DNA from: Tubiluchus corallicola
Lineage: Eukaryota; Priapulida; Priapulimorpha; Priapulimorphida; Tubiluchidae
DNA: 64,000 nt
Direction: 5' to 3'
NCBI GenBank assembly: GCA_030141605.1
Contig: JAQGDQ010000030.1
Location: 479,171-543,170 of the forward strand
Part shown: in pieces, positions 1 to 64,000 of the stretch
Layout of the letters: each line of letters begins with the position of its first letter
How positions within the stretch are numbered: position 1 is the stretch's first letter
Translations under genes and position numbers: made by a program
The notes under the pieces: model-generated
What the model saw: only the letters and a program-made list of their open reading frames with translations
Database searches by the model: none
What the model was told of the DNA's origin: nothing

Positions 1-3000
1 CCATCAAGACTGGAAATTGCCAACATGCCAATTGACGTTACTACCCCAGCAAATGTTCCTGCTTTGGGTCTAACTAACCTTAATGTTGGTGAAAATGTTA
101 CATTAATAGGAGGAGCAAGTAACAATCTTTTAACAAACAGTGTTTTAACAACTAGTATTTCAACGGCATACGTAGGAAATTATTTGAGTAATCCAGTTAA
201 CTTAAACTCTGGTGATGCCATCACTCACCGAGTATCACCGACTAATGCGTTCTTGGCATCTGTGCCTCAGCAACTAGCTGTTCCTACTCAGAATTTTATT
301 GCTGTTCAACCCCATTTGTCACAACCCATGAATCTCATTCAGACCACAAGCACAGCAACTGTTGCTAGCCACTATATTCCAGAAACTGTTATGACAATGG
401 CGCCTCAGATGATGGCTCCCACTTCTTCCTCTAGTGGATTTAAAACACCAATTAAGAATTATTCAAAGGTTAGCAAAGAAAGTCTGGGCACAGCTCAGCC
501 ATTACTACAAGAGAATCTTGGTATTTATACAGTTGCGCCTCAAATGTTGCAGAATGTTTGTATAGTAACAAATGCACCTTCATTGTTGTCAAGTAGCTTA
601 ACATCAGCTTTGCCACATAGTGGTTTGGTTTCAGTGGCAACTGTAACACCAGTGCAGAACATTCGCAGTGAAACTATGCAAACACAACACTCTAGGCTCC
701 ATAAATTATCAGCAAATGTACCTACATTGGTGCAACAAGATACACATCCTGCTTCTGCTGCACCACCCCAAGAGGAAGCTGTGTGCTTGCTGTCCCCTGT
801 TGCACGACAAACTAAGTACACACAGCGACAGCAGCAAGCAAGTAATCTGCAGCCCAGCCAAAAATCTCCCTCCTTTCCCTCTTTAACCATATGTGGTGAA
901 AAACCACCAAGTGCTGCTTCAATTACTGGAGTCATCGATGGTCAAGCCGCGCCAATGGTCACCATAGATGTTAAAGTTGGACACAGCAGACGTCCAGATG
1001 GTTATTTTCCAGTAAAAGTGATAGTTTGTTCAAAGAAACAAATGGCTGTTGGAGATAATTCACATAATCAACCCGTCACTTCAAATAGCAAAACTACATG
1101 TGTAAGTGCTGGCAAACCATTAGAGACACCACCCCAGATAGAGCAGTCTGTCACAGAAGCTTTTATGCATCTTGACGAAGGTCCAGTTAGCATTGATACT
1201 CTGGCAAAAACAGCGGCTTCCCCTGAAGTTAATCTTGAAGATGCCGATTTGATAGACATAACAGAAAAACTGTGCAATAGTAACATTTGCTTTGATAAAG
1301 CTCGTTTTAGTGCATTTGACTTTGATGATGCAAGTCGAGATTTCAAGAAACTTCACCTGGATAGTGAGGATGATAACTTAAGCAAAGTAATTAGTGACAT
1401 TTTATTTGAGTTGATAGATTCTGTTTCGTTAAAAGAATTGCAACAAGAACAGAATATGCACATCACAAATGAATATAACAAAGATGGCAAACCAGTGAAT
1501 AACAATTTAATTGCAATGTCTAATGAGCCGGCAAAACTACCTGATAACAAAGTAAAGAATGTGCATGATCACTTAATCAGTATTACCGCATCACAAAAAG
1601 TTGATGTGGAGGAAGAGAACTGTGTGTTTGATACACTTAATGAACTGCTAGGCACTGTTGAGAGAGTTTTGTGCCTGCCAGAAACCTTAGTTAGTGTTCC
1701 GGTATCTAAATCAGAGGAAATGGACAATTCGCTGCATTTTGCTTGTGAACCAGACACTATGATTATGAAGGATGTTTCGTCTTTGGCAACTCAGAGTGCT
1801 ACAGCCATTGACATACAAACTAGGAATGGTGAAATCACAGGTGAGACTCGTACAGGTACTGAAAATGCAAAGCTTGGATTTCCTCGAATTCACACTTACG
1901 AGGAAAGGCAAGAATGTACACTACTGGTGAAAGAACCTTCTGATGTTTCATACATTAACTGGTATGACGTTCTTGAAAAGCTGCACACTGTAAAAGGTAC
2001 TAGTAGTACATACACATCCGAACAATCAACTGCTACCCTTAGCAGTGCATCTCATGATGTAGTACCAACGACAATCAAATCAGCATTGAGAACTAATATT
2101 GTAAAGTCCTTGGAGACACTACCTAGTGCAGTGGTGACCAATTTACCTATCACCACTGATTCGACTGTAGAAAAGCCAATTGGGTTGTCGAGTTTGGATA
2201 AAAAAGCAGTTAATGCATCTAGTTTAAAATCTGTTAATCTGAATGGGCAGCAGTCTTGTTTAGTTTCTATACCCAATAATTATGATGTAAGAGCTCAAAC
2301 TGACACCAGCAGCACTCATGTAAGTGACACACCAGTTGCTAAAAAAACTGGTAGTCACTTATTAAATTCTGAAATGCTTTACCTGAAATCTGGCACCAAC
2401 AAGTATGTTCCATTGAGTATGGGTCAACTTAGAAAATTGGGTATTGTTTCATCTGCAGTTGGACAGCCAAATGTGCTGCAAGGTCAGCAAATTCGACCTC
2501 CAGCTTTGACAGCAGCTACTGGAAATTTGTCTCATGCGACACCCTCATTGGTTCAGCCTGCAGTAATGGCTGCAGAGCAGGCAAAAGTTCCTCGTCAGTT
2601 TTTTTTGCCAAGAATCATTCAGCAAAGTCCTGTCCCAGTTGAAGATATTATAACTAGCAGAAAGATGGGTCGAGGCGGACAACGTCGCAAGCAGCAACAC
2701 AGTGTTTTGAAGAAGAATGATGATGTAGTGCCGCACCTTTATACTTATACAGTTGCCCCATTCAGAATGGCTGATGGGACAATTAAATACAAAGTGGTAA
2801 CTGCTCAGGCATTGAAAAAAGGTTATTTGAAAAAACAGAAACAGCAAGTAAAGGGCCATCCGTCTACCAGTGTTGGTATTGAGACTATAGAATTATCTGA
2901 TGATGATGAAACAAAGAATAAGAAAAATGTGGGCATCAAACTATTAACGCCTGCAGTAATGAACAAGTTGATAAAGAAAACTGGTCACGATTCTGCGTCC

Positions 3001-6000
3001 ACTTTATCTGTGTCAACACAATGTACTACAGTTTCTACAACTGGTGTGTGCTGTTCATCATATAATAAGATTGTATCCACTTCTTACATGCCAGCTACAG
3101 CAACTAGGTATGCTACGCCCATCACGCCCACAGCAACTTGGTCAAAAATTACATCTAACGTGACAACATGTACATCGAGTTTGTCGCCAATTACAGTTTC
3201 AACGATACCACTGCAAACAATTGCCAGCAAAGATTTAATAGCACCATCACAGACTTTATTAGACAACACTGGAGCTTCTCTATTGACTTTAGCAAGCTCT
3301 GTTGATACCATAGCTAGCATTACGAAATCTAAAAGTTTTGAGAAAATAGCTGCAACATGCACAGTTCCACAGAACATGCAGATACAGCAGAACATTGACC
3401 AGCAAATTTCTGAGGAGCAAGATGAGGACATTGATATAAATGAAACACTAGAAGAAACTTGGCAAAGAATAACAAAATCTTGTGCTAAAAGATCACCATC
3501 AGACCCTATCATTCCTTGGACAAGTTTATCAGCTACAAATGAATCTGTAGTTGGTAGTGCTGATTCTATTTCTGCAAATCCAAAGTCGAGAGCTCGAACT
3601 AAGCAGAGAAAGGCATTTCTCAGTTCTCGGAAGAGAAACACCAGTATGGCTAAACGGCATGAGAGAAATGCAGGTCATAGACATACAAAGAAAACCGCGA
3701 ACAAGTTGTTAAATGAAAAGGCAAAGCATGCCAAATCGAAATTCTTGAAAAAGGATATTCACAAACGACTTGTTGGCAAACAAAAAAGCCCCAACCAAGG
3801 TACTTCAGCACATCAGGATAAACAGCAAAATAGATTGGCCTGCCAGAAAAATGCTAAAGCTGTTGCAGTTAATGATGGGAGGACAGTTAACAAAAAGAGT
3901 GAAAGCAAAAATGCATTAACACTTTCAGAAAATGACAATATGCCATCAAATCAGATACATAATCAAAATCTGAAAGCAGGCAAAGCACTCGACATCGTTT
4001 CCAAGAATGCACCTGCTGCATTTTATGAAGGCGATGTGGATATAGAAAGTGTGGATTTCATGGAAAATATCAAGCAGGATTCAGATGCTATGATGGAAGC
4101 AGTTCACACTGACTCTGAAAAAAATACTTGGAGTGCAACTATGAGTTCAAGTGTGTTTCGAGATAGTTGTGATATTTCTGCAAAAGTTAGCTTGCAAGAT
4201 ACCTTTGGGCAAAGACAGAGGATAAATGCTATTTTTGCAGGTGACTTAATTGCCAACACCCAGAAACAAAGACGAGTCCCCACAAAAGCTGAATTGAAGG
4301 CATACAGCGATGTTGTGCAGAAAGATATATCTCCAGAACTGAATAAAGAATTTTTGTCAGGAAGGCGATCAGTTAGAATATTAGCACACCAGCTTGAAGC
4401 TGATGACGTAATTTCATCAGATGCAAGAAAAGAACCAGAAAAAGCAAATAAAGTTTTGTCTAGACATTTGCCTTTGGAAAACCAAAACGAAGCTAAAAGC
4501 CACAAAGTCTCTGAAAAAAGTTTTGACCAATTAAAAGATGAAGAAAAAATGTTAGAAGCTGACAGAGGTGCTGGTATTCAGAAGTCACAAAAGATCAGAG
4601 CAAATAAGGTGGCATCTGAAAACTCAAGTCATTATGACATTAAATTTGATGAACATCTGTTTGAGAGAAGATATTCTGTTCGATATTTAGCAAAAGCACT
4701 CTGTGAACAGGAGGTCTCTGTTGATGATCAACTGAAAGACTCATTAGCACCAAATGAAGCAACAGTTTCTGAACGAAAAAATAATGCTGAAAAAATTATA
4801 AGAAAAAGTGTTGAAACAAAGGGGGTAAAAACAAAGAAAGACTTTAAAAAAATTAGTAGAGGAGCAGAACTTACTTACCAACATGCCAATGACAAAAAAG
4901 TAAAAGTGGCTAGAAAAGAAAAGAAGGTGAAACATGATCCTGGAATGACTACACATAGTAGAAATTTACGGAGCCTAGGGAACAGTAATGAGAAAGCAGG
5001 AGAAAAAGTGATGACTTCACTGGAATTGGAAGCTTGCGGAGCAGCTCTGGAGAATACAGACACTATGGAAGAATTGCCAAACAACAGGGTAGATTATGCA
5101 TGTGCTAGTGACCTGGCAGGACTGGCATTGGCAAGTAAGAAAGAATTCACCAGTAAAGAATGTCAACATTTATTTGGTCTGTCTAAACCATTTTTGGATG
5201 AAAAAACTTGTGTACCTACCAGTTCACCTGAAAAATTGAAAAAGGAAACGAATGAAGATGTATCTGATGATGTGAATATGAATCCGGACAAACTGCTTGA
5301 TACTAATGCTAATAGAGGTAGTACTTCTACTTGCGGAGACATTGCCATTAGGCATGATGGTAAAGAGAAAGAAGTTGAATCACAATGGCTTCAGCATGCA
5401 GAAGTTGGATCATCTACGCCAAATTATGATTTCACTGGTGACACAGAACAAAATAAACGTGCTGAATCAGCTATTTCGTCTTGGGGTGATTTTTCTAAAG
5501 AAAACAGTAGAATGGAAGAAGGTGTGGCAGTTGTCACCTCAACTGCCATTGAAGTTGGAAATTCAGACTTTGGTTATGAAATGTCTGATAGTGAAGCTTC
5601 AACTCTGCCATTTAGTTCTGATGGACAAATGGAGACAGAGGTGAAGAACAGAGACTCACCTGTATCAGGATCAAGGGAAAGCAGTACTAACAAAGCACTT
5701 GCCTGGACTTTCAGTTCTGGCGAGACTGGAGAATCAATAAAGAAATCTTCAGTTGAAGAAAATAGAATTGGTAATAATGGCTCAGAAGGTAAGGTTCTTT
5801 TAAAGAAACAGGCTGACTCTGATTGGCAAAATTTAGAAAGTGAAGTTGATACTGTTACTGGCTATGTTTGTTCAAAATCTGGAGTGGTGTTAGATAACAT
5901 TGATGTAGATATGTTTGCTGGAAAGACTGGCAAAGAACAAGAGAAGCCCAACCAACAGGAAGACACACTTAATTTGAACCATGCAGATGGAATGTGTTCA

Positions 6001-9000
6001 AAAACTAAAACTTGTAAAGGCGAGGAACACAATAATACAGGTGAATTTTATACAAGTGCCATACCAGATCATGCAGAGCTTTCAACTAATGAAAGAGAAT
6101 CAAAAGAGTCATCTCTGCATCTGAGTTACAAAAATTCTTATTTATCTCTAAGTGAAAAGGAAAACAAAGCTGTTGTTTCTTCTGTAACTAATGCAGAAGG
6201 AGAGTGCTGTAGTAAATCAGAGACACCTGGAGTAGGATATGAAAAAAATGGCGACAAAGTTGTTAGTGTAGATATTGAACAGCATAACAAAGAAGTTAGC
6301 AATTGGCATGGAGCAACAATGATTGAACAAAATGGTGATATAACTGAATCTTCTTCAAGACAGGAAGGAGTTCTTACCATTAATGTTAAAATGTCTGACA
6401 AACAAGACAGTCACTTGTTGATTAGACAAGAACTAGCTGCAGTCAAAAGTGGTGTTACACTGCCTGATAGAGAACATCTTGTTTCAGAAGTGACAACACT
6501 GATTGAACATAGAAATATGGCTGGAAATATGGAAGCAGTTTCATTTGAACAAAAAGAAGCTGATATATTACCAATGATAGGTCCTAGTACTGGGGAAAAA
6601 GAAGGCAGTGTACAAGAAAGTAACACCACAGATAAAACAGATAACTTTCCAGAGATGGTAAAAGAGGAAGGTGCTATTACAAATGAGAAATTGACATCTA
6701 GTGAACTAGCTAAGAAGTCAGTGTTTAATTTCTCAAAAGGAGAGCAGATTACGAAAGTAAAGAATACAAAGCGGTTAATATGTAGTGATGTTATATTTGA
6801 TTTTGGACAGCCTGATGTTACATATGCTGATTATGGTGAAACTGTTGGATCAGAAGACTTCATGCTAGATTTTACAAAGAGTAATCGACCAAAATCTACT
6901 GGCAGTTGGCGTCAATCTTGGGATGTTTATCACCAATTTCTCAGAGGTTGCACGCACTCTATAAAACCACCCCAGATGATCTTTTCAATAACTAGTTCTC
7001 TTGAAGACTTAAGTAACTCTAAAAATTTGGTTTCGCCACTTGTGACTCATGGAAAGAAAAACCAGCAGAATATTAGATCTGCAGATCAGGCACATGTTAA
7101 AAAACGGAAGAGTAGCAGGATGGCTAAAGACAAAAAGATATGTGATAATAACTTTGGTTCAGGGATTGAAGAAGCTTACAGCATACCTAACAGAATAGAG
7201 AAATTGCCAACTGTTAGAGGTATTCCACAAAGGAAAAAATGTGGTAAACCTCCTAAAATTCAAGAAATAAATGACAACAACTCTAGATCAAAGATTACAG
7301 ATGCAGCTGACATATCCCCTGGAATAACAAAATTGCAAACAGGTAAAGTTACAGATTGGCCACAAGTGCAAAAAAGAAAACGTGGTAGACCTGCCAAAAA
7401 TAAAAAAATACGTGCTATTGACACCTCTCTGAAGACCAATAAAAATGTGTCTACTAGCGAGAAAGAATCGTATACTGTTACAGGTAATGATTTAATTGCA
7501 AGCCTTGGACAAGCGAATGATGTACCATCTAGGATGAAAAAAGCACAAGAAGCGAGTACAAAAGATAATGGTGAAATAACTAGTAATATTTTTCTTAGAG
7601 CGGAAGAGATTCCAATTGGTAAGCCAACACGTAGCAGACTTGGTAAAAATAAACACTCAAGCACCTGTGATTCTTATGCAAAAACTGGAGAAATTAGTGA
7701 TATTTCTACTAAAGTGAAGTGCATTCTTAAAGGCAATGGCTCTAGTCAAATGACTGAACAAACAACATCTTCTAAACTTAAACAGTTACAAATTGTTAAA
7801 GATGTCAGTGTGTGTCCAATGGTTGAAAGAAGGAATAGTAAAATAGGTCAGCCGTTGATGCAGAAAAGAAGACGTGGTAGACCTGTAAAAAACAAAGAGT
7901 CGGTTCACGATGTTGAGTCAATTGCTGCAAAAATACGTGAGATATCTTCTCCTGTTAAAGGTAGTATTGACTTGAGTCAACGTGTTAATGAAGAAGTAAG
8001 TCATACGTTACAATTGCCCATTACCATAGAAAGAACATTTACTCTTAATGCTCCTGCATCAATTAGCCATGAAAAGTTACGTAACAAAACCATAGCTACC
8101 AAAATATCAAAAGCAAAACTGGTCAGATCTGCTAGTGAAGGAGCTATGTGTAACAGAAGTGCTCCTCTCTTGCACCAGACAAGACTCAGTAGATCAGCCA
8201 GCCAGAAAAAGCATAACGTGGGAATTATCTGCAAAGATTCACAACAAATTTTAGGTAGATCTTGCCATAAAAAGGACAATAACAGTGATGACTTGCTGCA
8301 AAAATTTAGATTTACTAGTTCACATCACCATCATGGTGTTAGTGACAAAGATCCTGTAAAGCCTATTGTCAGTAAACAGTCTAAAAGAAAGCTTTGCAGA
8401 TCTGCTATTGGAGAAGATGCCATTGCGTTAACTCAAGAGCAACATGATGATTTTGCTAGTCAGGAAAAAACATCTACTGATCTTAGTGTTGATAATAAAA
8501 ATGTCTATGTGCTTTCCGAGAAGAAATGTGATAGGTCTGCTAGTCAGACAATATTAGCATTTGAAGAGTTCACCAAGTTGGTTGCCATTCAGTCATCTGA
8601 TAGTCTGTTCAACACTCAAAACAAAGGGCAATCTTCCCAGGATGAATCTCATGGCAGGGGCATTACCCGTGTGTTTGAAAAGAGATGTGGTAGGTCTGCC
8701 ATGCAGAAGCAGATCTATTCTGTTACCGCTCAGCAAAATATCAAACTGTTGTCTGAATCAAGACCAAAGAGGTTTAAAAGTAATGATGAAGTATTGTGTG
8801 TTAGTAAGTCAACTATTGTTGGGGACATTAAGAATATGTCGGGTGTTAAGCAAGGCTCAAAAAGAAAACGTCGTAGACCTACTGAAAGTCATGATAATGT
8901 TAGTGATGATCGTGATGTGTCACAAAAAATATATGTCAATGCTGCAGGTCACGTGTCACTAGAAGCCAGTGTGGCTGCTTCACCATCCACAGCAAGCTTA

Positions 9001-9180
9001 ACATCAAACACTTCCTTCGGTAAAGAGACACTAGAAATCGGCAATGCTGCAGCCACATCAACTATGAAGTCGCAACTGAAGCTGAGAGGCACAAAGTTTG
9101 TAAAAAGAAATAACTCAGGCAAAAAAGCTGTCATTAAATCTGCTACCTCTTCAAAACATAAAACCACTTCTGCAAGGTAG
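1..9180 (+). CDS. Giant AT-hook-like, low-complexity protein, probably nuclear (5' partial, family not recognised)
   Basis: A single reading frame is open from the left window edge to a TAG at 9178-9180. The first in-frame Met is at 25 (context AACATGC, A at -3), giving 3051 residues, but the frame is open upstream so the true start may lie outside the window. I do not recognise the family. In order: a Ser/Thr/Gln/Pro-rich N-terminal part (about 1-780); a compact, possibly folded stretch (about 783-940, including a YTYTVAPFRMADG segment); a SUMO-interaction-like ETIELSDDDE (953-962); Lys-rich linkers; two copies of an SVR-x-LA motif (about 1446 and 1548); an acidic Ser-rich part (about 1700-2300); AT-hook-like repeats (RGRP at 2453 and 2617, RRRP at 2949, CGKP at 2406); seven RSA/RSC motifs (2701-2890); and a basic C-terminus. 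There is no zinc finger, bHLH or catalytic domain. Chromatin binding is an inference from the AT hooks. A 9-kb exon without introns contrasts with the 60-310-bp exons of its neighbours. Confidence 0.85.
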   Translation, partial: PSRLEIANMPIDVTTPANVPALGLTNLNVGENVTLIGGASNNLLTNSVLTTSISTAYVGNYLSNPVNLNSGDAITHRVSPTNAFLASVPQQLAVPTQNFIAVQPHLSQPMNLIQTTSTATVASHYIPETVMTMAPQMMAPTSSSSGFKTPIKNYSKVSKESLGTAQPLLQENLGIYTVAPQMLQNVCIVTNAPSLLSSSLTSALPHSGLVSVATVTPVQNIRSETMQTQHSRLHKLSANVPTLVQQDTHPASAAPPQEEAVCLLSPVARQTKYTQRQQQASNLQPSQKSPSFPSLTICGEKPPSAASITGVIDGQAAPMVTIDVKVGHSRRPDGYFPVKVIVCSKKQMAVGDNSHNQPVTSNSKTTCVSAGKPLETPPQIEQSVTEAFMHLDEGPVSIDTLAKTAASPEVNLEDADLIDITEKLCNSNICFDKARFSAFDFDDASRDFKKLHLDSEDDNLSKVISDILFELIDSVSLKELQQEQNMHITNEYNKDGKPVNNNLIAMSNEPAKLPDNKVKNVHDHLISITASQKVDVEEENCVFDTLNELLGTVERVLCLPETLVSVPVSKSEEMDNSLHFACEPDTMIMKDVSSLATQSATAIDIQTRNGEITGETRTGTENAKLGFPRIHTYEERQECTLLVKEPSDVSYINWYDVLEKLHTVKGTSSTYTSEQSTATLSSASHDVVPTTIKSALRTNIVKSLETLPSAVVTNLPITTDSTVEKPIGLSSLDKKAVNASSLKSVNLNGQQSCLVSIPNNYDVRAQTDTSSTHVSDTPVAKKTGSHLLNSEMLYLKSGTNKYVPLSMGQLRKLGIVSSAVGQPNVLQGQQIRPPALTAATGNLSHATPSLVQPAVMAAEQAKVPRQFFLPRIIQQSPVPVEDIITSRKMGRGGQRRKQQHSVLKKNDDVVPHLYTYTVAPFRMADGTIKYKVVTAQALKKGYLKKQKQQVKGHPSTSVGIETIELSDDDETKNKKNVGIKLLTPAVMNKLIKKTGHDSASTLSVSTQCTTVSTTGVCCSSYNKIVSTSYMPATATRYATPITPTATWSKITSNVTTCTSSLSPITVSTIPLQTIASKDLIAPSQTLLDNTGASLLTLASSVDTIASITKSKSFEKIAATCTVPQNMQIQQNIDQQISEEQDEDIDINETLEETWQRITKSCAKRSPSDPIIPWTSLSATNESVVGSADSISANPKSRARTKQRKAFLSSRKRNTSMAKRHERNAGHRHTKKTANKLLNEKAKHAKSKFLKKDIHKRLVGKQKSPNQGTSAHQDKQQNRLACQKNAKAVAVNDGRTVNKKSESKNALTLSENDNMPSNQIHNQNLKAGKALDIVSKNAPAAFYEGDVDIESVDFMENIKQDSDAMMEAVHTDSEKNTWSATMSSSVFRDSCDISAKVSLQDTFGQRQRINAIFAGDLIANTQKQRRVPTKAELKAYSDVVQKDISPELNKEFLSGRRSVRILAHQLEADDVISSDARKEPEKANKVLSRHLPLENQNEAKSHKVSEKSFDQLKDEEKMLEADRGAGIQKSQKIRANKVASENSSHYDIKFDEHLFERRYSVRYLAKALCEQEVSVDDQLKDSLAPNEATVSERKNNAEKIIRKSVETKGVKTKKDFKKISRGAELTYQHANDKKVKVARKEKKVKHDPGMTTHSRNLRSLGNSNEKAGEKVMTSLELEACGAALENTDTMEELPNNRVDYACASDLAGLALASKKEFTSKECQHLFGLSKPFLDEKTCVPTSSPEKLKKETNEDVSDDVNMNPDKLLDTNANRGSTSTCGDIAIRHDGKEKEVESQWLQHAEVGSSTPNYDFTGDTEQNKRAESAISSWGDFSKENSRMEEGVAVVTSTAIEVGNSDFGYEMSDSEASTLPFSSDGQMETEVKNRDSPVSGSRESSTNKALAWTFSSGETGESIKKSSVEENRIGNNGSEGKVLLKKQADSDWQNLESEVDTVTGYVCSKSGVVLDNIDVDMFAGKTGKEQEKPNQQEDTLNLNHADGMCSKTKTCKGEEHNNTGEFYTSAIPDHAELSTNERESKESSLHLSYKNSYLSLSEKENKAVVSSVTNAEGECCSKSETPGVGYEKNGDKVVSVDIEQHNKEVSNWHGATMIEQNGDITESSSRQEGVLTINVKMSDKQDSHLLIRQELAAVKSGVTLPDREHLVSEVTTLIEHRNMAGNMEAVSFEQKEADILPMIGPSTGEKEGSVQESNTTDKTDNFPEMVKEEGAITNEKLTSSELAKKSVFNFSKGEQITKVKNTKRLICSDVIFDFGQPDVTYADYGETVGSEDFMLDFTKSNRPKSTGSWRQSWDVYHQFLRGCTHSIKPPQMIFSITSSLEDLSNSKNLVSPLVTHGKKNQQNIRSADQAHVKKRKSSRMAKDKKICDNNFGSGIEEAYSIPNRIEKLPTVRGIPQRKKCGKPPKIQEINDNNSRSKITDAADISPGITKLQTGKVTDWPQVQKRKRGRPAKNKKIRAIDTSLKTNKNVSTSEKESYTVTGNDLIASLGQANDVPSRMKKAQEASTKDNGEITSNIFLRAEEIPIGKPTRSRLGKNKHSSTCDSYAKTGEISDISTKVKCILKGNGSSQMTEQTTSSKLKQLQIVKDVSVCPMVERRNSKIGQPLMQKRRRGRPVKNKESVHDVESIAAKIREISSPVKGSIDLSQRVNEEVSHTLQLPITIERTFTLNAPASISHEKLRNKTIATKISKAKLVRSASEGAMCNRSAPLLHQTRLSRSASQKKHNVGIICKDSQQILGRSCHKKDNNSDDLLQKFRFTSSHHHHGVSDKDPVKPIVSKQSKRKLCRSAIGEDAIALTQEQHDDFASQEKTSTDLSVDNKNVYVLSEKKCDRSASQTILAFEEFTKLVAIQSSDSLFNTQNKGQSSQDESHGRGITRVFEKRCGRSAMQKQIYSVTAQQNIKLLSESRPKRFKSNDEVLCVSKSTIVGDIKNMSGVKQGSKRKRRRPTESHDNVSDDRDVSQKIYVNAAGHVSLEASVAASPSTASLTSNTSFGKETLEIGNAAATSTMKSQLKLRGTKFVKRNNSGKKAVIKSATSSKHKTTSAR
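7099..7950 (+). repeat. Degenerate AT-hook repeat units inside the giant protein
   Basis: Residues about 2359-2642 contain five related units. Each begins with a basic block (KKRKSSRMAKDKK, RKKCGKPPK, KRKRGRPAKNKK, KPTRSRLGKNKH, KRRRGRPVKNKE) and is followed by a more acidic segment rich in E-I-S/T, such as ITDAADIS, GEITSNI, GEISDIS and IREISS. Units are about 45-85 residues long. Two carry the RGRP core of a classical AT hook; the others are decayed or diverged versions. AT hooks bind the minor groove of AT-rich DNA, so this part is the best candidate for a DNA-binding region. Confidence 0.6.
8119..8710 (+). repeat. RSA motif array inside the giant protein
   Basis: Between residues about 2699 and 2895 the motif (G/L/C/D)-R-S-A recurs: VRSASEG, NRSAPLL, SRSASQKK, GRSCHKKD, CRSAIGED, DRSASQT and GRSAMQKQ. 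Several copies are preceded by a basic-cysteine pair (KKCD, KRCG, KLC). Arg-Ser dipeptides in a basic context resemble phosphorylation or docking sites, but that is only an inference. Confidence 0.55.
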
Positions 9181-9567
9181 ACAAGCTAAAAAAATTAATG
9201 TTTAAACTGTACATAGTATGTAAGTAATCGTGTTTTTAGTAACCACTGTCATTTTGCATTCTCAATTATTGTAAGTTACTAACGTTACAGTTGATACTTG
9301 TCTGTATCGTCTTTATTTTTTAAAATGTGTAAAAATACTGTATATATTGTCTGATAATTGTTTTTCAGAGTAGCCAATTATTAGAGAGTCTCTGTGACAG
9401 TTAATCTGACAAACCATGATTGTTATCATATTGGATAGGTCACTGCGTATAATGACAACTTAGGCCCAGTAAAATTTTTTGAATCCTCGCTCGGATAGAA
9501 TTCGCTTAGCATCTGTATAGTCGAATATAGTCTATACGCTTTAATTTATAAGGTACAAGCAATTAGG

Positions 9568-9960
9568 GGCCATTCTCATATAACGATATCAAGTTTTTGG
9601 TCGATTTCAAGGACTTACCTGCCTTGCATTACAAAGGCGTTATCATATACCCCACCTATCCCTTATGTTGATATTGATATCACACTGATGCGGCTTTTTG
9701 TACATTTTATTCTTCCTCCTCCCAAGGGCAGACAACAACATCGCTTGTGTTAATTAATGGGAAACCATCAGTGGATTCCATTGGCGTGGGTGATGGAGGC
9801 AGAGACAGCCCCAATTCACTGAACTCATTATCATCGATCCATTCTGCAAGTTACAACCAACTATAACCAGTCATTCCTTGTTCCACATTGCTGCCAGACA
9901 TACTGGACGAGTTGGTTGTTCAGTAAGTCAGATAATGATATCGCGAGTAAATCACCTATC
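9568..9960 (-). mobile_element. Possible DNA-transposon remnant (transposase C-terminus plus terminus)
   Basis: On the minus strand a short open frame of about 50 codons ends with SDVVVCPWEEEE and a TAA at about 9706-9708, followed by AATAAA. Its composition (AEWIDDNEF, LPPSPTP) looks coding rather than random. At the low-coordinate end the sequence GGGGCCATTCTCATATAA (plus strand, from 9568) is preceded by TTA. This would fit a Harbinger-type terminus with a 3-bp target duplication, but no matching inverted end was found. A similar GGGGCCATTTTCATATA occurs at about 27036 in an IPO9 intron. The family is uncertain. Confidence 0.3.
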
Positions 9961-10393
9961 TACCTTGTGTTAATAATGATGTGACCTCGTTCTCTGCCCT
10001 AGACTTGATATTGTTATGTGGATAGTCCTTATCATTGATGTTCACTTAGTCTACAATCTTAGCCTATTTTGGTCGCAGGCTGAAATGTGACATCATATAT
10101 TTCAATATATTTTATTTATTATAATTCCGTTCATATTATTGCTTTACGATGTAATAACAAAAACTATATTTTTTAGGCTACCAAGTTCATTTTTGGTGTG
10201 TTTAATTGACATTGAAATATTTTTGTGTACAAAATAGTTAGTTTGTAACAACAGTTCGAGTTGTAGTTGTTCGTAGACATTCTCATAATTGTCATCCATG
10301 GTTTGGTAAATTTTGAGAACCAAACTTAAGTTTTACATATTATGTCATGTTGTTTTAGACTTGTTCTACATATATCGTTTTTTTAATTTTGGG

Positions 10394-10399
10394 AATAAA
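10394..10399 (+). promoter_or_regulatory. Candidate poly(A) signal of the giant gene
   Basis: AATAAA lies about 1.2 kb after the stop codon. A second AATAAA at 10777-10782 is an alternative. Neither is proven. Confidence 0.4.
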
Positions 10400-11339
10400 C
10401 AAATTAGTTTATTGCATGAATGCTAGTCTGCAGCACTGACAAAATTCTGTGTTAGAATGAATATGTCTGATTATTCAAATACAGCAATCAGTAAAAATTT
10501 GATATTTCACTTTTATCATTTTTAGTATTTTCCGCGCACCAGTACTTGTCTTGTCTAATTGCGCTAATTGTCTTGTATTCAGCATGAGAGGCTACACAAA
10601 CGGACTCACTATTTTTTGAAATATCTGGTTGCAGTATCATCACCATGACTGTATTTATGTACTATAGACATGTACTCTTGTTCATAAGTTGTTCATATGT
10701 AAAATCACTATCTAGTCTTTACCTTAAATACAGTTTATTGAATAATTTTTCTCTCACCACAATACAGATATCTTGTAATAAACAACTAAAAACCAATTAC
10801 TTTCCAATTAGTGTAGTGTCTTAAGAAATGGACTTGAAATACAATACAGGCATTCTTCAACTTATGACCACACTTCTGGCCGAGGGGTTGTAAGGTGAAT
10901 TTTACGCAGTATTCAAGTAGTACACCACTACACACAAAACGTTGTGTGTGTACGTGCACAAAGCATGACGGTACCTACAGTTGAATTTATTGAAACAGAT
11001 AGTGATTTGAAGATAATTTATTTAAAAAACTAGAAAATGAGTTATAGTTAGCTATGTATAATTAATTAAGTTATTCTCGGGTCATAAAGTTGGACAGTCG
11101 CAAGTTGATGACTACCCGTAGTAGTGAAAGTTAGCAACAAAACATTAATGTTATGTAAACATAACAAAAAAGTTAGTACCCAAATTAACACAGCATTGTT
11201 CAGAAAGTAGTTCACTCAGTAACTTGGTTACAACCATTTCTCAGTTGTTGAAAAGTATCAAAAAATACAGGACACTGGTGAAATATAAATGGCAAAAAAG
11301 TGGAACTTCAAATTTCAACAAGACTGAAAATATCGAATT

Positions 11340-11345
11340 TTTATT
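11340..11345 (-). promoter_or_regulatory. RPN1 poly(A) signal
   Basis: TTTATT on the plus strand reads AATAAA on the minus strand, about 60 nt after the RPN1 stop codon. This position fits a short 3' UTR. Confidence 0.6.
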
Positions 11346-11403
11346 AATACAGTATAATTATTAACTTGTAAGTACTGTGTAGCACAGAAAAAGTCTGAAA
11401 TCC

Positions 11404-14400
11404 TTAAACGCTATCCAGAATAGCTTCAATTTTTTCAATCAGTTCTTCACGTTTTTCGATTGTGGCTTTTTCCACTTCGATGTACTGAACTCTGTTCATT
11501 TTGTTGGCAACAACTTTCTCTGCATATGTTATAGCAAGAGCGATTTGCTCCTTAATACTTCGATCCAACTTTTGCAGTTCTGCAACCTTAAAAAATTAAA
11601 TTCAGATAAACGTAGCTAAGCAGACAACGAAATTAGTTCAATATGATTATAAACAAAACTCGTTAAATTGGCTTAATGAAACTCAACTTGCTACATTAAT
11701 TTTCAAGTAATTTAGAGAATGTACGATTTTCAATTATGTACGAATGCACAAAATAAACCACAGAAAATCGTATTAAGAAATTAAGTGCTGCACTTTTTAG
11801 TGTTTAAATCGGTAATTGTTAATTTAATAAATATCAGCATGTCGTGTTTATCGCACTATTTAATATAAAATCATTAAGGTGGTTTATGCAAGCAAAAAAT
11901 TGTACGATCTGTTTGATGGGCTCCAATAATCGTTATACACATACATGCAGTCTTAGCTTTCAGGATACCACTCATGGACAAATTAAGATGACATGTTACC
12001 AATGCAGTTAAATTGATTGTGAACAAGGAGGCACAAACCACCTAAGTACTAATGTGCAAATTTACATCGGAGTTAGTTAACGGTGATGTAAAATAGACTT
12101 GACACAGCAAATAAGTTGACGGGTGGGGAGACTGATTTATTTCCTATATTTAATACATGATGGAAACTGAGATAGGACTAGGCATTATAACAAGACATGA
12201 CTGTAGTTTCAACGCTTTAAGGATTCTCAGGTTGATTGCTTGTAGTGGGCTGAAATGCATAAAAAAGCATGAATATTTCTGAATGTACTCACTTTTTCTG
12301 CGATGTCTGCTGCATCAGGTTTTAACTTTTGTTGTATATCCGAAATTGTCTGAGTGAAGAGTTTGTAATCCCCGTCTACTTTTTTACTAGAAATTTAGTG
12401 AATAATCAAAATTATAAATAAGAGCTTAGCATTTTTAATAAGCTATTTCAAACGCAATGAGCCATTTCAAGAAGATGACCAACAGGCTAACAAAAGGTCA
12501 AAGCCAAAGTTTCCTCTGCAAGTGTCAACAATGTGCCAAGTTTGACTGGCTTCATCTGAGCAGTTTCGAAGGTACAGTGACAAACATTTGCACTGATGCA
12601 CTTACGGAGATATACGTACCCCAAATTTTGCTAAAGGAAAACTAAAAAACAACAAAAAATTTGACTAGTGTACAAACCGGTTAGATGTGAAAGCACCAAC
12701 ATCTTTGCTAGACTTGTACTTGTTTATCGCGTCATCATATGCTTGATAGACGGCGCTGCGTTGATCCTGAACTTTCCGCAGTTGCTCGACAAGTGCCGAA
12801 ACACGCATGCGACTCTCGCTTGCTGAATCCTGTAAAATATTCCTAACTAATAACAAAGCCTGGAAAAACAATATTTTGTAAGATAAGATAAGAATCTGAG
12901 ATAAGATAACATGTGTCCAATCTTCCACCGATTTTATGTTCATAGCCAAAATTCCACTTTATTAAAAGATGGAAATAATGTGAATGCTTGACAAAGTACT
13001 ACACTAGGTAACAATTGACTTGGCAAAATACTATTAATCTAGGCAGGACACTAGGTAAGGTCAGACATTGGGAACAGAAAATATTGTGACTTTCACTACA
13101 GAAATTGCCATTTTCCTTAGGAAATAAACTGAAATTACGGATGAAAACAATAACAAACAACAAGACTAATGCTGCAGTTCTCACAAGTGCCTGGAGTGCT
13201 TATGTATCAGTCTGGCAGAGACAGAGAAAATTTACAGGAAACTACAAGCATCGGTGCCAAACCACAAAAATTTGTTAAATGCAGTACTGATATTATAAAC
13301 ATGTTTTTAACATCAGCGCATCAATTACCGGACACATAGTTCAAGTACAATACAAATTACAAAAAAAATTCCTGGTAGGAAAAAATATTATTATTAGAAA
13401 TTCACAATGGCCATTTCAATGCTACATGAGATATGTATTAAGGCAAATGCAACCTTTTCGCAAGTGGAGATCCAGCTGCCTGTGTTTGGCGGTTTCGCAC
13501 TGTAGTTTCAGCTAAAAATTAGAATAAAGCCAAGACAAACATACCTTAGATATGGAAAAGTCCAGTCTCACCCAAATGATGACGACCATGAACAACACCC
13601 AGAAGGAGATTATCACCATTGCTGGTTCACGCAGCAAGTTTAGCTTATTAAAAGTGTACTTCACCTGCATAAAAAACAAGTAAATAATTTTCAATTAGAC
13701 ATAAAGGTAGAGAGCATCTGTCTTAACAACAAGCAGGCAAGCCATATTAGCGACATTCTAGAAATGGTAATGTGTTGTCCGTCCGGTAACTGCTTCATCA
13801 TCAGCATCAATATCAATGCCATCATCTTTATCAACAACATGTCGTCATTGTAGTTGTTATCAAAATCATTCTCATTCTTATGTGTCATCACCACCATAAT
13901 AATTAGCAGTATATTATGTCTGTCTACGATAACAAAAAATGAGATGTACCTGTATTACAACACAGGCTTTTTGTAGGGCGCAGGTTCAAGTTATTATTGT
14001 CAGAATGCAAAAAATTCTTGAAGAATTTAATTTAAGTTCAAGTCACGCTTGTTGGAGATTTCATCTTAATACAGTTTTAGTTAAAAAACTAATTTAACCA
14101 TTGTTTGAATCGCTTTATATAAATCGGGTGAAATGAGTAATTCTCCATTGAATTGCTTAATTAGATTCCCACAACATTACGTCTTTTCGTACCAACCTGC
14201 AAAATAAATATTAAATAACATTCAGAAAACCACCTCAAAATCTTGAATGTGCTGCTCCACCAAGTTACTTTTGTGCAGTACAATAACAGGGCGTCCCCAG
14301 TAATCCAGGTACGTATAATGTTTCTCATCAGGTAGTCTGTCGATCTGGAAGCCACAACTTATCTCAATGTTGCTGAAAAACATAACATATTAACCTTGTA

Positions 14401-17400
14401 AAAGTAAAATAAATTGCAACAAACATACAAAAATCATAAAAACAAAAAAACACAAACGAATAATAAAGCAAAATGCTGAATGAAGCCAACAAATGCATTG
14501 AAATGTTTTTCTGAGAAGCTCAAATAAACTGGGTGTAAAATTTAAAACATATAAGCTGCTAGCAAATAATTGTACATTTTCACCAAACATTTACTTGCTA
14601 TAACTTACAATAATGAATGGAAAATTTATTAAAATCGAAACGTCTTGATAGTATAATGTTTTGTGGTTTGAATTATTAGTAAATACAAATTTTGCTAAGG
14701 CTTGAAAGTTGAAATGAATTGGCTTTTGTAAAATGCTGCATATTTTCAGTGTGTACGTATTTCATAATTTTATTTCCAATCAACTTGATGTTAAAAAGCT
14801 TGGAATAAATACAGTAGTACTGCCTAAGTTATATGAGGATACTAACCTGGCGCCCTCGGGCAGAACAATACGAATCGTTGCATCGTCAATTTGCTGATCA
14901 TCAAACACATGATCAACGAACCGAATCTTCAACAGGTAGTTATCACCTATTAATAAAACAATTAGTTTTTCAAGCATCAATAAAGGAATCAGTCAAATGA
15001 GCTCAGTCACAAGGGCACTGTATCTGCTTAGTAAAATTTGAACTGTAGCTCAGAACAAGTATAGCTTAATGTCAGTAAACAAAAACATGGAAAGTTCTGA
15101 TCTGTATTTTACCCAGTGTATGCACACCCGCAAGAAACAGGCATTCCAAACGAGTCGGCTTAATGTACTGGGCTATGCTACCCAATTCCTAGGTAAATGC
15201 TAGCCTAAAGTATCAAACGTAGTGCTCAGCATGCTGCAGGAAAATTTTTTCAAAATGTACATGGATTTGTGGTTTGTACTAAAATTTTCTCTCTCTCTTT
15301 CTTTTTCTCCCTCCTTCACATTGGCACTGTCGAGGAATCAATTTTTCAAGGCCAGAATTTTGTTACATGTTTCCAGAATCTAAACAGATTCCCACCCGTA
15401 GCTTTTTAGGAGAACCTATAGAATCAAAGTCTAAAGTACATAGTTCAAGTACGATGAATTATAATTATTGAAACAGCGAAGATTGGATTTCAATTAAAAT
15501 ATTTATTATAAGAATTAATCACTATCAGAAGTGACATATTTTTCAGAATGAGACCAACATTTCCTGATTCAGTCTCCAAGCCATTTAGAAGTTTGTCAAT
15601 TCTTCTGTTTGTCAGTGAACCACAATCATCATTTCATTCATTAAGAAGTATATAACAAGCATTAACAACAAGAACTGCTTTAAATTTACGCGAAACACGA
15701 AAAATTTTACTGATAACTTGACAAATCTGTCGTTTCCAAACTTTACACCATCTACGTGGAGCTTGTGTTCTTGTTGGCTTGGCAGATTAGTGCCAGTATT
15801 TCATTTATGTCTTTAATATTCAGGTAAAACCTGCACGAATCTAATCAGATTCAGGGTACTGGGCATTGGCATGAATGAATTCAGGGATTTGCATCAAAAT
15901 TCTGGCTTTTCAATGAAAATATCTGATGTGCGCAGCTGTTTCTCAACATTTTACATGATAGTGTCAAAAATGGTGCTGACCCGGGATACTTCTCAAAATG
16001 AAATTTTCGCAGAAACCTGGCTGGACTTTTAACCAACACCATCTTAAACGAGATTGGCTCACTCTGAGCCAATTCACTGACAAAAGGAACAGCAGTGCAT
16101 GCATTATTCTTTCTCCCACATAAAAATTTTGAAAACAGGTAATATGATCAGATGTTACTAAAGCTGCTCCTGAAATGTACACTAGAAACTTAGGCTGGCT
16201 CACACGATTCACATGAAATCTTGATCAGGCTTATGCAAATGACAACATAATTATTATTACATAACATCGGAAGAGTACCTTCATTGAATAGATACTCATA
16301 GCTTGGGAGATTGTACCCCAGTAGGTAACGAGTCTTCCAGCCTCCAAAGAGAGGAAAACGAGGCCGCAGCTCGACCTCCACTGAGTCATGCATCTCTCGC
16401 AGATGACTGGTGGAAATATTACCAATTTCATCTCTGTAGTAAACGTCGGATGCAGCTGCAGGTAGCAATGTCTGAAATCACAAAAAACAGGCAATAAGTC
16501 GAACAGATCTAATTTTAGATGTCAGTACAGAAGCACAATTTGCAGTTAAAAACAAGCACCGCTATGTTGTAACTTTTCACCATCAATTAGGTTAATCACA
16601 ATGAATGCCCATAAAACTGGTGTTTTACAACAAAAACGCAAGAAATCAAGGTCAACTAAATAAACAGACCCTAAGCACAAACACGATTACAAACAAATAA
16701 AGATTCTCTGATTTATTTTGAGGAACTCAACCCAGTTTGTAGGAATGCCAGTTCCGGATCGGATCCAGAGTTGTATGTGTCGGATTTACAAATGAATGTA
16801 AATGATACTTCATTTGTTTAGCCTTTTGTTTCATGTGGTGGTATCACCTGTTTGTTTCCAGAGTCACTGAGTAATTTTAATGTGGAGACTGTGCAAACGT
16901 TTCTTTAAAGTTGATGTACTGTAATTTTGAACACTTGACTTGTGCTTCAGTTCTTTATTGCATGTACCACATATAGCATAATCTCTGTCCGGTTTACACT
17001 AAAAATCTTCAAACTATGCTTTTAGTGGCAGTACATGGTTGTAAATTTTAACAGATATTTTTGCAGCAATTGTGTGCAAGAAGATTACTGGTATTGCTTG
17101 CGAGTGCAAGCATGGTGGCATAAAAACTAAGTGATACTTTCGTATATTTTTGAAATTTTTAATAGAAGCCCTCGTCACAGTCTTCAAAAAAATTAAGAAC
17201 TAGATAGGTAATTAAACTGTTACATATATTTTCTTCTTACCCGGAGTAGTTTTTTCATAGTTGGTGCACAATTTACAAATAGAGAAATAGAAATACAAAT
17301 AGTGCAGAATCCGATGAACATTTCTGCCAGATCTGGGATCCACTAAAATGACTAGAACCGGATTCGGCAGATCACTACCAGTTAGTGATGCGAGCAATGT

Positions 17401-20400
17401 AAACTTGCCAAAACATGACCTCACACCTACTTAATGAATGCTTTAAAGGTTTTGAAAATATTTAATAATTCAAAATTATAATATTTATATTAATATATTT
17501 ATTTTAAAAAGCTATTACCAGATTTGAAATTTAAGCTCTCAATGACTGCAATCGAGAAATCGCTTTATTACATCCCTAATCTAATTGTAAAACTATATTA
17601 ATGGTACTAAATTAGGGCTCACTATTGAGCCTCAAAATTATCAGAATTAACAAGTCACTGCCATTGGTTACAGTTTCAGTAGCAAAAAAATGCATAGTGC
17701 AAAACCAGCAACACAACTATGCTTAAAATTGAAAACAATTTCTGGAAGAGATCAAATGGTTAGTGCTGCTTTGAAAAGAATCATTAACGTCGCAGCTCAC
17801 CTTATATGCCCACACAGAATTGCCACCTGTTTTGTCCCTCTGGTATTCATATCGAGAAAATGTTCCCTTCAGTATTGCACCAGTGTGCCTCAAATCTATC
17901 TCCTCCTCTACGGCAATGTTTCCCCAGTGTGAGACTTCGATGCTACGTTCTATGTGACTTATGGCTAAAAATGGTACATTGCTTTCAAAATGTACCCGCA
18001 TTTCTTCCTAAAATGTACAATAGTAAACTTAAAATAGAAATTATTACTTCTGGTGCTGTACTCGTACTCTGTTTCCTTCTCACAAACTTTTACTATGATA
18101 AAGTTCGCGTGGTCTTAATTTATGCTTGATGTAAACAGGTGACGATTTTTTCCAAGATTTTGCTTAAAAATCTTGTAATCAAGACTGACCTTGTTTTCTT
18201 CTCTTATTTTCACATGTGCAGAAAGCTTTTACAAGCTCTAAGCTTCTTCAGTGTTTTGCAGTACAATATGTAGAATCTACGTAAATTGTTCTGATATGAT
18301 GCTAATTATTTTGGTTATATAATTTTATTTTTGTTCATGTTTATGTTCTGTTGTACTAAAGTGAAAATAAATTAAAAACTGGATATGCAATAGGCTTTTC
18401 CGTTTCCTTCTGACGTTTCGGCATTCAAGATATGACAACTGTAAGCCAAATATTTTAACAATGCACGTATTTTAAAAATTCTAAATAAATGCTGGGTCTA
18501 TATTGTATATTTTAATATTAAAAAATGTTAGAAGTGTACTGTACCTGTTTAAAAGGCTCTACATTCTCATAAGGTCCATATGTAGCTTCACTTTCGCTCA
18601 CTGATACAGGTTTGGGCACCTTACTGTAAGATTCAATGTTATTCGTGGCCGCTTTTACCACCGTTTTCTGTTCTTTTGACACATACGGCGAGAAGGCATA
18701 TACATTTCCGGTGTAGAGAATGAGCTGCTTTTCTGCTTGGCCAATGTGGGTCGGAAATGGCTGCTGTGAGTGAGTGAAAACTGTTTCCACATCAACTGTT
18801 GTCGTTTTTTCGGGTCCCAGTTTCTTCGGTAGCGTTATACGGTAGAAATTAATTGTCCTGAATTCAAGAAAAACTCATTTTTTAACACTATTGCCAGTAT
18901 AACCTGGTCTATTTTTTGGTGAATATGAAACCTTACAAAGACGAAATATTCTGTGCTGTGTCATAAGTATCTTCCAATTTTCAAATCTATTAAATTAACT
19001 AATCCAAATAACCTTGCATAGCAAGTGACAAGTGTGCACACTATTTCAACTTACATCAGAAATAATTTAATCAAGATCCCACAGAAGTAGAGATTATCTA
19101 AAATGCAGGTAATAGATCATGGTTATTTATTAAATACAACTATTTCTTAAAGAAAGTGTTAGCAAAACAACACAAAATAAAACTGCCTAAACAGAAATTT
19201 ATTTTAAAAACTTACACTTGATTAGGAACAGATGTAGGAACAACATTCAGATTTTCACCTTCCTCACCAAGAGATTTTACCTATAATAAACCAGGATAAC
19301 ATTAATTTAAAACCAAACATGTATAACTGACTTTGGGGGTTTTTATCCATTACTCGAGCAATACTAGCAATTATTTGCGAATTACAATACGAGGTCCTGT
19401 ACAAGTTGGGCTGTGTTTGAAATTCAGGACATAATGGTACATTACTGCAAACTGTATGTAAAATGACGCTAGCAACAATGTCACATTCCTTTTTTTAGTT
19501 GACATTCACATAGTCGGATTATTAGAAATACTAAGTCAGTGTTGTTTCAATAAATAGCATTTCAATCGGATGTATTTGTTACATGGCCAAATTGCACTTG
19601 CTTGCACAGGCTGTCTGATTGTAGAGTTTGTTAATTTCTCAAGAGAATAAAAGAGCAAGTACACAGTTTTGAAAAGCTATAATTGTAGCTTTGCACAGCT
19701 GTCAAGCACCTATTTTAATGAAAGTTAATCAATCATTTTGTAAACAGACAAGCCAAAAGAAAAAGGCATCATAGCGGTGCTTGGTCCACACCAAGTACTG
19801 CTAGGATGCTTTTTTCTTTTGGTTCTTTGGAAGGCACTTTATAGGTCATTGTAAAGAGAAAAAACGAGGCTAACACGATGAGTTCTCTTACACTTGCCTA
19901 CACTAAGAAGAAGAGCTTCGAGTTAGTTTGGGAGAACATTCTTTCTGGACGATCTTGTACAACGCATCATAGAGAATTACACATTGTAGCTATTACACAT
20001 AAACATATTAGTAATGGCTAAGAAAAAAATTTTGTTTTAGAACACTGTCAACATAACATTATCGTATTTCACACGAATATACGGAGTGTAAAGACACATG
20101 TACAAACTTATTCTGTAATAATGCCCAAACCAGTACTTTATCTCCTATGAGATATGATTTAATAGCAGACCTCTCAATCCCAATGTAGCAACTATGGAGA
20201 TTCTTAAAAAACCCTGGATATTTCCTAGAGATTTTATATTATGTAGTGGATTTTTTGACATCCAATTTAAATATACCTTACATCAAACGTTAAAATTAAG
20301 CTCGCTAATAATGGTTAATTCAAAATCGCAGACTAGAGATGCAAGTTTGCTAAATTTGGTTGTTAATCATGGTAATATGCGGCACCTTTTGAGTCGTTTT

Positions 20401-21064
20401 TCTTATGAAGCGAGTTTATTTAAAGTTAATTAAACATTGTGTGGATGTGGTAACTCTAAACTGGCTAGTGGCTTTCATGCTTTTTTTAGCTTTGTTCAGT
20501 AAAATCATAAAATTTACTGTTGTTTTTATTTACCACGAGAAAACAAAAATGTACAGTGAGACAGCGAGAAGTGAGTTAAAATTTGTTACCTTAAATACTC
20601 GTTAGAGTTTGAGAGGTCTGTTAGTGGTATTACTTTTAGCTTTACCGTTAATTATTGGGACAGCGATTGTCATCACAAATAAAATTTAGTTATACGGTTC
20701 ATAGTGCTGATTACGCTAATGACATAAACAGCCGTAGGGTCCAGCAATATAATTTATTAATACTATAAATTAGGACGTCACTAGCTAGGCTTCAGATGTA
20801 ATAAAATTAACTTACAGAAGCTCCAATAAAAGAAAGCTGCTTAGCAGTGGATGGTTCAAAGGCAACGAGAAACGACTTGATGTCTTGTTTTCCTGTATTT
20901 TCTAACGTGTAGGAAGTTATAATTTTGACAAGTTGACTGGTGAGATCTACTTCTCTTTCGACATTTGACTGAACTAAAAGTGAATTAATCTCGTCGCGGT
21001 TCTCTGACATACAAAAACCGACAAGCATTAGGCCTACTAGATTAAAGAGTGCTAAGCATCTCAT
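11404..21064 (-). CDS. RPN1: Ribophorin I, oligosaccharyltransferase subunit 1
   Basis: Subunit of the ER-membrane oligosaccharyltransferase, which transfers the lipid-linked glycan to Asn of nascent proteins. I reconstructed 11 exons with GT-AG junctions and consistent phases: 21064-20816, 19280-19216, 18857-18545, 18007-17801, 16471-16279, 14946-14847, 14372-14234, 13664-13545, 12829-12678, 12386-12293 and 11586-11404. They give 604 residues, close to 607 in human. Visible landmarks are an N-terminal signal peptide ([19 protein letters not shown]), the conserved luminal segments [28 protein letters not shown] and [18 protein letters not shown], a single membrane span at about residues 437-455 ([17 protein letters not shown]) followed by VRLDFSISK, and a charged, helical cytosolic tail. 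The stop codon is TAA at 11404-11406. It is convergent with the upstream giant gene and divergent from IPO9, sharing the 351-bp promoter. A possible extra exon at about 13450-13511 was tested and breaks the frame. Confidence 0.97.
13794..13900. repeat. Decayed ATC/ATG trinucleotide repeat in an RPN1 intron
   Basis: The stretch is dominated by imperfect CATCA/TCATCAT units with interruptions. It lies between the exons ending at 14234 and starting at 13664. It is not conserved coding sequence. Confidence 0.4.
20165..20621. mobile_element. MITE-like inverted-repeat element in RPN1 intron 1
   Basis: GCAGACCTCTCAA at 20165-20177 is matched in inverted orientation by TTGAGAGGTCTGT at 20609-20621 (12 of 13 positions). 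TA lies directly outside both ends (20163-20164 and 20622-20623). The length is 457 bp, and there is no credible open frame inside. This fits a non-autonomous TA-target (Tc1/mariner-type) element. The terminal CAG...TCTCAA is also reminiscent of hAT ends, but no 8-bp duplication is seen. Confidence 0.5.
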
Positions 21065-21415
21065 CTTCGTTACTTTTTAAAGATTTGTCGGATACAAAAC
21101 GCACAAAATTATCTAAAAACGTGTAAAATACCGGCAACCTCGCTGAGCTGCTGAGTTGTCACTTCCGGGAAAACTTCCGGTTTCATTTTTAATTCAAACT
21201 GTTTTATTTTCCACTTTCCTTAAATTTTTGAAAAAACTGACTTTCAAGAAGGGCGTCTTATCAATTAAATTCTGTTCAAAGGGTTACTTTGCGTTCTAGA
21301 TAATATTTAGGTGCTAGGTGAGCACCTAAAATTCTTAATTCACGTCAAAGTCGTGAAAGAACATAACTCAGTAAGTTAAGTGTAGTTTCCCGCCAAATCT
21401 ACGAAGACATCAAAC
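21065..21415. promoter_or_regulatory. Bidirectional RPN1/IPO9 promoter
   Basis: The RPN1 ATG (minus) and IPO9 ATG (plus) are only 351 bp apart, so both 5' UTRs and both promoters must fit here unless an untranslated exon lies elsewhere. Two ACTTCCGG ETS/GABP-type sites lie in tandem at 21161-21168 and 21173-21180, a hallmark of housekeeping bidirectional promoters. An E2F-like TTTCCCGCC is at 21386-21394. There is no clear TATA box at a useful position. Confidence 0.75.
21306..21330. promoter_or_regulatory. Perfect palindrome in the IPO9 upstream region
   Basis: The arms TTTAGGTGCT (21306-21315) and AGCACCTAAA (21321-21330) are exactly complementary around a 5-nt centre AGGTG, 85 bp before the IPO9 start. 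It could be a dimeric transcription-factor site (AGGTG/CACCT half-sites) or an RNA hairpin in the 5' UTR. Confidence 0.5.
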
Positions 21416-24400
21416 ATGGCCACTTCCATGACTGGTGAATGCACTACAAGTCCTGGCAACTTAAAGGCTGTTTTGTACGAAACGTTAGTTGCTATTTTAT
21501 CTCCAGAACATGACGTTAGAGCTTCGGGAGAAGAACAACTTAAAACCTTGGAAGTTACAGAAGGTGCTGTTTTAATTATGATTTTGTAACTAAAGTAAAC
21601 ACTTGTTTTACTACTAATTTAGCTTATTGGACAAGCTAATTTAGATGTAAGGCTAGACTTACTGACTGCCTAAAACTTACTAGTATCGTATATGAAAAGA
21701 CTAACAAATCGTTGAATGAGATAACATACGAAACATTGCCACTATTCTTTAGATTTTAGCTATTTGGTAATAATTTACTCTGTTTCTTAAAATAGCAAGT
21801 ACTACTTATTTTGTAGGTTTGTTTTAAGAGACAATAAGCTGAGTCCTCTAGCGCTATTGGTGTTATATTTTGTCCACCATACCAGATGTCGTTTTTTGAG
21901 TAGAGTAGAGATTCTAGGGACCCTCCCTAAAGCCTCTATAAAAACGTGTATTGTATTGAGTAGTATGTCCTAAAAAGTGTTATTTTGGATGCCATTTGGC
22001 TGTTATTGGGGGGGGGGGGGCTAGAGGAGGTTGGATGATGACTTAAACTGTGTTTCGAGCGGTGTTATGTCACCTCCGCAGTTGATTATAATTGGTGATA
22101 AAAATTGATACTAATTATTGATGTGGCACCTACCTGAAATATTGCTCCCATCCCTTTTGTTTAAAGACACTGCAATTTAATTTCCTTGTGTTTTTGTCAA
22201 AATAAGCCAAAGTTAGATTGACAGTTTCCCATTTGAAATGTTTTGTACCTAACTAATGCGCTTGGTAAGGATTATTTTCTACTTAGGCGGATGAATATAA
22301 AATGCGGAGAATATGAGCAAGTTGCATTTTCCGCTAAGATTAAGCTTTCTGTTATAATTACGAAACGTATACCATCACATCATTTGTCTATTGATTTTAA
22401 TAAACGAAATGAGAAGGAGAATACAACATGCAAGCCATGTTTTTTCCTTCAAACTGTATTAGCCTCAAACCTTCCTGGGGTTGCAATGACACATCAGATT
22501 TGGAAGCATGCTGTACCAATAGAACTTGCAGAAATAACACATAGATTGTTTATCTTTTTGTGTATAAATATTGATCAGGTTGAGTCGTTTTATTGATATT
22601 CATGTGATGCCGTACTTCTGGCCATGCTTAAGGGTAAAAGAAAAGCGAATGGTCAGGTTCTTCCTGATGATTCTATTAGAGTGTTGTTGCACTATGTATG
22701 ACTTAAATGATGTGCATTGCCTTGAGGCTAGTTCGATTAACTTATTCAGCTATTGCAATAGAACTAACAAATGTTTAAGTAATTGTTATTAATTATTTTT
22801 TTCAGAATTTGGTTTACATCTAGCAGAATTTACGGTTGATAGTCACGGTGTACTAGCTGTCCGACAGCTGGCATCAGTCTTGTTAAAACAGTATGTTGAC
22901 TATCATTGGTCAGTTCATTCTGAAAAATTCAGACCTCCTGAAACAAACGAACAGGTAAATGCTAAACAGTAGTACAGGTATTGATGTTTTTCTTCGTTGG
23001 CTGTGAATTATACGTAAGGTAATCATGTGAATTTCTTCTAGGTGACAGTATTCTGTAAAATCTGATTGTTATTACTGTTTACTCGTGTTTTCTGTGTTGT
23101 GCTTTCATACTTAAATATCAATAAACCACTATTTTGTTTTGGACGCACGATTTACTCTTAGCTGAATAATTGTGGAGTTTTACACATTTGTCCTTCATCA
23201 CAAGGTAGTTATTATTTGCATTAAATTTATTCCTTGTTCATTTACATTATTCTTTGACCATTTAATTGCAAAGATGATCATCTTGATTTTACAATAAAGT
23301 AAACATCTTTAAAAAAAATTCATGCTATTTTTCTTGTGAATAGAGGTAGAATGTGTTCATTGCTTGTTGTCAGAAATTTCCACAAAATGACACATAATAA
23401 ATTTGTAAGCATACCATCATCAAACAGTAATTTCACATTCTGGAAATATTAAGATGCTTTGAAATAATTTTTCCTTTTGTAGGGAAAGATCGAATTTTAT
23501 AATTTCAATTATGCAGAGTCTTGTTAATTAAAATTCTGTGTTATGTTCAGAATTAGCAGTTCGTTTATGGGTATACCACATATGTTTTGATATGAATGAA
23601 ACATGCTTTTTATTAATGACTCATTCAATAAAAATAAAACATTTCAGGTAAAAACAGCCATTCGGCGAGTTCTTCCAGTTGGACTGATAGAGTCAATTAG
23701 TAAAGTTCGTTCCAGTGTTGCCTATGCCATTTCGGCAATTGCACACTGGGATTGGCCCGAGTCCTGGCCAGAATTATTTGGACAGCTGATGCAAGCCTTG
23801 ACTAGTGGTGATCAGAATGCTGTACATGGAGCAATGAGGGTGTTAACCGGTTAGTAGAATTACGAACGCAGAATAATTCATTATTATAAGAAATAAAACA
23901 CTAAGCAATTCAGAGTTGGTAAAAAAATTTTTGCATATTTTAAAAATTCACTACAAAAATGCCACTAAACACAGTTAATTGCAGATGCAAAGCTTCTCCC
24001 TTTTTTCGCAAACTTTCACGGACAGTAACAATCTTTTGCAATGTTAAAATGCTGTTACCAATAATTATAATAATGTTCTCCTGACCTGATTGAGAAATAA
24101 ACAGCCTGTTAAATAATTTGCTGTCTCTAGGTGAATCGCGTCAAGTGTTCATTTATTGTCACCTTGTGATCTTTTTTTACCTTACCACGATTAATTACTG
24201 CGATACATGTACTATATATATGTAAATGCTGTCTGGCGGAAAACTTATATTGCTGACTAGTGTTGATTGATATTGATTTTTCCGATCCAATACGATAACG
24301 ATATTTAATCTGCTGCACTGATTTGTCATGATCCAATATTGCTAAAAAATTCTATATATCGTGATATGCTTTTTGTCGAAAAATAGTGCACGAGTAGTTG

Positions 24401-27400
24401 CTACACAATTAAAAATTAGTATAGTAGTTTATAAAAGCTGTATAGCAGTACTTATTACTCATAACTCGTTTTGTGTTTCAAAATATTTTGGCTGGATTCG
24501 GTATTAAATTGGTTGTCATTAATGGGACATATGAGTTGCATGTCAATATTTAATCTTCATTTTCACTATTAAAACTCCTAACACTGGTGACTGGCATAGC
24601 TTAGCGTTCCAGTGACTCCACTAACATATTAGAAAAGGAATTAGTTTCAGTTCCAAGTTCCTTTGTGGAAGAAGAATCAGTTTACATTTTAAGTTCCAAA
24701 TTTGAAATATTATTATAACACATGCACAGCAAAAACAGAAGTATACTAAAGAAACTCAAGTTAGTAACTTAAAAACAACCATCCAAAGCACATCACCCAT
24801 CAAAGTACTTCTTATGGCCAGTGTTGAAAGTACTGATGTGGTTATAATTCGAATAACTAGAGTTTTTCCAGTGTCTAAGATATTAGTATATCTACTAATA
24901 GATGATCCAGCAGCCAAATTAGTGTTGAAGTTTAGTGTATAGTAGTTAGAATCAAGGTAACTAAGTTGATCAGGCCTATCAGGCCTCATTAGCTGCATGG
25001 ACTGTGCTGTTAACCTGAGAGCCTCATATTTTAAGTCTGATGATAAAATCATTGATTTTTATGTTGTGTCAAAGTTTTGGATTGCACCCCCATATATATT
25101 ATCACTTTTCAGTGGTATGCAGTTAATGCTTGCTAAATTCCAATCTAACAGTAAAGCAACTTTACTTTTATAGGTTTTTGATGACTAGATGGACACAGTA
25201 AGTAGTTTTACTGGTATGTAGCTGTTCATTGATTAGTGTGAAACTATATGAACTATCAATTCTCATTACCATTTCAGAGTTTACGCAGGAGGTGACTGAC
25301 ACTCAGATGCCGCATATGGCACCTGTCATTCTACCGGAAATGTACAAAATTTTCACAAATGCCGAGGTAGATTTCCTTCTTGCTTTGTACTTAATTGTTT
25401 GACAATTAATACATTTTGTAGTTAGTTATGTAGAATACTCTCAATTATTTGGGTGCATATTCTTTTGTGCACTTGAGTACATGTGCTGTGTATTACTGGA
25501 CAGAGTAATAGACAATGTGAAATAGACAAAGTTGAGCAACTAGATGTTTGCTGAGCAAAAAGTGTTTAAAATGAAATATTTTTATATGATTAATCAATGT
25601 TTTTTGTCTTTTATTGCTATTAATTGACTTGCTTTGCCTGTGTTGTCACTGTGAGTGTTGTATGCATTTTCTAATTCGAATAACAATAATTGCTCAAGCC
25701 AACACAAAACTGTAGTAGTAGTAAAAATAACACATAAATGAATTCGTAAGGAAAAAATCAGATTGGTTAAGTTCAGCTTTTCGCTGCTAACTTCCTGTCT
25801 TATTTCCCGATAGAATGTAGCCTGGTGAGCAAGTTCAGCTCTCCTGAGACAGACACAAACCCAGAACAACACAAACATTAAGAAAAATTACAATAGACAA
25901 TGGAGACAGTATATAACTAACCATAATGCACAATCACACACCTACTTATATGCCTACAGTTGTGCACAAACAGCACGATGTTGTTGCATTGCAGCATTGT
26001 TGGTTGACTAGTTGCTATTTTTTCTAGTCTTACAGCATTCGTACAAGGTCTAGAGCGGTAATTATTTTCACTACTTGTGCTACAATCATATCGGATATGG
26101 GCGAATTTGATAAATCAGCCAAGTCTGTACTGCTGCCTTTTTTGCCGAAGTTCACTGAAGCATTCGTTCAAGCATTACAGGTACCGGATGGGATGGCCTC
26201 TGATAGCGGATTGAAAATGGACGTATTGAAGGTAAGATTTAGCAGAATCTCATTTCAAAGTAATAAATAGTGAAGGATTTTTTATAGTATCCATGCAATT
26301 GTGCTCCATCTTGTTGTTGATGGAACTGTGATGGCTGCAATAAAAATAAGTATCATTTCTTTTATGCTATTAGACTAATAAAATTTTATATTGTAAAAAG
26401 CTTTGGAAGTCAGTACAGTTCCCAAATGTCTTATAGCTAAAGCTATCTATGAGCTATGCAATATAAAAGCCTGTGTGTCTGATTGCAGATGTATTTTTTA
26501 TTGCGTGAGCAGACATGTGTAATTTGTCAATTTAAAAGAGGTTATTAAAGATACTTGGTTTTTGAGTATTAATAGTATGTAAATTATTATGTAAAGAATA
26601 GGAGGATTTGTTTTTTTTTGTGTTTTTACGTCTTTTATTTTTATTTTATTTCTGTTTAGGCTCTAACTACTCTTCTTAAGACATTTCCTAAGACGATGGC
26701 TCCTTACATGGCCCAGATCTTACAGCGAGTTTGGGTAGCTCTTACAGAAAGTGCCACGATGTATCTTTTGCTTAATTTTGTCAGGTTTTACAATAAGTTG
26801 AAATTTGCTAAACATAAAAAGTAATTTGCAGATTTAATGAGTTATATATTCAAAAGTTGTGACATGGCATTTTCCTTTGACTTTTTTGTTCAGCTATGTT
26901 AGAACTGTTGTGAATAATATTGAAGAGACTGATGATCCTGTTGATTCTGATGGTAAGGAGTATTATGAACTGAAGTCTTGCGAGCATCACATTTCTTTCT
27001 TTTCCTTGCATTCTCTTTGAAATATGAGCATGAAGGGGCCATTTTCATATATATTAAGCCTTATCAATGGTAGTTTTAGTCGTCTAACAATGGGGCAGCT
27101 ATTTTCAAGATTGCAAAAAAATTCAAAATGAATAGGTTGCTCTACATATGTAGTGTGCAGGCAAAATCCTATAACAATGGTATTAGGTCATCAGCCACAG
27201 GTAGTTAAAGGCATATATAATCCCAATAAACATTGAAGTTTTGTTAACGCATTATTATGATTACACAAAGAATTCATAGTTATTATTAAACTAAAAAGAC
27301 TTATAAATTAGCTAACTTACCTTTTTCTGGCGAATTTCAAACGTATTTATTGCCGTAAATATCGCCATGTTTCGTGTCTTTGGTGCAAATGAGTGAAAAC

Positions 27401-30400
27401 GACGTACAAGGTACAGAAAGCGTCTCTGGTTTCCGATGTTTGATTACTGATCTTTGGTAACCTCGTGATTGTACTCATAATGTTATTCGTCTCATGCAAC
27501 GAAAAATGTTGGTTCTTCATATTTAATATTACAAGCAATGAAGTGATAAAAAATCAAAAGAATCAAGTTTTATAAAAAGTCTATAACAACATAAATTGAA
27601 TATTTGTAATAAGATAGGTTAAGTTGTAAAAGCTTGTATTGTAGTGAGGGTTTAGTTTGACTTTAAATCAACAACTTTTTGTGTAATTTTTGTAATCATG
27701 TTAATTTTGAATTATTTTCCAAACCATGTGGCATTGTCTTTTTTCTAGGTGAAGTTTTAGGATTTGAGAACTTAGTATTCAGCATATTCGAGTTTGTTCA
27801 TGCCTTGATAGAAACACCAAAGTTCCGCAAAGTTGTGAGGAAATCTGTTGACCAATTGCTTTACTTTGTGATACTGTATATGCAGATTACAGAGGACCAG
27901 GTTGGTGTTATAAATTTCCTAATGCAAAAGAGAAAATAAGTGGAATAAAATCTTTTGTTACTATGTTGGGTCAATATGGTGATTTCAGCACACCATTAAG
28001 GTTTAAATAGCTGGTTCAGATTGTCATTTTGGTCGAGTGTTTGCTACGTGATATATGATCAAAATGCACAAACTACTGCTGTTCAATATGCGAATCGAAT
28101 GAATGATATATTTAGGCATTTACAGGAATGAAACAAACAAAATTTTTCGAACGCTAACTACAAAGCTGAAAAGTCAACATTGACAAAAATAACTGATACC
28201 ACCTACTGTAAGATGCCATAACACGTAGCTAATGTTTCGCCGTCCAATGGTCCAAGAGATCACAAAGTTGATACATACGTGACTTAATATTTAAAGAGTG
28301 AATTCTTTAAAAAACCTTTAAACTTTTTAATAAATTTTAATGCAATAATAGTAGGGGAAATATTGTCAAACTATTTACCGACACCTTCGTTTTGTGGTTC
28401 CTTTTGCTAGGTATTTGTAAAGGCAATTACCCAATAACTAGAATATTATTGGGCTTAAATAAGCATTAGTGGTGTTAAATGCCACTGAAATGTTTTTCCA
28501 GGAAAGGTAACTATGTCAAAGTTGAATTTATCATTTACAAACTACGATAATACATTTCAGTATCAATAAATTAATAATTTTTTAGTATTCTTTTTATTGA
28601 TATCTGCAAAAAAGTGAAAGAATAATGTAAATATTTTTTAGAACAACAAGTAGTTATTAGCAAGTTGTAATTGCTGATGGAAAGAAGTAGCGGCCTAAGC
28701 CTTAAGAATTGGCAGCCTACTTTTGCTGATATGATTAACATGACCTCAGTCTTGGCATACATGAGTTACAAGGAATCGTAGTTATGTATGCAAAGTAGAT
28801 GTAAATATATGTAGATGCTGAAGAAAATAAATGATAATACAAACAAATGCTAGAACTTGAAAGACTAGTTCTATCATTTACCTATGTACTTGGTTATGAA
28901 AATATTCACCTGTTCAATAAGAAAACTGGCTGTGATAAAAGTAATTATGCAAAAACAAGTTTATCTATAAACCTGTTTTTGTTGTTGTACACTTTTCTCA
29001 CAATTTCATAATTGAGTGGTTAAACTTTTTCTTGTTTTATAACAAAGTTGGGAAAACAATTACACTATTTTTTTGCAAATTTTTGCATAACTTCTTGAAA
29101 GTTTGTTGGATGTTTTTGGAGAGTACCAGTACTAGATATCAAATGTGTGAATAACATTCAATTTCTCAAGTGATTTATATGAAATTCTAGCACAAGAAGT
29201 TCTGAAAATACTTCCTTGTTTTATAACCAGTCTGTAGTCGCAAAATTTAGGTTTGTGTATTTTAACATAAATGTCAAATATGCAATGTTATACATCATAC
29301 TAACTGAGCTATGCAGGTTGAAGGACAGAATTGGTTCCGCTGCCATAGCAAATCCGGTATTATAAGCATCAAAATATCAAAGTTGAGTGTTCAAAATGTT
29401 TTGTCTCATAAATTGAGCCGTTCCTGGTATTTTCACCTGTTCTTGGGGCAATTTCATTGTGTTACTTTTTCAAAACTTGAAGAGCAAGGATATCTGTCAT
29501 GCTATAGTAGTGTGTATTTTATATGAGTTATGACGATTCTTTATGTGGTACCGTGTTTAAAATTAATGAATCGCATTGTTATCTTTTTTTGCTTTAATAT
29601 TTTAGATTCGTTTGTGGACGAGTAGTCCAGATCAGTTTGTAGAAGATGAGGATGAAGATACTTTCTCTTACTCAGTGAGGATATCAGCTCAAGACTTGCT
29701 TCTTGTGAGTAAATAGTGCAATTTTTGTTTGGTTATTGTTACATAACCACAGCCTACATTAATTTACCTTATATGTATTTTTCATTTTTCTGTATTTCAT
29801 TGCTGTATTCATAGCCATCTAGCAGATTATACAATTGTTCTAATATCTTTTATATGCATCATTGTCCAAGTATAGAACAATCTTTGTTTTAAATTTTTCC
29901 GAATCATTCGTAAAACAACAGGCCATTATAGAAGAGTTTTTGCTGACTCTGGCGTGCTCAGGCCAATGAGTTTTCTTGCCAAGTAATTTGCATGTAACTT
30001 GCAAGTTTGTTCTGACTGAAGAGCAAAAAATCTTGTGAGTTACTCACCAAAATTAAGCTAAAGCTGACTTTCAACAGATTTTACAAGAGCGTTCAGACTA
30101 GAGAGAAGAAGCATGATTATATTGTTAATGTTGTTGTTTCTACCATTAATGTCATTTACTATCATTTGTCCACTTTTATAGCCATTTTTTCTGAAATATG
30201 CGATAAATTAGTATGCAACAATCAGCCAGTAATCAGTAATCAATTGTTTATTCTCTTTGGGCTGAAAACTGATTTCAAATGAAGTTGTATAATCTTGGGG
30301 GCGGGGACAATCATCTTTGAGGCAGATAATTAGCATTATAGTTGTATAATTCAATAATAATAGTATGCCTTTATTGAAATTCCAAATAAAATCAAAAAAG

Positions 30401-33400
30401 GATGTAGGCATTTGAAATGTTCAACTTCTGAAAAAACTATCTTCTTCTACAGTCAAAGTTTGCAATTTCTTGCTGTCAGTACCTCGCAAAGCAGCTACAC
30501 TAGTGAGTTTGACATCAGACAGTAAATTCCTTATCAGACAGTATACTCGCTAAGTCTGAATGCGCCGTTAATCTTAGCCCATGAATGATTTGATCTATGT
30601 AAAGTGACAAGTTTTTTTTGAGCTATTTGGTTGCTCAAAGCTTGAACCTGTATAATGGTAATCTTCTTTAAAGGACAAGAAAATGGGTTCCTGAAGTAAG
30701 TGTCAGAAAAATCGCCTTAAAAAATTATATTACTTTATAGCAATTTTATGCACATATTTTACTCTCATTAAAAGGATTTCCTTATTGTTTTCATTTTAAA
30801 TTTCTCATGATACTGTTCTGACCACGGAGTTACATGGCGTCACCTACGCACAGCATAAATCAGGGGAAGAAAAGGAATGTTATACTATGCTCCAAAAATC
30901 TTTCCATGCATAGTTATATTACTTAACATTTTGCTTACCTGCTTAAAAATCTTATGGAACTAGAAAAGAAAATTCTTAACAATTTTAAATCTTCATGCCA
31001 ATTGGTAAAGTATCGGTGACTCACCTTTCAGGGTGCGCCCATCGCTCGCCAAAAAACCTATTTTTAATCTTATTGACAAGATATAGTAATTTAAACATTT
31101 GCTTAATTACTGCGGTATGCTCTGATTATTTTTTCAAACTTTACGGAATGTTATCTAAACTTATTTCAAATGACTTGTCATCAAAATGGTTGTGCCTAAC
31201 AGATATCGCAGGAGTTTAAATTTTCACGTTTTAGACAGTGTTACTGCTAATGCAAACCCTGTTTGCAATAAGACAGCATGTAAGTAGTATAAAATGTCAA
31301 GAATTTTTAAGCTTTATGTAACTAAAGGGTTTTCTCGTCTTTTAAGCAAGTGTTTTAATCTGTAAAAGTTAAATTAAATAATGCGTAGCTAAGCTTTAGC
31401 TGCTTGAAATAGCTGATTTTATTTATGAACATATGACTGTGAAAATGATGCTAATTTTTTTTATAGGCATTAGCAAGCGAATTTGAACAGGAAACAGCTA
31501 CTGGTGTCTGCAGTGCCACCTTACAACATTTACAGGAATCCGACGCAGCTAAAAATTCCGAATCAAATCCTCACTGGTTAGTTGCTCTTGTCGTAGCGGC
31601 TTTGTTGTTTATCGTCTGAATTTTGCTTGCTTGTGATTAATGATTGGTTAAGGCTGGCACAAATTATCTATTTGTTGATTTTGGCTGGTGGGTTTTATAG
31701 GTGGAAGATTCATGAGTCATGTATGTTGACTCTGGGAAGTGTAAAATCTGTTATTATCGACTTGTTGCAAGAGCAGAAAATCTCGTTTGACATTCAAGGT
31801 TTTCTTCAGAATGTAGTCATGACTGATCTTAACCTGAATGGTGAGTGAAAAAATTAATTGGATGAATTACATCTCAACTTTGCAGTCTTAAATTTTTAGT
31901 CACTTAACAGAATAATTCTGGCAGTGATTTTTCTTGTTGTTTTTGTTTTTATTTTTAAATCTGTCTGAAATGTGTGAAATACCTGTTTTTTTTCACTGGA
32001 AATTAAGGTCTGTCAAACAGTGGCAATTTTGGAATTCTTTAATTCAGTTGTAGTCTTGTACTTGTAATTCGATATCATCATTAATGTTCTGTGGCGATTC
32101 TTTAGCATTTTTGCGATATGTATCAATGACTGTAGTGAAATGTAACCTATAAGCTTTTTCACGGCTTTTGTCGCGCTCTGTCATTTCATACTCCCAAACT
32201 AATTTTATAAACACTTGTTAATTGTGTCAACGAATTTGAAACCCCTGTTTGTAGCACTGTGGTTCGCAATTATGCGCATTGTGTAAGGCGAAAAAAATGA
32301 AGAAAAAACACAAAGATTCCATTCGATTGGTTAAATAATTGTCCAAACTCCGATTATATCAATTTATACATCGTTGTGATTGGGATTAATTTGATTAATC
32401 TGTTAATCGCCCTTCATTGTCGTCAAACCAGAAGCAGGTTTCTGAACTATAATATTGAGTGTTGCAGTGCAGAAACTTGTTAGCTAAATGTGCTATTTAT
32501 GTGTGGTTGAGAAATTGCAGATATTCGATGATAACTGTTCCTATAGGTCTAAGAATGGTGTACAAATAGGTTGATCTACTAAAAATACCAAATTAACTTG
32601 AATTTCTGAACTGTGAAGAAACAATAAGCAAATAAAAATATATTTTTCTTGTTTATTATCCTTAAAACTTTATTATTCTGTGTTTTTAGATTTTGTTTGA
32701 ACTGCTAATTTTTTGTAATCGTAAGCAATTACACATGTTTATTTATTTTTGTTTGTTTACAGTATCACCATTTCTTCTGGGGCGTGCATTATGGGTAGCC
32801 AGTAGGTATTCTCTAGTCATGTCAGCCGAAATGCTGCAGAGGTGAGTTTATCTGTACTTCACAGTTTTCTTACTGTTATCTTGTTTTTTTTTTAATAACT
32901 ATCGCTACCAACATTTGTGCCACTTATTGCAAACATTTCTTCGTAGATTTATTTTGTCATCATAAACAGTTTTAGTTTGTGAAGTTAACAAGGACAGAGT
33001 TTGCATCTCGCTCCGCTTTGTACAGTGAATGTCAGTTTACTGTTAAGTTAACACAGGCACCTTTGCTGCTTAGCAGTGAATTAGTGAAGATGATCATTTG
33101 TCTTTGAGACAACTGTTGACCACTGATTGGTAGTGCTTCTTTAGCAATATTTTGTGAAGCAAAATGAGTCGACTCGATGTAATACAGCATCGTATGTTTT
33201 GAATTGGAAATAAAAGACTGATCTCCCAGTACTGAATTTTCCTTGGCTACTTGTGTGCTAGTGATTTGACTACGGCTAATAATGCCGCTGTTAATTGAAA
33301 TTTTGAGTAACAGTGGCTTAGTCATAGCTGCAGAGAATAGCGCAGGTAGGTGGTACTGAGCAGGCGGCTCAAACATAGGGACTACAGACTAGTTATATGT

Positions 33401-36400
33401 AGTCCACAAACCACGGACTAGTTTTATGTAGCCCACGATCCGTTGATTCAGAGATCTTTCCTTTTATGCACATAATGTTGTGCACGGCAAAATGTGCTAT
33501 ATGTCTCGCATATGCAGACAAGGCACGCAAGTGAAGACATACAGACGGTTCCAGACAATGTGAGAATATGTTGTTAGGGGTGCATCAAGGTCATTAGAGT
33601 GCATTATGATGACACATTCTCTGCTTTTCTCTTATGTTAGAGAACAGGTTTTACAGGCAATGTACACTGTGCTGTCTTTATTTGAAGAGTTAACAAAAAC
33701 TTTAATGTTGCTGACGATTTATTTGATGTATTGTCAATGAAGGGAACATTGTTGGCAAACTGTAAATGTGCCTTGAATTGTGCAGTGTTAGATTGGTCAA
33801 AACTTGTATCAGTGGTAATAGACCAGACATCTGCAGGGTGTTCTGAACAAGTTGGCTTAGTTAACCGTCTCAAAAAAAATTAATGACCTTGGTGTATCTA
33901 TCTCTGCCATATATATAAACTCATAGAAAAACATAAATTTTAGCCAGCTATGTGCTGGCTGTTGCCGTACAGTAACTTATGATTGGAGACCAAAAGTAGC
34001 TGAAATAGTAACTCCAATTGCTTATAGTTGACGGTCAGAGAACCTAACAGCTGATAGCTAAACACAGTAGTACTAGTCAATTTACTGTTATGAGTCTATG
34101 CCTGAAAAAAATTGCTTTTATTTTGTAATGTGTATTGATGATCTTAATTACACGAGTTTTGTTATTAGGTTCATTCAGTCAACAGTTGCTGGCTTGCAAG
34201 ATTCACAGTTACCATGTGTAAGAATCTCTGCAGCTAGATCTATTTACAGGTAAGAAATGTGGCTACGATTGCAAGTTGGGAATTTGACTTATGATACTTG
34301 ACTGAAAATGCAATGGCATAATAAATTGAATGTGTTAGGATTACCAACTGGATTGGCATGTGTATGTTAATTATGTACGATAAACAACATTTGCTATTGG
34401 TATATTTTTTTGTTTTAATTTATTTCGTGTTATGAATTCGTTCTTTAAAATATTTGGTGCTAGGAACTATCACAAATAGTTGGATACATTTCAAAGTTTA
34501 GTTAAATGCATAAGCAATGTCTCGATTAAAACATTTAGCAAGAAATCTTTTATTATTAATCATGAGCCTTTTTGTGCAGTGGAATTTAAAAGGCAAATGT
34601 GAGTTCTTTGTAACAGAATTTAAATGAATTGTTTATCCTAGTTTACATCATGATAGAGTAAATAGCAATAAATTTAATAAATTAAATATATAATAGTTGC
34701 AATAATGGTGTTTTTATTTTCAGCTACTGTGATCATTTAAAAAACTCAAATCATCAACAGATACTTGTACCATTTCTTGAACCAATTATTCATGGTCTTG
34801 TTACCTTAGCAACTCAATATGCAGGGGATGTGCTAGCACTTGTACTAGAAACAGTTTACATTACTCTGAAGGTAGGTTTATATTTCTATCTTTTCCAATT
34901 ACTTATTTTATTTTGAAATTCTTGCATTAATGCTGACGTGCGTTAAGTTTGTTGCAACCAACATTTCATATTGGTTAGTTAATAAGTCTCTTTTTCTAAG
35001 AGTGGTGTAGCTTTGGGTTTCATTGGTTTGAAAAAGTTAAGATCTTACTGTGACTTGTGTTCCTGGTAATACTGATTCTGTGAATTATACAGTTTTGCAA
35101 TAGTAATTTTGATTTTCCATTTGTTATATTTAAACTTTAGTTTTGCTTGAAACTGTATTAACTTTTCTACGAAACATTGTTCGAAGAAACCTAGGTTAGC
35201 TGTGATTAATGTCGTCTTGCTGCTTTTTTCTCTTTGTATTGTGCAAGTTTTACTTGATCTGCAATTTTATGTTATTTCTATTTTAAAACCTATAGCAAGT
35301 TAATATATATTCATTCTTTTTTGTAGCCACCCATTTTTAAGAACGTCATGCAACATTTTTGTTAATGCTGGGACTCGAACTTGGATCTTCTGTTTGTTTT
35401 TAATTTGTTATTTACCTTTCAGGTAGATAAAGCATTTACAGGTTCATGTGAAAATCGAGTTGTGCCGCTGACAATTGCAATTTTTCTCAAATACAATGCT
35501 GGTAAGTTCTTTTGGAAGTGCTGGAATTGCAGTAGCAGAAATTTCATGTCTAGGAGTTTAATTTTTTAAGTGAACTTCGTGAATTTTTAAAAATATTGGC
35601 TTTGAAAACAGTGATTACTTTATGCAAAAATCAGGTGATTTTTATGGTTAGAAATGGATTAAAGTTTAATCTATTTTCAAATCATTAATAGTTGTATTTT
35701 TGGTGTTTTTTTCTTAATTGGTATATAAACTTATTTTACTTTTGATGTTGAGTGTTAACAGATGTGATTAGGGATGTTAATGATAACGATGCAATTATCT
35801 TTATGCGATAATTACGGATTATCGTATCGATATGAAAATATTGTTTTTACCATTATCGTATCGATAATATTCTGGTTATATCATTATCGTATCAAATTTG
35901 GCACGTGTCATTGCTTATGGCTTATCTTTATAAAATCACTTCACTTTTCTTTTCTTTTATTTACAGTAATTTACACAAAAAAGTGGACAAACAGAATTAT
36001 TTAAAATTATAAGCTTGTCAGATGCCGAATAATTTTCTTGTACTTGCGCCTAGCAATAATGGCTATCTCCATTCTGAACCATATTTGGGAAAGCATCGTG
36101 ACCCCTATGTACACTTTGATACTGATGCATGGATGTCAAATACGCTACTGTAGCTTGCAAAATAGATAAATATTTCTTGTCGCAGTAATATGTTTATCTC
36201 TCACAGCTTACTTATTTATGAATCATTTGACAATCAAATTTGTGTTTCTTAACTAGTAGCTACTTAAGTGTACAGCACTGAATGCACTGAAGCACTTGAT
36301 AATTTAATTATTAGTGATACTTTCTGTTGTTACATAAATTGTCTAATTTCAGTATCGTTTTTATCGTTCAAAATGATTTATTGTATCATCTAGAAAATAG

Positions 36401-39400
36401 TTTATCGTTATCGTGTTGTTGCAAAAAGTATTGTATCGTTATCACATCACTAAATTTGTATCATTTAATATCTGTAGATGTGACCAACTGGTACATTTTT
36501 TAATAAATCTAACGGTGCTAGTCAAGGTTACAGAAAGGTAGCTCATTCTTTATGAATGTTAATATTAACACTAAAAAGCTGTTGGACTGCGTATGCCATC
36601 TTTACTGTTTTCTTTTAAAACCTATCAGAGGCATATGCTGTCCTAAGTAAACAATGGCAGAGGTGTGTCTAGGAAAACCTGTAGACACCCATAGATCATT
36701 ATAAGTCATCGGCATTATTTATGACATCATCATTATTATCATCGGCAAATTTTTAAAATCATGTGATATACCTTGTCTAATCAGTCGAACAAACAAATAA
36801 AGAGAAAAGGATTTGCCATATTGCAAGAATACTGGTAGAGGGTGTAGTGTAATTTTTTGCATTGTGCACAAAAAAGGTCTTCTTATTAAATCTAGAAAAT
36901 TATAGTTGGTAGCCAAATTCTGCATAATGCATGCTGCATTTTTAATGTTTTTGCTTGGACAGATCTACAAAATTGCACAAAGTTTGTATGTTTAGCACAT
37001 TTACAAAAAAAGTATACAAATACTTAAAAAGTGAGAATTTTTGCAGAGTCATTAGAGAAATTCATAGTTTTTAACACATAGCTTCTAAGTGTTAATAATT
37101 GTGTTTACTGTGTTTATTGCAGACCCACTGATTACGGCTTTATGTCAGGACATTTTTAAGGTTTTTGCTCAAAATGACGTTGCTGCTCCATTACTACAGC
37201 AACGGCTGCTCCCCACGCTGATCAGCATTTTGCAGGCTCCTCCTGAAAGACTACCTCCTGGTTTACCTGGTGTAAGTTGAAATTTTTCTGCAGCATTTAT
37301 GATTGGGGTGATTGGTTTTCTTTAATGTAATATGCCAGATTCCCTTCTCTTTGGTTTAATAAAATAACAAAGTATTCTTTTTACACAAAATAGTTGAATT
37401 GATTTTAGTCCTTCAAAAACGTATAGCAAACAACTATAAATGTGACATACAATAAAAAATTTCTACTTTTTGTGTAAATTGTAATAAAATTTGAGTTTTT
37501 TGCTTTACAGTTGTTTGATAATAATGAACAGGAACATAGTTTGCCATCTTTAAATGGTTTCTTAAAGCTGTGATAGGTTTAGTTATAGGGTTTTTTCTAA
37601 CAGGTTTTGACTTCAATTTTTTTTTTCAGTAATTGATGGCAGACATTATGCATTTACATATTTGTGGTGCCACTTTTATGTATTTATATAAACAATAAGG
37701 GCACCTTTTTAATGCTACCGTCTTTTCTACTTCTTCTTTACACAACCACTAAAATTTTTTTACACAAACAAAATAAATTGTTGTGGCCCATGGGCTTTGT
37801 CAAAGAATAATAATTTTGGGAAGTTGTATAGTATTGTGGCATTGCTATGTGGACTACCTGCTGTACTCGCTTGTTTTGATCCAGACGACTCTTAGGTTTT
37901 TGTAAATTCAATGTTTAAATAAACATAACAAACAGTCTGTGATATTTTATTAAATAAAATCGCAATCGCACAAGAACCAATTTTTCTGGAAGAGCATTTG
38001 TTATGGAAAAATTTTCTGCCTCGTTGTTATAGATTTTCTTCATTCCTGTAGGAATTTCACTTCCCACCTGCCGAACCAAACTTCCCAAAAACCAGCCACG
38101 TCTCTTTCTCATTTTCATTTTCTTACCATGGCAATGCACAGCCTTCTACTGCGCACACTAAGCAACAGTTTGAACCAAAACCAGAACTACCACAGCGAAA
38201 CGATGAAAATTCATGCTCAGCTCATCAGGTACCACATTGTAATATTTAAGACCTTGCTATATATGATGTACTAGCTTCTGTTAGTTCGCTAATAATTCAT
38301 GTAGATGGCTTCACCAGTGTCAACGATTGGTGTAGCATGTAAAGCAGGTAATGTCATTCAGTACCATGGAAGAGGAAGAATTGGATTAACTCCTTCAGGA
38401 CCATAAGAGTTTGCTGAATTTTACATGAAAATCTGCTTTCCCTAAGCAACGATTACATTGCATTTGCACTATGGGCTTTCCTGCAAAATAATACATGAAA
38501 TTATATGGTATATGCATTGCCTTAGACAAATTAAAAATCGATTTTTGACAAAAAATAAAAAAGCCAGCAGTAACTGCAGTGTTTGCACCGTAACAATGTA
38601 CAGTATTACTTGTGTGAAATTGGCTAATGCAGAAAATTTCAACTATCCAGACACAACATTCTGATACACTTTGGCCTCAAGTCTACTCAGTTTTTAAGGA
38701 GACATTCTTGTTATAAGATGAGATGACCTTAATTTGTCTTTGGCTGATCGTTTGGTTTTCATAGAACTCTTCACACCAGACAGTTCTCTTGGGCTGGAGC
38801 AAGCAGGCGATCGATAAAGTAGTGGGTACGATCGCACAAATGTACACCATACTAAGCTACTCGATAGGCTAAGTTGGAGTGCCTGGAAAGGGCGTGCTTT
38901 CTTAAATCACTTATAAATTCTTAAACAAACAGCATGATTGGATAACCAAGATTCTCCTTAACAGAACAATAGCTAGTGTGCAATCATTTAGTTATGTCTG
39001 TGCTCATACAGTAGCAGAAAAGTCATAGGTCTTATAAGATCTATTTTGAGTGATGTGGGTCCTGAAGGAGTTAAGTGAATCGATAAAATATCACGTTTCA
39101 TTATGAAAAAATCTCCACAAAATATAAGTAAAAAATTGCATGCTGTCATATATGTGCCTTCCTGCAAAGAAAATTAACTTATTAGTGAAAACTTTAAAAT
39201 ATTTTTGTTTCTAACAAAACTGACAGAAGTGCGAAAGTATGAAAAAATTTCTCAACAGAAAGTCTAGAAGTCTAGTTTTTTCTTTGAGGTGATATGATTT
39301 TCATATTGCATCCAGTTAAACATGTTTAAATCTTTCTGCTCCAAAATATCACTTGCTGAATCAGCCGAAGTACTTTTTATTCTTTAATAATTCTTTGCAA

Positions 39401-42400
39401 TATCTTTGAGACCTGTGTGTACACTCACAAAATATAAATAAAAATGAATTCCTTGCATTCTATTCCTTAACATTTCCTCCTGCAGCATTCCTCAAATTCC
39501 TTCTAGCATTCAAAGAAATTTTATCTTAGGTGTCACGTAACAGAAAGGAGGATTACAAATAATAATTTTTTGTTTTGCCTATTAAAATATTGATATTGTT
39601 ATTTAATGTCTAAACACACAGATGCGAATGGGCGTCTGTCTCTTAAATTTGATGCGCACCTCTCACCACAGTTATTTCTGATACCTTATGTTTCTCCTTT
39701 CATTTTTAATAATTTTACTGTTCTGGCTTTTTGCATAATTTCTTGACTCTGTTTGCTTTTGAAACTATTGTTGAGTGGTGGATTGATGAATGCTGCAGTT
39801 GTACATTTCTGCAAGTGTCTGGCGACTTGGTAAAAACATCATAAGTTTTTTAGTGTTTTAAGGTCTTCAACATGCGAAGCTTCAAGATTTCGCTGCTAGA
39901 AAATCAAAACTGAGCTCATATTTAGCTGTTAATAACTGATTTAAGTTTTTTTTGTGTTTGTTCACTTTTCCTGAAGTCATATTTGCCCTTCCTTGTTATA
40001 ATTTAACCACCAAATTGGCTATGTTTAAAAATAAAAATAAAAAACTGGGACAGCCCCTTGGTATTATTTCGATCAACTGATACCTTGATTAATGTTTGTC
40101 ACCACTTATCACCGGTTAGGATCCTGTTAGCTAAATGCAGTCTTAACATTCTTTCAGAATGCTCTAGATGTTTTATGTGCTTTGGTCAGAAATTTGCCGA
40201 CTCCATTAACGGATGCAGTAATTTCTGAAGCTTTTCCGGCTGCAGCTAATTGTACCCTAAACAGTGAAGATAATGCTGTATTACAGGTATGCGTTACACT
40301 TTCAAAGGCTGCTGTAGTTATCAAATAAAAAAAAACTTCTGGTTTTTTACATTTATCTTTTACATTGTTATACACTTTTTGGAAGCTTGTCGTTCTACAG
40401 TTTTCTATACAATTACTCTTCAGCAATTATACTTTATATACACGTGTTGCACTGCAGTATAATGTAGCCAGGCATTTATAACTTAACTATCCAATTTTGT
40501 GCTTGAATGAACCGTAGCATTGTGTAACGGGCTTCTTTTCGCATTAATCTCTAGGACATGACAAAATAATTTGTAATTTAATTTATGATTTATGACAAAA
40601 TAATTTATAAAATGTGCTCAGTATTAACAACGAGCTATAAAAATATAGTTTAGTTTAAAAAAGTTGGCAGCCAGGCAGTTATACATTACATTACAGTTCT
40701 GAGTACTTTTTTGCATGAATGAACCTTTCAAGAATGGGACAGAAGTGGTCAGTCTTATCGCTCTTCGTCATCATCGTTGTTGTGGAACAATAAAAAAATT
40801 GCTTTACTGTGCCGTCTGTTTTTTTTTTTGAATATTTATTTGATTTATTATAGAAGTTCACCACTACGCCTTAAAATTGCTTGTAAATTAATTATAATAT
40901 TGTTGGGATTTTTAAAATTGTTACAATTTTTGTTTCTATGGTAACACAGAATAAGTGTCTTCATCTCGTCAAAGTAATGCAACTTGACGGGAATTTAGTT
41001 TTTTTGTTTTTGTTTTTTGCCTAGATGTTTTATAAGAAAATGAGAAATAAAAGTATATATTTTATTGACATAACCATGCATTGAAACCTGCGTGCACATT
41101 CATTTTGGAGATGCGGCAGAAAATCCTAAAATGAGTCTAAGTTGTTCAAGTAAAACTAGTTTAGTAAACCCGCACATCGAACTGCCTACATGTAGATGCC
41201 CGTTCACTAAACCTACATTTTCATTTTGAAGAAACCGGTCTGAGTAAAACGCAATGCATGTAATCTATATAGTGGACAAGTCTATAAGCAGTATCCATTA
41301 ACGAGCTGTGGTTATATTTGAGGATTGCAGCTATCTGTATTCTTGATTGTATTGTATTGAAGACTCTTGACTATAGCTCTGTCAGTGTGCCAAAATTCAG
41401 CTGTGTAGTTGCAGTAGCTGATGTATACACATGCGCACGCACACACACTTTGTAATCTTTTATAATAGTAGGATTTTATTCAGATAAGTAAGCATCTCTG
41501 TTACATCTTAGAGTTGTTTTTTATTAAAGTCATTGGATGTGGAAACATGTTTCTTTTTGGTAAACTGTCAGTCGTACTACATGCATGGAAGTTTTAAATT
41601 TTAACAGTATTATCAGAATGTATTTTGTTTGTGGATTTGCAAACACTGATAAAGTTTGATATAGATACAGCCTTGTATCTCTTAAACCCGAATTTTATGT
41701 AATTTGAATGTTTTGTGTTGTAGAGTGGAGGGGAATGTCTGCGCGCTTACGTTTCAGTTGCTTGTGATCAAATTAGTCAGTGGCAGGATGATCAGAATCG
41801 CAATGGTCTTTGGTACGTTGTACAAGTGACGAATCAAATGCTAGATCCGCGTGTATCCGAATTCACAGCTGCATTCGTTGGCAAGCTGGTTTCCACTTTA
41901 ATAACAAAGGTACCTAGTTGCTTTATGAACATTTTGGGCAAACAGCACTAAAAACTTGGCTCGGAATTTTTGATTTTTGCATGTCTAGGCCTTAATTACA
42001 GTATTGTATTAAACTCATTTGAAAGCATGCAACGTTAAACAACTCAAAAAATAGGTGAGCTGTGTCACTACAAGGTGTGACAGGTATTCATTTGATTAAA
42101 ATTCGTGTGGCCCAAAGCATTATTGGTACAACATAGTGATCCACTAGCAAGTTTTGACATTTCGCCTGGCGAATGTATTTAACGAGATCTCGTGTGCGCT
42201 CACCATAGATAATCATTAGGTTATTCTAGATTCTTGTACCGCAATTATATACAAAACGCCGCAAAGTCATTGCCACGTTAAAACTTTGGGCTAAAACATT
42301 ACATGCTGTAAGTTCTCAGGTGTTGAGCTGAAATCTTTAAACAGTGTTGTTGGGAGAGTGCATGAATATTTGTGTTGGAAATTCGACGAGGTTGATATTT

Positions 42401-45400
42401 TCAGTTGTCATGTTAATTTTTGACATCTAATAAGCCTGTCCAACATTAGTCGGTATTTTCCTTTTTTTAATAAAAATCGTTTGTAGTGTAAAATGATTCA
42501 CCATCAAAAACATGCAAAAGTTGTTACTTTTTAGCATGTTGCTGTGATTTCTGATCGCTGGAAGTCCGATAAAAATAGTGAAAACTGCCATCTTGTTTTT
42601 AGGTATAAATTTTATTCTCTATTAAATGTGGAAAGCAGGTGTTTCACTTAAAATGTAAAATAGTTTAATTGTGGTAAAACAGTGAAAAAGTCACCTTTTC
42701 AAGTTTGAACTCATGTTCCAGGTGGGCCGTGCACTTGGTGATAATCTGGACCTGATGTTGAGAGCCGTCCTCAGCAAGATGCAGCAAGCTGAAACTCTTA
42801 GTGTCTTACAAGTAAACCTTCTGGACATTTATTTTCCTGATGCTAACACTCTGCACAGTCAGATCCTAAGTTTGACATTCATTACAATTGACATTACATT
42901 GTCAGTTTAGTACTATAACGATAATGAATATCAAACTTATTAGTGATTTAATGAATGACCAAATTATGTGTAAATGCTTTTATCTGCATCTATGAACAAT
43001 GTTATTTACCTGCAGAATTATTTCAAGAGAATTAGCTTGATTTAATAGCTCACGATTTGTAGTCAAACTGTGTTGCTAGGGTTTTGATTTGATATTGCCT
43101 GCATTATCACTTGGGTAAAGTTACTCGCTTCCAAAATATTCCAAGCCAATGGATAGTAAAATGATGATTATACTTGTAAAGCCAGCTAAGGCACAGTGTG
43201 GCCTATTCAAAACTGCCAATATTCTTTGTTCTTTGAAGTCACACAGTTGATAAGACAGCACCCACAAGAATTGAATTGATTTGAATAAGCCTTTTCACAG
43301 TTTCATTGTGCGCAGTTGCTGTTGGTCGAAGGTTAAGTGTACCACAGCAACATATCCAAACTACTACAACCATCACGTGACGTGGATAATGCAAGGCCAT
43401 CTGCCACATCAGTTCAGTAACTTCAATTGTGTTATGTGGAGTTTACTTAATTGTGCATTAGTCTGTATGTAGAGTCATTTATTGGTAGGATCTTGCTTGC
43501 GAACAAGAAAAATGAACTTTGTGAAGTTCTAGCTAGCTGTTTAAAACTGTTACTATTACAATAACATGGGTTGCAAGGTGTTGTCAACTGTACATAGAGT
43601 GCTCAGACCAAAAAGATAAACTTGTAAAGGCTTAAACAGAAGGCAAAACGAAAGGAAAGATATAGAATGTGTAAAATAAAATGAAAAAGGAAAATGAAAT
43701 ACTAGGGTGATAGAAAGGGCAAGGAAATGACAATGAAAAGCAAATGTGATGACGACGAAAATGAAGATTAGATTAACATGAGACTGTAAACAAGAAACAG
43801 TTCAGTCAGCTGAGCGATTTCAAAACACCACATTAGAAAGCTTGATACTAAAATTTGGTACTAATATGTCTTCTTTATTTACATAACAGAGTTTAGTCAT
43901 GGTGTTTGCCCATCTTGTTCATACACAGTTGGATGCTGTACTGAGTTTTCTCACTACAATGCCTGGTCCTACAGGAAACTCTGCATTAGAGTTTGTTCTC
44001 ACTGAGTGGCTTTCTAGACATCATTTATTCTATGGTGCTTATGAGACAAAAGTTAGGTAGGTAAATGTGACGGTGGCACTATTTTATTTCTTCTTATTTT
44101 TGTGTGTTTAACTTAACTTTTCAGAATGAGATTGATTTTTGCCATGATCACAGCTTATTATCAGTGATGGTAAAGTAACAACTGCTTAAATTGGTGTAAA
44201 TTGAACAATGCACAGATCTAAGTCACTCTACTTTTGTCAAAATCATCACTTGTCATTGTTGTGAAAATGTATTATATCATTTAATATTAAATGAATTATC
44301 AACATAACTATCTTTTCGTTAATTATTCCTAACATGTAGTTATTTCTAATATGAAGACACTCGTGGCATGGAAATTCAGAAAATTGTTTGTGTTCATTAA
44401 TTATATTATAACTTTGAGCGCCAGAACTTAATAAACCATCTCAATTTATTTCACAACAACTATTAATCATGCAGCTAATGAGTTGAAAAAAGGTAACGCT
44501 AGAAATTGTGAACCAGTCGGAAGTTGAACCCAAGATCTTGGAATTAGAACTCGCATGCTCTGCCATCATCTGTCAATTGTACTGGTTCAGTACGACAGAG
44601 CGGGCCCAACTTCTCATTCCTGCAGCACACAATCCAACAGAGCCACTTATAACTATGTGACAGTAGGGAGATACTTATGAAGAGTTGATACTATAAGGAT
44701 TGATTTCTATTGTGCACTTTTCAGTCGGTGTAGGCCCACCCATTTGAAAAGTAACTGAAAATTACCTTTTTATTTAATAACTGCAGAAGCTTACAATTAA
44801 TACCAATAATGACTGTAACGGGTGTTATCTAAAATTACTGTTATTTTTAGGGTAGTAATTCTATATACTGTATTTGTTTTCATTTGACAAAATTGAGCAA
44901 AAAAGCAACATTTGTGATTTGTTATAACATTGCTTAACTACAACAACGTTTTTAGACAGTCGTGATCTACAGCCATTGAAAATGAAACAATGTTATTATC
45001 ATCACGTCTGTATTGGAAAGTCTCGTAATTGAAAGTTCGTAGTCTCGTAGGTTTAATATGTTTTGCTGATAAAAAATTGCAGACATGCCTGCTCACCGAG
45101 TTTCTGTGCCTACTTGAATACACTAAAATCAATGGCCTGTTTTATTGCTTTGTATCCGAAATGAAATCAATTTTAAAAAAATTAGATCATGTAGGTATGA
45201 GCTGCATGTCGCAGTAGATTATTATTAATGACCGCTTCTTGTAAATAGAATAATTTTTATGTGTTGTATAGCAAGCTTAAAGTAATCACTAGTATTGGTT
45301 GTTATCATCACTGCATTGAGTTTTGTTGTGATAATTAAAAGACCCTGTCAGCTGCGTAATTATATTAACACTGCGATAGTTTGATTCGTGAATTGTTTGT

Positions 45401-46747
45401 AGTCTGTGTGCACAGCTTATTAGAAATCAAAAGCTGATTTCCTAATAAAAATATTTATTTAATTTTCAGTACAATAGCCCTGTGCAAGTTAATCCAGTAT
45501 GGCATTCAACACAATGATCTGAGATTTCAAGACATGCATGTCAAAGGAGATGAAGTCTTTTCTCCATCTTCCGGAGTGAAGACACGTTCAAAAGCTGCTG
45601 CAGGTAATTCTCTACATATTTTAACAGTGCTTAATAGTATGAGGATGCGCTAGTATACTTGGCAAGTGTTCTCCTCCTTCACCCATTTAGGTGTAATATT
45701 ATCAAATTTTCTGATCACATGAATTTAGCACACATGCTTTACAATGTTTCATCAGATTTATAGATGATAAAGTAAAGCCTTACATTTTTTCATTTTCAGA
45801 GTGAAAACTTCAAAACAGTAATAAAAAGAACCGTGCAATCTAAACAGTTTGCAATCTAATAAATACCTTGTAGGTTTTAAAAGAAATCTAGTCATGCTGC
45901 AAAGTGCTTGATTTAACATGGTGTTGCTGTATTTTGTAATATATCCATTATAATGAACCTTCTACAATGACTTTATTACTTTTTTTCTAGAAATGTGGAT
46001 TTCTTGTAAGTTTTTGCTTGAATTTTGGCATACTCGTGGCTAACATTGTAACTTGATGTCTTTTCAGCTCCTCAGCAGTGGACTATGGTGCCGGTCTTAG
46101 TCAAAATGTACAAGCTGATAGTGAATGAGTTATCAAATCAAATTGAAATTAGCATGAGCAAAGCCAATCAAGATGGAGGTGATGATGAGGTCAGTGATTA
46201 GATTGTACAGTCGAATTCTGGTAATACGATTTGCCTTATGTCGTAACATTCAGTAGTATGATGATTTTGATCTGCCTCTGCCAAGGTTGTAATAAACGCT
46301 ATGTAGTCACTTATGGTTAATACGAAATTCGTTACTACCAAACTGCGTTTTACACGATTTTTCAAAGTCTCGCCAATATGAGTGTAATATAAAAAACACT
46401 TGTAATATGATTACTCCTGTGGCCCACCACATCTAGACACTCTTCACCCATTGCTAATGGTGCCCATAGCTTAGTTCATTTATTACAACTCATTATTTGA
46501 CATACGTCATAATATAATACATGTATGTACAGTATGCATGCATAGTTAAGCTTACTGTTGATTTAGTCAATCAGCTGGATAGATTTAAACACACCCAGTA
46601 AATTTATTGATTTCCGAAAAAACTTCACCTACCCACTTTAATAAAATTTGCCTATTGTTTAAGTCACTTATGTATTTGATACTGCCGTCTGTTTATGGGT
46701 ATCGAGTTATAATACCAAAGCAGCAGAAAGCGACATACCACAAACTC

Positions 46748-46787
<40 letters not shown>

Positions 46788-49700
46788 AGGGAGAGAGAGA
46801 GAGAGAGGAGGGAGGGAGAGAGAGAGGGAGAGGAAGAGGGGGAGGGGGATTATTATTATTATAATTCTTTATTTGAAATTTAAAGGTACACACATATACA
46901 TTATGTACATATATGCAATATGCAGACCCTCTATTTGCAAGGTATTTGTGATTTTATATTAATTTGATATCAATGTAATAGTAAAGTTAATTACCATTTA
47001 CAATTATCACAAGTAAACGGTAATTAAAATACTATTATTTATAAAATTTATTAAATACTATTACATTGGTAAAAGTTTCATATACTAATAAATAATTAAC
47101 TTCAAACATCAAATTTATATAAAATCACAAATAAAATCAAGTGGCACCAGTTTACACATACCTACTTGTATGAATTTTAACATGACTAGAAATAGCAACT
47201 ACATGTACATTTAAATACTTGCAAATTGTCACAGTCACTGATCAGGAAAAATATGGAAAAATATACAAAGTTCTCTAATTCGGCAAAATTTTTATCCAGA
47301 GTCACAGAAATAAAACAGTAATTATGTTTAGCAAAATATATTGAACCGGGAATAGCACGTATGGATATTAGTTCAGTTTTGCAAAGTTTAATAATTTACA
47401 CTAACTAAAGTTTGCAAAAATCTGTCACGCACTAACTCGCTAAAAGCAATTAGCAGGTTTACATCACAAGTGGCGTAAATTTTGCTAATGTCCTGAGATT
47501 GCAGGATGTTTGTGAATGTTACCCTTTTATTTTCGTCTACTAGAGTGCAGTCAAAAAGGAAATGTTCAGCTGTTTGTGCATCGACTAAACATATACATAC
47601 ATTTTCATTTAGATACCCAAGTCTAAACAGAAAACCTTTAAAGTTACCTTGTCCTAGTAACATGTCACAAGTCAGACTTTCCAGAGGTTTACTACCCGTG
47701 GCAAAAGAAATATCTAGCAGATTAAAAACACATTTTCAGAAAGAAAATATAATTCCTGGCATTGGTAGTGAGTTTGGCATCGATTTATCCAAAGATCTAA
47801 TATAAAGTACTCAATAATCCTGTTTTTGGTGCTCCAGGATATTCAACGTTATATTACTGTAATCAACAGAGTGTGCATTATAATATTTGCAGAATTTTAG
47901 ATTATTGCATTCAGATTGCATTGTAATTCAACGTCTGAACAAAATTTCACCTTAACAATTGGCATATTGGTTCCTTTCTTCTCTTTAAATTGCTCTACTT
48001 CAATTGCTGGGAAGTTCTGTTCAATTTCTGTCTATTTCGTCTTCATTCAAGTTTAGGTCACAGTCCTTGCTCACCCTATTAGAGTACTTATTTGGTTTTC
48101 TGAGTTTAGTGTCGGTACTCATATTAGTTAGGCTCCATGAGCTGATTATTTCGTCTGCAGTTTCTGAATCTTTTAGCTGAAAATGTTTCCTCTAGCGGTT
48201 CTGTAGGCTATTTCAAATCTTACATTGATTTGAGAAATATTTACACAGATTTGTTTTAATTGATGCTAACCCTAACTATAGCCCTCTTGCTTTCAGGCTT
48301 GTCTCTAGACTCACTGGTAGCGTATTGTCTGTTAGGTTTTACTTGTAGGAAATGTGGGTTAAACAAGCTTAAATTATGTTCCCTGATCAAAAGAAAACCA
48401 ATGTAGAGACTACAGGTGTCAGTTAATTGCTGTTTTACAATAGAAAGAACATATTAGGAGCTAGGAATAATGTGCAAAATGGATAGTACGAAACACGCTT
48501 AATACAAAAAATATTTTGGTCCCGTGGAAATCACATTACTGTTTATGCATGAATGCATTGTATTCTAATTGTGTATATTATGTTACATTACTGTTACAAC
48601 GAAGTTTGTCTTGTCTTGTGTACAAGGATGGGTGATCTAAACTAACAAAATTGCAGTATGTCTGAAACTAAGAGAAAGTATTAAACTCATGCAGCTTTTC
48701 GCACATCAGCTGGAAATGTTCTCTTCGATAATATAAAGCCTCCTGAAGAGGTGTCTCACAGAAACTGTAATCTGGTCACTTGAGTAAAACGAAAATTTTG
48801 ATTGCATGGAGTTCCCATTTTCCCATTCTACACAGTTAAACCATTGCGTTTTGTATGAATCTACTGATCATAGAAGATTGTCATTTGTTCTGAATTTCTG
48901 TTTGCAACATTGCTGTTTCCTGTTTTTGTTCTATGAATTGGTTAGCTTTTTAGAAAAATAAGATATATGTATAACATACCTGACACTTGATTTTTGTTGT
49001 ATATGTAATTGATTTAACACATATACATGAATGCCGTTAGGATTGGGAGGGAGAAGAGGATGAGGAGGATGAGGATGACGAGGAAGGTCACAGTGCTTCT
49101 AGGGACAGACAAGAAACATTGCAAGACCTTTTACGCGGATCTGATTACATGGGATTTGACCCGGAATGTGGTGATGGCGATGACGATGAGGATGATGCAG
49201 AGGCACTTCAGGATCCGATCTATCAGGTAGCATTTGATGGAAAGATGCCATTTGCTCCAGATTCTTAATTATATATGCTAAGCATTTTTAAATGTCAAGA
49301 GTTCTCACAATCGTTTGCTTGATCTATGTTTATTGGAAAGATATATGTCAGCTAGTACTGAAGACTCGCTGGAAAAATGGGCGGTATGAAATTTTCAGGA
49401 GTAATTATTAAGACACATATACTTTAATTAATTATTTGCTAAACCCATAAATGTAACATTAAGAATGTTAAATTTATATTGCATTTGCTTTGTATTTACC
49501 CAATTCTTAATTAATCATTAACCGCCAAAAAACCAGCTTACATGATCCACCTAGATATGGATCTGGCTAGGTAGTTAGGGGTAGAAATTATAAAATATAA
49601 CTATCTTATGTTATACAAATATTTTTTTTTACCTTTTCATGCTACTCACTAGAATGACTTAGTAAATGACCAGTTTTATTTGTATGATTTAAGTTATGAT

Positions 49701-51083
49701 GCCAATGTTCATTTATAGACGCCATAAATCAATTGCTACTGTTACCTTGATTAGGGTAAACCGATCTTGAAAAGTTATGTCATATCGTTTATCGAAAAAA
49801 AGTTGATAGTAAACAGTGAATGCGGCACAACAGCCGACATTTTGCATTCTCAATACACCATCGGTACACAAGTTCTGTCAATGCACAAATGCGTGGCGGG
49901 TCTGCAGTCGCTCATACACAGCGAAATAAATCAATGAGAACTCGAGCTAGTAAACAATTATATTATCACAGTTTTGCTTAAACACTGTTTTTATCTATTT
50001 TACAAAATAATTTGAACAGCTTTTGAAAAAATTAGGGCTGCTTAAAATACTTAATACTTTTCTACATAACATTAACCATTAAATGCAAATGCAGTTTTAG
50101 TAATCAGAACAATTTTACACTGTTCATCACTAACTTAAAACATTATAGAGTTTATAATTCTTTTTCAACTGAAATTACAAGAATTTTGTTAAAAAAATTC
50201 GATTCGGTTTTGGCTCGGTTGAGCTTCGGTTCGGTGGCACCCAAGCATAAAACATTGGCTATGATTTGGTTTACGAAAATGTACATTTGGCACACACTGC
50301 ACACCTACGTGTTACAGGTGATAATCCTACAGCAGTACAGTTACCAGTAATGGCATTTTATTGTAATTGATGGTACGTCATTTTGACAGCGAGCTGTATG
50401 AATGCTCTGGCTGTTACACAAATCATGGAACAGTACAGTTATGAAACTAAATGTTCCTGTTTATGTCATATAAATGAACAGCTTCATGCAGCAAAATTAG
50501 TAAAACGGCAATATTTAGTTGAGATCACAGTAAGGCCAAAATTTTGTAGTCAAACTTAAAACATTAACCAAACTTGAGATTGTATTTGAAAAACAACGAA
50601 ACTTAGGTATTTTGTTCATACGAAAGTATGTAAAAGTGACGTTACTGCTTGAAACCGAGATCTTTACTGAGGCATGCTTTAGAACAAAAGCCTAACTTCG
50701 ATATCAGCATCAAAAAGAAATATTTTTAATCTTGCAGGCAACATCAGCTTCAACATGTTTTTTAAAAAAGGCAGTTTGTGGTCCCTTTTACTGGGATCTT
50801 GCTTGGAGATTTTCTTGTTCTTGTCAATGAGCTTAACTTTAACATAAAAATAACCTGAATGCAAAATTCATCTTTGTTTTTTCAAATACATTTTGCTTTT
50901 GACTGATACAGAATATGTTTCATCGTGTAATTGTAATTTTCTCTCATTATCCAGGTGAATCTGCAAAACTACCTGACAGACTTTCTGCAGCAGTTGAGCC
51001 AACAGCCATATTACGTCACATTTAGTCAACACCACAGCGACTCAGAGCGGAAAGTGCTTTCAACCATTGGTATCAATGCGTAA
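21416..51083 (+). CDS. IPO9: Importin-9, karyopherin-beta nuclear import receptor
   Basis: Carries cargo such as histone H2A-H2B, ribosomal proteins and actin into the nucleus in a Ran-dependent way. The 24 exons are 21416-21563, 22806-22954, 23648-23849, 25278-25366, 26028-26231, 26660-26760, 26894-26952, 27749-27900, 29606-29704, 31467-31576, 31701-31840, 32763-32841, 34169-34249, 34724-34871, 35423-35501, 37123-37271, 40158-40286, 41724-41909, 42722-42811, 43890-44056, 45470-45603, 46068-46189, 49041-49226 and 50955-51083. All have GT-AG junctions and matching phases. The protein is 1043 residues (human 1041). Landmarks: N-terminal importin-beta/HEAT region, [85 protein letters not shown] and [13 protein letters not shown]. 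Two acidic loops follow at about 940-955 ([16 protein letters not shown]) and 980-995, matching the family's acidic histone-contacting loop. The largest introns are 16 (2886 bp) and 22 (2851 bp); the smallest is intron 10 (124 bp). Several introns carry transposon remnants. Confidence 0.97.
22008..22020 (+). repeat. Homopolymer of 13 G in IPO9 intron 1
   Basis: This is an uninterrupted G run in otherwise AT-rich sequence. Its exact length may be unreliable in sequencing. Confidence 0.8.
30087..30566. repeat. Weak inverted-repeat pair in IPO9 intron 9
   Basis: GAGCGTTCAGACT at 30087-30099 is mirrored by AGTCTGAATGCGCC at 30553-30566 with one insertion and one mismatch. It could mark an old MITE, but no target duplication was found. 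Confidence 0.25.
35769..36452. mobile_element. hAT-like non-autonomous element in IPO9 intron 15
   Basis: The left end, TAGGGATGTTAATGATAACG and onward (35769-35795), aligns with the inverted right end TAGTGATGTGATAACGATAC and onward (reverse complement of 36430-36452) with one 4-nt gap and two substitutions. Inside, TTATCGTATCGATA-type motifs recur near both ends, as in subterminal repeats of hAT MITEs. It is 684 bp with no open frame. No intact 8-bp target duplication is visible, so the insertion is old or the ends are slightly misplaced. Confidence 0.5.
38390..39070. mobile_element. piggyBac-like MITE in IPO9 intron 16
   Basis: CTCCTTCAGGACC at 38390-38402 and its exact inverse GGTCCTGAAGGAG at 39058-39070 are each directly flanked by TTAA on the outside (38386-38389 and 39071-39074). 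A 13-bp perfect terminal repeat with a TTAA duplication is diagnostic of piggyBac-type transposition. The element is 681 bp and has no transposase frame, so it is non-autonomous. Confidence 0.8.
44505..44590 (-). mobile_element. Candidate tRNA-derived SINE head in IPO9 intron 20
   Basis: The minus strand shows a degenerate A box (TGATGGCAGAGCATGCGAG, 44568-44550) followed about 20 nt later by a B-box-like GGGTTCAACTT (44531-44521). The order and spacing fit a tRNA-derived Pol III promoter. It does not fold into an intact tRNA. Confidence 0.4.
46208..46400 (+). mobile_element. pogo/Tigger-like terminus in IPO9 intron 22
   Basis: CAGTCGAATTCTGGTAATAC, directly preceded by TA, resembles the CAGT-GAAC-TC-GG-TATAC ends of pogo/Tigger elements. 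A matching sub-end may lie at about 48487-48541 (TACGAAACACG, then GGTCCCGTGGAAATCACATT), in which case the retrotransposon at 46849-47950 is nested inside. The right end is poorly preserved. Confidence 0.35.
46751..46848 (+). repeat. (GA)n/(GGGA)n microsatellite in IPO9 intron 22
   Basis: About 98 bp of GA dinucleotides grade into GGGA and GGGGA units. It directly abuts the 3' tail of a non-LTR retrotransposon fragment. Confidence 0.9.
46849..47950 (-). mobile_element. 5'-truncated non-LTR retrotransposon (LINE) in IPO9 intron 22
   Basis: On the minus strand an open frame ending at 47388 encodes the C-terminal end of a LINE ORF2: [20 protein letters not shown] followed by the zinc-knuckle-like [17 protein letters not shown]. 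The same frame continues upstream but has stops at 47736-47738 and 47811-47813. The 3' UTR ends in AATAAAG and a short ATAATAAT tail at 46849-46872, typical of LINE 3' ends. It is dead, because the reverse-transcriptase core is missing. Upstream (about 47940-48010) a different frame, with [15 protein letters not shown], may be an ORF1 remnant. Confidence 0.65.
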
Positions 51084-51210
51084 CAATAAATAATAGACAA
51101 ATTTGATTTTTGGAAGCAGGTCTGTGCTGATGCAGTCAAGGTAAAGCATGCACACTGCTCTGCAAAGGATTGCCAGTTTTGTTATCACTGGCGAGTTCAG
51201 TGTTGTACAC

Positions 51211-51216
51211 AATAAA
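51211..51216 (+). promoter_or_regulatory. Probable IPO9 poly(A) signal
   Basis: AATAAA lies 128 nt after the stop codon. Confidence 0.5.
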
Positions 51217-52291
51217 TCGACATGAAAAAAGCATTGTTTATGAATTGACATTGTTATTTAAACTTGTGTAAATATGATTTTACTGGATTCTTTTTGGTGC
51301 AATTGTGTTTGTACTATTATATTAATAGTTGACCACATTGAACTAATTTGAATGAATAGTCAACTTGTCGAGAATGCCTTTTTAGTCATGTGCAAGATTC
51401 TTAAAGGGATCGTCAGAAGGTTTGTGATCAGAAGAGTACAGTCAGTTGTGCCTACGTATGGCACCTCTTAAAGAAAAAAGCGTGATTAGCAAATAGTGAC
51501 ATCACATTTTGCCAAAGCCTGTATTCATGTGTTACATTGTGGTTGTTTTTAGCAATTTTTCCTTTTAACCTTTCGTGTTATGGGTGCATATTATATCAAC
51601 TTCATTGGCATTTCTAATCAAAGTATTTGATAATCTGACTGGCATTGGTAGCATTTCTCTTTGGAAGATAAATGATGCTGTTCGTCATGCTACGCTTCCA
51701 TGAGGAATTAATTCGGGGCAACTTTTCTTAGGTAATCTTTTTTTGGCATTTGTGTTTAAAATGGTTGGTATATTAATGAATCACGCTACAGAGTACAAAG
51801 AAGTTCTAGATTATATTACATTGCCATTAAGTTTAAGGTCATTGATCAGTAAGATCACAAGGTTTTTAAAACTGATAAAAATAACTTTATTCACTTTACT
51901 TGCTCTTGATAACTTTGTGAGCATTAAGGTTGTTAAACATATTATAGTTTAATTACAATTGACAAATTATGCTAGCAAAATGAATTCCAGGTCATTATAG
52001 TTTCGTAATGTTTATAAATAAAGCGACAGTAGTTTTGCTGGTACATAGATAGAGGATTAGTTGACTGACATTTTTGTACAGATGTTTTTTTGGAATTGAT
52101 TGCTCTAATCATAATAACGTTGGGGTTAATTTAGAAAATTATGTAATTGAAAACAATTTTAATAAAATAATATTTACGTTACTATGCATGATTATATTCC
52201 ACAGTTTTTCTTTTAAAGTTGTTTACGGAAACATACAAGAACAAAAATAGCAAAAACAACAATTTAAATTAAAGTACCATGGTTAAAAAAG

Positions 52292-52297
52292 TTTATT
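52292..52297 (-). promoter_or_regulatory. Candidate CFAP58 poly(A) signal
   Basis: TTTATT on the plus strand reads AATAAA on the minus strand, about 300 nt past the CFAP58 stop. Confidence 0.4.
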
Positions 52298-52599
52298 ATG
52301 TGTCTCTATTATGTAATTTGACATTTTTCATTACGCGTGTATAAATAACACGTCATCAAATGTCAGTTATTACTTAACAAGATATAACTTTGGCACAGCA
52401 TATAGTGAAAATTTGGCACAGCATATCTTAAAGTTAAATAAAGTAATCATATTGGCAAAGAGTAAATGCATGTTGATCATATACACAAGTAATGAAGCTA
52501 ATTTTAATTCCTAACGCATCGGTGAGCTCTTCTTGCTAGATATAAATAATTGTACACTGAAGATAATTTACAATTTTTTTGATGCTTGACGTGCGAAAA

Positions 52600-55500
52600 C
52601 TAAATTTCAATAGTTTGTTTTGTCAGAGGCTTTAAATTAAAGCCAGCTCCCCGTGTTACTTTCTTTTCTGCTTGCATAAGTGGTTGTTGACTGATGGCTT
52701 GTGTCAAAAGCTGATGTTGTTTTTCAGCTTGTTGATGTTCTTTTCGCTTCATTGAATAATATTTTGATTTAACTTCCTAAAATGCAGAAAGATTGTGTTA
52801 CACATTAAAACTGATGATAAAATTGTCAGTAAACTCAATAAAGCTTTGTTTTTGACAGTTTATCAAAAAATAAGTCTATTTTTGCCCATCACTGATAGAA
52901 TTATTGCAATTCCTAGTTTAGTGATTAAAACCGAAAGAGTTGCCACTGTGTGGTTTCTTATTTAAATTTAGGATAGTTTGATTTTTTTCAACGATGTCTT
53001 CTGATTTCTAGATGCTGCTTCTGTAACATCTGCATTTTTGTAGCATCTTGAAGATGTCATTATACATTTAATATATGTATCCATTTAAAAGAAAATGAAA
53101 CTTTTTGGCTATTATTGAAAAGAAGGACAACTTTTTTGGCTTATACCAACAAATGCTGCTGTGTTTAGACATATCATAAAGAACTCGTTTAACATTTTCT
53201 TTCTCTTAAAAGATTTTTCTCACCTCTAGTTCTTTGGCTAACCTCTGAATCTCGAACTTGTATTCGCTCACTTGTGATTCAGTTCTGTTCATTTCAGCTG
53301 TTAGACAACGAATCTCCTTCGCTCTGGCCTAAAAATAAACAATCTGGTGCAGATAAAATTTATTATTACAGTTAGGTTAGTTTTATTTACTACTCTTTGT
53401 AGTAAAATAGTGGTCTCTTTTTTCTTTACTTACCTTAAGTTTCTGTCGATATGCCAATAACTGTTCTGCAACTTCAGGTCCAGGTTGCCGAGACAACTTC
53501 TGTTTCAGCTCTGCGTACAGCCGCTCTTTTTCCTGGATCTGTTGTTCTTTCTCCACCACCTCTTCAGTTTTCTGGATCAGCCGCTTTTGCAATGTCTGCA
53601 TTTTTTGTAGCATCTCAAATGCTCCCGGGTCGCTGCCTTCCAATTTCCGCCATCTAATGCCAGTAAATTTGAATTAATATTCTGCTAATGACTTGGGAGG
53701 TCAACTAATTGAAGTGCTGGCTACACAGCAACTTGTAGTGATAGACATAGCCACTATGATAACTCAGAAATATTTTAGATATTTAAATTATGCACTGTGT
53801 TGTAGAAAATAGATAAAAGCATTAAGCAGTCCATGTCTATCACTTTTTTCCTGTACATGGGAATTACAAAAGTGTGAACAGGTGAAGGGTGCTATTGTCA
53901 GTTATTAAAGAACACACCCAGAATCTCACACATGTTGTAGCACAGTAGTATTCAGGTAATAGTAATAATGTTGTTTTATATAATTTTAAATCAAAAGTGC
54001 TTAAAAGGCAAAACCACACAAACGAGACAAAATGCGAAACTCCACTCTAACATTTTAACCATCCAGCCATTAAAATACCATGGGTTGCACTTAAATTTTG
54101 GCCTAATACAATATTTCTACTTACCTATGGACATTCATTGGATTTTCTAACTCCTCTTCTAAAGCTTTACATCGTGTCTTTGAGCGAAGCAGTTCTCTGT
54201 GAGTTGCATGAACTTCTCGCTTGACCTCATCATTCTTTTCCATTGATTTATTTAATATCTTTCTTTCTCTTCGAAGTTCTTTTACCTAAAGACAAACTCG
54301 TGTAAAACTTATGGAATCCACAGATTTGAAAGCAATGAGGAAATGATACAGATTACAACCAAGTGAGTTAACAATGCACAATGAAATGTTTTTTTTCGGT
54401 AGGCTGTCTAGTTTTTGGATTAACTGTGTATGTTCACAGATTGGAATCGTTGTCATCACAGCATGTTTTTGAAAAAATATAACTGGTTATGTATGTTCTT
54501 TATAGTGTGTATTGTTGTTTGGTTAATAGTTTGGTGCAGTTGTGGTAACAGAATGAAATGCCAATAACTGGTTTCTCTTTTTAGGCTTATTATCCTGTCG
54601 TGTATTTATTATTGGTACATTGAATATGTCCTACGGGGCGTGAAACATCTGGGATTAAAAAAGTAACATTAGTTACACTTAAATCTACAAATACTATGCA
54701 TATCTTTGTTGAAACATGGATAGTTGTGTATTATTGATGGTCACAATTAACGATGGTAATGTTGGTATGGATGATGGTGATATTGACGAATTGCGGTGAA
54801 AATGATGATGACAACGATAATTATGGCTCGATAATGATGAAGTAATAATGGCGTTTCAACTACGATTATGTGGTCATGATTATAAGGATGCAAATGTTAT
54901 AACAATGACAGAACTGTGGTAATGAAAAGTAATAACAAAAATCTTTACCTCTAATTTTAAAACCCGTATGTCTTCGAGCCGTGCAGTGTACTGGGATTCA
55001 CCTTTATTTAGTGTAGAGTGTAGTATCTTTATTTTCTCATACAGTATGGCCAACTCATCATTTCGTCTTACTAACTGTGTACCAAGGACATCTCTTTCAT
55101 TAATCACCTGTGGCAAACATCACACATTTTTGAAATTTTATATTTCTTTTGTCATAATTAGCACATAAAAAGGTATGCTTGTTTAAAGGAAAGGACAAGT
55201 CACTTGGCATGTTGGGTTTATTTGACAGTTATCACTTAAACTTAGAAAAATATAATAAACAAATTTTGCAAAAACTGTCTATACAGCACAAAGTTAATTT
55301 ATACTACCGCTGAATACAAATGTTCAGGCATTCACTTGAAAATTATGACATAACTGGTGGACTTCGTGACTTTTCGTAAATGCATTGTGACTTTCCATAA
55401 GCGCGAGCTAGCTACATAAACTGATTCATACTTCTGCAGCTTGCCTAATGTTCATGCAAAAATATCACAAAATTAACTATCTATTTTTTTGTAAAAACTT

Positions 55501-58500
55501 ATTATTATTTTTTTGGTCGTTGACACTGTGTTGCATTTGTTCAGTCGATGAACAACGTCATTGGTGGAAGAATGGGTGCAAAATGGGAACACGCAAGCAT
55601 GAAATGATCGCAACTTACTAATTACACGAAGTGCTCATCACACTCTTAATCCTCGTTTCATTTTTCTGGAAACTTAAAATAAGCCCAACTTCCCAGAAGG
55701 CTTGGCTTTTTCTTTAAAGAAATATGTGTATCTAAAAACTCGTCATAATCAATAAGAGCAATAAATAGAATCAATCAAAGAGGATCTATGTAGTTGATCA
55801 TGGGTGTTGCAAATCTGCTGAGTCTAATGCAACATCTATGTTAGTAATGAGAATAGTTGTAAAAATAACTAGAGCTATTGTCATACTACAAGCAATGATA
55901 ACCATGACAACACCAAGCAATTGCTATGAAAAATAATTCAATCAACCAATTTCTGAGTTCGAAAGATCGGAAGTGAAATTGGATTTGAACCAGTGATTTT
56001 TGAAGCATTTGCTCAAAGCCATGTCCAGTGTAAAAACTGTTTGATGACAGAAATTACTATACTACAAACGGTGTCTTAATATTTATTGTTGTCATATAAG
56101 TGTGTAATTAAAGACAGGTTCGATCTAGTGCCTAGCTCAACCTCAAACCTGCATATAGTCCTCTGCCTTGAAGTTATACTTTGCATTTGCAGTATCAAAA
56201 TTAACAATAATAGTCAATATATGCAGATGTTCATCTTTTTTGTGGTTGAAATGTATTGCAATTTGGTAAGTATCTAAAATATCTCTCGTTGATAATTAGT
56301 GTAGTATTCTTTTAATTCCATTTTAGTAAATAATGTAATGTTTTGTTAGTATTCTAGTAGGCCTACCACAGGGCAAAACGCATGAAAATCATCAATAAAT
56401 ATTTAGTCAATGATATTATACTAGTTAGTGCATTAATAATGACACTGTGACATTTTTTAGAATCTAAAGACATTTCACGTGTTTTTACCTGATCAAGTTC
56501 CTTCTTTTGCTTCGTCCGTTCAACATCGGCTTCTGCAATGATGCGCGTTAGGTTTTTCAGCTCTGCTGCTTGTGTTTCCAGCTGTGATTTCATGTCAGCG
56601 GCCTGCTGTTTCATTTTTGTAAGCTCAGCCCTCAGAGCTTCTTTTTCTTTCTCCACCTTCTGCCACTCGATGTGCTCTTTGACGAGTGCTGCTTCTTTAG
56701 CTGTAGTCAGAGAGAAGCACTATGAATATGTAATACGATGAACCCGAATCGGTAGAAATCACAAAATGAGCCTTATGGGCATATAAAATCAATGAAACAT
56801 TTATTAACCTTTTACATAGGTTTTTTTTCAAGGACAAAGGGCTTTAGTCTTTCGACACAAGACCGTCTTCATGAACATCATTGTTATAATTATACTGTCA
56901 CTCATTTACTATTATTAATAACATTATTATCAATTTTGTCCCAAACACTAACAAACATTAATAATAAATGCCTCTGTTATTGCCGCATGTTGTAATCATC
57001 ACTCATATTTTCATTGTAATCTGATCTACTCATCATCATTAAGCTGTGGTGAAAGGCTGAGTGGTCATGCTCAAGCTTTGCAAGTGAAATTGAGCTATGC
57101 CGACTTTATTCGCTATACTGATTCTGTCTGTTTACCTTAGGGGGAGGGAGGAGTCACATGCAAACGTCACTTAGATACCGCTGCTGGTTCAGTGGCTCAT
57201 CATACTTAGCCTTGACTCCAGTAACTCATATTACTGAATAAGCCCTGCTACTAAATCCTGATTTCTAGCTTGCAGTGTGCAGCTACTCATCGTTTGTTTT
57301 TGTTTAGTTTGAGCCAATGTTTTATTTTTGCTTATCTATATTTTTTACTGTCGTTCTGTTTTTGTTGTCATAAAAATGTATTTTTTATTACACTGATTAT
57401 ACTCATATTTGCCATTAAATGTTATTTTTATTTGCAATTATTTTAATACAAGCTAATAGTTTATTATGTTGCTTACAAATCTTTTTTTTCTTGTATTGTT
57501 TAGATTTATGTATTTAACTATTTTTGCTTTGTTTTTTGTTTATTAACAATTAATTATTATTGTTCTATCATGTTTTTTCATTTTATTGTTTTTGCTTCCT
57601 GCACCATCATCTTTTCACTACTGAGTGTTGTGATTATTTTTATTAAACTCGGCATTTGCATGAAAACAAAGGAGAATAGATGACCCTTTGGTCCCTCCGT
57701 GTCCTGGTCCCTGATCGGTAATTGTATTCGTTTAACACTGAACTAACATTATTACTGTAAATATTACTGTATTACTGGAGAAAATAAAATGTTCTATGTG
57801 CCCAGAACTGCAAGGAACCATGAACTGAGTACAAACAAAAGTGATTGACAATCAGAACAATACTTCAACGTTGGCTAAATTTTCCTGTTCATTACAAGGG
57901 TAGGTATCTCTAAGATTCCAAGACAGAAAAATGCTTATTTGTTCAGTAATCGACAGTAATAATGTGATTAGCTAATTTTGTGTAATAATTACCAGCAATT
58001 TCTTCCTTTAGTTGGTCCATTTGGTGAATGACAATCTTCAATTTTCGCTTCATCTCGGATATCTCGTCCTGTGCTTCCACCAAGTTCTTGCTGTACAAGT
58101 TCCTCTCTGCTCGCACCGTCTCGTACATGTTCTGCTGACGTTTGAGTTTAGTCTCCGCTTCATCGATACTTTTCTGATAGTCGAATATCTGCATCTCACG
58201 CGACTGAAATATTACGAGCAGGAAAATACTTAACTTCAACAAGATACCCAAGCAAGGTATATGAGAATTTATCCAAACATATTTGATCAATGATTACAAT
58301 GAATGCCCATTAAAGTATATCAATCTCGAAGTTGATTTGCACAGTAAAATTATGTATAGTCTAGTGGCAAAACACAACAAATAAGTGCATCAATTACGAT
58401 TGCTGTCATTTAAATTTAGCTGGAGTTACAAAACTTTCTAAATCTTGTGAGATTAGACTTACAATATCTTTGTCTACAATATCTATTGAAGCCACCAATT

Positions 58501-61500
58501 AGAAAAAGGTATAGAATATTATAGACTATGTAAGTATAAGTTTATTTACTACATATATCAAAAAATAAAAATGGTTTTCCGGGGACAGCATTACTTTCAA
58601 AGACTAGTGAAAATTCTGGCTATGCATGTTTGCAGTATACCTTAATTTCATCAACATTTTGTAACACTCTTTGTGTGAGCTCTGCAGCTTCTCGAACGTA
58701 ACGCTCGCGGTCTTTTTCCAGCTGCTGGATGATCTTTCGCTGCTTTGACACTTCATCTTTGTAATTCTAAAGAAAAAGTATGTAACTTTGTAGTTTGTAA
58801 TCCGAATACTTTGTGGTTGAAAACATTTTAGTGCTAAAAAATTTCTGCAAAAGAATCAGGCCTAGTTCATGATATGTACTGACAACGTAAAACCATCTTA
58901 CAGATGCATTTAATTTATTTAAAAAAATTGCGAATTGTTCATTAGCACCTGTATTTCACGTTCCAAATGCTTTTTAGTCTGCTCGTGAACTTTAACCACA
59001 TCTAAATGCTTTTGGGTCACTGCTGTAGCATTTAGAAGATTCTTGTTTAACACATCTCTTTCACGCATTAAATCTTCAATGTTTTTGTGGTCCTGCAAAA
59101 TTGACAATTCATACTTTATTAGCAAGTATTCTTGGGATTCTAGTCTGTTTTCATTCTACTGGAAAAATAGGTTGAACAGAAATTTAAGCAACATGTAGTA
59201 AAGAGCTCTACTATTTAGCCTCGAAATAAACACTTCATAAAAAGACTATTTCATGGATGTAACATAGAATTTGATATAGCCGTTTAAAATTGTACTATAA
59301 ATTATCATGTTACAAGATTAAAGTCTCACCATGTAATTCATGAATAAATAACAAGTAATCTTTAAACTGTTTTAGTTTACGTCATTTTGCTTATTGATGA
59401 GCACATTATTCACTATGACTAACTAATTTCACAGAAATCAAAAATGGTATATGATTTTTTGCTTATCACCATTTTGTACTAACCTGATCAACCTGTTTTC
59501 GGGTCGCTTCTAGCTCTCTCTCAAGACCAGTAATCTGATTCTTTAGCGTGTCTCTCGTGCATTCAACATCGTACTTTTGCTCCTCGATAACCTTCAGTTT
59601 ACGTTGCACAGTTTCACGCATTCTTGTCAGTCGTGCCGACTCCTGCTTTAGTTGCGTAATTTCATCTTCCTTTATCTATCCATATTTAAAAAGTGATTAG
59701 AAGCACAAATAGACATAAGAAAACTTAGAAACAACAGCAGATCTACCTCTGCTGATAAGTACAGAGAAAATATCATACTCAGTCGATTAGATAAGCTGTA
59801 CTAGCTCTGTTTACTAAATAATAACACAACTAAAAAAGCTATAGCTATGCATATAAATTTCTGCATGTGTGGATCAGTATGACAGAGAAGACAATGATGA
59901 TAACAAAAATGAGAATGGCGATAATGATAAATGCAGAGATTACAAATTATACATGCACTATTCTTAGCGATAGAGTAGATCTTTCATGTAGTTCTATACC
60001 TTTATGCTGTTTCAGTCTAGCCATTAGTATCGGTTTGATAAATAAGGTTGACAAAATAATTAATTATGTTTACTCTTTATACTTGAGTTTAACCTCTGCT
60101 TTGATACTGTCTCTTATTCTTGCCTACCTTGAGCTCAGCAGCTTTTCTCGTGTTTTCATTTGCCATCTGATCCAGTTGAATGGTTTGATTATCGTATTCA
60201 TTCTGCAACTTTTGTAAGCGACTGTTAAGTATATCTTGTTCTTTAACTGCTTTTTCCTGGACTGCTCTGCAACAAACAATTAGTGCTTAAGGTTATTATC
60301 TCCTAATAAAGCGTAAACTGTCAGAGACGATGGCATGGTAGTTTCTATAAATGTACTGCCACCTAACGGCAAGTGTATTAACAATTATTAGAGAACACCA
60401 TTTCAATGTGAAATGCAGCAAAAAAGAAGAAACTTTATGGTTCTAGCCTCTCAGATGTGTGAAATCTACAGTTGAAAGCACAAAAATTGCAAAAGTAAAT
60501 AAAAGATTTCACCTGTTCTGCCGCACCTGTTCTTCCAGCTTCACTACATCCTCCTTACTCTTGGTTAACTGTGTTGTTAGGTTTTTTATATCTAGTGCCT
60601 TCAGTTCATTATCAGCTTTTAGTTGCCTTAATTCACGTTCAAGTTTGTCACGTTTCCGTGTCTCACGTTGTATTTCATTATTACGAACCTAAATTAGGAA
60701 CATTTTAGCAATTACAAAATTATGGGATTATATTTTTTAACATTATGGGGGATTCAATTTTGGCAGTAAAACTAAAATGTAAAAACTTTTAGATAAATAG
60801 GTTAAACTGAGTGGTAGACTAGTTTTTACAAAGACAATTGGCTAATTAAACAAGGTTTTAACATTAATGAAACATGAGCATCAGTCAATTTTGGATTTAC
60901 TTTGGCTTAAAATATGTAACCCTTGTTATGAAATAATCTATCATTGTTACACATCAATAATACTTAAATATTCAAAGGTATTTATTATAAAGGATTGAAA
61001 TATTGACAGTGATAAGCTGTAAGTGACTGATATAAAGTTGAAGCTAAAACAGTTATAAAATTTAATGTCATTGTCAAAGTTTTGAGAGGTATTAAAAGCT
61101 TGTGACATAATTTGTAGAGATCTACGTATAATGGAATCCAGATATCTAGATGTGGCTGCACTCGATGTGGCTAATTTATGTTTATTCGCCACACTTTCAC
61201 CTATACACAGTAATTAAAAATTACGTAATATTATTACGCTACATTTTGTTTTAATTTTGTTACGTTTGTACTAATAATTTTTACTAGCAGAAAAATAGAC
61301 AAATTCTAATTCTTCTAATTATAATTCTACGTCTGATTTTGATCAATACTGCAACTTAGCCTTACATGAATTCAGATCCGGTAAAAGTATATACTATAGC
61401 TAGAAGCTTTTCCATCATAAAATATGCTCATGAATTCATTGAACTACTATAAAATTCATGCAAAAGAGCTTTCCATGTCCATTAACAATGTGAGTACCAT

Positions 61501-63232
61501 TCAAACTTCCAAGCGTTTAGATTTAGAACTACGTGTATAGGAAAAATGCAACGAAAACTTGATTTATAATACTGGCAGATCACGAGTAGATCTAGAATGG
61601 GCAAAGTGAATTTAGTACATTTCTAGAGTTGGTGTGTTTACCTGACATTCCTGTTCAACATCTGCAATTTTGGCCTTCGTTTCAGCTAGATCTTTTTCCA
61701 ATTTCTCCTTTACATCTGTTGACTGGGTCATTTCCTTGCGAAGCTCAGTTGCCTCTACGAGTAAGTTGTCTCTTTCCTTTATGAGTTCTACTTTTACTCT
61801 TTATGGAAATAATATACATTAATAAGAAAGTGAGAATTTTAAAGAAAAATGATAAATCTTTTATTTTAAGGAAGAAAGAATGATAAGGAAGAGAGAGAGA
61901 GAGGGAGGGAGGGAGGGAGGAAGGGAGGGGTATAAGATAATAATGGTATTCATTATTCAAATCTCAATTCATTTTTTTACTTTTTAAGGAATTAAAATTT
62001 TCATTAATTATTAGATCAGAACAGCTGTTCACATCATCCTTAATCTATGGAATTAGTAAATTAGTAATTACTGTACAGTTCATGGGTGTTTCTATAAAAT
62101 CCACTTGTTCAGGTGTACTTTTAAATGAGTGGTAAATGTAAGGAAAATATAACAATAATTACCTAACTCTTTAGGTTGCCCACTCAAACTATGTGTATGC
62201 CCGCTAATTGTGACAAATGGGTTTGGTTAAAGTGACACAGGAATGGGGCTAAAATGGGTTCAATACTTGTACAGTAAATAATGAGTTTAATAATAGGTTC
62301 AATGGCTTAACTATAATTCATGATGTATTGGCCATTCTTGTATTAGTTGTCATAATTAGATCTACTGAGATTTCCCGGGAACAAATCTTTCACAAACTAT
62401 GCTTGAACAAAAGAATTATGATACCACTACATACTTCAGCAACTCATTGACATTGTGCTCCTGCCCAAGAGTCAGGCCGGCACCTGCTTCCACAAGTTTG
62501 CTTAAATTATTTATCTCTAACTTCAGAGCTTGGACAGTTTCCTTAGCTTTGACTTCTTTCTCATGAGCTGCATCAACCATTTTCCATGCTTTCTCGATCT
62601 CCTGCTTTAGAGCCGAGATGGTAGCTTGATCTTCTTGACTTAGCTTGAGTGCTGTTTGAACCTAATAAAAAAAAGCATTCAAATTTATTTAAAAGCACCA
62701 CCCTATAATGCTTCCCTTTTCTTTGCTATATGGCATCACATTATGTAAACTACACTGTTGCTTGCACTGTATTGCCACCTATTCAAATTTCAGCAATAAC
62801 TTTCAATATTTTTTGCTAAATAACATTAAATAAATAATGATACTTGAATTTCTTAATAATTATAAAACAGTAAATAAGCACAGCTAAAGAAAATAATTAA
62901 GCTTGTATAGCACTCTCTGTACTTATAATTTCATGGCTACATCAATATAAAGTAAACTATATTTACCTTTGTCGCATTGGACACTATTTCCGCATTTAGT
63001 TCTCGGCATCTCTGCATTAACCGTTGCTCACTATCATGTGATTTCACTAAAGCTTTGTGCAACTTCTCGTATTCTTTTTGAAACTTTTCTAAAGATTTGT
63101 CACCAGTTAGTTCCAAAATTGTTTCCTGAAATAGTCTCAATATGAAACATGTACGTTGACTTAGCTAGTATATATATATATATATATATATATATCATAT
63201 ATTATGTTATCTGTGCATAAATATAATATATA

Positions 63233-63280
<48 letters not shown>

Positions 63281-63653
63281 CCATCACTAACTGAAGTTTG
63301 ATAACTGATCATTTTATTGGGAATTAATTTGGGATAGGAGCAAACCGATAGCAAAAGCACTATTCAACAACAAATTGCACCTATTATTATAATAAATTTT
63401 TATAATGTGTTTTAATTACAAGGTATACCAGATAAAAATTTTTTAAACGAATTATTTACATAAGTAAAATAAGGTTAATTAATATAACTATATACTCGTG
63501 CAGTTAACTTGTGCAGTATTAGTTGCTGGGTTGACAACAGGGAACTATGATAACAACGAAACTCAAAACTCAGATGAGTTTACTTCATACTTGAAATTCT
63601 TTTTCAAGAGCTTCAAAAGTGTCATCATCAAATTGCTTTTTTTCTTCAGTCAT
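52600..63653 (-). CDS. CFAP58: Cilia- and flagella-associated protein 58
   Basis: An axoneme/basal-body associated coiled-coil protein needed for motile cilia and sperm flagella in animals and algae. The 16 exons are 63653-63591, 63125-62967, 62661-62435, 61798-61642, 60688-60513, 60266-60128, 59669-59484, 59092-58949, 58766-58641, 58203-57993, 56700-56489, 55107-54949, 54285-54125, 53653-53434, 53328-53224 and 52776-52600. Every junction is GT-AG and all phases agree. The protein is 873 residues (human 872). Almost the whole length is heptad-rich coiled coil. Conserved landmarks are LTGDKSLEKFQKEYEKLH, RCRELNAEIV, IEKAWKMVDAAHEKE, RNLYSKNLVEAQDEISEMKR, AKEAALVKEHIEWQKVEKEK, RIIAEADVERTKQKKELDQV, LVRRNDELAILYEKIKI, LEEELENPMNVHRWRKLEGS and ARQPGPE-like SRQPGPEVAEQLLAYRQ. 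The initiator ATG is at 63651-63653. The gene is complete and convergent with IPO9. Confidence 0.97.
54740..54850. repeat. Decayed GATGAT trinucleotide repeat in a CFAP58 intron
   Basis: Imperfect ATGGTG/GATGAT/AATGATG units fill the stretch. It resembles decayed repeats at 13794-13900 and about 59870-59930. Confidence 0.4.
55975..56025 (-). mobile_element. Candidate tRNA-derived SINE head in a CFAP58 intron
   Basis: On the minus strand an exact B box GGTTCAAATCC (55991-55981) follows an A-box-like TGGCTTTGAGCAAATGC (56021-56005). The ACTTCCGA shortly after the B box also follows the B box of the element at 44505-44590, so the two may be one family. Confidence 0.4.
56820..57720. other. Repeat-like intronic segment of CFAP58, unclassified
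   Basis: This intron (56701-57992) starts with a CTTTAGTCTTTCGACACAAG / GACCGTCTTCATGAACA motif and simple ATT-rich tracts, contains a tRNA A-box-like GGCTGAGTGGTCATGC, and ends with GACCCTTTGGTCCCTCCGTG. It looks like mobile-element debris, but I cannot assign a family and found no coding frame. Confidence 0.25.
61890..61930 (+). repeat. (GA)n/(GGGA)n microsatellite in a CFAP58 intron
   Basis: GAGA units pass into GGGA units, the same composition as the 46751-46848 repeat. Confidence 0.8.
63169..63278. repeat. (TA)n microsatellite in CFAP58 intron 1
   Basis: Two pure TA tracts (about 63169-63194 and 63240-63278) flank a short interrupted AT-rich spacer. Confidence 0.9.
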
Positions 63654-64000
63654 TGTTAAAACTGCTCTTTTTCTCTTAGCTGGTTTTAACACAATTTACT
63701 TTCAAACACTACAGTAACAACTTTTACAGCAAATCACTGCAAGTCACTGGCATTTTTAGTTTTCTGTTTAGCCCCTTCTGCCTCACTGTTGTTTCGAGTA
63801 TGTTGTTTCGAGGGACGCAGACGGCAGTTTCCAATAGCAACGTAGCATCGTACGCGATAATTAACGAAAATTAAATTTAAAAAAAATTAGCAGCTTGATT
63901 TTATGTACTGCTAAGAGTTGACGGTGAAATTAATTTGAGCTCTTTTTTATAAAAAGAATGTGCAGAAATTAAATATAATTAAAAATATATACATTCACAA
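63654..64000 (-). promoter_or_regulatory. CFAP58 5' flank and promoter
   Basis: This is the only upstream sequence available for CFAP58 in the window. It contains the candidate RFX X-box at 63827-63841, a CCAAT motif inside it (63831-63835), and two TGTTTCGAG copies just before it. The rest, 63842-64000, is AT-rich and featureless. Confidence 0.5.
63827..63841 (-). promoter_or_regulatory. Candidate RFX X-box of CFAP58
   Basis: GTTTCCAATAGCAAC (plus strand) matches GTNRCC-N(0-3)-RGYAAC with one mismatch in the left half-site and an exact right half-site AGCAAC. It lies about 175 bp upstream of the start codon. RFX factors drive ciliary genes across animals through such sites. Confidence 0.55.

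Follow-up and report, generated by a model that had tools for sequence, protein, structure and literature searches.

The open frame that fills positions 1-9180 (+) of the window, the 64,000-nucleotide stretch analysed here (contig C390, positions 479171-543170), very probably belongs to the terminal exon of a divergent RLF/ZNF292-type gene that carries AT-hooks in place of zinc fingers. Extension of the contig to the left revealed four more exons upstream of this giant exon, and the giant 'orphan' exon became assignable once these short exons were read jointly; going by the resulting sequence matches, the gene is not an orphan and belongs with a known animal family. In the coordinates used throughout, 0 is the last base before the window and negative numbers lie to its left; searches covered an assembly of 343.5 Mb in 2344 contigs.

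An RLF-type repeat domain in short upstream exons

A weak Pfam match to TPR_Rlf (E = 0.019) prompted a genome-wide search with its profile, PF25580, which describes the N-terminal repeat domain of the zinc-finger proteins RLF/ZNF292. Only two genes matched, the present one and a paralogue on contig C1106, and the search added one more upstream exon to the former. With its upstream exons joined, the present gene scored 72.9 bits (E = 3.2e-20, cut-off 27) over profile positions 3-170 of 226, and the joined exons of the paralogue scored 76.6 bits (E = 2.3e-21, cut-off 27). Successive exons take up successive profile positions, 44-94 in the present gene and 46-94 and 97-177 in the paralogue, the exon for positions 97-170 of the present gene having been found in a separate Pfam search. 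The domain is spread over the exons at -7713..-7573 (141 bp), -7123..-6983 (141 bp) and -4582..-4395 (188 bp) and the start of the exon at -2411..-1459 (953 bp), all on the plus strand. A Pfam search of the raw three-frame upstream DNA missed it because it is split among exons, and the earlier note could not have picked it up, given its position beyond the window edge and its division into short exons. A further weak match at C859:764008-764142 (E = 0.06), in a stretch without relevant frames, was rejected as chance.

In the two genes the profile match ends at position 170-177 of 226, and removal of the insert did not extend it. The exon at -2411..-1459 also encodes a second conserved module of about 66 residues (EEETYINKGDPSFKPPK...DPLLPWSQLRQMCNQYL), which is 59% identical between the paralogues, higher than the TPR part, and matched no Pfam family. 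This module is reminiscent of the W-rich segment that follows the TPR region of RLF/ZNF292, but a profile test gave no support for this likeness or for its being the end of the TPR_Rlf profile.

The paralogues match collinearly over four exons (E = 7e-24 to 1e-12), share an adjoining QCWLTSYF stretch at E = 0.001 and have 44% identity across the joined region. Comparison of the two loci yielded no further N-terminal exon; the N-terminus of the gene may come from a candidate exon near -12892 (MSGVRQYEATKMAPVEDLDFEHYL, phase 0).

Elsewhere in the assembly, C618:140271-141252 holds a partial extra copy of an exon of the C1106 paralogue, nearly identical but with its reading frame broken by shifts, which looks like a degraded duplicate or an assembly variant. 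Near it, C618:146176-147219 and 151815-153215 hold an ORF of tandem 17-residue units (ELLSSVNRESEHACKFS) and a long ORF of ankyrin repeats. Homeodomain matches in the assembly resemble an Antp-class Hox set that includes Lox4/Ubx-, Post1- and Post2-like genes, which may hint at a spiralian (lophotrochozoan) animal.

The giant exon and its AT-hooks

Searched alone against Pfam, NCBIfam and PDB, the giant exon returned chance matches only, which bears out, for the window, the earlier statement that no domain can be named. The more ordered patch picked out at that time (residues 792-934, positions 2374..2802, +) gave no family match. A simple charge-hydropathy index classed 60% of the 51-residue windows of the giant exon as unfolded and none of those in the TPR region, and sequence constraint is low across the ~3130 residues supplied by this one exon. 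When the giant exon was compared with that of the paralogue, which is open for up to 2799 codons, the Smith-Waterman score was 85, whereas shuffled sequences averaged 85.7 and reached 110, so that no homology was shown. The stretch SDVIFDFG...FMLDFTKS (6784..6882, +) resembles ISHNVIVDF...FVLDFT of the paralogue's giant exon at E = 0.34, a likeness not significant on its own.

Near the C-terminus, the giant exon encodes two canonical AT-hooks, KRKRGRPAKNKK at 7372..7407 and KRRRGRPVKNKE at 7864..7899 (both +), with a [KR]RGRP core and basic flanks, compared to 0.0008 expected in the shuffled protein. The giant exon of the paralogue likewise has two [KR]RGRP AT-hooks near its C-terminus (0.0032 expected from shuffles), and a third lies in an exon upstream. 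Further motifs in the present giant exon are a degenerate AT-hook-like QRKKCGKPPK (7225..7257, +), a stretch resembling a SUMO-interaction motif, by motif only (IETIELSDDDE, 2878..2910, +), and a basic cluster that may be a nuclear-localisation signal (SKRKRRRPTE, 8857..8886, +). The AT-hook and SUMO-interaction-like motifs reported earlier were thus both recovered. Neither gene contained a C2H2 zinc finger, whether sought with Pfam zinc-finger profiles at E = 1 or better or with the C2H2 pattern.

Canonical RGRP cores and basic flanking residues are features that the protein shares with HMGA-type AT-hook chromatin proteins (PF02178). Unlike these, it has only two canonical hooks in more than 3600 residues, placed at the C-terminal end, and a TPR_Rlf N-terminus; the Pfam AT_hook profile gave no match in this gene, and its best match, in the C1106 paralogue, reached 12.6 bits, below the cut-off of 17.4.

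Relation to RLF and ZNF292

RLF of mouse and human is a nuclear chromatin regulator (PMC4053835, PMC4381397). The mouse protein is nuclear and has 16 widely spaced zinc fingers (PMC4053835), some of which mediate DNA binding; it co-precipitates KDM1A, RCOR1, CBX5 and MRN subunits, and its paralogue is Zfp292 (PMC4381397). Mutations mapped in mouse Rlf affect residue 355, in exon 7, and residue 1558, in exon 8 (PMC4053835), so that having a giant last exon seems to be a trait of the family. The present gene resembles vertebrate RLF and ZNF292/Zfp292 in having an N-terminal PF25580 domain laid out over short exons and then a very large terminal exon, in the very large size of its protein and, putatively, in a nuclear role. 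It differs in lacking C2H2 zinc fingers, of which mouse Rlf has 16, and in having AT-hooks instead, in a long disordered tail that cannot be aligned, and in being one of two paralogues in its genome, neither with fingers. Judged by domain content, the gene is therefore a variant, a TPR_Rlf protein and not an RLF zinc-finger protein. We found no papers on invertebrate relatives of RLF.

These results bear on two readings offered in the earlier note. One, a disordered terminal exon of a nuclear regulator with a folded domain upstream, was right in form, although that domain is the TPR-like domain of RLF/ZNF292 and not the DNA-binding domain that had been proposed. The other, an unrecognised lineage-specific protein, does not hold for the gene, since its family is known from other animals and the genome contains a paralogue; it survives only for the sequence of the giant exon, which is unalignable between the paralogues.

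By analogy with RLF, the protein is most likely a nuclear chromatin regulator consisting of a folded N-terminal docking domain and a long, disordered AT-hook tail. Such a protein would be nuclear, its N-terminal helical domain and second module would dock partner proteins, and the long tail would act as a flexible scaffold. From what AT-hooks do elsewhere, those at the C-terminal end may bind AT-rich DNA in its minor groove, replacing the zinc fingers of vertebrate RLF, and the protein, like RLF in mouse, might affect the chromatin state of regulatory regions. The functional analogy would run through the N-terminal domain alone, because neither giant exon shows homology to RLF or to the other.

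As to how this architecture arose, we lean towards a branch of the family in which AT-hooks on a fast-changing disordered scaffold replaced, or were never preceded by, a zinc-finger array, with two duplicates that keep the docking domain and have no alignable tail. A sub-question within the RLF/ZNF292 assignment is whether the gene is truly orthologous to one vertebrate member (RLF, ZNF292 or ZNF654) and lost its fingers, or instead represents a side branch in which they never existed. Such a loss is a plausible account that falls somewhat short of probable: these are the only TPR_Rlf genes found in the genome, neither has fingers, and the giant last exon is as in mouse Rlf, but the present genome is the only invertebrate one compared, and this does not separate loss from primitive absence. 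If such a branch without fingers is real, the conserved part of the family would be its little-studied N-terminal domain and not the zinc fingers, which would mark docking by that domain as the core function, and an invertebrate would be available in which this domain can be tested free of fingers.

Gene model, coding status and neighbourhood

The five joined exons (141, 141, 188, 953 and 9401 bp) form one frame of 3607 residues with an incomplete N-terminus. Every junction has GT-AG splice sites, and the phases agree (0, 0, 2, 1), the third exon ending AAA/GTATGT (phase 2) and the fourth CAG/GTAAGT (phase 1). The giant exon starts at -220, directly after TTTTTGCTTTAG, and extends on the plus strand to a TAG stop at 9178-9180, a length of 9401 bp or about 3133 codons. 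The paralogue repeats the same exon order, from TPR exons through the second module to a giant exon with AT-hooks. This agreement, together with the single frame and matching joins, makes it quite improbable that these are two adjacent genes, one comprising the TPR_Rlf exons and the other, the giant exon, encoding a separate lineage-specific AT-hook protein, a reading with which the absence of any Pfam, PDB or NCBIfam match to the giant exon itself would agree.

Within the window, the frame runs uninterrupted from base 1 to its stop, 3059 codons in all, and stops occur at 2.9-12.7% per codon in its other frames, which excludes chance. After training on other genes and the paralogue, a codon model ranked this frame first of six in 31 of 31 consecutive 300-bp windows, with scores above zero in every one (0.03 to 0.36; introns at most 0.02), so that nothing points to a hidden intron. 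The intronless frame of more than 3050 codons described earlier is therefore upheld, as is the open frame at 1-9180, although the exon begins at -220 and not at base 1. No second copy of the giant exon was found in the genome, marking it as single-copy DNA. That the frame arose by chance or from a mobile element, as transposon-like fragments recognised by eye further upstream might hint, can be dismissed in view of its length and coding signature, its single copy and its lack of a transposon domain.

The neighbouring genes within the window do have short exons, as previously described: RPN1 (12668-21076, minus), IPO9 (23600-50000, plus) and CFAP58 (53386-63164, minus) are all multi-exon and were recognised by eye from their translations. 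To the left lies a multi-exon gene at -17732..-15893 whose exons match the Pfam Tim17 family and which by eye is TIMM17. IPO9 and TIMM17A are also close together at human 1q32, and their closeness here may possibly reflect old synteny. Upstream of TIMM17, reverse-transcriptase-like and Tigger/pogo-like transposase fragments were seen by eye at -25430..-24771 and -21019..-20148. Further out on the same contig, at -28800..-27523 (minus), an open stretch of 426 codons, apparently with few or no introns, encodes a parkin-like protein, recognised by eye from a UBL and a cysteine-rich part.
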